This document shows positions 1-64,000 of a stretch of DNA of 64,000 nt, one piece after another. A program made the position numbers and the translations under genes. Position 1 is the stretch's first letter; every line of letters begins with the position of its first letter. The notes beneath the pieces are model-generated. The model did no database searches. It was not told where the DNA came from and worked only from the letters and a program-made list of their open reading frames with translations. The stretch comes from Owenia fusiformis (Eukaryota; Annelida; Polychaeta; Sabellida; Oweniidae), in assembly GCA_903813345.2 (NCBI GenBank), contig CAIIXF020000008.1:35612867-35676866 (forward strand). The letters are read 5' to 3'.

Positions 1-608
1 ATTATAGTTAAGCAATTTATATGCAAAACTAATGGTTTTTATTGTAATTAAGAAAGTAGTTTCGAGGGGATATATCCAATAGAGGCAAAGTCAATGCAGA
101 AAAGCTGAATGTGAAATCTGAAATAGAATTTTAAATGGGTATTAAAACCATCATTTCAAGCACTGCATTAGATTAACCATCCATTTGAGCATTTCAGAAT
201 GGCAAGTTCTTCTGAAACATGAGTACTTGTGTATAGAAAATTGCCTCTATGCAGCTATATGATTCTCATTTTACCAAGGTATTCAATTGTTTGAAATTGT
301 TTGATTATTTTGCACCATCATGATGTCACAAAGGTGACACAATTCATGGGTCTTATACATATACTTCAGTATGTAGAAGTACATCAGATGGATATACATT
401 GTACCTAAATTGAAGGTACACAGGTACATGTACCCAAGTGATTTGCAGTAATATACTTTGCAGTATATGTTCAAAGTTTGTTGTTATATTTATTTATGCT
501 TAATAGTTGTTATGTCATTGTTTTGTAGCAGCCTTACTGAACAAATTAGGCTATTCCAGGTATATTTTGAATTTCTAGAAGCTGATATATTTATTGAGTT
601 AATTGTTG

Positions 609-1235
609 TCACATGATCATTAGTGCTATTGAAATGATCATTGGTGCTATTGAAATGATCATTGGTGCTATTGAAATGATCATTAGTGCTATTGAAATGA
701 TCATTGGTGCTATTGGAATGATCATTAGTGCTATTGAAATTATCATTGGTGCTATTGAAATGATCATGAGTGCTATTGAAATGATCATTGGTGCTATCGG
801 AATGATCATTAGTGATATTGAAATGACCATTAGTGCTTTTGGATCATTAGTGCTATTGAAATGATCATTGGTGCTATTGAAATGATCATTAGTGCTATTG
901 AAATGATCATTGGTGCTATTGGAATGATCATTAGTGCTATTGAAATTATCATTGGTGCTATTGAAATGATCACTAGTGCTATTGAAATCATCATTAATAC
1001 CTTTGAAATCATCATTAGTGCTATTGAAATGATTATTAGTGGCATTGATATGATCATTATCAGTGCTATTAACATTATCATTAGTGCCATATGAAGTGAA
1101 AATAAGTACCATGTGACATGATCATAAGTGCCATTGATATTATCATTAGTACATATCAGTGCTATTGACATTTGACATTATCATTAGTACCATGTGATGT
1201 GATCATTAGTACCACATGACATGATCAATAGTACC
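609..1235. repeat. 21-bp minisatellite (ATGATCATTGGTGCTATTGA type)
   Basis: About 25 head-to-tail copies of a 21-base unit made of a palindromic ATGATCAT core and GTGCTATTGA. They are nearly perfect from 613 to 1000 and decay toward 1235 into units of other lengths such as TGATCATTAGTACCA. Because 21 is divisible by three, the array is open in several frames and gives false peptides with a seven-residue period on both strands. Not a gene. Confidence 0.95.
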
Positions 1236-3353
1236 ACAATCATAAGTGATTTATTGTTAAATTGAACAACTACTAGACTAAGAGGAAGTTAAAGTGTTAC
1301 TTAATCAGTTTATTCAGAATAAAATCATGTAAACTATTGATATTAAATAAATGTTTTGTTCAATAATACATATAAAACTAGATTTTATGTCACCTCACAG
1401 TTTTGAGACATAAGTTTGGGTGTCTTCTGTAACAAATTGTTACACTTTTGTATTTGCATTTATTAACTTCCCAGATAGTGACATTTTGTCATGTTATGCA
1501 GTTATGCCTCGATAGTTTATTGAGAATATTGAGGATCATTCATAAAACCTTAAATGATGGATATAGAATTCCCAAACTGTCTTGTGTTCTAACTTCCATG
1601 GCCTACCTAAAGATAGCCTAGTCTAGCTACAAGCGCCTGTAATCCCCATCCACCTATTTGAAAAGTCATGTATGAAAAAACACCAACTCTTTATGTTCCT
1701 TATACACAAAGGGCAACATTTGAAAGTAAATTCTTCACAAACTTGAATAGATAGATACGCCTTTTCAAATGTTCAAATACTGAAATGTCATGTGATTCTG
1801 AAATCTTGGGACATTCAGTGGCATAGCTGTAATATTGTACAGCAATACACCACAGTTGAAAATCCTAAGTGAGGATTCTTTACATTGTACCATGGGCATT
1901 CAATACTTATTCACCAAAAAATACATGAGAACATCATAAAGTGCCATACCTTTTCACTAAGACCTTCCAAAAAAATTCTCATACAGTAAACATTTTATCA
2001 ATTTTTCACGTTAAAAACACTTGAATTTTCCTTGCCACTAATCTCCTATCTTCTCAAATCTCCCGGGAATGCGTTCAACAATGAAAGAAGAGAGACTGAC
2101 TGCTCTACATATGTATGTCTTCTGAACATTTAATACCCTAGACTATAATAAATTCGTAGAACTCCCCCGGAACACTTTCAGTTGGATATCGAACCTAAAT
2201 GAATTTCTTGTACACTATTAAAAACGATCTAGCTGTGATCAATGTTTAATTTCTGTAAAAACGAAAGTAGATAAGTCGAGGAAGACTTACAAGCCCGCTT
2301 ACAAGACACTAGACCTCGTGTACGACAAAAATCGCACATGACGTCATTTTAGTAACTTTGCTGACAAGTTATTGCAGTTACTAACTTTCGAGAAATGAAA
2401 CTTTAAAATAAATATTACAAACAGAAATGGACTTACTAATAACTTTACAAACTTTGACTACCAACCATCATGTTAGTTCATAACAACTAAGTGGAAAATG
2501 CCAGGAATAAAAAGTGTCAGTTCATTTGCATGCATTTTAAAAGCTTACGTGTAATACTGCTTTTGATTAATTTTAAGATGATGAAAATCAATAACAGAAG
2601 TAGACTATATAAGAAACAAAGATTAATATTGTGGGGAGGGGTGATAAGCCTGAAGTGTTGGACCGTAGAGCAGATTCACACCAAATCTTCATTCAATATT
2701 GGCGTCTAGTTGACTAAATCCTCAGCTACGCCCCTGACATTAACCCTTTATAATCATACACACTAATTCATTTGAATTTATCTGAAAGCTTTAAAACAAC
2801 ATTATAAATCATATTATAGTTAAACTATCAAATATGTTTGAAGCACTAATTCTGAAATCAACTTGTTAAAACCAGTGTAGAGTACAAAGATTAATAGACC
2901 TGGGAAAAGGTGTTGAACATTCTTATTATTGGCCATGGGATTAACTACAGTAATTGCATACCTTTAAAATGTGAGATGAAACACGATACTTGAGATCCAT
3001 TAAGATGCTTTAAACAAAACAATGTGATGAACAAAAGCCTTTTGTGTTGAATGTACCAGAAATCGTTGTTATCATCTTTATCCCGATAATTTAAGAATAA
3101 CAACATTGGTTTTTCATAACTGAGTCAATGGCGCATCTAATGTATAATTCCGTACCAGGGTTATAAAAGAGAAAGTCAACTGCAGTCAACAATAAAAACA
3201 TCCAAGGTTCACAATTGGATCAAAAATTTATATCATACATTCAATAGTACCACGGTACGCGGTAGCTTATGTTAACAGTACCCGCAATTTTCAAAATGCT
3301 ATATTATATACCATAGCAGACGATTCTCGAAAAATGATCGATCCCTACTTCGA

Positions 3354-3374
3354 ATCTCGCGAGATTTTGCGAGA
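3354..3374. promoter_or_regulatory. Candidate TCTCGCGAGA promoter element
   Basis: A ten-base palindrome TCTCGCGAGA lies about 95 bases upstream of the ankyrin-gene start codon. In vertebrates this sequence is a known promoter element that drives divergent, TATA-less promoters. Its position fits the start of the large ankyrin gene. The functional link in this organism is inference. Confidence 0.4.
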
Positions 3375-3450
3375 GGATGCAGAAAGAATCTTCAGAGAGT
3401 TACAGATTCATCTTCTTATCTTCTGTCGCGGTTGTAAGTAAGTTGTAATC

Positions 3451-4062
3451 ATGTCTAAGATCGATATTCTTTTAGAACTTGTGCAAGGGAATAGATTTGA
3501 CGAATTGGAAACGTTTTTAGAACAAAACAAAGATGAAATTCATCTTGAAAAAGAGCCACAGGGAAATCCTCCAATGATTTTTAGATGTGTCAAAGAAACT
3601 GAAGTTCAAAACAAATCAGAAATTTCAGAAAGTATATCAGTTAGTGAGAGTCGTAAAAACAGTCAAACAAATGAAAGTCAGACACATATTGCAGATGTTC
3701 ATGTACATAACAATGATACGGTTGACATAGCAACTGATTCAAAAACCATGACGATGACCCATGGTTTGGATAACAAAGGTGTAAACAATTTCAATGGAGG
3801 ATTGATTGATCAGAGTAAATTTCTTCAAACAGTGAAAACTTTAGTGAAATATGGTATGTCACTAGATCGCCAAGATGAAAATGGGAAAACAGCGCTTCAT
3901 TGGGCAGTTTACCATAGAGATGTTCAACTTATTAAAGAATTTATCAAGCTTGGTGCTAGTCCTTTAATAGATGATGGAAAAGGTCAGAATGTGTTGCACT
4001 TTGCCCTTAGAGTTGGAGCCGATGATGTGCTCGAGACCATTATCGAGCATTCCCCAAATGAG
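3451..4062 (+). CDS. Ankyrin gene exon 1
   Basis: Start exon of 204 codons. It begins at the first ATG of the frame (MSKIDILLELVQGNRF) and ends in a strong donor, GAG/GTATGT. The first 130 residues are Ser/Thr/Asn-rich linker. The first ankyrin repeats start at about residue 134 with DENGKTALHWAVYHRD. Ends in phase 0. Confidence 0.85.
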
Positions 4063-7000
4063 GTATGTAAAAATGATAGCATCATGTCCCTACATGTCCT
4101 TATCATAGATTAACATGTCATAAAACATGAACTCAAATTTTCATACCAAATCAGAATTCAACAGGGACGACAAGTATATGTACATGTATTTTACTTTTTG
4201 CCAGATAATTGGATAACATAGGGATTACCAAGAAGCCAATGGAACCTGTTTTGTAGTTTTCCATATATTATTCTGAAGATTGCAAATCTCAGAGTTTAAA
4301 TTATATGTGAATATTGAGATAAGTTATGATGAAACAAATTATACATATTAGATATGGAAGAAAAACACATATATATGATGTAAACTGTAAACTAAGTCAT
4401 CAAGTGCTGAACTTCAGTGTTGTCAAAATAAAACTCTAAAATATTTTAAGTTCACTGACAATTGACACATATGCCTCGGTAAATCAAACAAACCAATAAA
4501 AGATTTTCAATATCTTTTAGCAATATCACAAACAACAGGAGAATTGAGTAAATAAAGTATTTTAACTCTAATAATATGTTTGATTGCCATATAGCCATAT
4601 ACAAAAAATGAACAAATAAAAAGTTCTAAGAGTTGCTACTTGTAGCTTCAAAGGCCAACTTTCAAAGTAATTCAAATATAGTAAAATCTGTATAAAATTG
4701 TTAACACTAGTCTTAATTGAACATCTCTGGATGTGAATACTTTTTCGGTCCTTTTTTCAATCTATCATAGACTTCAAAAAACTCAAAATTTATTTTTGCC
4801 AATCCGAAAATTTTTGAACAGTCCAAGTCGGATTTTGCATAGACACCTAATACTGCCAAATGTATTTTAAATTTGAATTTGTAAAATTAAATACTGTTTC
4901 AGGTTTATTTAAAATCATAAATAAAGATATTGAATTAATATAATATTATAATATTAATATAATATAATAAGAATATTTGTAATATTATATGATATAATGT
5001 GACATCATAATATAGTTCTTACAAAATAACATAATGTAATATAAGTTTTTTATTAGAAAAGCGTTAAATGTAACTTTAATAAAACAGGAAGCCTTAATTT
5101 CCTGCCATAAATTGATTCCATGATCAAACACTTCAAAAATTAATCAATTAATCGATTAATGAACATTTGTACTTATCTTATTAATTTTAACATATTTCAA
5201 AATATAGCAGAAGAAGTGAGTTGTCAATGGTACAATTTAGATTTATGGAAAATCCATATTCCTAGAGTACTAAATTAAAAAGAATTTCAGGAAAAATGTT
5301 GTTAGGAACAGCCTATTAGTATACATAAGTAAGAAAATCATCATTTTTCCATCCTAAAAGTAAACACAATTTTCCAATACCTGTATCGTGACATTATGTT
5401 TTCATAAGATACAAAAGCTTGTGTCTTATATGGTTTCTAATACCTATTAGAAATGTTTGGGGTTTATGTAAGGCTAAAGTAAATGTGCAAATATTCACTC
5501 TCTCTGTTTATGTATACATGAGAAACATTTCCCTTTTGTCAACCAAATTCATGGTATTTCTTTGATAATAAATAAAAAAAGTGGAATAAGGGAGAATGCA
5601 ATCCATATACATAAGAAATATTATGAATAGTACAAAAATGAATAATAAATCCATTCGTAATACTCTAATTCATTGGAATAATTCAATGAAAAGAATAATC
5701 ATAATCAGCGTTAAATCTTTTACTAGGGTACTCAATCAATGTTCAGTTGCTATACAGTGTTCTGTTTATCCCGATTACCTGAATTCTAAAAACAGAACGA
5801 TTGTTCCATTAGTGACACTTATATTGGATTATTCTCGTGTATACTGTATATGGTACAAATGGTTCAAGTTTGGTTTACGACAATATATAACAGTGAACTA
5901 TGGTTTATGTGTATGTTTGGAAATACTATACATAGATATTTAATTCTGGATTTATAAACAACTTCTGCATGCAAGTGACACATGATTTATGGAATTCTGG
6001 AATTCACTAAAAGATCTATAAAATCAGAAAAGGACTTTAAAGGACTTTGTCTCAGGTATGTACACATGTAATAGCTGGATAGATGTAGTTACATCGTGAG
6101 ATATCACGGCTTTCTCTCAGTGTCCTTCATTCTTGTGCATAGCAGAGATGGTCTGAGTATCAGAATGATGTAGTTAGTTCTATTTATTTAATATTCATTT
6201 TTCACCTAATACCATGATATCAAATTTTAGTTTAAATTTATTATTAGATATTATGCCACTTATACAACCATTTCTCATTCAGATCGACAGACATGTCAAT
6301 ACCGGAATCACTGTTCTAATCCGAGAAAGAAGTGCATAATTACACTGGCACGAATAAACAATTTATAATAAAATATAGAGATTGACCGTTTAACCAGCTA
6401 CTGCTAGAGTTTCGATTAAATGCACAAATGAATAGCAAATATCATAGATTTGATTGGTTAAATATCTTCTCTACACTGTTTGATCGCTCCCTTTGGCTTA
6501 CATCTGTCAAATCGAATGATTTACTGCTAATGAGTTTTTGCTAAAGGATTCAAGCAGGTAATCTGTATCTACTAAATTACTGATGATGCTTAAATAAACT
6601 CTTCATAATGAAACGCAGTACGTATTTTATATGCTTCTGCTCTCCTCTTAAGTTGCAAAATCAAACTCTTAAAAGGGTCTTATTTTTTATTGTATACCTG
6701 TATTCCTACCAGATCAATATTGTATGTTTAAAAGAGTCAAAATGATTGCCCCGTAGCAGTGTTTTGTGAAAATGTTCTTTTCACATTTCAAATTGAAATT
6801 GATCATTCTCAAGTCTGCTTGTGCAACCCTATTTTGAAAATCTCAAGTTGGTACAGCACCTACTTGCTTCAGTGCAAAGGATGGTCACGACACTGTATCT
6901 TGTAGTCACTTGTCAGTAATCTATCTTGGTCTTATTTCAAGGTGATATATCGACCCGAGTATCGATGGCTTCATAAGCCTGTAATGACAATTTGATTGCA

Positions 7001-10000
7001 GTAGCCGCAAAGAAAAATCAATAAAATACATCATATGAATAATTAATACTTGAGGTAATTCATGACCTGTTGTAGAATGATCAATGAGTCTCATGTTGTA
7101 CAATGTTCTACCTGGTGGCCTGTCAGGGGTTTTATGAGAATTTGTTCAAGAAATCTAAATGAAAACAACAGGCAAAATGATTGAAAACAACAGGCAAAAT
7201 AATTGAAAACAACAGGCAAAATGAATATAAAGAACCGGCAAAATGAGATGAACTAGCTACTTGCAAAATTAATTCTTAGAACAGGCTAATGAATGAAAAC
7301 AACAGACAAAATGATCAAATGAAAACAAGAGGCAAAATGAATGGAAATAGTAATTTAACATTGAAGCAATTGTAACTGTCTGAAAACAATCAGCAAATTT
7401 GATAAAACAACTTGAGAAAATGGCATGTACAGTTGGGGACAAAAATAAATGACAGGTCGATTTTTGATCACCATTTCCTAATTATGGTGGTCTGAAAGCC
7501 CATAATTTCCAATATTGTCTAGATACATATCCCTTAAAATTTGTATATTTTACATTTTGTATAATCTCATCCACTGATTTATGGCCTCTTGTAAATTCTC
7601 TTATTTTTAACATGGGAAATCCTCACTTCAGCAAATCCACCTGTCATTTATTTATGTCCCCAACTGTAGCTTGCTTCTTATGAAATTATTGCCATTCTAC
7701 AGTTCTTAATTATTACTCAATAGAATCATTGTTGATTAATATCTGTAACTAACCTGTGATCTCCCCAGGATTTTTTCTCAGGTGCAAAATACTCATTTTC
7801 ACAATTCAGAATTGGTCAAAATATGCTAATCTTTCATGATTTTTCTCATTTTCAAGTGGGTGCAAATGGATTTTCAGAAGGGTACAAGCCTATTTTCAAT
7901 ATCTCAGGAGGGTGCTATGCCCACTTGCTTTGATGCTGGGGAGATAACTGGTAACTGTATTTTACAGCCATCTAGAAAAGTAATACATATAAGTTAAGGA
8001 GGGTCATAAGATCTGTTCTTTTATTTTCTGTGTAAGAATCTGAATGTCATGACATCCTTGCACTCAGACTTACTAATTTACAAGATTACAAGCTTAGCAG
8101 CTTAGCAGCTTTATGCCTGTAATTCTGTATGACATGTACTCAATTTTGTACTTCAAAACAAAACCATTGTTGATCTTACATGAAAACCATTCCAACAGAG
8201 ATCTATTTCAGAGATTATATTTTCAGGCTATAATAAGGGAGCCATGCATTAATGTCACTAACTTGTCTCCTTAAGGAGAAGTCTCTTAGTAACCTTGACA
8301 ACCATGTTGCATCTGGTCATCCTGGTGTCTCACACATATATTATTACAATTATACTAACTTGTCTCCTGGGGGAGAAGCCTCTTAGTTACCTTGACAACC
8401 ATGTTGCATCTGGTCATCCTGGTGTCTCACACATATATTATTACAATTATACTAACTTGTCTCCTGAGGGAGAAGCCTCTTAGTTACCTTGACAACCATG
8501 TTGCATCTGGTCATCCTGGTGTCTCACACATATATTAGATGTAATAAAGACTTTCCTACATTTTACATTTTATGACTTGCTTCTTTGTGTGATATATTTT
8601 ACTTCTTCATAGGATGTAATATGATTTTGTCTATAGTATAATTATTAAAGAGTAAAATGGTAAAAAGTGGCGAACATTGAAAAATTACCCAGTATCTCCA
8701 ATGTCTACTGTATATTAGTATAGATGAGTTGTTGCTATAGAAACAGGCAAATGGCCAAAAGTGATTCTAAATTAATATATTAGTGGAACAATTCCTTTAA
8801 ATAAGCAAATATTTGAGATTTTGCCAATTAGAGTAATGGCCTAGTCACATAGCCCGGCCGATGAGGTTACGATGAGCCAGCGATGCAATTTTCACCGAAC
8901 TCGGCCGAACACCGGCCGGACACCGGCCGGACATCCGTGGCGTTTGTTGCTTAAAACCGCATCGGTGGTAGCTCGGTGAAATTTTAACTTCGGAGTTAAA
9001 TTTCACCGGGCTCTCACCGAGCTCCCTCATCATGTCATCGCAACCCCATCGTAACCACATCGGAAAACACGTCGGCCGGTGCACGGCCGAGTATCGGCCG
9101 GTGTCCCGTGCATCTGAGACAACCAGAGGACGAGGTTTTTTAACGGACAGCGGCCGAGCTCCGACCGAGCTCCGGCCGATGTGGGACAGAGCATCGGCCG
9201 GTCACTGTTCAAAGCCCGTTAACAACCCGGCCGGCGATCGCACGGTGTCCTGTTACCTGCTCGGGTACCGGCCGTATTCCTTACGATGTCCGGCCGACCT
9301 CCGGCCGGTAGTTGCTGCCACATCGGCAGAAAAAAACTACCATTTTGAGACAGACTCCGTACGGTCACCGGCCGGTGTTCGGTCGCCTGAAGATGTCTGG
9401 ACAGAGTCCGTTCACGTCACCGAGCTCTGCTTCCGATGAGGAGAGCCCGGTGGCACCAAAAAAATCCACCGAGCTCTACCGATGCCGGACATCGGCCGGG
9501 CTATGTGACTAGGCCATTAGAACTTACTGACAATGTGATTGTATTGTAATAAGTTAGTTACTAACCTGGTGATACTAGAATTGATTTACTTGTATTCAGT
9601 TTGTTTACATAAGCAACCATAATTATTGATACCCTTTGCATTCGTTTGACTTCACTTCTTAAAAGAGAGCTTCGTCTTCACTCTTTCAAACTAAAATAAA
9701 CCTGTGAACTCACCGCGCCAATCAGTGTTCGTCGGCCAAATTTGACCGACGTTCTATATATGGTCATTCCTTCTGACGTCATCGTTGAGCCCGGAATTGA
9801 CCAATAACATGCGCATATTTAATTACCACGCATTTGGCGTATGTTTCTTCAAGCTCGCTGATTGATGAAAGAAAGGTCAGCGCGTAGGTCAGAAGTGATT
9901 TGTTACCCAAACTGTCATCGGTACCCGTCGTGGGGGCGGGGCTACTAAACTGTAATATGGTCTCTACTAGGCAGAGTGTAGTTTAACTAGACTCTGCGCG

Positions 10001-13000
10001 CAGGGTAAATTATTGATTATTGCATAATTAAACACTCATTAGAACTAATGATAGAATTGACTACTTTTCACACTGATAATTAGGACTGTACACAGGTACA
10101 TGGTACATGTTACTATTGATGTACCCATCCTCTTATAAGACTTATAAATATACCGATTTACTGCTAAGATTTTGATGGTAAAATATAATCCTGATTTTCA
10201 TCATTAAATGTTCAAAATTTTGTCAAGTGATATAATCTATTTGAAATGTGTGAATACGAAAATTACCAAAAGTTACATAGATTATATGTACATGTAAAAT
10301 GGTCACTAGAAAATAAACATGCCAAATAGAAAATGTCTAATAATTTGTTATCAGTGGTTTTGATCTTACAAAGTCTCAAGTATTGAAAGTGACGAAAATA
10401 CTTTTCTAATACTAAAATATTATTGTTGTTTTCAGATTTTGGACAACCAAAATAAGAATGGATCCCAGCCATTGATTTATGCAGTTCAGTTAGGAAATTA
10501 TGATGCCTGTCGTACACTAGTTGAGCTTGGAGCAAATTGTGACGTTCAGGAATACGAAACGCATAGAACCCCAATACAGTACGCCCTCTACAATAAGAGA
10601 TTGGATATTTTTAGTTTACTCTTAAAGTAAGTCTGTATTACATTACATTGTTAAATGATACTTTTGATAATGATTACATGTGAAATATATGATTACTCCT
10701 TTGAAGAGATCTGAGGTTTTTGGTAACTGACAGTTTTATGAGCAGCAACAAAATATTTGGAAAATCGAACAAATTAATCTATACATTCAACCTTTGTTTG
10801 ATCAAAGTCAAAATAAGTTGCTTAATCAAGCAGTAGAGTTGAACTTATTTTTAAAAGTTGACTTTTTCAATAATTGAAAAACAATATTTGGTGATAGTTC
10901 TATGTAAGTTCATCTCTCTGGTTAATATATCAGAAACAAGTCAAATTCTTTACTTTGTTTATGACGTCACATAAATGTATACATGCTGTTATATTTTGAA
11001 AAAGACTAAGGGATATTAGTCGAAAGTCTCAATAAATTAAAAATATTCTCTGAAGTAAAGAATTTGACTTGTTTCTGAAATATTTGGTGATTAAACGATG
11101 TTTTGAAACTTTACGCAGGGCCTTTAAGTAATCTACTTTCCAACTTTTATTTCTTACAATCCTGATTGTTCTCTTGATTGTTGAAAGCAATATGTAATAT
11201 GACAGGAATGTTATGAGTACATGATGAAAAGGTGATCTAAATAAATCATTTCATTATTGTAATTAGCTAATGTAATTAGTTTCGAAGATTCCCTTCGCAC
11301 TGCTTTATAAGAGGTATATAGATTGGAAGCTTTGGAAAACTTGTGTTACTAGTTATTTTCGTGATCATACCATTTTTGCAATACTACATAGCCTAGGGTA
11401 TTATTTGTGAAAGGATCCCTCATACATTACTGGTTTTAGGGTGAGATGTTTAAAGTGTGGAGGGTGGGGAATTGCAAATGCCAGGTATATCATTTTTTGA
11501 TCTTCTGCCAAGTGTTATATATCAAGACAATTGTGTTTATCAGGGGCTCAATTTTTGGAACTTTTGTCGCTTTCTATATTGTTTGAATCCTAAGTTATAA
11601 TCATACCAAGAAGGATCCCCTGGTTAAAAAGAATTGGTTTCCCTACATATTTCTCATTCTCAGACCAGAAGATATTTACAATGTTTGCAACATATTATAC
11701 TCATGGGAGAACAGATTCTAGTATGTATTCTAGAATCCTTTGGGATGAGAGCACTCTAATTAATTATGGAATAAACACAATTTTTTACTAACTATTGATT
11801 GATTTAATGCTTATGTACACATACTTCAGGAACTTGGTCTGAAATAGTATTGATCATGTACTCTTGACTCAAATTTTTACACTATTTATTTCAAAATTAT
11901 AGCTCATCTTTAACAACTATAAATAGAATTCTAATAATTAGGAAGAAAATGTTCGCGCTTGCGCAGAAAAACTTTTGGGCTCCTAAAACCCCAAATTAGG
12001 CCCCTATTGCAAGGCCTATTTTTCATAATTTGGACCAAAAAGACCAAGTTTTGCCTAAAAAGACTCTTTTTTGAGGCCCTACAAAATCTTTGGGGCCCAA
12101 AAAAATCTTTTGGGACACATGGGCCCCCCTGGATCCATCAGTGGACTTCTCATCATCTTTCTGTAAATCTAATTAATCCTCAAATGGATGGTTTTTGAAC
12201 TCTGTTAGGACCCCAGAGCACATTATTTGCAATAATTGTATCAAAACTAATTATTCAATCTACATGAAATTCCATCTAATCCTCAATTCATTCATTTCCT
12301 TGAAGATGAAGCAAACCAGATGTAAGTCCCATAATTGTACTTCTCAATGCCTCTGCCTCATACAGTTAATACCGCAAGATGAGAAAACAAGAAAGAGGTC
12401 AATTGCAGAAAAATGATGATTTCATTCATAACAGTTGGGAGTTTTCTCTCATAAAGTTTTCTACTAATTGTTCATCTTCCTCGTTCTGAGGCATTGTGTA
12501 GGGGCTATTTGTTTGTTCATCTTGCCTAGGTCTGGGCTCACCAAGGGCATCTCGAAGCTTTCTCCAAAACACATCCTTTCTGTCTTCATCTTCGCTCCAC
12601 TCAAGATATACACGAGTATCTAAAAGTGAGCGAAGTGTTGGTGTGATCAGTTCTTTAGGTAGAACATCAATTGGCTCCTTTAGAATAAGGACAACACAAT
12701 CTCTCCCTCGGTTAGCTAGTTCACCTCTAGCAATGTTGAGTTCATAAGTGCACCATTTGCTACGAAGAAAGTTCTGGGAGATAATAAGAATGACTTTGTT
12801 GCTTCGGTTGATGGCATCGATGATGATATCAGAGATATAAGCCCCTGGTCTGAAGTTACGGTCATCGATACATATGCTGTAGTGGTGAATACCTACTAGA
12901 GTAGCATACAATGTTGCCTGTCCCCATGTTTTGTCAAGAGAACTGTAGCTTATGAAGGCATCAAAGTCATACTCATTCTCCTCATCATTGTTACGCTTGA

Positions 13001-16000
13001 TTATTGCTCTGAACTGAAGGTACCAATAATGTAGTTTATACCGACGTCTATATGCAAGTATAGCCACACCAAGAAACAACAGCAAGATCCCACACGGAAT
13101 TGTTCCAGCCAGTATTACAGTTTTCCAACAGGACAATTTCATCATGCCTATGTCTATCGCATGCATATTTACAACAGAATAATTGAAATACGTGCATTGT
13201 AATTCATCCCAATCCTCAATGTTTCTATTGTGGCTCTGCATCCAATCGATGAAATCAAATGAATGACAGCTACAGATAAGTGGGTTTCCACCCAAGTTAA
13301 TCTTTAACTGATATGGTGAGATTTGATTCAAACGATCCACAAGATTTTGAATATATTTCGGCAAAGTCTGGAATTCATTATTGGATATGTTTAAGTACTC
13401 CAAGTGTTGGGCTGCATCAAGGTTCAGGTTCAACTGTCCCAGTTGGTTTCCATTCAAATAGATTCTTCTCAAATTTTGAGAATGTTTAAACATTGTGAAA
13501 GGGATTCCAGCCATGTTGTTATATGATAGATCTATTTCCTCAAGTCTGGAACAGTTATCGAACATTCCAACTGAAACATTGTCATTATGAAACTCCAAAT
13601 TATTGTGGGACATATCCAATGTTTTGATAGATTCAAATGCACCACTTGTACAAGAAATTGTGGAAGGGAACCATGCAAGTGCAGTCATTGTAACTAAAAT
13701 CAAACACCTCCAAGTGAACAAGTCCAAGGACTGGCCCTAAACGTTGTATAAGTTTCATATTTGAAAAATGAAAATATGTTAATGAATTATGTGTCTGAAA
13801 TTTGATTCCATAGCTTAAGAAGCAGGGTTCCTTATAAATAATAGAGTTATCCAACTCAAAATATTGGAAACTTGGCAATGAAAAAATTATAGTTTCAGCA
13901 ATATCCTTCGAAAGGATTTCAGATGAACCTGTTTTCTCCATCTGGCCACTGTTATGTGAAAGTATAAATTGCTCCAAATGTGTAAGATGGAAAAGTCGTT
14001 TATAAAGATTTCTATAGTCTACAGTCATTTGTATTGTATTTCTTGATAAGTCAATTAATCTGATCTTTGGTATATATACAAGGATTTCAATATCTATGTC
14101 TATGATTGCCAAATTACGAAGCCAAAGGAATTTGATTGGAGAATTTCTTAGGAGATTTAAATCCCCCTTTGTCACAGTTACAGGACTCATATCCATATTT
14201 CTAAAATCTATCGATTCGATTGTAGAGTTTTCCAATCCTCTAAATGTATCAATCCAGGTTCTTGACACGAAACGGTTCCTGTACAGATTTTTATCGTTTC
14301 CATTTCCCTGCACTGATAACTCCTTGATGTTAACAAGGGGACTAAATACGAGAGGATCCACTTTGTCTGCCAAATAATTATTGTTACTCAGGTTAAGGTG
14401 CGTCAAATTATTTAGTCCAGCAAAAGTTTTATTTCCTAGAGTAGAAATGTTGCTGTTTGAAATGACCAACTCTAGTAATTGTCCATAATGCCTTCCAAGC
14501 TCATAGTCATTTAGCATGTTCAAATCAGAGTAGCCTATGAGAAGTTTTGTTATATTTGGTAGACAGTCTGTTGGTAAACTAATAAGTTTCTCACAAACAA
14601 CAGATGTATTTTTACATTCACATATGCTACAACATTCTCTGCTTACATTCCCATAGTTAATAATGAGGTCTCTTCCATTTTTATCATGACACAATAAAAA
14701 TTCAAACATCAACATCATAATCATCAAAATGTGTTTCACAACTGAAGTCATCTTTCTGTCTTAAATGTTCATGTTAATAAACTCAATAATACTGAAGATA
14801 AACACAATTGCACAATCAATTGAATCAAATATGATGTATCTCCCACCCTTAAATACCAATTTTGATGAACCCCTCACTTAAAATCTTTAATAAGGAAGAG
14901 ATATTAAAGCATCAAATTTTTCCTGCAAGCTTATCTCCATCAAATCAATGTTTTGACAAACACAGGGAAGAAAGAGATTTTGAGACAAGAAAGTGGTAGA
15001 TATTTCCTGAAGTAAATTTTAAAATCCTTCTTGATATCTAGAAATTAGTTGCAATTTTATTGTAAGGAAGACAAAAAACATGGGGTAAGAAACGAAGTTT
15101 CCTGCATATGATTAACATTATCAGTGACTTCCTGATATGTGTCTCAGATCCGATCTAGAATTCAAAATCAATCAAGATGATAATCAAAACGAGAAATGAT
15201 GACAAAAATTTTCCTTTTGAATTCCCAATTGTTGCTTAATCCAAAAAATAACTAGAAAGGTGTCGGTGAAATTGAACAGAGTTCAAGATTCTCAAAATTT
15301 TGACTAATATTTTGTCATTTTTTGGTCATCTTATATCAATTTAAGCCATTGGTCAGTTGGCTGGTTGGTTGTCTGTATCGTTGATTGGTTGAATGTCTGG
15401 CTGGTTTGTTGCTTGCTTGGTCGCTTCCTTACTTGGATAGTTGAGAGTGTGGTTAGTTGCTTGTTTATTTGATTGTTTAATTGAAAAAACAATATGTTGA
15501 CATATGAAAATGAAAATGAAAAGAATGGGATTAAGTTAATGTGTAATATGCAAAGTTTAAATGCAGGGAAATAAACCCAGTATCACTTCAGTTCCTTTGC
15601 TTTGACATTAAAAAATGGGATTAAGTGAATGTGTAATATGCGAAGTTTAAATTCAGGAAAGTAAACCCAGTATCACTTCAGTTCCTTTGCTTTGACATTA
15701 AAGAATGGGATTAAGTGAATTTGTAATATGCAAAGTTTAAATACAGGGAAATAAACCCAGTATCACTTCAGTTCCTTTGCTTTTACATGAAAGAATGGGA
15801 TTAAGTGAATGTGTAATATGCAAAGTTAAAATAAAGGGAAATAAACCCAGTATCACTTCAATTCCTTTGCTTTTACATGAAAGAATGGGATTAAGTGAAT
15901 GTGTAATATGCAAAGTTTAAATACAGGGAAATAAACCCAGTATCACTTCAGTTCCTTTGCTTTTACAAGAAAGAATGGATACAGGGAAATAAACCCAGTA

Positions 16001-19000
16001 TCACTTCAGTTCCTTTGCTTTTACAAGAAAGAATGGGATTAAGTGAATGTGTAATATGCAAAGTTTAAATACAGGGAAATAAACAGTATCACTTCAGTTC
16101 CTTTGCTTTTACATGGTTTACCCGGTGGTGAAATATGTCTTTATGCCAATCAAAATTAACAACCAAGTTGCACTTTAACTGCATTATTGACCCATTGAAG
16201 GTGGCAGTAACCATTCAGAATATCAATACACCCTTGTTGATCAATTAAGTTATACAAAGTAACTTAAATCCCCTTGAAGTTTGCCATTACGATGGCTTCC
16301 TATTATTGCTCAATGCAATTGTATATTACGCTTGACTTTCATTTCCGAAACAAACATAACTCAAAGGTAATTGTAAATAGGAAATGCTGTTGCCTAACAA
16401 CACTGCCTTTATGGGTAATTTTGTTGTCCTAGTCGAAAATGAAAGAGACCTACTTTGAAACACCGACTTACATGTCATTTCCTTTCAAGAATGTAATTGT
16501 ATTAAAAGCACATGTTTGTTAGATTTTCATTATATTTTCATTTTTAGACTAGGATGCCATATAATATGATTAAAAACAGATATATTACGAATATAACACA
16601 ATCAGTTTTTGTTTTTGTCTGGAATTACTTAACTATTGAATGAATTGCATATTCAATACCAAAGCAAAAAATGTTTGTTGGGTACATTGCTTAACATATT
16701 TTATATCTCTCTTAATGTTCACTAATTTTTGTCGCACCCTTGGGTGCTATCTTGTATTTTGTGATCAGTTTTTATGTAAGCATATTTAACCCTGAGCAAA
16801 TTTTCAAGATGGAAGATTTTGAAATTGAAAATAGATTTGAAGAGTCAAATCAGCAAAGAATAAAGTAAATAGGCATTATAGAAATGCAAGAAAATGAAGA
16901 TGCTTATTTAAATTCAAAACAGTGTCATTAAATGTCAAGATGGTCATGCTTTAAAATGGGAAATTTAGTGGAAAAGAGTGGATTTAGCAAGGAATAAAGG
17001 TGAGACTATAATATGTATGTGAATATCAGTAAAGCAAACAGTTCTTTTCAATTTTAAAGAGAAAAAAACATAGATGGTCCATAGCATTGGGTACCCTTTG
17101 CAATAGTTGAATTTCACTCCTTAAAAGAGAGCTTCATCTTTATACTCAGAGCTTAAGTACAATGCTCTGTTTCAAAGGGTAGGCAGGGAAGAATTATTAC
17201 AATGTACACACTTTCTTACTTAAACATGATCTCTTGATCATTTGACTAAAACATACATGAACATAATTCAATACATCTATTGTTACTTGATTTCCTTAGG
17301 ATTGAAACTGCCTTGGGAATATAGAAATTCAATCAAGACAATACGGGAAATTATTACCATATCACCATGATAGACAATTGCATCTAATTTCTTCTCATCG
17401 GTTCAATCACATTTCGAGTGAAACAGACAGATGTGACTTTTAAGTATCAGAATGTTAATTTATAAAGAAACGATTTGTAGCAACAGACCTTTTAACATAG
17501 AGCTCAATGTCATAATTCACACGGAGCGATCAATAATTATGTAAAGGATGATTTAATACACAGACACTTCTTATTGATCAATTTCTTCTAGGTGTAAATA
17601 GTTCAAAACAAAAGCATGTCTCTATTTACGGATGTTTTATATTGACCCAATGTGTCTATGTCTAAAGATACTATTAACCTTCCCAAACCATACTATATCA
17701 TACCATACCAAGGAATAAAAGTTATACAATACAATACAATACAATACAATACAATACAATGCAATACAATTTGATACAATACAATACAATTTGATATAAT
17801 ATAATGATTATATAATAAACTACATTGCCACACTATGTAATACAATACCATTTCATGTACCATACCATACCATACCATACCATACCATACCATACAATTC
17901 AATGCAATACAATACAATACAATTTGATATAATATAATACAATAGTATTATGTCGTACTACAATATTTATATTGCAAAGCACAAACTATTTCATATATGT
18001 TTCTACAGAAGTGATTTATGATGCAGTCTTTCTCTCAGTATTAAATATTTAATGGAATTTTCTTCAGCACGGAAATTTATCGCGACAACAAAGTAACCTT
18101 GTTCAAATGCAATCAAAACAAGATTGAATAGAAAGGTGATTTGACACAATCCGAGCCAATTAATCTAAATGCAATTACGATATTTGTGACATGCGAACAA
18201 CACGCCTGATTTCATTTTATGAGAACTGTATTGTATATCTTCAATCTTTTTTAAAACTTGTCGTTATTTTTACATTTTGCAAGGAAACATAAATTCTATG
18301 TTTTATTCATGTCTTTCTGATAAAAATTCAGGGGAATGTAATGAATAGAACAATAACACAAAATAAATTGCTATTTGCTGTAGTGTAGTGTTAAAATATA
18401 TGATGTTAGGCTTCCATTGTAACTCCAGTAGTGTAGTGTAGTGTAGTGTTGTGTAGTATAGTATAGATTAGTATAGTTAAGTTATAGTGAAATATAGTTT
18501 AGTGTATTATGGCTTAGTGCAGTACAGTTGTAATATAGTATAGTTTAGTTGAAGTGAAGTGTTATAGTGTAGTGCAATAAAGTGTAGTATAGTTATAATA
18601 TAGTATATTATATTTGAAGTGAAGTGTAGTGTATTATAGTATAGTTGTAATATAATAATATATAGTTAAAGTGACGTGAAGTGTAGTGATGTTATTATAG
18701 AACAATTATATTAGGTTATGATATAAATGAAAAATAGAGTGGAAATAAATGTAATTGCAAAGATAAAAAAAAATTCATGTAATCAACTCTCAATTCAACT
18801 CTCATATAGTAAAGCCAGTTACAGTTAGTCTTGCATAGATTGTTTAGAAACACATACAGACTGTGACATGAATAAGAGTGAAAGAGGGGGAAGTACATGA
18901 CATTGGTCAGGCCCGTACCTAGGATTTGCCAAGGGGGCGGTTCACTTTTTGGAAAATTCCAGGGGGGTTCCCTTTTAACAATTTTTTTTAAACAAAAAAT

Positions 19001-22000
19001 TGGCCAAAATCACTTAAAAAGTGCTCAGAATGGTGAAAAACTGCATGATTTTGAAATAATTTTTGGCCAGGGGGGAGGGGGGTTCGCTTGAACCCATCTA
19101 ACCCCCCCTGGCTATGGGCCTGTCGGTGCAGGACTAAAATCCCAGAAAACCAGGTATTCAGAATTAAAAGAGAAAAGCTTTGGAATAGACGTTATCAGAA
19201 AACAACTGAAATCCAATATTGTCAAGTAGCCATTGAGTACTGATACGCAATATAGATGTTCGTTACATAGCATTTTTACATTACTCTCAATTTTAAGAAT
19301 ATCACGTAAAGAAGTGTTTGTTAACTAGAAAAAAGACAAAAGATAAAAAGTAACAGTTGGATGTCATGATACTGTGCATTTAATGAATAAAATTGAGATG
19401 TGCATCTCATCTTTTCGTGCAATTACCCTGAAACTTGCAGTAGAATACTATACTCTGAGGGCTATAGATTGTATACAGTTAGAGCTTCATGACCCAGAAG
19501 TAGCTTTTATGGTCTTTGGAGTATAGAAATGTGAAGAATTACCACCTACTTGAGTAAAGGCATGCCATATTCTCTCTAATAAGCGCAAGGTTCACTTCCC
19601 AAATTGAAATTTAAAGGGTAAGATATTGATTGATTCTAATAAGCGCACTTACAAAAAATTAAGAAAAATATATCACCCATAAGCTTTTATGGTCTTTGGA
19701 GTATAGAAATGTGAAGAATACTAACTACTTGAGTAAAGGCATGCCATATTCTCTCTAATTAGCGCAAGGTTCACTTCCCAAATTGAAATTTAAAGGGTAA
19801 GATATTGATTGATTCTAATAAGCACACTTATAATAAATTAAGAAAAATACATCACCCATAAGCTTTTTAGCTGCTATCACTTAAAGGTTTACATACTCTT
19901 AACTACTGTAATTCTATCTCTGCATTAAATATTATCATCAATCGATATCTTGCTGTGTTTAATTCTTACAAAAGTTTCAAATAATCGGAACTATTACATC
20001 AAACTTTTGTTTTCTTGAGACCCTTTTCATAATAAAATGCACATTCTTTCTTCTGAGGAATTTATTCGATATTTCTGCTGTGAAGGATATTGTATACATT
20101 GAAGGGATTCTTTCTTGCGAGCCTATTTTTCTCTCTTGATATGGTAGCTAGAATAAGTTTTATACTATCCATATTTTGCATGTGATAGTGTTTTGATATG
20201 GTTAATATTGATCATTAAAGCGTAACCTTTATGATCTGCTAAGTTAGAATTTCTTTGCTGTTGACGTACAGGTGAAAAATCATTATTTTTGTATAGGGGA
20301 TCAGGAATCAGAAATTAATACTGGAAATCGGGAATCATTATTTCAAGTACAGGTGATCGGGAATCTTTAAATCTGTTCTCATTGGAATCTGGTTATTGAT
20401 GTCTTTTATTGTATTTAAACATTCCACAGTTATGATTATTATCTTATGATTTTATTCTCTTTGATATAAATGAAAAGTCTAAGTTTCTTTATACAGTTTT
20501 GAGAGTAAAATATCTGCCTGTTTTATAGTTCTAGCCAAGCTACAAGACCATGTGATCCCTATCTACTTGACTACATACCTTCTGTAGTAGGGGGGGGGGG
20601 GTCATAGGGGCTTGTAGCTAAACTAGTTTATCACTCTTTGCTCTTTTTCCTTGAATAGATCTATATGATTTTCCATTTTAGGATAAGACCACTGTATCAT
20701 TTTTTTCATGGGGTTATTTTAAACAGTTATTGAAAGGTCAATATGATATTATCTATATTTTATTATCTCCAGTTCTATTCAGTATTTGTACACCAAATTT
20801 TGATAAGTTGTTGACATGTGATAGACTGATAGTGCTTCTTAAAAATTGTATTTTAGGGATAAAATAAGTATAGGTCCCTGGAGGGATATATGTCATTTCC
20901 AGTTTTTACTTAAAAAGTGCTCTTACTTATCCATTACCAGGCCAACATTTTCCTCTTAGCCTATCTTATATTCACTTTGGGAAAGGGTTAAATGTCCTAT
21001 AACTATACAAAGCTTGGACTGAGCTATTCATTTGTATATACATGTACTATATTCTGAATTTCTTACATGCATTTCTACAATTTGAATTTATACTTTAAAA
21101 ATGACATTTAGGTGATTGACCTTTTAGATTGCAAACTGTTTGAATAACTGATTTTCTCATACATGTATATATAATTTCTAGCTCAGATGTTTTATTATAC
21201 TATAAAGAAAATATGATTGTTATTACATGTGTTATTGGTATCTCAGGACAATGTGTGCCTGTGGTACAACTGGATCCATGTTTAGAAAAACGTATGTGAC
21301 ACTAGCAATTTTATCCTGTGTTCCTCTGCTACAATCGCATCCATTCAACCTTTTATATGCAGATCCTCTCAGGAAAGAAATAATTTTCCTATACATTGCC
21401 TTATATGGGTTCCCATGTATGTATATCTATATAAGGATCAATTGCAAGCTTGTTTACTTTATTTCTTGCTGATTTTACTCTTTCCACTCGATTTAAAACA
21501 TGATCAACATGTCATTTGTATCCTCTTGATTTTAATTGTTCCAATATTTTCCTTTATTTTCAGATACAAAGCTCGTGTTGACCTACTTGATTGCAAAGAA
21601 AAGTGTGTCTTGCATAGGACGTGTCTCATCCCGGAAGGAGAATATCTCCGTGAAATCTTGATTTATAACAGGGCAGATGAGATGGCGGAAGTTAAAAATG
21701 ATGAGGGAGCCACTCCTCTTATGATAGCCTGTCAAGGGGGAAATGTCGACCAAGTTAATACTCTATTGGAAGAAAAGGTAAAGATCTAGAGTTCATACAG
21801 GTAGACGTAACCAGGGGGGGGGGGGTTGGATGGGTGTGATCGCAGCTTTAAAATCTTTTTTATTTGAAGCTTCTAGCTCAATTTTGAAGGAAGTTGCATC
21901 AATTTTTGTAAAATTCAAAACAAATATTTTTTTGGCTCGCGTATTCCAAAATCTCACCTACCTCCTGACTGAAAAGTGACATTTTTGGCAATCACACCCC

Positions 22001-25000
22001 TGTGCTGAAATCTGGCTACGCCCATGGGGTATACAATATAAATATGTTCAGAGGTTGTGATTTTTTGAATGGATATTGACAATTGAAGGAGTTGAGGGTG
22101 AGAGTGTGAAATCCTCATATGCATGAAGAACATGCAAAGTATAATGCTAGAGGCAATGTGTATGTTATCATTTTTGCCTCAATATCATTAATGTCCTGTC
22201 ACTAATGTCAGTCAGATTGGTTCAACTTTAATTGGCCATGCCCAGCAAAACAAAGACAAGCCACATGTATAGTTCCCAACCTGATACTTTGTGATTACTA
22301 AGCATACTCAATTAGGGGAGGCATCAAAAGTTCGATGTCGGATAGAAAACTAAATAAATCTAGTTAGGGGGGAGGGGGTTCAAACCCATTTCAATTTGCT
22401 ATCCGACAAATTTCAACATTTCAAATTTTTGGCAATTTCAACGCAGAATGCCTTGGAATGGTTTAAAAATAAAGATTTTACCTGATGCTTTCTTCGTCAA
22501 GATCATTCCAATGGATTCTATTCTATCAATAGTTGTTAAAAGCCGCAAATTACGATAGGAATTAACAAAAACTAGATCGTGTTTAGCAATAATTTTTCAA
22601 ATTCTCAAACCGGAAGTAAGCGATCAACTTTCACGGTATTTAGTTTTGGGGGGGAGGGGGGGGGTCTGAGTCAAAACTAGATTTATTTAGTTTCCGATCC
22701 GACATCGAACTTTTGATGCCTCCCCTTAGGAGATTGATTTTAATCTGAAATTTTAATCTGAAAACTTCAGATCTGAGAAATCTAAGATGATTTTTTAACG
22801 GAAAACATGAACTACTGAGGCATGTTCTTCATCTTAAATACTGATTAATTGCATCTTGTATTCTCCTTCAATACTTCAAAAAATTTAAAACTACTGTTCT
22901 AAGAAACCTTTGTTCAAAAGATTGTTTTTACGTAAAGGAGCCAATTGTTATTTTCATATTTTTTTGTGAATGTTCCAGTTTTTTTGTGAATGTTCCAGTT
23001 TTTTGTACAAAAATCAACCTTCCTAACATATCTGCAACTTTGGGGATTTTTGAACAACGAATCAATAGTCTGGAACACTACCGTCTTTTAAGGGGTAACA
23101 AAATTAGTCCCTATATCCTAACTGTGCCTCTGTGAAAGTGCCTTATTTTCTGTTAATGCTGAATTTAATTCAATATATAGTATTTCTTACTTCAAGGCAT
23201 TCACTGTAAATACAAATCATATATGTGAAAAAGTCACAAAATGAGAGCATTTTTATCAATATATATGGATATTGCTCCTTGTAGAAAACTGGTCTTATCC
23301 AACCACCACTAGGAGTTTCCAAAAGCATTTGAATTAGTTCACATTCAATTAAGGTTTCTAGATATATCAGTCAATGGGAGATAGCAAAAAGAGGACCAAA
23401 AAATGTTTACATGAAAAGGGGTTTGGATTAGAGAGTTGTTGAGATATTTTACTGTGCTATTTGGTTTCACAAATTTCAAAATTTGGGCCCACTTTTGGGT
23501 TTTAGGGGCAAGCGCGGAAGTTTTTTTCTCTGACCTGAAATTTGCCCCCCCCCCTTTTTGGTTCCCAGATCTGTGCCGGGTTTATTTACTATAGAATGAT
23601 TTACTGGACAGAAACTGTAACAATGCTTTTCTAATAAATCTAAATTGTCGTTTTATTGAAAGTAAATTGCATCCTGAGCTAGTAATCACCAATGAATAAC
23701 ACTTACAGTATATGTGGCAGTGTCAGTCAGAGATTTCAACTTATATTAATGTTAATGTATGGTTCAGTCTAAGAGTACCAATGTGTATTTTTCATTTCAT
23801 TGAAAGATCTAATGGAATTTCATTCCTAGGTATTAGTATTCACATACAGTAAAACCTGTTTATCTGAACTTTTCTCTAATCTGAACACCTCTTTATGTGA
23901 ACACTGTTTTCTGTTCACTTTTTAATTTTGCATAGACTAACATAGATGTTAGAAACACATCAAATACAAACACCTGCCAATCTGAACATTTTAGGCCCCA
24001 GTGATGTTCAGATAAGACAGGCTTCACTGTATAATCATCAAAGCACTTACCATTCTCTGAAGTAGACAATGTCTGTTGTGTTACAATACACTGAAGCATT
24101 CTATAAACTTGAAACATTTGTTCTGGGAATTCAAGTGTGTATAATTTCCTAGGAGAAGAACTTTGATTTACACAGTGTTTTCTTGTATTCATTTTCCCAA
24201 AGGATTTTATTGAAAAATGTCCAGTCTAATCTCCATGTTAAAAAAAGTTCAAATGCTTTTTTTTTAACAAGAGTTATAACTTTAAGGTTATATCACAATC
24301 CACATGTCACAAAAATCAACTAGTTGCATGCAATGGTCTAAATTAATCCATTTGGAAAGCAATACATAAATAAAAAATGAAGTGACTGTTGTTATATATC
24401 TCAGTATTATTATATATGATTGTAGACACTACTGACATCTATACTATGTATTTATCTATTTTCATTGAGTGATATGTTTATTAGAGTCTTCTACAAGGAA
24501 AATGCTTGCATTTTTTTACACCACTATTATCAGACGACATGTAATTTCTAATAGACACTGGTACATTTGGTAAAGGAGAGGTTCAAAGAGCAAATGGGGC
24601 CCATTTTCTTCACTGAGGGTCTAAAATGGGAATCTCTGGCCTCTATTTTGGAGAAAATGGCCTCAAATTTCAAAATTTCCTAGTTTTTCTGGGCTTTCAT
24701 GGGAAATCCTGGTTTAGAGCCTTTATATAAATGTTCTAATTCATTTCAATCGAAAACTCCTAAAAGAGAGTTTATTTTTTATTTCCAGACTAGTCTCTTA
24801 GATATTGATTCTACTGGTAAAACCTGCTTACATTATTGTGTGGAAAACAAGGACACCACTGTTGCTGAAATTCTCCTTGAAGCAGACACAGACCATAAAC
24901 TATTACAAATTCAAGATGAAGAAGGATACAATGCAGCTCATATGTGTGTCATTGCGGGCAACAGTGATCTCCTGAAAGTTTTGCTAAAAGAGGGCACTGA

Positions 25001-28000
25001 GATAGAATGTACTGATAAAGAACAGCATACTGCTGTACATTGGGCAACAGGTATGATTTTATCTATAATTTACAGAAAGTGTAATAATTGCAAGATCTGA
25101 AAAGGTACTTCCGTGAATGTCAGAGCTAATTGCATTCATTACATAAATTAGAGAAAAGACGGGAATTAATTTTTGATTTTATAATGTTTGTAGATAATTT
25201 TTTTTGTAACATATCCCTACCTACTAAATTCTGCAAATGGTTAACTGAACTAAAAAAATCCATTTATAAAAAACTAAGAAGATATCAAAGGAGATTTTGC
25301 AGTTCATTCCGTTCACTTTTTGAACACCCTGTAGATTTTTACATTTTATGACTTGAACAATGGTTTCATTTCAGTTTGTGGCCAAGAAGAGATCATAGAT
25401 ATACTATGTGAGTATGATGCTGAACTCTCAAAGCCTGACATCCATCATGCATACCCCCTTCACTATGCTGCCCAGATGTGCGGAGAGGAGGAGGGAAATG
25501 ATCCTGTTACGGGGTTAGCCATCTTGAAAAAACTGCTTTCCAAGGACATCACTATAAATGTAGAAGACAGTGATCAGAGACAGCCACTGTTGTGGGCAGC
25601 TAGTGCTGGTACGTGATTATTTAATGTGATATTGGGGTTTTTTTGGGAAAGTTTTTCATGTTTCCCTTTTGGGAGCTGTATAGGACTGTTGGTATAGCCT
25701 ACCCTACGTAAATCTATATCTGCCCGCTGATGAAAATATAAGTTTTTACAAACTGGCTTTATGTACCTGTAACACATCCAAGTTTGGGAAAGAATAAACT
25801 ACAGGATAGACACAACTGTACAAATTGATTGACACTGATTTGAACTATGGAATAATTGAAAGAATTGTAAATGTGAAACATATCTTGAAACATCATTGGT
25901 CTAATATATGCTTATTATCAATAACTCAAGTATATTCTTAGGTAATCATTTTAAGCGTTCTACTTAAATCAAGAATTGTTTTTATCGAAAAAATATTAAA
26001 TCTTAGAACAGTTTTGCTTTTTTATTTTTGAATTCATAAGTTTTAATTGAATTTTGTGAAATAGTAATTGATGCCTTAAATTGGGAATTAAATATTTTGT
26101 TTAACAGTAATAAGGAGCCAAGAACAAAGGGCAACATTTGAAAACACAAATCAGAATCAAACAATTAAAATAAGGCACTAATATGAAATAATGTAATCAC
26201 ATTGTAACAATTGTTACAATCATGGCATACTATCACATAAAATGGAGGTCCTATATTAGAGTATGCCAATTTGAAATATTCATCTGTTCAGGGCTCAGTT
26301 ATAGCAAATTGGTTTTCAGGACTAGGTGGAAGGGGGAGTGATTCTGTTTTATAATACCTTGTATATCTTAGTACAATTCTGCTGCAGTATAGAGTTGAAT
26401 GTAGTTTAGCAACCTAATCTCTAACACCTAGTTCCCATTGCTCAGTTTATAACAAGATATTGTGGTATCCATGCAGTGTGGCTGTTTGGCTCATGATTAT
26501 GTAAACACAATGGTAGCCCCATAGCCAAAAGGTCTTGCTATTACCCCAAAAATATTCAAATGTACCTTAGAAATTACTCTGGACATTTTAAAGTCAGATT
26601 TCAATAATACTTTGTTCAAAATTAGCATTTTTGTCAATTTTAGTAAATGTTGGCACAAATTACTTCAATCTGATAGAAAAAACAATTTCTTTTAAAATTA
26701 TTTCAATTAATTGTGTTTTGTTTGTATTTGTATTTGCAGGTAGTGGAGATGCCTGTGCAGCTTTGGTGGATTCAGGGGCTGATGTCAATGCAGCTGATAA
26801 AGATGGCCTCAATGGTAAACACTCTTTCATTACTATAAAGCCACTGACCCCTTGTCATATGTCAATGTTTACAGTTTTTAACATTACATGATACATCGCT
26901 TTATCTCAAACTATGAGAGAAATTTTGAATTTCACTAATAAGTTGAATTATCTTACCTTCTTGAATTTTACTTGTCACAACTTTAAACTGCTGATATCAA
27001 AGAATGAAGTTCTCAGGTAATCCTCAGATAACGAGAATTTGTTTATATCTGATAATTGAAAATAAGCTTATCAACCTTCCTGAATTTGATATTTAAAAGT
27101 CAAAGAAGTACAAAAGGAATATTTTGCGACCTATAAAAAGCTGAAAACAGCAAATACATTTTTGCCCTGAATAATATTTGTAAAAAACTGGGTAAAACGG
27201 GGAAAAAAAATTTCTTGTTGCTGTGGTGATGGGGCATGAGTTTTCAAGAAAAAATATTTGCCTGTTCTGACTAATGCAAAAATGGTAAATTGTTTCTTAT
27301 TTTAGCTCTACATTGTGCAGCATCACGTGGCCACACCGCATGTGTAGAAGCTCTAGTCAAGACTTGTAAGGCAGCAATTGATTGTGATGACAAGAATGGG
27401 TGTACTTCATTGTTTTATGCCATCACAATGGATCACCTAGAAACAGCCAAATTGTTGTTGGAGCTAGGTGCATCACCCAATCATCGGGATAAGAAAGGAC
27501 GCAGGTATGTTAAAAACACTTACTGTTCTCCCGGTATTCGCGTGTAATTTAATTTCGCGCTTTTCGCATTTGTGGTAATAATGCAAAAATTAAACTTCGC
27601 AAAATCACATATTCATCAGGATAAGAAAGGACGCTGGTATGATCAAAACACTTACTGTACTACCGACAAATTAGTTTCATGCTTTTCGCGATTCAGGTAA
27701 AATCACAAAAATTAATATTCACAAAATTGTCAATTAAATCCCCAGTGATTTGTAATATTTTTCATTACCTGGGACTCCATTGCATTAAGTTTGTCGAGTG
27801 TTATCAGGCGATAAATCAATGGGATACTAAGCAACAATGTTATTGGCTTATTAGCTCAAATAAACCCAAAAATGACGATGTAGGAGACGATGCAGCATGT
27901 CATTTACCAAGATAACATCAGGTAGGTATACTTATTTCACATGAGGTTACTATATCAGTTTATTACAGGAATTGAGGATTCAGAAAATAATGAAATTTTA

Positions 28001-31000
28001 ATTTATGAAATTCGCGAAATTCAATAGCCGCAAAATTGTGTTTTGTCAAAATTTGCGAAATTAAAACTTGCGAAATTGACTGGGAGCACAGTGTGTAAAA
28101 ATAAGTAAAACTGGGTACTAAGGCTTATGCCATCTATATTTGAATAATGAAGTAGTGAAGATGCCATTCCAGTGACATCTATATTGAATGATTATATATT
28201 TATAATAGATTTGTTGTGATACAATAAAATCATAATTTTATAGCTTATTAAATAAATGAAACAACAAAAAAGTGTTTGGAGCTGTAGAAAGTATATTGTA
28301 TAATCACATGCAATGTTACATAAGATTACATAACAAAGTAATCAGACAGTGAGCCTATGGGATCGACTTGGCCTCCGTCCGTCCATTGGTCCGTCCGTCA
28401 ACATTGGCCGCACAAATTAATTTTTATATTTTAGTCCTCATAAAAAAAGAACAAAACAACAAGACATTTTTTGATCATATACTGTCTTCCATTTCAGTCC
28501 TGCTCATTGTGCAGCATCCAAAGGCAACCAAAGTGGAATAAGTTTGATCTCAGAGAAGGGTGGTGACATCTGGTTGAAGAACTCTAAAGGGGAGTTACCC
28601 TTACACGAGGCCTCACAAGCTGGACATAAAGGTACACTGATTAACCCTAAAAAATGACCCAAAAGGCGCCCCTGGGAATGACTAACTAACGAGTATAGTG
28701 TTACAAGCGAGATAAAGAAATTAAAAGAAAGTGTGGTGAATTTAATGCCCCGTGTGGGAATCAAACCAAAGTCTGATGCTCCACCAACTGAGCTATAAAG
28801 ACTTAAGCCGCTACATGTGGGCCGTAGTCCCACCTTATATCAAGGGTCACCAGTTCCCAGAATTTTTTAATGAGGGGGGGGGGTAGTAATTTCCAAATTA
28901 TTAAATTTGAAGAAAATATCTGGTTAGGTTTCTATATTTTTGTCTTGCACATGTTTTGTATCTTTAATTCTGAACTTTTAATTTTTAATAAAAGCAACTG
29001 TCTTCTAGGAAACTGCGATAAGTCTGTTTGGAACAAAACTACAATGTTACTTTTGTTTTCCTTCAACTTAATTCTTCAACAATTGATTGATTTTGCTCAA
29101 GTATATTTTACAAATTACAAGTATTGTATATTTTTACACGTGCCTTTTTCAGCACTTGTCACTCAAATTATGTCTGATGAAAAGCAGAGAGAGAAAATGT
29201 TGGATAATCTCAACTCAAGTAACTCTGACGGGAGAACGTGTCTCCATCTAGCGGCCATGACCAACAATTTAGAGCTTTGTAAATTGTTTCTCGACAATGG
29301 TGCAAATGTTAATGCTTTAATGTTTTACAAGGTAAGATATTTTAATGAGAGACAGTTTTGCCAAACTTTTTTATGAGAGTGTATATCTATTATTTGTATG
29401 CCTTGAATTCTCACTGTACATCTTTCAGTATCAAAGTGTTAAAACAAAATAAAAGATTTTCAAAAAGATGCGCATTTTTCAGTGATCTTTCCAGGATTTT
29501 TCAACAGGGTACTAAATCCTGTTTTTACCTAATTTGGTCAAGAGTCCTCAATATTTCACCTTTTGGCAGGGTGCAACCATATTTAGACATCAGGTTGCAC
29601 ATTATTTAAGATTTTCATCAGGGTACAAAGTCCTGTTTTTACCTTATTTGGTCAAGAGTTCTCAATAGTTCACCTTTTGGCAGGGTGCAACCATATTTAG
29701 ACATCAGGTTGCACATTATTTAAGATTTTCATCAGGGTACAAAGTCCTGTTTTTACCTAATTTGGTCAAGAGTTCTCAATAGTTCACCTTTTGGCAGGGT
29801 GCAACCATATTTAGACATCAGGTTACACATTATTTAAGATTTTCAACAGGGTAGAAAGTCCTGTTTTTACCTAATTTGGTCAAGAGTTCTCAATATTTCA
29901 CCCCCTTTTCATCTTCTATCTACTGGTTGTATTTTTATTGGTCATGGAGCCACTTCCCTGGCTACGCCTGGGTACTATAAAATATTCAAATGTTAATTTG
30001 TAAATGTAGGCAATCTGATCAGTTTTGTTTAGTTCAAACTGAAATTCTTGCATTTTTCAGAATAAATATTTGACACCGTATGATACAGCTGTTGTGAAAG
30101 GACATAAAGAATGTGCGGAATACTTAAAATCCCATGGTGCAACAGCAGGAGTTAAAGTAGCCAATCACAACGCATCAAAAATCCAGCGTCAGTTCCGTAA
30201 AAATCAAAAGAAAGAGGAGCCACCGGAAGAACCACCAAAGACTCCCGAAGATGAAAAGTCTGTTATTGAAAGTGAAAAACAAAATGAGGAAGAAAATGTG
30301 AATGTGATATTAGAGAATGAAAAAGACAGTGAGGATGAAAAAGAAGAAGAGGAGGAGGCAGAGAAGGAGGAAGAAGTAGAGGAGGATAATGTTGAAGATA
30401 ATGAGGAAGATAAAGACATTGATGAAACAACACCACGACAAAAGAAGAAACGGACCAAATCGGGAAACCAAGACTCCCCATTGGCTAGAAGTGTACGAAA
30501 CAGTGTGAAAATATATGAACAAACCAGATCGACGATTCAAAGTCTACAACGGTTAAAACGTATGCAGATCTACCTTGGTGGTCAGTTAACTGAGACGATG
30601 CTTGTGCGGAAATTCAGGGAGAGCGAGAAGCAACTACGGAAATTGGCAACTGAAGAACATGATATCACAAGTTCTAACCAATGGGAGCAATATTTACTAG
30701 GTCAGTCCATATCTTACCTTTTTGCTTAGTTATTAACTTTTAACGACAGATATTTTGTTCCAATGACTTGATGTTTTTAACATTTAGAGGCACTATTTGT
30801 AAAAAGGGGGCACGAGGTGGCACAGGTCAAATTTTATATTTCAAAAGCCATTGGGAAGCCAAAATATATCATTTATTCTTCTCACAGAAAAAAGTTTAAG
30901 TCCAAAATCAAATTGTCAACTTTCCATATTTCAAAATACAAGAACTATTTCAGAATATTTTAGACAATTTCTTGGCAATTTTATTTTTCCCGGGATTTTT

Positions 31001-34000
31001 CCAGTCCAACCAATTATTTTTACGTTGAGCCTTTGAATATTATTTTTTAAAAAAGTAAAAACAACTCATTCTTTTAATTGCTCTTTGTATTCTTTGTACC
31101 TTGTATGTAAATAACGCTCTATTATCCCTTTATAATTCTGTTCTTACATGTTTGAAGATTTAGTATCTCGATATTATATAGGTATTCATGTTAATAGAAC
31201 ATTGGCCTTGCAGATTTTTGAATTCCCATTGAATTCTTCGCCATCTATTGACAGTTATCAAAACTGCACTCATTAAAGAGAATATGGTACATGTATAAAA
31301 ATAATTAATCGATTTTCAGATTTATATTCAGTGATCTCCCCGGCATTAAAGCAAGTGGGTGAAACACCAACTGAGATTTTAGAAACAGGCTTGCACCCAC
31401 CTGATATTTCATTAGCACCCACTTGAACTAGAGAAAAAATCATTAAAAATGGGCATATTTTGACCAATTTTGGTCCAAATTGTGAAAATGAGAATTTTGC
31501 ACCCATTTCAGAAAAAATCCTGAGATCGCTGATATTGTTTTCATTCAATTAAATTAGTTATTCTATACGGGAACTATGGTCTTTTGTATTGGGTCAATGA
31601 TTGATCTTAACCTATTATCATTTTTTCCAATTCTTGCCATTTTACTGAACTTCAGTTTGGTATTGAATTTGGTCATGAGCTAGAAACGCCATAGTTTCAT
31701 AAAGTGTTATTATGTATTTGATTTTGATTTTAGAGAATAAATATTTTTCATAAAAAAAAACAAAAAAAACACATAGAACTATGACACATATTTCAAAATT
31801 TGAAACGTTAAACGTTGAAAAAACAATTTCAGTGAAAACTGTCTTAACCCTCTAGGGATTCAAAAGGTTTAACATGAGTAGAATTGTGTTATACACAGTG
31901 CTTACAGGGAAAATCTATAAAAAGTATAAAGGTGTATGTTTTGATTTATCTCAGATCATGGGCTTTCAAAAAATTGAAAATAAAAGGAAATTAGTAGAAT
32001 AGGGAAAATGGTCAATACAGGAATTCAAGAATATTAAGCTGTTCATTCAAAATTTTGAAAAGAGCATGAAATAATTAAAAAATATAAAAACTGAAGAGAA
32101 CTCAGGGCAATATCATGTTATAATGATATCCTCTCCTTTGTATAGAAAATTCTATTAACATCGACCATAAAGAAAACATGGAGAAAATCGGTATATTGTG
32201 ACATCCTATGTATAGTTATTGTCCCACCGAACGAGGTTTGTAGGGATAAAGAGAAGCCATCTGTTTGTCTATCCGTCCATTACTTTGTTCGGGCAATAAC
32301 TCAAATACCAGTTGATGGATTTGGATCCTTAATAGGCTTATAGGTAAAGGACTTCTGCGCAAGAAGGAATTTTCAATATGGTCATTCAATTCAAAATGAC
32401 CACCATTTTCGTAAAAATGTAATCTTTGATAACTCAAATACCAGTGGACTGATTTGGTCAAAAAAGGTTTTATATGCTGATGACTAAGGACATAGGAACT
32501 CTAGACAAACATGAAATTTTGAAGAAATACCATTTATGAACCAAAATAATGGAATTTGGTCTAAATTTGAGAGGCTGATATCTTATGCTCAAGAAGGCAT
32601 TTAATATCGTTGCTTGTTTCAAAAAGGCTGTCATTTTTCAGAAAAAATATGCCAAATATGAACTCAACTACTTTTCAAGTTACAGCAGAAATTGTAAAAT
32701 AGCATGCAAAGGCCACCATTTTTCAAGATTGCTGACATATGCTTCTTAAATATCAAAATTTCTAGTTTTATTAATGTCATATTAAAAAATTGTCCCATAT
32801 ACGAAAATTGGCACTAAAATGGCCACCATTTTTAAATGAGTGGCCATTTTGAAAATCGGCCTTTGAGCAGAACTTCTACTTCCATAGGGTATATGTGATG
32901 AACAAAATTGAGCCAACGGTATGAATTATTGGATGGATGGATCGACGGAGATGTTCCCTCTAGAAAAAGTGATACATGTACGTCACTGCAGTGCTTCCTG
33001 ACTTCAGATTAACCCCCATTGTCTTGCCAAGAAGATTTATTTTGAAATGGTGATCAATAATATCAGGGGCATAGTGTAAAGATCGTGGTATCATTGATTT
33101 TTGTTCTTGTATATGTATATAGCTGTTTTACCTCATTAACATGAACTTGTATTGATTTGTCAAAGACGCACATCATGCAATGTTCTCCCAGAAATAGTGT
33201 TATTTATAATATCAGCATGAACTCATCACTCAGTATTTAGTTACATTGTAAGTTAGGGTTTTATGGTAAAATGTATTCTTTGCATATGTTTTTGCAAATA
33301 CTCAGAAACCAACCTTTGTACTGGTTGCTTCTAATACTTTTACTTCTTGAATGTCTGTCTGACTCTAATATTGGTTTGAAACCAAAGAATTTATCATTTT
33401 TGCTAGCTTTTGACATTCTATTTTTAAGAGATTCCTCACCGAGTAAACTTCATGACAAGTTCCAAATTGAATGATTTGCATCTTTTTCAGTTTTAAAAGG
33501 CAGCTAATTCTCTTTCTTTATATGTAATAGGAACAATTTTTGATAATTTGAAAGTTGATAATTCCAGAAAAAATGATTATTGTTAAGTCCATTGATTGTG
33601 TAAATTAAGTATTATTATGCATGAATCAAAAATGTTTAAGGATTATTTAGGATGTGAATTATTACTATTAAGCCCATTGATAATGAGCAGTACCTCCAAG
33701 CTATTTTTTCCACAAAATATATTTTGAGTATACTACTTGAGAACCAATGGAAAATATGTTACAATACCCATTTAATTGGGACATTGCATGCCATCACCTA
33801 AGCAACAAACAACATATAAGTAATCAAACAATTAAAATTTATCTTAGATATTAGGCGGCAAGTTATAAGGTCATGATCAATACTATTTTTCCAATACTAG
33901 CAATAAGTGTGCTTGTATTAATAGGTGCCATTTTGTGTCAGCTATTGAAATCAGATATGCTCCATAATGTACTCGTGCTAATTATTTTACTAAAATAAAT

Positions 34001-37000
34001 ATTAATGCGATGTTTTCTTCAAAATAATGTTTGCCGGGAATATACATTTATGTTACAATTTTATCGATATAACTAAATGTTACACTTGTTATAGTGTGTT
34101 AGCAGTATTTATTTGAGTATTTTAACATTATGTGAATTGAGTCAAAAAATTTGAATTAGTAATTTAAAATGATATTACAATACAATTAGAGGATTTAAGG
34201 ACAAAGCCTAGATTTAAGGACAAACAACGATTTTAGGACATCCAAAAACAGGATTTCATAGAAAATGAATCAATTTTGTTTTAGTCTGATGAGTTTTTGT
34301 AGACAAAGCATTTCCTTGTACAAAGACAATGTCGTTGAACGATATTATGATTAAAGAATAAATCACTTTTATGGATACATCATATTGTGCTGGCAAAGGG
34401 AATTCAAATGAATAATTTATCCAACGGAAAGTAAATTGTGATAGGCGCTAGGATATAGACCCTATTCTATATAAGAAACATGAAATGACTGCTACACATT
34501 CTAAGGATGGGGTATTCTCTTACGTCTAACATGAAATATTCATGTTGCTCAATACAGTACCACCACGCATATTAAAAAACAATACAAAATCGCACGTATC
34601 AGGATATTTTTCAATATACAACATGGGAACTTGATTTCTAAAATAAATATCGTAACCTTCATATGCATTATACATTTCGCAATGGATTGCGATGAAAACT
34701 ACACAATAATTCCGATGGTTAAAAAAATGGAATCCATTTCTGTTGCAGACCAAATTAGCTTCCTGACGAAAGTTTCTCATAGCGACCACCCAGAGTTCCG
34801 GAGTGTCAAGGCCATGGCGAAGGTATGTCTCTAGTTATTATTTTCTGTTATGTTTCAGTGTCAATGCACTCATTTTTGTACATGGAATGTTCTAAATTGT
34901 TTCTGAGTTTCATTTTCATTTTCTTTAGTTTGTTGAAATGTTTTATGTAAAGAATATTGCTTTTTGTTGTTATTTTGTTTTGTTTTCAATTTTGTATTTC
35001 TATTTTAAAGATTTTTAAATTAATATAATTTTGTTATTGATTTTGGTTTGTTGGTATATTGTTTGTATATTGTATACAGCAAAACCTGTGGTTGTGAGCA
35101 TCTCTCTAACAAGAAACATTTAAAGGGATATTCCTTGCAAGCCCATTTCTGTCACATGGAAGCTAAACCATGAAAACACTTGTTAAATTATTCTTAAAAT
35201 TGCATGATTTTCTTTCTAGGAAGACACTATTGTTGAAGAGGTAACCATCACCTACACAGCCAATATAATTCGACGCCGTTTCGGCATCGAACAAATTCGG
35301 CACCGTTCCGGCACCGTTTCGACACCGTTCCGGCACCGAAACCTTTCAACACCAAAATTTGCTACTGGACTAGTCAGTCCATTTGGTGCCGAAACGGCAC
35401 CGAAATTTGGCACCGAAACGGCGTCGAAAATCAGATTGCATTTTGGGGGTGTATAGCTAGTTATAAAACTTAATTTTGCTTTCTAGTATACAAGTACAAA
35501 TAGGATATGATTTTTTGGTATCTTGGGTAGTAAACAAAAGAATAAGACCCCTTAGTGTAACCACCATACCATGTTTTATACAGAACACCAATGGTATTGG
35601 GATTTGACAATATAAAAAACAAAATAATTGATGGAGGGGGGCTCTGATTTCTTTGATAGTACCCATGATATTACATTCTATAATGAAGCATAAGATATTG
35701 ACAGTATCATGGGTGATATTTGTATTGACCGGACACCCGCTTTACCCAATACATTGATTTTATACCTGCTTACTTTATTGATCTCTAGTCTACCCTAAGA
35801 GGGATTTTTCACGGAAGTCATTAAACTAAATAAGCTTGCTTTTCCTTTCTGTATGAAACACAAAGCATATTCATTCACGCAAGTAGCAAATACAACTGCT
35901 TCGTATTTTATGAATTTCAGCTTATGGATCCATTGAATCTCATAATACTGGCTTTGTTAGCTTTGCTCCTGCCCTTTGACCACGCTTCCCAGTTTTCCAT
36001 TTTTGAAGAACGCAGATAGAATCTGCTTTGGCGCATAGATTTGTAGAATGATGATGAATATTTGCGATTACCTCTGTAATGTTTTCAATGGCTCCAATAT
36101 GTTTCAATGGCAGCGTTTCAATTTGCTTTTCTGTTGTTCTATTAAACAGCACTTCTATGACTGGATGAATAATTCTGGGAATATCATTGTCATATTTCTT
36201 TTATTTAGACTGAAGGGAAACCATGCAGATCTCTTACAGAATTTTATTTGGAAAAATCTACAATTCAACTTTCAAAAAACTAGGAGTCCTTTTTGCTCCT
36301 CCTTTCTACTCCCACTAAAAGGTTTTGAGAAAAATAATAATTTAGTGAGAGAGGCATGCTAAATAACTCCTTAATATTTTTAAAATTTAACTTATTTTTA
36401 GGGTCGCAGAAATCATTGTAGGCATTCAAGAACTGGTTCTGCGACAACAGCAAGGAGGGGTAGAATCCCTGTGGGTAAAGCCCCTGGGAATGTTGACCCT
36501 GAGGGTGATGCCAAGGTAGCTTTCTAGCATGACTATTTCACTATAGCATGTAGACTGCTGGCTTACAAGTTTAGTCACTGTACAACCATGCATACAAATA
36601 CTGTTTTTAATACGCTGTAAAACAAATATTTCTAGCATTTTGAATTCTCTCAAAGACATCACAAAAGAAATTCAAAATGTTAGTTTGTTTTGAAATTATG
36701 AAAATTGCATATTTCAACAGTGATAAACCCAATTGGGCAAATCATTTGCTAAATTTTAGGCAAGAGCTGGTAATTTTTACTGCTTTTAGACTTCAACTTC
36801 TCAAATTTCCATTGAATAATGTCTGAAGAGATGTTTCTGAAATATTTTGGCAAGGCAAGTGCCCCACTTACCTCATCCATGGGAATTACTGGTTTTACCT
36901 AAATGTGCATTAATAAAGTGGAAGTGCTGGAATCACATTTTATTGTATTTTTACTGAAAGGCTTGTTTAATACCATGAGATAAAAAATGTAACAGTCGAC

Positions 37001-40000
37001 TATTTGAGAAGGAAATCTAGTCGTTGTTATCGCTCATTGTGTTCACTGGAATTTCAAATTCTCTATTGTTGATCTGATTTGAAATACATGTATTGGGAAG
37101 ACACTGATAATGTTCAAAAGCAGGAACATTTTGTTACTTACCCCATGTTTTTTTTGTTTTCCTTACATGTATTATTCGCTCATCATTAAATTCTTGATAA
37201 CAGAAACAATTTCAAATTCAACCTTTTGCTTGATCTCAAGGTCTTTTTTCCCTATTTTAGTCAAAACATATTGATTTGATGGCAGTCAGTGAAGATAAGT
37301 TTAAGGGAAATGTTTATGCTTTGATATCCTTTCCTTATTTTAAATTGATTTAAATGACAAGAGTTTGTATTTTTGGAAATTTTCTGTTTCTCTTCAGTAG
37401 TATCAGTTTATAAATCATACTAAGCCTCAGACTGAACATTCAAGTGGAAAAGATGTCTCAAATTGCGAAACACATTTGGGTGATTATGGTGTTGATGTTT
37501 GAAGTTTCATCATGTCATGATAAAAACAGAAAAGACCTAATGCAGTATGGAAATGCTGGCAGAGAATGTTGTAGCATATGTAAATGTGAAAATGAATCTG
37601 TTGATTGTGATAAACTAACTAGTCTACCGACAGATTGTCTACCAAATATAAGAAGAATATAAGAATGTGCTAAATGACTATGAGCTAGGAAGGCTCTATG
37701 GACAATTACAAGAGTTGAATATAGGGGATAACAACATTTCTACTTTAGGAAAAAATACTTTTGATGGGCTAAACAATTTAACATGCCTCAGCATGTTTGA
37801 CAATAAGTATTTGGCTGACAAAGTGGATCCTCTAGTATTTAGCCCCCTCTTTAACATAAGAGAGGTGTACGTCTGGGGAAATGGAAATGATGAAAATCTT
37901 TACAGAAACCGCTTTGTGTCAAGAACTTGGATTGATACATTAAAAGGATTGGAAAATTCCTCAATTGAATCGATAGATTTTAGAAATATGGATATGAGTC
38001 CTGTAACTGTGACAAAGAGGGATTTTTGGTACTTGAGAAATTCCCCAATCAAGAGACTTGTGCTTCGTAATTTGGCAATTGTTGAAACGGATATTGAATT
38101 CTTTGAATATATACCAAAGGTTCAAAGTATGGACCTGTCAAGAAATACAATACAAATGACTCTAGACTTCAGAAAGATTTTTCTACTATTTTTTAAACTT
38201 GTACATTTGAAAGAATTTATATTTTCACAAAACAGTAGACAAATGGAGGAAACAGGCTCATCTGAAATCCTTTCAAAAGATACTGCTGAAACTACAATTT
38301 TTTCCTTGCCAAACCTTGTAAGATTTGAATTAGGTGACTCGGTTATTACCAAAAAACCCTACTTTTTAAGCTATGGAGTTAAATTTCATAGAGATAATGC
38401 ATTAAAATATATTTTGATTTCACATGTGAAACTTTTACAACGTTTGGGGCCAGTTATTGGGCTTGTCCATTTGGAGGTCGTTAATTTTAGGGACAATGAC
38501 TGCACTTGGTTCCCTTCAACATTTTCTTGTGCTAATGACGCATTTGAATCTATTGAATATTTGGATATATCCCACAATCAGTTTGAGATTCCCAATGATA
38601 ATATAACAATTGAAATGTTTGATAACTGTTCCAAACTTGAGGAAATAGATCTGTCATATAACAACATGGCTGAAATCCCTTTCACAATGTTTAGAAATTC
38701 TCAAAATTTGAGAAAAATCTATTTGAATGGGAATCAACTACAACAGTTGAACCTGAACCTTGATGCAGCAGAACACTTGGAGTATTTAAACATATCCAAT
38801 AATGAATTCCAGACGTTGCCGAAAGATATTCAAAATCTTGTGGATCATTTGAATCAAATCTCACCATATCAGTTAAAGATTAATTTGGGTGGAAACCCAC
38901 TTATTTGTGGCTGTCATTCATTTGATTTCATTGACTGGATGCAGAGTCACAGTAGAAACATTGACAATTGGGATGAATTGCAATGCACATATTTCAATTA
39001 TTCTGTTGTAAATATGCATGCGATAGACATAGGCATGATGAAGTTATCCTGTTGGAAAACTGTAATACTGGCTGGAACAATTCCGTGTGGGATCTTGCTG
39101 TTGTTTCTTGCTGTGGCTATACTTGCATATAGACGTCGGTATAAACTACATTATTGGTACCTTCAGTTCAGAGCAATAATCAAGCGTAACAATGATGAGG
39201 AGAATGAGTATGACTTTGATGCCTTCATAAGCTACAGCTCTCTCGACAAAACGTGGGGACAGGCAACATTGTATGCTACTCTAGTAGGTATTCACCACTA
39301 CAGCATATGTATCGATGACCGTAACTTCAGACCAGGGGCTTATATCTCAGATATCATCATTGATGCTATCAACAGAAGCAACAAAGTCATTCTGATTATC
39401 ACCCAGAACTTTCTTCGTAGCAAATGGTGCACTTATGAACTCAACATTGCTAGAGGAGAATTATCCAACCGTGGCAGAGATTGTGTCGTCCTTATACTAA
39501 AGGAGCCAATTGATGTACTCCCTAAAGAATTGATCACACTAACACTTCGCTCCCTTTTAGATACTCGTGTATATCTTGAGTGGAGCGAAGATGAAGACAG
39601 GAAGGGTGTGTTTTGGAGAAAGCTTCGAGATGCCCTTGGTGAGCCCAGACCTAGGCAAGAAGAACAAACAAATAGTCCCTACACAATGCCTCAGAATGAG
39701 GAAGATGAACAATTAGTAGAAAACTTTATGAGAGAAAACTCACAACTATTATGAAAAATATTTCACTCCAATTTGACTTCTTGCTGATTTCCTTATTTAA
39801 AAAATGTCAATTCTAGATGACTTGATTATTTGAATTCCTGCATTTATAAATTCTGTACATATCTGTATCTGTTCTGTAAATACATGTATTTACAGGAAGA
39901 ATTGTTTAGCATGAGTATGGTGATAATTAGTTGTGTCAGTTAAAAGCCAAAAACATTGTTCGATTAACTGGAGATTTGACGGTTAACTGGCAGAAAGAAT

Positions 40001-43000
40001 AACTTTAGGATTTCAGAAGGTTTTTGAAAAAATAAAATGGACTCAGCTCTTCATGAAAACAGAACTTTTAGTTTTAACTTAAAGTTTAAGTTTTGAATAG
40101 CAATGCTTTAATTAGCTCATCCTTAGCTTTGGTTCAATGTCTTTTGTCTTTCATTAGAATCTGCTTCAGTTTAATATGTGAAGATTGTACAGTATTATCT
40201 TAGGTAGAAGCTTCATAAAGTTACCATCCTAAAAAGACCACTTATCCCCCATACTCTGTCAATATAATTTTAAATTGATACAGCTTACATTCTTGTTAGG
40301 AATTTAAGAATTGATATACTGTAGATTGGGTTAATTTGGCGCCCGCTTTAATTTGGCGAATTTGGCGAAATTGAAAAATTCGCCAATATAAATCTTCCCC
40401 AAAATTTAAAATGAATCCCTGGGAATTATCTAGAGTATTTCCTTCAGTGTATTTAGGTCACTTCCGGTTTCATAAATTGGCTCAGAACTGGTCAGTCACT
40501 CATTAATATTCAGGGAAAAACTAGAAAGGAAAAGCGTGGTATAGTAGCAGCATCGATCGAGGTGCAAAATGTAAAGGATGATCGCCAGTGGTCCTCAAAA
40601 GAAAAATGGACATAGCCAAACTTATCCATTTACATGGTAATTCGCAAACAGTGGTAAGTTAATTTTCTTGCATATCCGCCAAATTAAATAGCCGCCAATA
40701 TGCCAAAATGGCAAAATCGCCAAATTAAGTAGCGCCAAATTAACCCAATCTACAGTAACTAAAGGAATACATGTAGACAAAATATCAAAGGATTCACTCT
40801 CAAAAATGATAGGAGTAGATAAGGGGCTTGTATGATACCTCAAATGGTACCTTTTGGTTCATGTCATTCTGGGATAAATACTACAGTAGTATGCCATGGT
40901 TATGTGATAGTGATTTGCGTATATAGAGGTAATTATTACTTCTTTTAGACTTAAAATTCTAAGTTTCAATTGAAGTGTGTCTGAAGAGATGTTTTGCCTC
41001 ATGCCTGGCAAAGCCCATATATAGGTTATACCTAAATGTGTGTTAATAAAATGGAATTGCTGGAATTGCATTTTATTGGAGCATTTTGAAAGCTCTTTTC
41101 ATACAATGAGATATTTTAACAATTGCTAGTTCAGAGTCCTACAACTGATAAGTGCATGTGATTAGTATTTTTAGATAAAAAAATGTAACAGTCGGCAATT
41201 TGAGAAGGAAAGGATTGGTATCGATATGGAGAACTGAATTCAACAATGTTTTTCTCTTAAACCAATCATTGAAAACATTCTGTAAAAAGACACAGTATTT
41301 TATGTAATGTTGACTGATTGACAACAATTTAATGCGAAAATTATTTAGAAACATTTTATATAACTGTTTTTGTTATCATTTTTTGTTTTTTAGTGCAATT
41401 GTTCTTGCTCCTTTCTACCAATTCTTGAGAATGAAATAAAATGTCTTTCCGAACCTCTTTGGAACAAAATAGCATGTACAAAATGTTTTTAGACCTAGCA
41501 ATATTATAGTTATACAAAGGAATCTTTGGTTGATTTTAAAAAAGTATTCAAAAAATTAAAACAAAATCCCCCCAAAATAGATAAAAATCAAGATAAACCT
41601 TTTATTTCATTAACAAGATACTTTTTTAAAATCAACCAAAATTTCCTTTGTACAATTACAATATCGAGGGACCTAAACATGTTATGTTTATTTCATTTTG
41701 TTCCAATGAGGTTTCGGAAAGATGTTTCATTTCCCTCTGGAAACATGATACCAAGAACAAAACAAGTGTTTGATGTGTTTTTTAAAACAATATAGATGAA
41801 AGTATATATATTTCAAATTATATTGTTACCATTCAAAAGATGACCATTAAATTGACGATGTGTTAAATATTTAGATTTTTTATGACTGGTTTAAGAGAAA
41901 TGTGTGTTCAAATAGTTCTCCATATCGATACCACTCCTTTAATTATTGTTATCGCACATTTTGTTCACTGGAATTAAATTTCAAATTCTCTATTGTTGAT
42001 CTGATTTGAAATATATGTTTTTGGAAGTCACTGCTGACATTAATTCAATGCAGGAAATTTTTGCTTCTTACCCCATTTTTATGTCTTCCTTATTATTGAA
42101 TTGATATTAACCTCTAGATTGCAAAATTCAAAATTCAATTCAGGAAATATGTATTGCTTTCCTGTCTCAAACTCTTTCTTCCTTGCATTTGTCAAACCAT
42201 TAATTTGATGTAGAGTTCTTAAAGGTAATAATTTTTTATTATGTTTAAATATCTCTTCCTTATTATAAATTGATATAAATGAGAGAGTCGTCAAAATTTG
42301 TATTTTAGGATATTTTCTGTTCTCTTCAGTACTATGAGTTTATGAACCATACTAGCCTTAGAATGTACATTAAAGCTTGGAAGATGTCTCTAATAACTTA
42401 TCACATATGGGTGATGATGGCTTTAATGTTTGATTTTTCATCAAGTCATGATAAAAATGGGAGAGACCTTATATACCATGGAAATGCTAGCAGAGAATGT
42501 TGTAGAATATGTAAATGTGAAAAGGAATCTGTTGATTGTGAAATTGACCTAATTAGCCTACCAAAAGATTGTCCACCAAATATAACAAAACTGAACCTAA
42601 GTTCATGTAACCTGAATATGCTAAAGGACTATGAACTAGGAAGACATTATGGACAATTACAATGGTTGGATATTGGAGATAACAACATTTCTTCTTTACG
42701 AAATCATACATTTGCTGGACTAAATAATTTAAGATTCCTCAGCATGATTTACAATAAGTATTTAGCAGACAGAGTGGATCCTCTAGTATTTAGCCCCCTC
42801 CTTAACATCAGAGAGATATATGTCTGGGGAAATGGAAACGATAAAAATCTTTACAGAAATCGATTTGTGTCAAAAACTTGGATTGATACATTCAAAGGAT
42901 TGGAAAATTCCACAATTGAATTAATAGACTTTAGAAATATGGATATGAGTCCTGTAATTGCCAGAAAAATGGACTTTTGGTACTTGAGAAATAGTCCAAT

Positions 43001-46000
43001 CAAGTACCTTGTGCTGCGTAATATGGCAATCGTTGACATGAATTATGAATTCTTTGAATATATACCAAGGGTTGAAACTATTGACCTGTCAAGAAATACA
43101 ATACAAATGACTTTAGAGTTAAGAAATGTATTAATACAATTTTTTAAACTCATATATTTGAAAGAATTTATATTTTCACATAACAGTGGCCAAATGGAAG
43201 AAGCAGGCTCATCTGAAATCCTTTCAAAATATACTGCTGAAACTATAATTTTTTCATTACCTTATTTTATACGATTTGAAGTAGATGACTCGATTATTGC
43301 CAAGGAACCCTACTTTTTAAGCTTTGGAGTTAAATTTCAGAGAGATAATGCATTGACATATTTTTCATTTTCAGATATGAAACTTGTACAACGTTTAGGA
43401 CCAGTTATTGGGCTTGTTAATTTGGAGGTGTTTAAATTTAGTCACAATAAATGTACTTGGTTCCCTTCCACAATTTCTTGTTCAAATGGCGCATTTGAAT
43501 CTTTGAAAACATTGGATATATCCCACAATCACTTTGAGATTCCTAATGACAATATCTCGGTTGAAATGTTTGATAACTGTTCCAAACTTGAGGAAATAGA
43601 TCTGTCATATAACAACATGGCTCAAATGCCTTTCACAATGTTTAGACATTCAGAAAATTTGAGAAAAATCTATTTGAATGGGAATCAACTACAACAGCTG
43701 AACCTGAACCTTGATGCAGCAAAACACTTGGAGTATTTAAACATATCCAATAATGAATTGCAGACTTTGCCGAAATATATTCAAAATCTTGTGGATCGTT
43801 TGAATCAAATCTCACCATATCAGTTAAAGATTAACTTGGTCGGGAACCCACTTATCTGTAGCTGTCATTCATTTGATTTCATCGATTGGATGCAGAGCCA
43901 CAGTAGAAACATTGAGAATTGGGATGAATTACAATGTACATATTTCAATTATTCTATTGTAAATATGCATGCGATAGACATAGGCATGATGAAATTGTCC
44001 TGTTGGAAAACTGTAATACTGGCTGGAACAATTCCGTGTGGGATCTTGCTGTTGTTTCTTGCTGTGGTGATACTTGCGTATAGACGTAGGTACAAACTAC
44101 ATTACTGGTACCTTCAGTTCAGAGCAATAATCAAGCGTAACAATGATGAGGAGAATGATTATGACTTTGATGCCTTCATAAGCTACAGTTCTCTCGACAA
44201 AACGTGGGGACAGGCAACATTGTATGCTACTCTAGTAGGTATTCACCACTACAGCATATGTATCGATGACCGTAACTTCAGACTAGGGGCTTATATCTCA
44301 GATATCATCATTGATGCTATCAACAGAAGCAACAAAGTCATTCTGATTATAACCCAGAACTTTCTTCGTAGCAAATGGTGCACTTATGAACTCAACATTG
44401 CTAGAGGAGAATTATCCAATCGTGGCAGAGATTGTATCGTCCTTATACTAAAGGAGCCAATTGATGTACTCCCTAAAGAATTGATCACACCAACACTTCG
44501 CTCCCTTTTAGATACTCGTGTATATCTTGAGTGGAGCGAAGATGAAGACAGGAAGGGTGTGTTTTGGAGAAAGCTTCGAGATGCCCTTGGTGAGCCCAGA
44601 CCTAGGCAAGAAGAACAAACAAATAGTCCCTACACAATGCCTCAGAATGAGGAAGATGAACAATTAGTAGAAAACTTTATGAGAGAAAACTCACAACTAT
44701 TATGAAAAATATTTCTCTCCAATTTGACTTCTTGCTGATTTCCTTATTTAAAAATGTCAATTCTCGATGACTTATTATTTGAATTCCTGCATTTATAAAA
44801 TTCTGTACATATCTGTATCTGTTCTATATTTAGATGTATTTACAGGAAGAATCATTCAGCATGGTGATAATTAGTTGTGTCAGTTAAAAGCCAAAAACAT
44901 TGTTCAATTAACTGGACAGTTAACTGGCAGAAAGAATTACTTGAGGATTTCGGAAGGTTTTCGAAAAAATAAATAAAAAACAGACTCAGCTCTTTATAAA
45001 TTAAACAGAACTTTTAGTCTTAACTTAAGCTTTAAGTTTTAAAATAGCAATGCTTTAATTAGCTCATCCTTAAAGAGAGAATCAGAGATAGCGAGCAGCC
45101 TAACAAAAAATTGTTTCGATTTTAGAATATATCTGGCTCATGTCATTCCTTTTCATGTCTATTTTCTATAAATCCCCAAAGTGCACACTTTATTTCAGGA
45201 AAACTAAAGATTTTTGCAATAATGTGTTATTTTTCTATAAGAATGGTTACCATTCTTATTATTTGGGAGAATTAAAAAATTTTCACCTATTTTTGCACCT
45301 TGATCCATTATAACTTCACCAATTAGTAATATATAGAAGATCTTTTGGGAGATATTGTATTTGAGATTGTACGGAATAGATTAGTAGGTCAATTGGACAT
45401 GTTGTTTGTAATTTTGTCACCCCCATAGATATGATTCTGCCTTTAACTTTGGTTCAATATCTTTTGTCTTTCATAAGAATCTTGTGAGGAATTTAAAAAT
45501 TGATATAACTAAAGGAATACATGTAGACAAAATATCAAAAGATTCTCTCAAAAATGATAGGAGTAGATAAGGGGCTTGTATGATACCTCAAATGATACCT
45601 TTTGGTACAATATGGTTCAATGGGATAAGTACTACAGTAGTATGCCATGGTAACATGATAGTGATGTGCGTATATAGAGCATTTAGTTCATACATTATGT
45701 AATTCATGAATGATTAGTATAGATGGAGTGAATATATTGTTTATTTGAACCACAATTGGTTGTCCTCATATATGTATACCATTCTTGACTTTTATAGAAT
45801 CAACATTTTTAAACCCCCTAGTAATTTCCACCTTGAATTGTAAGATGATGAATACACTGGAACAGAGCAGGATCTCACTTTCAATGTATGCTTATTGAGT
45901 GTATTGCATCAATTCTTTGATGCTGTGTCATCCATGGGCTTTCAACTAGACTCTCAAGCCCATGGTCACAAAATAAACGGCAATGAGAGTTGTTGAGAAG

Positions 46001-49000
46001 GTTGGAGGAATATCAGAATAAGGTATATGGAAACTTGAGGGAATGTGGGGCATTGTGACGGGGGAAATATCGGACACTGAAAGTTGATTGACGAAGGACT
46101 CAGGGACTTGATGCAGGACAATCATGATATTGATTTGAAATTCTTTCAGGAAGCATAGCATGATAGAGAGGGATATGGAGCATTGAAATTCAGCGAAATG
46201 TAGGGCATGGAAATAGTAGGGCATGGGGATATTCACTCAGGGGCCAAGGGGAGATTTCCCAAAGATCACCTTTTATATTGGCACGTTCGATCACCAATTT
46301 GATAAACAGGCCTCATTTGCCATTGAAATGTATCTCTCAATGTTTGCTTGTGTTTTATGAGTATTCTCTAAAAGTATTCTACCATAGTTTTGAAATGATG
46401 ATGTTGAACTGATGTTAAACTGCAATAAACGCCATTTTAAAGATTTCACTTCTGCTCAGGGGCATGGAAATTTGGGGGAATGGGGGGAAATATAGGTCAT
46501 TGGGCCGGGGTTCATATAGAACTAGGGACTAATGCAAGACAATCATAATATTGATTTGAAATTCTTCCAGGAAGCATGGCATGATCCAGCTTTAATTACT
46601 ATTAGCTACTTTCTTGTTATTTTAGTCCATCATTGATTAGTGTATCAGTAGTGGTGTGTTTATTGTTTGTACATAGCTAACCCCAGGCTCTGTTATTGAA
46701 TGAATCAATACTCGGAATTTGGTTGGTTTGGTTGCACTGTTTTGATTAATAGGACATGCTGTTTAGGCATGAGCTTATAAAAGAGAAACACAATCTTTTT
46801 TTGCCTGTGCTGAAAGGATTCATTTACAGTGTATTGTGTATCGCATCCTCATATGTAAAAAAATTATGCTTAATTTGCTTGGGGGCCTGGAGGTGGTGGC
46901 AACCTTGCAATTTGAATAATAAACAGTCAATCGCCAACAGTACCGTACAATGCCATTTTGGCCATAGAACTACAACGCTACCATAAAATATGTTAATACA
47001 ACCTTGGACCATGGTCTGTTACAATACTGTATGATACCATGAACACTGTATGGCTCCATACCCAATAGAACCATGCAGTACCATACTCTTAATGTACCAT
47101 ATACTATACCATGATTTCAGAGTGCGGAATGGGGGTATAATCTGCTGTTTTTTTATTACTGTAAATCTTATTTTAAAATATATGTTTTTCTATAGGAACA
47201 TAAAAAAGCATTGGAGATGGATTGTGTAGACACAAGATACAGAATGAAACTTGAGGCAGATAGGATGTGTTTAGAGTTTAAATTAGAGCAGGTCTGAATG
47301 CAAACCAACTTGTACTCTGCAGTTTGGGGTTGAATTGAATAATAATTACTAATTTATACTGATTGGTTGAATTGAATTTGTAATCAATATAGCGTGATTG
47401 AATTGAATTTGTAATCAACATTGAGTGATTGAATTGAATTTGTAATCAACATAGAGTGATTGAATTGAATTTGTAATCAACATACTATTAGATTGATTGA
47501 ATTGAATTTGTAATCAACATTGAGTGATTGAATTGAATATGTAATCAACAGCATTGAATGATTGAATTGAATATGAAATCAACATTGATTGATGATTTTC
47601 AACATTTTAATGATTGATTTTTCTTGGTTGAATACTTAATCAAGATTTATTGCAGTGTATCTTATACATGTACTCATGCGATACTGTATTTGTTATCTTA
47701 GTTAGCAGTTTGGTTCTGTTTGTCCTAACCATGGAATTTCTCACTCAATGGTTGCTTCATAACAAATTTTAATTTTAGATATCTAGTCAATATTTTTTTA
47801 TATAAATCAATGGATACCATTTACAGTAGTTTGATTTTGGTTCAATAAAAGAGAGCTTCGTCCATTCTTTGCCCCAAGGGTACATTAGAAACAGCATATT
47901 CTCCCGAACCATTCAATTTTATAAGCTGTTTTATGGATTAGAGAGGACCAAGAAACTTAAAGGGTTATTTGTATTCAATATCAATAGTGAGAAATTCCAG
48001 AATGGTTTCCAGTATACATTAAGACTTGGCCTATAGCCATGAGGGAGCCTTTAAATAAAGCCTCAAAATTGGCAAAGTTTACGCAAAATTTATAAAAACC
48101 ACTATAAACGATTTGGGAAATTGATGGAGAGTGGAAAACAGGCAATTTTAAAGGTGACCTCTCTTGATAATTATAGAGAAGTTCAAAAAAGCTGGCTTCA
48201 GGCATGCATAGCCCCTGGGAGATGAAATATTCACTGCTCATGAATAATGGATACATGGGCAATGAATACTTTACAACTTGATATATTGTCTTTGTGTATG
48301 TTTGATATATGGAGTCTTAACTTGTGTTGTATTGAGATCTTCTAACTTGAGTTGCTGTTCTTATCTGTTAGTTTTCAATTTTCAGGACGATGATTCAAAT
48401 GTTACTGGCAGTGTAAGTGGGTTCAGACAACAAAATAAAAAATGATTTTTAATGAGAACTAGTCATTAATTCAAACCAGGCTAATGGTTGAGTTCTGCGA
48501 TTTTATATTTGGCTTTTTCTTGCAGATTTATTATCTGCAATGGATTTAAATCCTGCAGAATTAGCCTTAGTTCAGTGCAAATTTTTTATATTTATGTAAA
48601 AATTCTCCACTCAATCTGTGTTTTTCAACTGCAGAACTCTACCATTTTGAATGACAAATGTAGTTTGTACCTCAACCCCCCTCCCCTACCCAATAATACA
48701 GTATATAATACCTATTACCCACTAGTACCCACCCGATAACATACATTTATTCAGCAAATAGTAACCATTTTACTTAGTGAACACCCTGTATACTTTGGGG
48801 AACTGGGGGTCATTACCAGAAGCTTTCATAAAGTTATGAATTCCTAATTTTGTTGTCTCTTAATTACTATGGCATCATTTTATCAATGGTTACAACAATT
48901 GATTTAGTAATCAAACATGAAAGCTTCTGACATAATGACCTCAAAGAAAATTTGTAAGCAGTAAATCATAAAGCACTTTTACCAATTTCTATAATAACAT

Positions 49001-52000
49001 TTTAGTCTTATATTGATGTCTTTTATCTGTTTGCTGTACTAACTCCCCTTGATGTAAGCCACATACATTTTTCATATGTGAACTCTATATGTAAATGCTT
49101 TGAATGCTTTAGTAACAAGGTGGTGACGTAGGTTAATTTGCCAAAAAAATAGTTGAAAATAATTTATTAGGGAACCATTTTTTAGTATTTTTACATTTCA
49201 CAGTCTTTTAACAAGTCTTTTAGTGCATTGTTTAAAAATGATTTGTAAAAATAATATTTCAGTTTTTCTGAAAGTTCAAACAAGTTTAAAGACTTCTTTG
49301 ATTTTATAATTATTGGCTTTTTGAGTTACTTATATTTTGATTAGACAATCATCAAACTTTTTGGATAACTATTAAGTCATTCCCAAAACATATTGAACAA
49401 ACCTTGTAATTGTCAAATTTGTTGAATAGTCAATTTTCTGACTCTAGAAAACATATTAGCATACAAATTTTCAGTTATCTGATATTTTTACTCATTGACA
49501 AAACCAAAAATCCTCTAATTTACAGGAGCGGGAAGAAGAAGAGCGCAAGAGGGCAGAACAAGAGTTTGAAGATCACCAGCAAAGAAATGATCACATGTAC
49601 AACGATCTCAACACCCGCACAAATATGCGCCTTTCCCAGGCCAAGGCAACAAACTCCCAGATTGAAGAAACACTACAGAAGTCACGGCTTGAACGACGCA
49701 AGAAAAATCAGGGTGATATGGCATATGGGAAACAACAAAAGCGATTAGCTAAAGCATATTGTCCGGGTGAACCTACAGAAGTTCTGGATGATATATTTAA
49801 GAGTAAGTCTTAATTCTATTATCCATAGATCAGAAATTAGATTTAATGTTTGGGGTTTTAAAAAATTATTAGTCTAACATTGATCAAAGAGTATGACATG
49901 GACTTTTATCACATGATTAAGTTTATATTATAATAGATAACTTACACAGAATCATTTTTTGTTTTTTATTTTATTTTGTTATTCTTCCTTTCACTTTTTT
50001 ATTTTATCTTTCAGGTGGTCAACCTCTTCTCAGATGTTCCCTTGATTCCGCCATTTCTCATATCTCTCATGGCAAACCACATCCACCAATAACCAAACAT
50101 GACAAGAAATTGCCCCCTATAAAAATCAACAAATCACGAAAATCTCCATCTATTTCTGTGCACAATCCTAATGCACTATCAAGCCTCTTTATGAAAAGTT
50201 ACATGCTGCGACTGCGGCCTCATTCTGATCCCACATACTATAAACGTCCTCTTAACCCATATCGCTGTCTTCCAAAAATTACTAAATCGCATGAATCTTG
50301 AATAATTTTGTAGCTCTCCTAAATTGCATGAGACCAATGATTAATATCTGAACTCATGGAAAATATCATGTTTTTGATGATGTCATGGTGATGATAATGT
50401 TTCATGTTTCGAAAAGTTCAAAAGAGTGAAATTAGCAAGAAGTTAACGAAACAGACATGAAGTCAAGTCTCTTGTTTGTATAGAAATTCAAGAATTTAAA
50501 CCTTCATTCAAACCATAGAGAATATTGTGAATTAAATTAGACATTAAATTCAGACATGATACGATCTCCATGACATTTTTAAAACTAACCATTCAAAGTG
50601 CTGTTGACACAGATGGTGTCACATTTGCATGTTAACTTGCATGAGCTAATGTTATATTTCAGACTTCCTGCAATAACCTGGAATTATACTGTGCCTATAT
50701 ATGTATCTTGCTTGTCATATTTGTGCCATCAGAAGGGTAGATATCGTATATTTTGCTTGAATGTTTATGCCAATCAGATGGGAGAATATTGTGCTATATT
50801 GCCATTGTTTATGCACTCAGAAGGGAGTGCTTTATATTTTATTTTACGCTTAGCTTTTAAAAATCAAGCACTTTTTGACGAGTTTTAATTGCATTCCATA
50901 CTAGAATGGTAGAATTATCTGGCTTTACTATTAAATTTTTATTCCAACTACTACTTATAATTTCATTTCAGAATTGCTGCAAACTAAAACAGAATGTGGT
51001 GCAACATTATATTAGTGGTTTAGCTAATCAGATACCATGCATCATCTTTGCTTGACCAATCAAATCTCATAGGAATTCTTATTCAATCAGATGTTATGTC
51101 TCATTATGGGTTAGCCAATAAGATACCATGCACCATATTGGCTTGACCAATCAGATCTCATATATGATGGCTGATCCATGCAATCAGATGTCACTTCTCA
51201 TTATTGGTTAGACAATAAGATATTATTATTAACATTATCTTGGCCTGGTCACTAAAATGCCATATTTGATGGCTAAAACCATTCAGATGTCATGACTCAT
51301 TATTGCTTAGCCAATCAGATATCTGATGCATCATCTTGATTTGGCCATGATTGATGGCTTGGCCAATCAGATGTCATGTCTCATCATGGCTTAACCAATC
51401 AGATATCTTGCATCATCTTTGTTTGGTCAATCAAATGCCATATTTAATTTTTGCTTAACCCTTCAAATGACATGTCTGACCATGGCTTAGTCAATCCAAT
51501 TCCCTTGCACATCAAAGCTAATCCAATCAAGTGTTACGTTTTCTTGAGAAAAACATATTCCTGCATGCATTTTGACTCTCATTGACTTCTACCAAAATGC
51601 ATGCAATTCACCTATTCATCAATTTTCATAAAGTGTCACAGGGCTCTTGTGTTCAGTGAAAAAATAAAAAGAATTGGGATTGGATATAGATTTAGAAATT
51701 AACAAAGTACAGTTTAAGGTGCCTGTTATATCATTATCCAAACTGTCAGGGCTCCAAGATTCAGAATGCATGCATGTAATGCATATGAAGGACTTCTATT
51801 TACCTTCTCCCAAGGCTGTTTTTGTTTGCCAAATTTGTTTGCTAGAGAATCATATAGCATGGCATGTGGCTCTTATTGTTCCATAGAAAGAAAAGAAAAG
51901 AAAAGAGAAAATGTGGTATTACATAATATATGCTCAGTGTGACAGTTTATGATTTAACAAGAACAATTAGAGGATTGGCATATTGTGAAGAAAATACAGT

Positions 52001-54178
52001 GCATTGTACCATGTAGCCTTGCCCAAGTTGGTAATTTTTACTTATCTGATCTTGAATTATTGTCATAATAGAAATCAAGATATTAAAGTAAAAGAGACCG
52101 ACTTGGGCAAGGCTATGTACCATGGGCTTTCTAGAGATATCTTGAAAGCCTATAATATGCACTTATTTCAAACATTCCGATATGAAATTGCTTATTTATA
52201 AGCATTAAAATTCATCTTTGAAAGCATGACTGTTCTCATGTCTTACTATAATGCATGCACATGTACTAAATCGCAAAACGATTTTGATGGAAGAAGTTTG
52301 TGCAAAGATGAATAATATATAGATCAATGTACAAACTTATGATCAAATTATTCTGCAAGTAAATAACATTATTTTTATGAAAAATTTTGCAGGTTTTTAG
52401 TTCAAATCAAATTCTTTTTGCATGACTTCAAAACTTCATTGAATGTGCTGTGAATGTGCTGATCCTCATTAACCCATGTACTTATTATTAGAGGGAGAAA
52501 TAACTTACCACCTCACCATGGTATTGTGGTAAGGTATTTTCCCATCACTATTACTACATGTACTAAAGCACTGCATGTTTTGGCATTGGGTCCCTAACTC
52601 CTTAGTTAAGTTCTATCCAAATGATTTTTCTAGATGAACACAATCACAGACGATCAAAAACCGACCCTAGTTCTAAAATTAACAGTAGTAGTAGTACCCA
52701 TTTACCAAAGATAGAGGACTCTGATCGTCCGCACACGTCACGGCGAAACAAGACGTACAGTGATGGGCGGCCAATGACTGCAAGCTCGAGCAGTTCAGAA
52801 GGGAATGTCTCTGCAGCTCAGATGAGGCAGCACACGGGTGTTAAGGTCCGACCGCAGTCTCGTCAACCACTTTTAGGTAAATTCATGAAGCTTTCTGTTT
52901 GCAAAGCTTAGTTGCTCTTGAAAAATTTGGAACATTCAAGTATTATTGCATTTTTATTTCTGAAATAAGCAAAAACATCTTCTATGGATATCAGGGCCGT
53001 AGCCAGGGGGGTTCGCAGGGTTTGGTGAACCCCCTCCCTCCTGGTCAAAATATATTTCAAAATCATGCAGTTTTCACCATTTTGAGCACTTCTCAAGTGA
53101 TTTTAGCCATATTTGGGTCAAAATTGTCAACACCCCCTGAAAATTTTGAAAACTGAATCCCCCTTGGCAAATCCTGGTTACGGGCCTGGATATTTAAAGG
53201 ACAACTGAAATAGCTTTTCTCAACTTGCAGCTACAAAAATTCGGTTTTCTCTATTGTAAGCCTACTGTAGAGTTCTTGCGATAGCCATTATAAAATAAAT
53301 GTTAGATAACTGCTAACGGTCATAGATAACGAAATAAAACTAACTGATAAATCAAATTGGCCCCCACGTGATTAGTAACGTCATATACAAATTATAGCTT
53401 TGGTTTATTGGTTCCATAGTAATCACAACGTCACGGCAACCATATGATTGTTGTGTAAACAAATAACAAAACATTTTGGCATTATGACGTCGTGATCTAA
53501 TGGACCAAAACGGTCCACGTGGGGGCCAGTGAGAGATCACGTGGGGGCCAATAACGTCACAACCAATTCGAATATTGCTTATTAAGCAGCTATAACGATC
53601 GTTAGAGTGAAATAGTTTTCACACTACTGATTAGAAAACATGTCCAAATACATCTATCAAAAAATTATATTGATTCCTTTAGGTTAAAAATACCATTTCA
53701 TATCTGCTTTAAATAGATCATTATTGAGTTGGTTTTAAAAACTTCTAAAAGCTGAAATATACTTGTATTACTTATGAATATGCATATTATAATACCAATG
53801 TAAGTATGTGTGCTATAAACTAGATTATCATAAATTCAGTTCCACCTTTATTTGGTGATTGCTTGTTAATTCAGACTGAAAATGATATTATTTGATCCTT
53901 TGTTTTTAATTAATTTCCCAAAAATTTCTTGGTCATCAATGGGCTTTCTATTGAATGCCCATGTCAATACCAACCAATATAAAAAAGCTAGATATAACTG
54001 AAGTAAACATATGTTGTGCCAAATTGTTCCAATCAACAGTAGGTAAAAATGATTTTAATTCACATTTTCAGATCAACGACAAAAGACAGACCTCCAGTTC
54101 CTTGATCCTAAAGCTTATAGAGAAAAGAAAAAGGAAGAACGGAAACTGTTGAAAAGTAGTAGTCCAAGATCCGGTTGA
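3451..54178 (+). CDS. Inversin-like ankyrin-repeat / IQ-motif / coiled-coil protein (18-exon gene)
   Basis: The exons are 3451-4062, 10436-10626, 21564-21777, 24789-25050, 25375-25608, 26740-26814, 27306-27504, 28498-28631, 29153-29331, 30061-30700, 34749-34822, 35220-35240, 36402-36515, 47196-47291, 48386-48412, 49526-49802, 52634-52876 and 54072-54178. Every junction is AG/GT and all phases agree. The total is 3699 nt, or 1232 residues. Residues 1-130 are polar and probably flexible. About fourteen ankyrin repeats follow (roughly 134-730; motifs such as GKTALHWAV, GATPLMIAC, DGLNALHCAASRGH, DGRTCLHLAA). Next come an IQ motif near 738-750 (ASKIQRQFRK), a strongly acidic Glu-rich stretch (about 751-830), a basic helical region, charged coiled coil around 984-1060, a Ser-rich linker and a Lys-rich end. 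The order ANK then IQ then coiled tail resembles inversin/nephrocystin-2 and other ciliary ankyrin proteins, so a calmodulin-binding scaffold of cilium or centrosome is plausible. I cannot assign an orthologue. Three Toll-like receptor copies lie in introns 2 and 13. Confidence 0.85.
7150..7400. repeat. Degenerate GAAAACAACAGGCAAAAT repeats
   Basis: Six or more imperfect copies of an 18-24-base unit containing GAAAACAACAGGCAAAAT, separated by variable spacers. Low-complexity intronic repeat without coding potential. Confidence 0.75.
7430..7666. mobile_element. Inverted-repeat element (CAGTTGGGGAC ends), TA-flanked
   Basis: The ends CAGTTGGGGACAAAAATAAA and its near-exact inverse TTTATTTATGTCCCCAACTG enclose 237 bases. 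TA lies directly on both sides (7428-7429 and 7667-7668). About 28 bases of the terminal repeat match with one difference. Ends starting CAGT with a TA duplication are typical of Tc1/mariner/pogo-type non-autonomous elements. No transposase is encoded. Confidence 0.8.
7757..7946. mobile_element. TGATCTCCCC-ended short element, copy A
   Basis: Ends TGATCTCCCCAGG and GCTGGGGAGATAAC form an inverted repeat of about 12 bases. The interior carries GGGTGCAAA and CAATTCAGAATTGGTCAAAATATGC-like text, which recurs in opposite orientation at 31331-31531. Two diverged copies in one window mark a dispersed non-autonomous element. Confidence 0.65.
8245..8535. repeat. 97-bp tandem repeat, three units
   Basis: Three consecutive units starting CTAACTTGTCTCC at 8258, 8355 and 8452 give a 97-base period. 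Each holds GACAACCATGTTGCATCTGG and CACACATATATTA. The units are almost identical, so the duplication is recent. The open frame through it is a by-product. Confidence 0.9.
8834..9519. mobile_element. GC-rich CGGCCG-laden inverted-repeat element
   Basis: The outer ends TAATGGCCTAGTCACATAGC and GCTATGTGACTAGGCCATTA are perfect inverse copies, and the match runs on through CCGGCCGATG for about 30 bases. The 686-base body is conspicuously GC-rich in an AT-rich intron and is packed with CGGCC, CCGGCCGG and GAGCTCGG words on both strands. Open frames inside it are repeat-driven and show no protein family. It behaves like a MITE of unknown superfamily; TA or TWA flanks are compatible with the sequence. 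Confidence 0.85.
9620..9700. repeat. Dispersed repeat with AAAAGAGAGCTTCGTC
   Basis: The text from ACCCTTTGCATTCG to CTTAAAAGAGAGCTTCGTC recurs at about 17090-17140 and in part at 47850-47870. It is a diverged dispersed repeat of unknown type. Confidence 0.5.
10436..10626 (+). CDS. Ankyrin gene exon 2
   Basis: Acceptor TTGTTTTCAG and donor AAA/GTAAGT bound 191 nt. It encodes ILDNQNKNGSQPLIYAVQLG and one further ankyrin repeat (HRTPIQYALYNKRLDIFSLL). Enters in phase 0 and leaves two bases of a Lys codon completed by exon 3. Confidence 0.85.
12426..14751 (-). pseudogene. Toll-like receptor copy 1 (frameshifted)
   Basis: Read on the minus strand from ATG at 14749-14751. It has a signal peptide (VVKHILMIMMLMFEFLL), an N-terminal Cys cluster (CCSICECKNTSVVC), leucine-rich repeats, a C-terminal LRR cap (NPLICSCHSFDFIDWM), one membrane span (VILAGTIPCGILLLFLGVAI) and a TIR domain with YDFDAFISYSSLDK, DDRNFRPGAY and FWRKLRDAL. 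Single-exon coding region. Compared with copy 3, four extra bases sit within 13671-13677 in the LRR region. They shift the frame, so the first frame stops at about 13633 and the LRRCT-TM-TIR half continues in another frame from 13727. The TIR half keeps the BB-loop Pro and is otherwise undamaged. This may be a recent pseudogene, a polymorphic indel or an assembly error. It lies antisense within intron 2 of the ankyrin gene. Confidence 0.85.
15065..15175 (-). promoter_or_regulatory. Upstream block shared by the TLR copies (copy 1)
   Basis: About 310-420 bases upstream of the copy 1 ATG, the minus strand reads GCAGGAAAC, CTTACCCCATGTTTTTTG and TCTTCCTTAC. It matches the corresponding positions upstream of copies 2 and 3. 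Conservation across three paralogues, one of them distant and inverted, suggests promoter or first-exon sequence. The function is inferred. Confidence 0.45.
15350..15480. repeat. Degenerate TTGG/CTGG simple repeat
   Basis: A run of GGTTGG, GGCTGG and GTTTG words (such as GGTCAGTTGGCTGGTTGGTT) forms a degenerate tetranucleotide repeat. No coding content. Confidence 0.7.
15521..16113. repeat. 90-bp satellite, about 6.5 units
   Basis: Units starting AAGAATGGGATTAAG recur at 15521, 15611, 15701, 15791 and 15881, an exact 90-base period. Each unit holds GTGTAATATGCAAAG, AAATAAACCCAGTATCACTT and CAGTTCCTTTGCTTTTACA. Near 15975 one unit is truncated by internal deletion, then the array resumes to 16113. 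Confidence 0.95.
17690..17945. repeat. Pentanucleotide microsatellites (ACAAT)n and (CATAC)n
   Basis: Uninterrupted runs of ACAAT and CATAC alternate with AT-rich spacers. The minus-strand open frame through it is low-complexity and not a gene. Confidence 0.95.
18425..18700. repeat. Degenerate (AGTGT/AGTAT)n microsatellite
   Basis: Starts as clean GTAGTGTAGTGTAG and decays into TATAGTATAGTTGAAGTGAAG-like text over about 280 bases. Confidence 0.85.
18908..19122. mobile_element. CAGGCCCGTA-ended MITE, copy A
   Basis: Ends CAGGCCCGTACCTAGG and CCTGGCTATGGGCCTG are inverse copies with few differences. The interior is a near-palindrome with CCAAGGGGG and CCAGGGGGG runs. The second copy at 52992-53188 is in the opposite orientation and shares TTTTGAAATAATTTT-type and AAGTGCTCA text. 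Flanks TTGGT and TCGGT suggest a 5-base target duplication with one change. Confidence 0.8.
19503..19862. repeat. 179-bp tandem duplication
   Basis: The text starting AGCTTTTATGGTCTTTGGAG at 19503 recurs at 19682 with only a few changes and covers AATATATCACCCATAAGCTT at the end of each unit. Two units, 179 bases apart. Confidence 0.9.
20531..20626. mobile_element. Short CTAGCCAAGCTACAAG hairpin element
   Basis: CTAGCCAAGCTACAAGACC on the left and its imperfect inverse GGGGCTTGTAGCTAAACTAG on the right enclose about 96 bases, including a run of G. A half copy lies near 1612-1650. Probably a very short MITE. Confidence 0.55.
21564..21777 (+). CDS. Ankyrin gene exon 3
   Basis: Acceptor TTTATTTTCAG and donor AAG/GTAAAG bound 214 nt. 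The first base completes a Lys codon. It encodes YKARVDLLDCKEKCV, a non-canonical linker and the repeat NDEGATPLMIACQGGNVDQV. Leaves phase 0. Confidence 0.85.
21801..22027. mobile_element. GACGTAACCAGG-ended element
   Basis: GACGTAACCAGGGG on the left matches the inverse of CTGGCTACGCCCATGG on the right. A G-homopolymer follows the left end. It resembles the CAGGCCCGTA family in its CGTAGCCAG core and is probably a diverged relative. Confidence 0.5.
22316..22726. mobile_element. Harbinger-like MITE with TTA target duplication
   Basis: Terminal inverted repeats start GGGGAGGCATCAAAAGTTCG and continue through ATGTCGGAT and ACTAAATAAATCTAGTT; the right end is the near-perfect inverse, about 55 bases in all. 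TTA lies directly outside both ends. A three-base TWA duplication with G-rich ends is characteristic of PIF/Harbinger elements. The interior has G runs and no transposase. Confidence 0.85.
23847..24029. mobile_element. CAGTAAAACCTGT MITE, copy A
   Basis: Left end CAGTAAAACCTGTTTATCTG and right end CAGATAAGACAGGCTTCACTG are inverse copies. TA flanks both ends. The interior contains GTGAACA and CTGAACA words. A relative with the same ends lies at 55203-55380. CAGT ends and TA duplications point to Tc1/mariner/pogo-derived elements. Confidence 0.8.
24789..25050 (+). CDS. Ankyrin gene exon 4
   Basis: Acceptor TTATTTCCAG and donor ACAG/GTATGA bound 262 nt. It encodes ankyrin repeats with STGKTCLHYCVENKD, EEGYNAAHMCVIAGN and EQHTAVHWAT. 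Ends with one base of a split Val codon. Confidence 0.88.
25375..25608 (+). CDS. Ankyrin gene exon 5
   Basis: Acceptor TTCATTTCAG and donor GCTG/GTACGT bound 234 nt. It encodes VCGQEEIIDILCEYDAELSK, HAYPLHYAAQMCG with an acidic insertion, and RQPLLWAASAG. It keeps phase 1 on both sides. Confidence 0.88.
25609..26739. other. Intron 5 of the ankyrin gene
   Basis: A 1.1-kb intron with no repeat family or gene that I can recognise; AT-rich throughout. Confidence 0.7.
26740..26814 (+). CDS. Ankyrin gene exon 6
   Basis: A 75-nt exon between TTTGCAG and AATG/GTAAAC encoding SGDACAALVDSGADVNAADK, the second half of one ankyrin repeat. Phase 1 on both sides, so skipping would keep the frame. Confidence 0.85.
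27306..27504 (+). CDS. Ankyrin gene exon 7
   Basis: Acceptor TTCTTATTTTAG and donor GCAG/GTATGT bound 199 nt. It encodes ALHCAASRGHTACVEALV, KNGCTSLFYAITMDHLETAK and ASPNHRDKKGR, two classical ankyrin repeats. Its last 25 bases and the donor are duplicated 132 bases downstream in the intron. Confidence 0.88.
27523..28091. mobile_element. CGAAATT-rich inverted-repeat element with captured exon end
   Basis: Left CTGTTCTCCCGGTATTCGCG and right GCGAAATTGACTGGGAGCACAG are imperfect inverse copies. The ends are full of TTCGCG and GCGAAATT words. Inside, at about 27613-27665, lies a near copy of the 3' end of exon 7, its donor and the element start (TCATCAGGATAAGAAAGGAC), which indicates a local tandem duplication 132 bases apart. 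Confidence 0.65.
28498..28631 (+). CDS. Ankyrin gene exon 8
   Basis: Acceptor CTTCCATTTCAG and donor AAAG/GTACAC bound 134 nt. It encodes SPAHCAASKGNQSGISLI and KGELPLHEASQAGHK, continuing the ankyrin array. Enters with two donated bases and leaves one. Confidence 0.87.
28650..28830 (-). mobile_element. tRNA-derived SINE-like sequence
   Basis: On the minus strand, TATAGCTCAGTTGGTGGAGC (A-box-like) is followed by GGTTTGATTCCCACACGGGG (B-box-like) in tRNA order. The anticodon arm and variable region are too short for a working tRNA. The tail continues into AT-rich sequence with CACACTTTC. This layout is typical of the head of a tRNA-derived SINE. It lies about 20 bases downstream of exon 8. 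Confidence 0.65.
29153..29331 (+). CDS. Ankyrin gene exon 9
   Basis: Acceptor GCCTTTTTCAG and donor AAG/GTAAGA bound 179 nt. It encodes ALVTQIMSDEKQREKM, then SDGRTCLHLAAMTNNLELCK and NGANVNALMFYK. Leaves phase 0. Confidence 0.87.
29495..29905. repeat. 114-bp tandem repeat, about 3.6 units
   Basis: CAGGGT in the unit start recurs at 29505, 29619, 29733 and 29847, a constant 114-base period. Units contain CCTGTTTTTACCTAATTTGG, CACCTTTTGGCAGGGTGCAA and GACATCAGGTTGCACATTAT. Near identity suggests recent expansion in intron 9. Confidence 0.93.
30061..30700 (+). CDS. Ankyrin gene exon 10 (last repeat, IQ motif, acidic region)
   Basis: Acceptor GCATTTTTCAG and donor CTAG/GTCAGT bound 640 nt. It encodes the final ankyrin repeat (TPYDTAVVKGHKECAEYL), an IQ motif (ASKIQRQFRKNQKK), a Glu/Asp-rich stretch of roughly 80 residues, a basic segment (RQKKKRTKSG) and a helical segment (IYEQTRSTIQSLQRLKRMQI). 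The IQ motif predicts calmodulin or myosin-light-chain binding. The donor is weak, but the phase with exon 11 fits. Confidence 0.85.
31331..31531. mobile_element. TGATCTCCCC-ended short element, copy B
   Basis: Begins GTGATCTCCCCGGCA and ends TCCTGAGATCGCTGA. The interior (AAGCAAGTGGG, TTTTGACCAATTTTGG) is the diverged inverse of 7757-7946. Confidence 0.6.
32210..32960. repeat. Probable old dispersed repeat with GTCCCACCGAACGAGG
   Basis: Starts with GTCCCACCGAACGAGG and TCTATCCGTCC and ends near GGATGGATGGATCGACGGAG. Internally, GGCCACCATTTT-like and AACTCAAATACCAGT words recur several times. No protein frame survives. Assignment to a repeat class would need a library comparison. Confidence 0.45.
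34749..34822 (+). CDS. Ankyrin gene exon 11
   Basis: Acceptor TTTCTGTTGCAG and donor AAG/GTATGT bound 74 nt encoding DQISFLTKVSHSDHPEFRS and KAMAK. The frame agrees with both neighbours. Confidence 0.75.
35220..35240 (+). CDS. Ankyrin gene microexon 12 (21 nt, probable)
   Basis: TTTTCTTTCTAG precedes and GTAACC follows GAAGACACTATTGTTGAAGA plus one G, seven codons (EDTIVEE), phase 0 on both sides. Composition fits the acidic neighbourhood of the protein. Skipping leaves the frame intact, so it could be an alternative exon. Only RNA evidence can confirm it. Confidence 0.5.
35269..35428. mobile_element. CGGCACCGAAAC-type foldback element
   Basis: The left arm TTCGACGCCGTTTCGGCATC and the right arm GGCACCGAAACGGCGTCGAA are inverse copies. 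Within both arms a 12-base word CGGCACCGAAAC (or its inverse) is repeated several times, with a single-copy centre GCTACTGGACTAGTCAGTCC. The 160-base sequence would form a long, CpG-rich hairpin only 28 bases after the 21-nt exon donor. Confidence 0.8.
36402..36515 (+). CDS. Ankyrin gene exon 13 (probable)
   Basis: Acceptor CTTATTTTTAG and donor AAG/GTAGCT bound 114 nt, open in the required phase and encoding a basic, Arg/Ser-rich linker (GRRNHCRHSRTGSATTARRG then VGKAPGNVDPEGDAK). No domain. Divisible by three, so it is potentially skippable. Confidence 0.6.
37065..37175 (+). promoter_or_regulatory. Upstream block shared by the TLR copies (copy 2)
   Basis: Contains GTTGATCTGATTTGAAATAC, ACACTGATAATGTTCAAAAG, CTTACCCCATGTTTTTTTTG and TTTTCCTTACATG, matching the blocks upstream of copies 1 and 3 at similar distance from the ATG. 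A conserved CTCTTCAG near 37391-37398, followed by AGTATCAGTTTAT, also recurs before copies 1 and 3. It could be the acceptor of a 5' untranslated exon. Confidence 0.45.
37453..39754 (+). pseudogene. Toll-like receptor copy 2 (N-terminal deletion and stop)
   Basis: The start aligned with the other copies is ATG 37453 (MSQIAKHIWVIMVLMFEVSS, signal peptide). An in-frame ATG lies at 37444. After the Cys cluster (CCSICKCENESVDC) the frame ends at TAA 37660-37662. Compared with copy 3, a net 17 bases are missing around 37645-37670, which removes part of the first LRR and shifts the frame. From 37667 a 695-residue frame continues without a break: LRRs, LRRCT (NPLICGCHSFDFIDWM), membrane span (VILAGTIPCGILLLFLAVAI) and TIR (YDFDAFISYSSLDK, DDRNFRPGAY with BB-loop Pro, FWRKLRDAL). 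Unless another start or splice supplies a signal peptide, the product would not reach the membrane properly. Lies in the same orientation as its host gene. Confidence 0.85.
40319..40755. mobile_element. CTGTAGATTGGG MITE with TA duplication and paralogous empty site
   Basis: Ends CTGTAGATTGGGTTAATTTG and CAAATTAACCCAATCTACAG are perfect inverse copies; TTTGGCG words are abundant just inside. TA flanks both sides. The paralogous sequence near 45502-45512 reads TTGATATAACTAAAGG with no insertion and a single TA, which fixes the 437-base boundaries exactly. No coding capacity. Confidence 0.93.
41209..41940. mobile_element. Foldback element of about 730 bp upstream of TLR copy 3
   Basis: The left arm starting AAAGGATTGGTATCGATATG and the right arm ending ATATCGATACCACTCCTTT are inverse copies. 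Similarity continues almost to the centre: ATTTTAAAAAAGTATTC pairs with ATACTTTTTTAAAATC, and TGTCTTTCCGAACCTC with GAGGTTTCGGAAAGATG. The element is therefore nearly one long hairpin with arms of about 350 bases. The copy 2 unit lacks it at the matching place (about 36998-37025). Short open frames inside have no protein character. Confidence 0.88.
41985..42100 (+). promoter_or_regulatory. Upstream block shared by the TLR copies (copy 3)
   Basis: GTTGATCTGATTTGAAATAT, TGCAGGAAAT, CTTACCCCATTTTTATG and TCTTCCTTATT match the copy 1 and copy 2 blocks, about 290-400 bases before the aligned ATG. CTCTTCAG followed by TACTATGAGTTTAT at about 42322-42343 repeats the possible 5' acceptor. Confidence 0.45.
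42342..44705 (+). CDS. Toll-like receptor copy 3 (intact, BB-loop Leu)
   Basis: A membrane pattern-recognition receptor of the LRR-TIR type; 787 residues from ATG 42342, or 773 from ATG 42384, which matches the start of the other copies and begins a signal peptide (MSLITYHIWVMMALMFDFSS). Domains from the first ATG: Cys cluster at 53-66 (CCRICKCEKESVDC), LRRs about 75-500 (e.g. LEYLNISNNELQTLPKYI), LRRCT about 502-556 with a single C-terminal Cys cluster, membrane span about 557-580, TIR about 607-749 and an acidic tail ending ENSQLL. The TIR has box 1 FDAFISYS and box 3 FWRKLRDAL. The BB loop reads RNFRLGAY: residue 648 is Leu (CTA at 44283-44285), where both sister copies have Pro. In TLR4 a change at the equivalent Pro blocks signalling. 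Single coding exon, lying within intron 13 of the ankyrin gene. Likely signals through MyD88-type adaptors if functional. Confidence 0.92.
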   Translation: MNHTSLRMYIKAWKMSLITYHIWVMMALMFDFSSSHDKNGRDLIYHGNASRECCRICKCEKESVDCEIDLISLPKDCPPNITKLNLSSCNLNMLKDYELGRHYGQLQWLDIGDNNISSLRNHTFAGLNNLRFLSMIYNKYLADRVDPLVFSPLLNIREIYVWGNGNDKNLYRNRFVSKTWIDTFKGLENSTIELIDFRNMDMSPVIARKMDFWYLRNSPIKYLVLRNMAIVDMNYEFFEYIPRVETIDLSRNTIQMTLELRNVLIQFFKLIYLKEFIFSHNSGQMEEAGSSEILSKYTAETIIFSLPYFIRFEVDDSIIAKEPYFLSFGVKFQRDNALTYFSFSDMKLVQRLGPVIGLVNLEVFKFSHNKCTWFPSTISCSNGAFESLKTLDISHNHFEIPNDNISVEMFDNCSKLEEIDLSYNNMAQMPFTMFRHSENLRKIYLNGNQLQQLNLNLDAAKHLEYLNISNNELQTLPKYIQNLVDRLNQISPYQLKINLVGNPLICSCHSFDFIDWMQSHSRNIENWDELQCTYFNYSIVNMHAIDIGMMKLSCWKTVILAGTIPCGILLLFLAVVILAYRRRYKLHYWYLQFRAIIKRNNDEENDYDFDAFISYSSLDKTWGQATLYATLVGIHHYSICIDDRNFRLGAYISDIIIDAINRSNKVILIITQNFLRSKWCTYELNIARGELSNRGRDCIVLILKEPIDVLPKELITPTLRSLLDTRVYLEWSEDEDRKGVFWRKLRDALGEPRPRQEEQTNSPYTMPQNEEDEQLVENFMRENSQLL
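45072..45444. mobile_element. AAAGAGAGAATCA MITE in the copy 3 unit
   Basis: Left end AAAGAGAGAATCAGAGATAG and right end CTATGGG-side ATATGATTCTGCCTTT form an imperfect inverted repeat of about 22 bases. The copy 2 unit reads CATCCTTAGCTTTGG uninterrupted (near 40119-40133). The copy 3 unit reads CATCCTTAAAG, then the insertion, then CTTTAACTTTGG, indicating a TTA or TTAA target duplication. No coding capacity. Confidence 0.85.
47196..47291 (+). CDS. Ankyrin gene exon 14 (coiled coil)
   Basis: Acceptor TGTTTTTCTATAG and donor CAG/GTCTGA bound 96 nt, phase 0. It encodes EHKKALEMDCVDTRYRMK and EADRMCLEFKLEQ, a charged helix with heptad-like spacing. The donor is weak, but frame, length and composition fit exon 16, which continues with EREEEERKRAEQEFEDHQQR. 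Confidence 0.65.
47292..48385. other. Intron 14 of the ankyrin gene
   Basis: Apart from the minisatellite at 47390-47600, AT-rich sequence with a piece of the AAAAGAGAGCTTCGTC dispersed repeat at about 47850; no gene seen. Confidence 0.6.
47390..47600. repeat. 31-bp minisatellite (TGATTGAATTGAATTTGTAA)
   Basis: About six units of 31-37 bases containing GATTGAATTGAATTTGTAAT and CAACATTGAG or CAACATAGAG, directly after exon 14. Confidence 0.9.
48386..48412 (+). CDS. Ankyrin gene microexon 15 (27 nt, probable)
   Basis: CAATTTTCAG precedes and a perfect GTAAGT donor follows 27 bases encoding DDDSNVTGS, phase 0 on both sides. Skipping preserves the frame. The splice sites are the strongest evidence; the short length leaves doubt. 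Confidence 0.55.
48413..49525. other. Intron 15 of the ankyrin gene
   Basis: A 1.1-kb AT-rich intron; no repeat family or gene recognised. Confidence 0.65.
49526..49802 (+). CDS. Ankyrin gene exon 16 (coiled coil)
   Basis: Acceptor CTAATTTACAG and donor AAGA/GTAAGT bound 277 nt. It encodes EREEEERKRAEQEFEDHQQR, then basic helical sequence to AYCPGEPTEVLDDIFK. The frame is set by phase 0 entry; the overlapping frame starting at 49410 is not used. It leaves one base that pairs with either of two downstream acceptors. Confidence 0.85.
50015..50301 (+). CDS. Ankyrin gene alternative last exon (short form)
   Basis: Acceptor TTTATCTTTCAG after a pyrimidine tract, 287 nt to TGA at 50299-50301. Joined to exon 16 it encodes a basic, Pro/Ser/His-rich tail (SGQPLLRCSLDSAISHIS, KPHPPITKHDKKLPPIKINK, RPLNPYRCLPKITKSHES), giving a 1211-residue product. 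The codons stay open only in the phase delivered by exon 16, which supports it as real. Alternatively it is an internal exon with an unrecognised donor. Confidence 0.65.
51000..51540. repeat. Degenerate CCAATCAGAT repeat array
   Basis: About ten imperfect units of 45-60 bases built on TTAGCCAATCAGATGTCATG and TCTCATTATGG with heavy divergence. Old minisatellite-like array without coding content. Confidence 0.8.
52006..52120. mobile_element. Short hairpin element
   Basis: GTACCATGTAGCCTTGCCCA on the left is the imperfect inverse of TGGGCAAGGCTATGTACC on the right, and the match extends to TTTTTACTT and AAGTAAAAG. About 115 bases able to fold back; possibly a very short MITE. Confidence 0.6.
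52634..52876 (+). CDS. Ankyrin gene exon 17 (Ser-rich linker, long form)
   Basis: Acceptor GATTTTTCTAG and donor TTAG/GTAAAT bound 243 nt. It encodes EHNHRRSKTDPSSKINSSSS, HLPKIEDSDRPHTSRRNKTY and MRQHTGVKVRPQSRQPLL. Base composition is richer in G+C than its intron. Phase 1 on both sides. Confidence 0.8.
52992..53188. mobile_element. CAGGCCCGTA-ended MITE, copy B
   Basis: Ends CAGGGCCGTAGCCAGG and CCTGGTTACGGGCCTG are imperfect inverse copies. The interior matches the inverse of 18908-19122 (TGCAGTTTTCACCATTTTGA). GGATAT before and GATAT after suggest a 5-6-base target duplication. Confidence 0.8.
53193..53713. mobile_element. TTTAAAG-ended CACGTG-rich MITE, copy A
   Basis: About 520 bases from TTTAAAGGACAACTGAAATA to CATTTCATATCTGCTTTAAA, an imperfect 20-base inverted repeat. 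The interior contains GGCCCCCACGTGAT, GTCCACGTGGGGGCC and several AACGTCA words. A copy in the opposite orientation lies at 62896-63397. It starts four bases after the end of the neighbouring MITE. Confidence 0.85.
54072..54178 (+). CDS. Ankyrin gene exon 18 (last exon, long form)
   Basis: Acceptor CACATTTTCAG, then 107 nt encoding DQRQKTDLQFLDPKAYREKK and KEERKLLKSSSPRSG, stop TGA 54176-54178. The phase closes exactly with exon 17. Confidence 0.85.
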
Positions 54179-54219
54179 CCATAACGATATATATACAGAG
54201 CTACATGTACAATGTGGAC

Positions 54220-54225
54220 AATAAA
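54220..54225 (+). terminator. AATAAA polyadenylation signal of the ankyrin gene
   Basis: AATAAA 41 bases after the stop codon; close spacing but plausible. Further signals downstream could be used instead. Confidence 0.5.
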
Positions 54226-56587
54226 TACAACCAAACACCTCTTTTGGGTCACCCCTCTAAGATGGATATACAGTGAATCTCTATACCATGAACAGTTCTT
54301 TTTGATCTATTTGTTATGTAATGTGGATATAGATAAAACACTGTCTGGAATTTTTCCCAAAGGATCAGCCTTCTACTGGTTGAGAACTTAATATAGTTGA
54401 AGGCCGGAAGTTAAATCATGAAGAAATTGTGTGTACAGTAAAAGTACCATCCTCCGATCACAGGGCTTCAAAATCCAGAATATATTCTTTCTTTTTACCC
54501 CCTGCGATAAGCAGTTAGCATTCCCTAGATTAAGGACTCGCAGTCTGATTGGCTGTCGCAACACTGTGTCAGAAATCATGTATAAGTCATTGCGCATAAT
54601 TAGATCACGTGTTTCAGTTTAATCGGGCGCTTCCAAATTGGTTATAGCAAGGGGAAGAAGGAGGTATGTATTCTGAATACCTGGAGGATGTAAAAGTACC
54701 AAACAGAACACCCAATGTTAGTGAGTAGAACTTATATGTTAGTGGAACACCTCCTTAATAAGTGGAACACATCCAGTAACCCATTGATTTTATATTAAAG
54801 GAACCTCACAAGTGGAACACCCTTAAGTTACCAAAGGTGTTCCACTTAAAAATTTTATATTTCATATAATTAAAACATAGCAGATGGTTCCACACATAAA
54901 AGGGTGGGCAGCTTAACTTATTTGATTACAAATATTTCCAAGCTACTGTATATGATATCAGTGTACAAAAGCAAAATATCTATCATGGTTTATTTTGGGA
55001 TATTAAAATTGTACTTTTGAAATTCCAAATATAGACAAAATGAATATGGATTCTATTATATAAAAATGTATTATGAATGTATATTTTAAAAAAAGCATTA
55101 TATGCATGAACATTGCAAGAAAAAATATCCGTCCATTATTCACCAGAATTTGTTATGTAATGTGACATTATAATATGTTATGTAAAATCGCGATATGTTA
55201 TACAGTAAAACCTGTGTATACTGAACATTTCGTTGCTGAGAAAAAATGTTCAGTGTTGGTAGGTGTTCACTACAGAGAGGGTAATTTATGCATAATTCAG
55301 TAGAGTATGTGCAGAGGAAGGGTGTCCACTAAAGACAGGTGTTCACTAGAGAGATGTGTTCACTTAGACAGGTTTTACTGTATGTTCATATGTTATTCAT
55401 AATTATGACATAATAGACTATGTAAGAAAAATGAGAAACAATTGAGTATTGAGTTGTGGTTGTGGTTCATTTATACAATGAAGGGGTCTAAAAGCAAATC
55501 TTAGATTTGTGTATTTTAGTAAAAAAGAGTTTTTCCAAACTATAAAAATAATGTCTGTAGGAGTACTTTAGGAATGAATTACTTAAATTTGCTGAGACCG
55601 ATCTTGGCATTAATTATATAGAGGTACTTCAAAATGCATTTTATATGTTATACTCAATATTATGAATCTTGTACAAGTATCTGATATTAAAAATATGTGC
55701 ACTTAGAAATAAATATTTTTGTATTGTATATTGCCATTGAAAGTAGATTTATTGTACTTTGATATAATATTGTAAAAGTTTTGAAATGGTATGAATCTAC
55801 CATTAAATAAACATAATATAAGTATCACTAAAACATTCAAATATATCTTCACATCTTTTTGATTGTAAGAGTGTACCCAGAACATGCCATTATTTTAAGA
55901 GGTTAGCCCGTAGTTCCTTACTTACCTGTATCCCTACAAAATTTAGACTATTTATTTAATTAAATTTTCAGAAGTTCAAAGAATATATTTCATAAGAATA
56001 GCTTGAACAGGAAGGACTACAATAGAGGGGAAAATCGCCCAAACTTATGTAAGGAAAAACAAATCAAAGCAACATTAATGTTGTGCTTTCATTGAATGTT
56101 GTGCTCTTTCATTGAATGGTGTGCTCTCATTGAATACTGGTTTGATGTGCCAGTCAGAAATGTCCCAATCTTACACCGCAAGTTAGATGAGCCCCATAGC
56201 TTTTACATAAGGTTCTATATTATTTCTCATGGTAGTTCAGTAGTCAGAAATGTTTTTGGCTCACAATTTAATCTCATCAACAAAAGTTATTGAATACATT
56301 CACTCAACATTATGATGACGTTTAAAGAGCAATAAATAATATACTTTACATCTGATAGACATTACAAGCTAGTTGACATTTCAAAGTTTATTTTTTCTAT
56401 CTTTATTGTATCAATTATATTTGAAGCTGACAACAAATATAAATAAAAGTATACATATTTCTGATATTAGCACATGTGAATAAACAAATTAAAGCAAATA
56501 CAATCATGATACGTGTCCTCTAAGCTAACTACATGATTCTATTATTTAGAGGTACATGACGCATAGGATATCTCGCTCTTTAACAAA
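54226..56587. other. Intergenic region between the ankyrin and fibrinogen-domain genes
   Basis: AT-rich. It holds AGTGGAACAC repeats at about 54730-54850, the CAGTAAAACCTGT MITE copy B, and a short ATTGAATGTTGTGCTCTTTC triplication at about 56075-56130. No gene seen. Confidence 0.65.
55203..55380. mobile_element. CAGTAAAACCTGT MITE, copy B
   Basis: Ends CAGTAAAACCTGTGTATACT and AGACAGGTTTTACTG, TA on both sides (55201-55202, 55381-55382). The interior has several GTGTTCACTA words. Same family as 23847-24029; a solo end (ACAGCAAAACCTGTGG) is visible near 35077. Confidence 0.82.
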
Positions 56588-58398
56588 ATGGAACAAAATT
56601 ATTGCATGTATTTTGTCATAATGGCTTTGTTGTCAGGTAAGTCACTTCAGTAAATAAGCGAAATAAGAATACAAAAAATCTCAGAAATTGCCTCAATTTT
56701 AGAATGTGTTTTACTTGTGCGTGTCGTTCCCTCCATGCCTATTTTGAAATTAAAATGTTTCATTTTTAAATGATGGTCAATCATTTGAATTATTTAAATT
56801 TTTATTTTGAAGAAACTACACATTTTTGCGCGTGGAGACTTCAATATTTTCACCATTCGATAACAAATGCAATTCTAAATGTAAAGAGTATAGACTTTCA
56901 ATACTAGACCTTTCCAATAAGCTATAACCGTTGAGTTATGACGTGCAATTAAAACCCCAGAGGTGCAATTTTTTACTTGCTTTTAACTTTGTAAACTTTT
57001 ATTCTTATTTGTTTTGTTATATTTTGTTCTTTGTTTATTATGTGTATAAATGTTGTATATGTTTTGGTTATTGTTGTATTGTTTGATTGATTTATGTTTA
57101 CATGTTTAATCCATTTTATTATGGGAGTAAAAGCGACATAATAATAATAAACACTATATAGATGATCGTAATTATCTACTGTAGGCTTGATATCAAGTCA
57201 AACGTGTAACAACGCCCTGTGTAAGAGACGAGACATTGCAGGATTGAAAGTTGAAATAACTGATAAAATGAATGTTATGGAAAGTGAACTCGAAGATAAA
57301 ATATCTGAAGTCAGAGCTGAAGTTCGAAAAATGTCCTCTGATATATCTGGAGTAAAAGATGAAGTTGTTAAACTCTCTGATGAAATATCCAAGTTAGGGT
57401 CGAACATGAAAAAACATGTTCCAGAGGATGATAGGTCCACGTTTGAGTCTAAAGTAATGGATCGTTTAGCTCAAATGGATAGCAAACTAAATATGATGAC
57501 TGGTAAGTAAAAATTTCAATGCTTGAGTGTACTTTTTAAAAATATAGTATCAATATTAGATATTTACAATTTTCTTTGAGCAGCAAAAGGCTAAATCCCT
57601 TGAAACATGCATGCATTCTTAATTGTTCACCATTTCAGTTATTTCCATGAAGGAAGTGAGCCCCAGTGGCGCAATTTATTCAAGTCAAAAATTAAAATGC
57701 ATCCCTTTAAATGCTGCATTCGACATATTATTCCCATGGACAACATGTATTTTACAGTAACTTTACCAAATAAGGATTGTCGTCTAGCCAAGGATGGAAC
57801 AAGTACAATACTGACAAGATCTGGGAAACATGTTACAGCTAACTGTGATGATGGGTGGTTGGTTATTGCACACCGATTCAATGGCAAAGAGATATTCCAT
57901 AATCGAACATGGAATGAATACAAAAATGGATTTGGGTCGCCGCGAGGGGAATACTTCCTTGGGTTTGATGCTATCTTAATGATTCTTAGGCGAGGAAAAT
58001 ACAAAATGAGATTTGACCTTGTTGGATGGGACAATAAACATGCGATTGCGGAGTACTCTACCTTCAGTATTGGGGAAGAAAGTGAAGATTATCCAATAAC
58101 CGTGGATGGGTTTTCTTCTACAGGAGCTAGTACTCGTATTTTCTACGACTCTATGAGAAGGCATAATCACAGACCATTTTCAACAATAGATAGAGACAAT
58201 GAGGGGCGTTATAACTGCCCTACGATTATCAGAGGTGCCTGGTGGTATTATGGTTGTGCCGACTCTAATCTGTTCTCAGTTTACCCCAATGGTCCAAAGT
58301 GTGATGGAAACTACAACAATGCATGTATGGTTTGGGCCAACTTTCCAGGTTCTGTATACCTGAAAGAAATGAAAATGAAAATCAAACCAGCACCATAA
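56588..58398 (+). CDS. Secreted coiled-coil fibrinogen-domain protein (FREP/ficolin-like)
   Basis: Exons: 56588-56636 (MEQNYCMYFVIMALLSG, signal peptide), 57185-57502 and about 57653-58398. The second exon begins with a Cys pair region (QTCNNALCKRRD) and then a coiled coil of about 80 residues (MESELEDKISEVRAEVRKMS), which would trimerise the chain. The third holds a fibrinogen C-terminal-like domain: CDDGWLVIAHRFNG, WNEYKNGFGSPRGEYFLGFD, YNCPTIIRGAWWYYGC and FPGSVYLKEMKMKIKP. Such proteins act in invertebrate immunity as soluble lectins. Odd: the strong acceptor at 57638 gives the wrong phase and meets a stop at 57761, whereas an acceptor at AAG/GAAGTG (57653) restores the frame (370 residues). 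The N-terminal part of the domain is poorly conserved, so a missed small exon, a frameshift or a polymorphism is possible. Confidence 0.75.
57185..57502 (+). CDS. Fibrinogen-domain gene exon 2 (coiled coil)
   Basis: Acceptor ATCTACTGTAG and donor GACTG/GTAAGT bound 318 nt, phase 1 on both sides. Heptad pattern throughout, with Lys/Glu/Asp and hydrophobic a/d positions (VVKLSDEISKLGSNMKKHV). Confidence 0.8.
57653..58398 (+). CDS. Fibrinogen-domain gene exon 3
   Basis: Open from before 57607 to TAA 58396-58398. The 5' boundary is uncertain: 57653 fits the phase and 57639 has the better splice signal. The C-terminal half is unmistakably fibrinogen-like, with the disulfide pair around NCPTIIRGAWWYYGC. 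Confidence 0.75.
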
Positions 58399-58456
58399 CC
58401 CACTCTGGCAGTCTTTCAGTTATTCATTAACATTTAAATGTAATGAAATATTGGTA

Positions 58457-58462
58457 AATAAA
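58457..58462 (+). terminator. AATAAA polyadenylation signal of the fibrinogen-domain gene
   Basis: GTAAATAAAGAC lies about 60 bases after the stop codon; position is typical for a cleavage signal. Confidence 0.65.
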
Positions 58463-58859
58463 GACAAATGATAATAATGATCGAGTGATCTTATTAGTTA
58501 TCGTATCCTCACCAATCAAAAATTATATTTCTATAAATGACAATCAATGTCTATGCGTGACATTTCATGCACACATTGCAAAAGATTGAGTGAAATATCA
58601 CGAAATTGAATAGGAATCTTTTGCAAGGTTAACATTTTGGCCTGCATAAGCACCTACATGGGTTATCATTATGGCATAAATTTTAGTTTTTCACTCAAGG
58701 GACAATTGAAACTATGAAAATGAGGGCAACAGATTTCACTGAATCTACAAATAGACATTTTATTTATCTGTTGTGAAATAAAAAATGTGTAGTACTATCA
58801 TTTCATTTCATTTGTTCATAACCTAGTATGCCATCTATAAAATGCATTAGGCTTAAATC

Positions 58860-59465
58860 TAAAAATCAGGTTTGAATTTCTGAGAACTTGTAGATGATTC
58901 TGAAAAAATTGGTCAATTTGAAGCAAGTTGAGAAAATACCTTTTTGACCTTGAGAAGGTCATAGAAGATCAAATCTCAAATCAGATTTGAACTTCTGAGA
59001 ACTTGTAGCCTAGATGATTTTGAAAAAAATTGAAGTCAACCTTAACAGTATTTGGTAGGCTATTGGAAGTTGATGATTTTGAAAAAACTATGGTCAATTT
59101 GAAGCAAGTTGAGAAAATACCTTTTTTAACCTTAAGAAGGTCAAATCTCAAATCTTAAGTCAGATTTGAACTTCTGAGAACTTGTAGATGATTTTGAAAA
59201 CTTTGAAGTCAGCCTAAATAGTACATGTATTTGGTAGGCTATTGGAAGTTGTAAGAATTTGTTACAGACACCAATTTGGTCAATTTAAAGCAAGTTGAGA
59301 AAATACCTTTTTGACCTGAAGAAGATCATAGAAGGTCAAATCTCAAATCTAAAGTCAGATTTGAACTTCTGAGAACTTGTAGATGATTTTGAAAACTTTG
59401 AAGTCAGCCTAAATAGTTTTTGGTAGGCTATTGGAAGTTGTAAGAATTTGTTACAGACACCAACC
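58860..59465. repeat. Degenerate long tandem repeat (TCTGAGAACTTGTAGATGAT)
   Basis: TGAGAACTTGTAG recurs near 58881, 58996, 59175 and 59370. The units also share AAGCAAGTTGAGAAAATACC and GGTAGGCTATTGGAAGTTG. Spacings of about 115, 179 and 195 bases indicate compound units. Lies between two convergent genes. Confidence 0.85.
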
Positions 59466-59572
59466 ACTAATCATAAACCGCTTCCACAAAAAACAGAGAC
59501 CATAACAATGTCGTAAAAAAACATATTATTTACTATAAATGAACCACACATAAGTGAATATATCACCAAATA

Positions 59573-59578
59573 TTTATT
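59573..59578 (-). terminator. Possible polyadenylation signal of cyclin K
   Basis: TTTATT on the plus strand reads AATAAA on the minus strand, about 255 bases after the cyclin K stop codon. Plausible but one of several. Confidence 0.4.
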
Positions 59579-59833
59579 TACCATAAACGTAAAACTGGCA
59601 CATGAAAGTAAAGATGTACAACATTTTCATAATTTTCTCTATGACACATCAAAGTAACTAATATGAAATCCGCAGTCTCCCAAAGACAAGAAAATGAAAT
59701 GATGAATCACTGAAAAATGTTGGTTAGTCCACTCCTATTAAAGTAGGATCCCCAGGCCATATTAATGTTGGAACGTTTGTATGTTGTAAGTTACCAAACA
59801 TACATTGATTTCAGCTCTGCTTACTGACAGAGA

Positions 59834-60711
59834 TCACCTCCTTCCCCCTATATTCCCTCCCTGGGGCCCCCGAGGCGGGAACCCACCAAAGTTTTGCTGT
59901 TGAAAATTCTGTCCTTGATTACTAAATTGATTTGGAGGATTCTGATTTCTAAACTGCTGATTTTGTCCAAGAGGCTGAAAGTTTTGTTGCTGCTGGAAAT
60001 TTTGTGGCGCTGTTCCTCTTTGCTGCTGCTGTTGCTGGAAATTCTGCTGCTGTTGATATCCAACATGCTGCTGTGGTTGGCCATGCTGCTGCTGTGGAAA
60101 CTGTTGTTGTTGCTGGTTATATTGCTGCTGTTGAACCGGAGGCTGATTCTGTTGTTGAAAGTTTCCAGAGCCAGCTTGGTTAAAGCCACCCTGTTGGTTA
60201 AATCCCCCTGGCTGTTGTTGCTGCGGAAAACCAGCTTGTTGCTGTTGCGGCGGATACTGTTGCTGCTGTTGGTGATTTTGTTGTGGCAACGGAGCCTGTT
60301 GTTGCTGTTGATATTGCGGCTGTTGTTGCTGGGAAAACTGACCCCCACTTTGAGGCTGGCTATACACCTGACTCGGAGGAGGTGGCTGATTATAGTTACC
60401 ATGGTTACTGCTCGATTCTTCCTTACGAGATCCCTGTGAGCTGAGAATGTTCTGTATATCGGCAGCACCTTCTCCACTCATGAATGACGCATTGGCAGCC
60501 ATGTTTGAGTAAGTGTAAGTGTTGCCTCCTGGAGGAGCTGCAGATGTGTAGCTGTAACCACCAGGGGGTTGCTGTGCAACTACAGGGGGGTGGCTATTCT
60601 GGGGACCTGGGGGTGCAGACTGAGGGGCTTTGGAGTTGCGTTCTGCAGAACGTGATTGGCTCGAACGATCTCTGTCCTTTTCTTGGCGGCTTGGAGGTCT
60701 ACCAGAATTTG
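59834..60711 (-). CDS. CCNK: Cyclin K last exon (Gln-rich tail)
   Basis: Acceptor TATTTCTAG, then ANSGRPPSRQEKDRDRSSQS, tyrosine/Gly-Ser sequence, SGEGAADIQNILSSQG, and about 170 residues dominated by Gln with Asn, Pro and Gly, ending PRGPQGGNIGGRR, stop at 59834-59836. A prion-like, low-complexity activation-type tail. Long open frames in the other registers here are artefacts of CAG/CAA repeats. Confidence 0.9.
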
Positions 60712-63700
60712 CTAGAAATAGAAAATACAAAATTAAATTTCAATAAACATAACAAAAGTTCTTGAAATACAAGAGTTAATTTAACTGCAAATCTGTCAAA
60801 AGACTATAATTCAATATTTTACGAAAGATAAAATAATAAAATGTGAAGAAACCATTGTTCAAGGCACCCTATGCTTTGGTGTCTTAATAACTTACCATAT
60901 CTGTCCCTTTTTGAATCTCTGGCACTCTGAAACAGAAAGAAAATATTCAATATATCATTCAATTTAAACAAGAATGTATATTGATGGTGTCATTTTCATT
61001 CATAATTCATTCATTAATTTAAGCACTTAACTCAATGCTTTATTTCTAAACTATATCACCAGTAGATTGTTCCTTCTTTAAACCAAGACTGGAGACATGA
61101 ATGGATTATAATTCATGAATCTAAAAATAGGGATTCAATTTGGTAAGATCCCCAAATCTAGGGAAAATAGAGAAGGGTGAGAAACTGTAGAACGATACTA
61201 CTCTAATTATAATATTGCTTAAATTTTTTTTTCAGTTTTTCATGTATGAAGCTCAAGATTTGAATAAGCGTCCTGAACTCACTTCATGTTTCCGTTTTCT
61301 GGATTCCCTGTCCCTCTTGTCTGGTGGGGGTGGGGGAGGGGAATTACCCCCATACCTAGCACTACCCTCACCCCCTGCCTTAGACCCAGAGTAGAGATCC
61401 AACACTGAGTGGCAAATCTCTGTAAAAACAAAGAAGATGGAATTTAACATTAGTTGTCAAAGTGAATAGAACGTGCAGATAGCTGAATTCATTACATTAG
61501 ACTGTTAATTAAATCAGGGGTTTCAATAGCAGCAGGCAACAGGCGATTTTCGCCAGTTGTTTTCACAAAATTGGCTGTTGTTTTCATTTTTTAGCCTGTT
61601 GTGAGAAATTCTAGTGAAACCCCTTGATGGCTGCCAAAAAACAAGATGGCCTCAAAAAGATCCATCAGCTGTAGAAGTTCTTAAGTGAATACAACTTTGA
61701 GATTCTCCTGGAGTCACAATAACAATTGGAATGCCACAATGGTTAAAGCAAGGTTTTCAGGGTCTTCAGTTCCGACCTCAGTGACCATGTCCCCTTCACC
61801 TGAACAACGCTCTGAACTGAATGCTCACAGTTGTTCATTTATATTGTAAAATTAATTATGGGCAGTTATACACCCTCTGGGGTGTCATAGCCAGTATAAT
61901 TTTGTAATGAAAAATGAAATAAAATTATTTTGAAATTGAATTGAATTGAACTGACAGCTTGAGTCTTAGTCTACGAGGCCTGGATTCACACATTACAATT
62001 TCTCTTACTTCCTAAATCTCATGACAAATTCACTGATAATCATGACAAAAAAGATTTCAAATCAGAACAACCTACCTTCAATGAGTTCAATGGTGACGTC
62101 CTCCACGAATACCTCCCACCACTTGCCCTTGAAGCCTGGTTGTTTCCCATGCCAGTCAGAAATGTCACATTTCGACAATCTACTAGCCAGATATATGAGC
62201 CCTACTGCTATAACTTCTGGTTCCCAGTGTAGACACAGAGTGGTACATAGACTAGAAATAGAGTTATTTACAAACTGGTTAAGTTCCTATATTTTTATGT
62301 ATTGTATTGTATTGTATTTTGTTTACCACCAATTAAGGTGAGCAATACCTCTTGGGTATATCCCATATATATACTGTACGGTCGTAGTTTACGTACTTAA
62401 CCTTGAATATAGACCCAGAAACCCCTCCTTGAAGGAGCCCGGTGTTGTTTTATGTGCACTTATACAAAGACATACAAGAACACACCATAGCCTTTTGCAG
62501 TCAAACACCCTGAAGTGTTATAACTTCAGCATCTCATATAAACTATAAAAGTATATTAAAGCATTCTACAGATCAAGCTAGATTATTTCTAATACAAAAC
62601 TTATTTGCCTATTTCAACAATATGCTAACAAGTGCCAACATATCTTTGTCTTTGCATCTTTTATGGAATATTATATTTAAAATATATAATGGCAACACAA
62701 TGTTATATTCCAAATTCTAAAGATTTCTAATTTAAGACTGCATTTTTGAACTGTCCGCGACGCAAGTATATTGCATAATACTTAATGAGTTTTCTCCCCA
62801 GTTATCAGGCAAAAGAACAATGAGCCCATTAATGAGCCCATGTATGGCAAATTACATGCTCACGCAATTTAAAAAAAACAGTTCATCCAAGTGCACTTAA
62901 AGCAGATATGAAATGGTATTTTTTAACCTAAAGGAATCAATATAATTTTTTGATAAATGTATTTGGACATATTTTCTCATCAGTAGTGCGAAAACTATTT
63001 CACTCTAACGATCGTTATAGCTGCTTAATAAGCAATATTCGAATTGGTTGTGACGTTATTGGCCCCCACGTGATCTCTCACTGGTCCCCACATGGCCCAT
63101 AACGTCATAATGCCAAAATGTTTTGTTTTGGTTTACACTACAATCCTATGGTTGCCGTGACGTTGTGATTACTAAGGAACCAATAAACCAAAGCTATATT
63201 TTGTATATGACGTTACTTATCACGTGGGGGCCAATTTGATTGATCAGTTAGTTTTATTTCGTTATTTATGACCGTTAGCAGTTATCTAACATTTATTTTA
63301 TAATGACTATCGCAAGAACTCTACGTTGGGCTTACACAGGAGAAAACCGCATTTTTGTAGCTGCAAGTTGAGAAAAGCTATTTCAGTTGTCCTTTAAACC
63401 TAATTTCGCCGTGGCAACCTTGTCAGTTAACTGTGTGTGTCAACTGCGTCAGCTTGTTGCTTGTGCACCACATGAGTTCAATTCCAATAATTCCATAAAC
63501 ATATGAGCATGTTATTTGGACTGCAGTGATACCTGGGGACAAACTATTTAACTAGAAAATATTACACAACTCACTAGCACCGCGGGCATATAAAAATACA
63601 GCCTTACTGTTGTCATTTGGTAAGCAAATTAATTTTCTTTGAGGTTCATGAGGTCAGGATTTTTTATTTACTGCTCTTTACTTGATATTACTAGCAACAA

Positions 63701-64000
63701 TAGAAGGCAGAAAACATGCCATTTTACAAAAATAGGTGTTCACCCCTTATCAAATGGTAGGTTTAAAAACAGAAATAAACAAGGCATTAACATGCCTCTG
63801 CCATTTGTTACAATGCTGACCACCAAACACCAGGCATCGACTGCCAAACACAAACTGCCAAATGCCAGCCATAAAAAAGTTGGAAACAATAACAATATGT
63901 AACCACTTATCAATGTGTACTTATATTTACTTATTTACTTATATTACCTACCTATCATTGACAAACGTCCATCCCATTTGTACCATTTTCTGCAACTTGG
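59834..64000 (-). CDS. CCNK: Cyclin K, 3' part (runs off the right edge)
   Basis: Minus-strand exons, 5' to 3': 63952-64000 (partial), 62076-62251, 61283-61419, 60896-60926 and 59834-60711. All AG/GT junctions and phases agree. The product continues the second cyclin fold (KLQKMVQMGWTFVND, then SLCTTLCLHWEPEVIAVGLI, WWEVFVEDVTIELIEE, ICHSVLDLYSGSK), matching the diagnostic human cyclin K segments I recall (SLCTTLSLQWEPE, DICHQILDLYS). A charged RS-like linker (DKRDRESRKRKHE, SARDSKRDRYA) follows, then SFMSGEGAADIQNIL and a long Gln-rich tail. Cyclin K activates CDK12/CDK13, which phosphorylate the RNA polymerase II C-terminal domain and support transcription of DNA-repair genes in the nucleus. 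The tail is Gln-rich where the vertebrate tail is Pro-rich. Convergent with the fibrinogen-domain gene. Confidence 0.93.
60896..60926 (-). CDS. CCNK: Cyclin K microexon (31 nt)
   Basis: Acceptor CTGTTTCAG and donor TATG/GTAAG bound 31 nt encoding SARDSKRDRY. The charged sequence continues smoothly from the previous exon and into the next, and the phases fit (0 in, 1 out). Confidence 0.75.
61283..61419 (-). CDS. CCNK: Cyclin K exon, end of cyclin fold and Pro/basic linker
   Basis: Acceptor TGTTTTTACAG and donor GAA/GTGAGT bound 137 nt encoding EICHSVLDLYSGSKAGGEGS, six prolines, and DKRDRESRKRKHE, a likely nuclear-localisation segment. Confidence 0.9.
61514..61626. mobile_element. Short TCAGGGGTTTCA hairpin element
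   Basis: TCAGGGGTTTCAATAG and CTAGTGAAACCCCTTGA are imperfect inverse copies around a centre with GGCGATTTTCGCCAG and CCTGTTG words; 113 bases, in a cyclin K intron. Confidence 0.65.
62076..62251 (-). CDS. CCNK: Cyclin K exon, second cyclin fold
   Basis: Acceptor CTATTTCTAG and donor GAAG/GTAGGT bound 176 nt encoding LCTTLCLHWEPEVIAVGLIY, LASRLSKCDISDWHGKQPGF and KGKWWEVFVEDVTIELIE. Strongest family match in the gene. Confidence 0.93.
62252..63951. other. Cyclin K intron
   Basis: A 1.7-kb intron. It contains the CACGTG-rich MITE copy B (62896-63397), a small TTGTATTGTATTG run near 62300, and a purine/ACCAAACACC-rich stretch at 63790-63870. No other gene seen. Confidence 0.65.
62896..63397. 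mobile_element. TTTAAAG-ended CACGTG-rich MITE, copy B
   Basis: The inverse of the 53193-53713 element over its whole length, with small indels: starts CTTAAAGCAGATATGAAATG and ends CTATTTCAGTTGTCCTTTAA. GGCCCCCACGTGATCTC and CACGTGGGGGCCAATTTGAT are kept. Full-length conservation of two copies shows they belong to one family. Confidence 0.88.
63952..64000 (-). CDS. CCNK: Cyclin K exon (cut by window edge)
   Basis: Encodes KLQKMVQMGWTFVND and two bases of a Ser codon, then the donor GTAGGT. Upstream cyclin-box exons lie outside the window. Confidence 0.85.

Follow-up and report, generated by a model that had tools for sequence, protein, structure and literature searches.

Our results suggest that the leucine found in place of the BB-loop proline in the one intact Toll-like receptor gene of a small cluster in Owenia fusiformis is probably a recent missense variant, private or polymorphic and neutral to hypomorphic in effect, rather than the sign of a dedicated decoy. 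We favor this reading because the proline is also missing from other long receptor genes of this genome. The cluster lies in the window, the whole stretch of 64,000 nucleotides that was analyzed (C8:35612867-35676866, in a 498-Mb genome assembled into 525 contigs, of which C1 to C12 are each 32 to 62 Mb long), and its three members are here called copies 1, 2, and 3. An annelid origin is suggested by three matches, weak though above cutoff, to a family of annelid erythrocruorin linkers. Codon 648 of copy 3, which by sequence and by alignment to TLR2 corresponds to the BB-loop (Box 2) proline, is CTA (44283 to 44285, + strand) in the context RNFRLGAY, while the codons homologous to it by alignment are CCA in copy 2 (39332 to 39334, + strand) and in copy 1 (12846 to 12848, - strand). 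An earlier sequence-only reading of this DNA had reported the same difference, and the codons at all three loci bear it out exactly.

Copy 3 is an intact LRR-TIR open reading frame of 787 amino acids (42342 to 44705, + strand), taken from the list of open reading frames and supported by Pfam matches above cutoff to LRR_8, LRR_4, TIR, and TIR_2. It has the LRR ectodomain of a Toll-like receptor (LRR_8 at 91.9 bits and LRR_4 at 58.3 bits) and a TLR-type TIR domain (TIR at 49.5 bits, against a cutoff of 21.3, and a match to TLR2 with an E value of 7e-28); this domain spans 44151 to 44618 (+ strand) according to Pfam, the TLR1 and TLR2 matches, an AF2 model, and fold matches in the PDB. The translation contains one hydrophobic stretch before YRRRYK and a second one after Met15, which is probably the true start (at 42384), as the starts of the other copies align there; Leu648 would then be residue 634.

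The Box 2 sequence of copy 3, RNFRLG, can be compared with the pattern R-D-F-x-x-G that a survey of TIR domains gives for its group 3 (2,763 Toll/TLR TIRs), a pattern with no residue at the proline position, and with the motif RDxxPG, which the discussion of the same survey describes as present in that group (PMC7075850). The Arg, Phe, and Gly are all present in copy 3, and Asn stands for Asp, as it does in nearly all members of its clade. The proline before the glycine of the classical RDxxPG motif is Leu648 in copy 3, and the glycine itself is unchanged. As the group 3 pattern leaves this position unspecified, we would not treat the proline as defining Toll/TLR proteins.

Leu648 aligns in register with Pro681 of human TLR2 (1fyw) and also with the mutant residue, His681, in the structure of TLR2 P681H (1fyx). 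Copy 3 thus carries a substitution at the BB-loop proline as in the Lps-d allele of mouse TLR4, which upholds the equivalence of the two sites claimed by the sequence-only reading. An AF2 model of the copy 3 TIR, whose confidence is low (a mean pLDDT of 65.8) and which served only to place this residue, puts residue 648 in the loop that connects strand B to helix B, and its fold matches, at the same pLDDT, are the TIRs of TLR1 and TLR2.

The other two members of the cluster are broken, as seen from the list of open reading frames and from alignment. Copy 1 (12426 to 14751, - strand) is split by a frameshift into open reading frames at 13633 to 14751 and 12426 to 13727, with a 4-nucleotide insertion relative to copy 3 near 13674 to 13677. 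Copy 2 (37453 to 39754, + strand) runs for 69 codons and then meets an in-frame TAA at 37660 to 37662, just after a 17-nucleotide deletion relative to copy 3 near 37659; its open frame resumes, without the N terminus, at 37667 to 39754. Both are otherwise open, and we infer that they either died recently or are null alleles. Homopolymer errors of the assembly were considered for both frameshifts and rejected, the lesions being 4 and 17 nucleotides long. The idea that a proline allele of copy 3 might be present in another copy or haplotig was likewise rejected, in that the nearest matches are the other two window copies: these are 90% and 86% identical to copy 3 and the next matches are at most 75% identical, although withheld or missing stretches of the assembly could hide a closer one. 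The TIRs of the proline and leucine copies of the cluster are 98% identical.

Several other features of the window may be recorded here. Copy 2 has a CCA-to-CTA, Pro-to-Leu change of its own in the TIR, at 39539 to 39541, where copy 3 (44490 to 44492) keeps CCA, as does copy 1. Copy 1 lies antisense between ankyrin-repeat open reading frames on the + strand at 3451 to 4113 and 28870 to 29376 and is possibly inside an intron of a single ankyrin-repeat gene. Further downstream, a fibrinogen C-terminal domain is encoded at 57607 to 58398 (+ strand; Fibrinogen_C, E value of 1e-39), and two inverted repeat pairs, 53193 to 53470 with 63121 to 63398 (93%) and 53512 to 53690 with 62920 to 63098 (96%), possibly mark a mobile element.

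The age of the leucine codon can be judged from the divergence between copies 2 and 3, for which dS falls from 0.264 in the N-terminal ectodomain to 0.029 in the TIR and 0 in the tail, with differences at 50 of 223 synonymous sites in the ectodomain versus 3 of 122 in the TIR and tail (Fisher P = 9e-8). At the start of the 3' flank these two copies are 96% identical, and the flank of copy 1, at 48%, is unalignable. The low dS of the TIR together with the similarity of the flank points to gene conversion between copies 2 and 3, over a tract that, from dS and a map of differences, takes in the TIR, the tail, and the start of the 3' flank (approximately 44106 to 44850, + strand, on the copy 3 side). 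The dS between copies 1 and 2 is also lower in the TIR (0.21 versus 0.42 in the ectodomain, P = 0.009), so that a regional effect or an older conversion may account for part of the drop. Codon 648, which falls within this tract and is not a CpG site, changed after the conversion, and the change is therefore a young one.

The few substitutions on the copy 3 branch give some indication of how this gene has been evolving. Polarized with copy 1, its TIR has had five codon changes since the conversion, three nonsynonymous and two synonymous, a V-to-I change among the former being polarized by amino acid only, as each of the three copies has a different codon there. Compared with 5 to 20 between copies 1 and 2 (Fisher P = 0.10), this ratio is suggestive only of relaxed constraint. 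On the ectodomain branches we counted 31 nonsynonymous to 20 synonymous changes for copy 3 (P = 0.003 against the neutral site ratio), which indicates constraint, and 33 to 16 for copy 2 (P = 0.044), which indicates it weakly; these counts cover 42384 to 43650 with 53 ambiguous codons dropped, and the neutral ratio, in which transition bias is ignored, comes from 42384 to 43455. The constraint on the ectodomain branch led us to reject the possibility that copy 3 is an old pseudogene.

In a quick tree of 98 TIRs, built with the BB-loop column left out, rooted at the midpoint, and containing many long branches, the three window copies group together within a clade of 34 rows (29 loci and the three copies) that keeps the proline except in copy 3 and in the broken locus L025, which has Ala. 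Lineage-specific expansions of TLRs in trochozoans have already been described (PMC8609888). Copy 3 had been called the only intact copy; this holds within the cluster and fails genome-wide, where 18 other members of the clade have open reading frames of at least 645 amino acids. All 18, none of which has a stop in the aligned TIR, have the proline, as do the members left out of this count, for example, copy 2 (653 amino acids, broken upstream), L016 (a stop in the aligned TIR), L009 (578 amino acids), and L001 (573 amino acids).

When 23 of the 29 clade loci were aligned with the window copies, 61 TIR columns proved to be invariant in those 23; copies 1 and 2 break none of them and copy 3 breaks one, the proline. 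The conservation in 18 of 18 members makes the site look constrained in this clade, where the change from Pro to Leu may be a true loss of function, and, as this is also the sole invariant column that copy 3 breaks, some functional effect of Leu648 is plausible. Private breaks of otherwise invariant columns occur, however, in 10 of the 26 aligned members, with 15 breaks in total (4 of them in the fragmentary L007), and with that many breaks the chance of some member hitting one given column is about 0.22. The evidence from the clade thus argues both ways: the proline appears to be constrained, yet one private break would not mark out a special receptor. Another such case is L019 (C10:30324950-30327700), a clade receptor of 776 amino acids with Trp changed to Leu in the FW pair of Box 3, a Trp otherwise invariant in the 26 aligned members.

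Our searches of the genome for TIRs gave at least 123 family matches and at least 120 protein matches (the best 150 of 152 and the best 150 of 155 candidates, respectively), numbers that are lower bounds for a possibly incomplete repertoire. To cover these matches, 125 loci were fetched, the cover being checked by eye, and were aligned with the three window copies. The alignment has 135 rows, which are not equivalent to genes (L007 accounts for three); 6 have no residue at the BB-loop column, and among the 129 that do, L110 duplicates L025, leaving 128 distinct rows. Proline is found in 88 of them and another residue in 40 (V 11, A 8, T 5, L 4, G 3, S 3, M 2, H 2, I 1, and F 1), some of the 40 being poor alignments of Box 2. 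Within the strict context [RK][DN][FW]-x-x-G there are 80 rows, 52 with Pro and 28 without (V 10, A 8, G 3, L 2, M 2, H 2, and I 1). Changes between Pro and non-Pro number about 12 on the quick tree, and at least 8 by well-supported branches, both being approximate in view of the long branches.

Seventeen non-Pro loci were refetched with longer flanks, 16 of them chosen for long frames and 1 for its Leu. The 16 have open reading frames of at least 630 amino acids, which, as they were chosen for length, is not a rate. The other, L141 (RDFTLGQ), has an open reading frame of 187 amino acids with a TIR only, and among 10 of the 17 loci scanned with Pfam, it alone had just a TIR, the other nine having both LRRs and a TIR. 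The existence of these long LRR and TIR frames led us to reject the view that loss of the proline is by itself the sign of a broken receptor gene. Two adjacent LRR-TIR frames, L139 (C1:37973500-37976500, at least 765 amino acids) and L140 (C1:37977000-37979900, at least 779 amino acids), have a natural His (KDFVHG) at the proline position, the residue of Lps-d; aligned to solved structures, the His of L139 is in register with the Pro of TLR1 and TLR6. Drosophila Toll has Val at this position.

These data bear on the claim of the sequence-only reading that the locus may have no normally signaling receptor left. The survey of paralogues that it had proposed has now been carried out, with Pro in 18 of 18 other long-frame clade members and 40 of 128 rows genome-wide without it. 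The step from the missing proline to the missing signal finds no support in a genome with these 40 rows, which include at least 16 long open-frame receptors and a whole sister clade. The same reading had named close functional homologues with a natural Leu as evidence against itself; in the strict context, Leu occurs in copy 3 and at one other locus, L141, which is not a close homologue.

Under the reading that we prefer, copy 3 is a Toll-like receptor in a small cluster evolving by duplication, breakage, and gene conversion (birth and death). Most likely its protein can still fold and be delivered to the membrane, and Leu648 is a recent variant, possibly still polymorphic. Any loss of signaling would likely come about through a weakened TIR dimer or adaptor contact. 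Leu648 could reduce coupling, although lack of the proline alone would not predict a dead receptor.

A broader reading, which we hold only tentatively, is that this lineage couples TLRs to its adaptor in a manner independent of the BB-loop proline and that the leucine of copy 3 is the youngest step in this direction; it draws on the 28 of 80 strict rows without Pro, the roughly 12 changes of state, and the two His receptors. If this is true, the leucine of copy 3 would have been caught just after gene conversion. While Leu648 by itself is most likely an ordinary recent variant, the Pro-free loops in about one-third of the strict Box 2 rows, including the two His receptors, appear to be the more interesting lead. 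Long open-frame receptors of this genome offer a natural series at the position (Pro, Val, Ala, Gly, Met, His, and, in copy 3, Leu), and natural pairs, of which the Pro and Leu copies of the cluster are one, could serve to test the need for the proline.

A role as a decoy and the use of another adaptor, both raised by the sequence-only reading, are no more than possible. A decoy, in which Leu648 blocks the recruitment of adaptors as in Lps-d and copy 3 still binds ligand or partners and acts as a dominant negative, seems unlikely to us. The BB-loop proline has been called invariant in MyD88-dependent TLRs (PMC10161769), mouse TLR4 P712H leads to LPS hyporesponsiveness whereas MyD88 P200H is reported to retain NF-κB activation (PMC3594740), TLR2 P681H is reported not to recruit MyD88 (PMC3634009), and proline mutants are described as able to act as dominant negatives (PMC1945083); the position of Leu648 is that of TLR2 P681H and, by published register, of TLR4 P712H (PMC3594740), and Pro is kept in 18 of 18 other long-frame clade members. 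The known blocking change is to His, however, and the hydrophobic Ala is partly active: TLR2 P681A is reported to respond normally to a TLR2/6 agonist at high dose, with TLR2/1 and TLR2/2 responses largely suppressed (PMC3634009). The sister-clade receptors with Met or Gly also have long LRR and TIR open frames, and the change in copy 3 is so young that selection for a role as decoy could not yet show.

More doubtful still is the idea that coupling to the adaptor has been retuned or switched, in the manner of TLR3, which has a natural Ala for the proline and still signals and in which mutation of this Ala to Pro is described as switching the adaptor (PMC10161769). This Ala is Ala795, and the A795H mutant is reported to cluster normally on RNA, its defect being placed in the contact with intracellular signaling proteins (PMC9653405). 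Pro-free BB loops are common in the genome and clustered on the tree, which favors such a switch, but adaptors of the TRIF type are described from jawed vertebrates only (PMC7075850). The change in copy 3 is, moreover, one recent substitution, and no other change accompanies it that would suggest a new interface. That CTA is an error of sequencing or assembly, or an uncommon allele that the sequenced animal happened to carry in a species that usually has CCA, is similarly improbable: codon 648 is known from one haplotype, in which fixed, polymorphic, and erroneous states look alike, and the two broken copies are the closest that the assembly yielded (withheld or missing stretches could hide a closer one), but an isolated C-to-T change in nonrepetitive coding sequence is atypical of long-read errors.

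The ordinary recent variant that we favor may be set beside known systems, for which our literature searches found no P681L, P714L, or P712L with a Toll-like receptor, nothing on Owenia TLRs, and nothing on RDWLVG. Mouse TLR4 P712H (Lps-d) and human TLR2 P681H affect the same BB-loop position as Leu648 (TLR4 register as given in PMC3594740) and, like the change in copy 3, are single missense changes in otherwise intact receptors. They differ in that both introduce His and their loss of signaling was measured, whereas the leucine of copy 3 is known from sequence alone and, being hydrophobic, is closer to Ala, Val, or Met than to His. Vertebrate TLR3 resembles copy 3 in that, by published account, it naturally lacks the Box 2 proline (PMC10161769); its Ala is the normal state and couples to TRIF, whereas the change in copy 3 appears to be recent and private.

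The closest comparison is found in the same genome, in the neighboring clade of L030 to L033 (SH-aLRT of 99; L126 to L129 in their longer versions), which is split from the clade of copy 3 with a support of 81 and whose status as sister is approximate, as it rests on the midpoint root. The TIRs of its members are 47 to 50% identical to that of copy 3, and they too lack Pro, in a loop of the type RNFLxG, with open frames of their own of 630 to 833 amino acids, with LRRs and a TIR in all three that were scanned. All four of them have Met or Gly at the proline position, which suggests an older loss, in contrast to the young Leu of copy 3.
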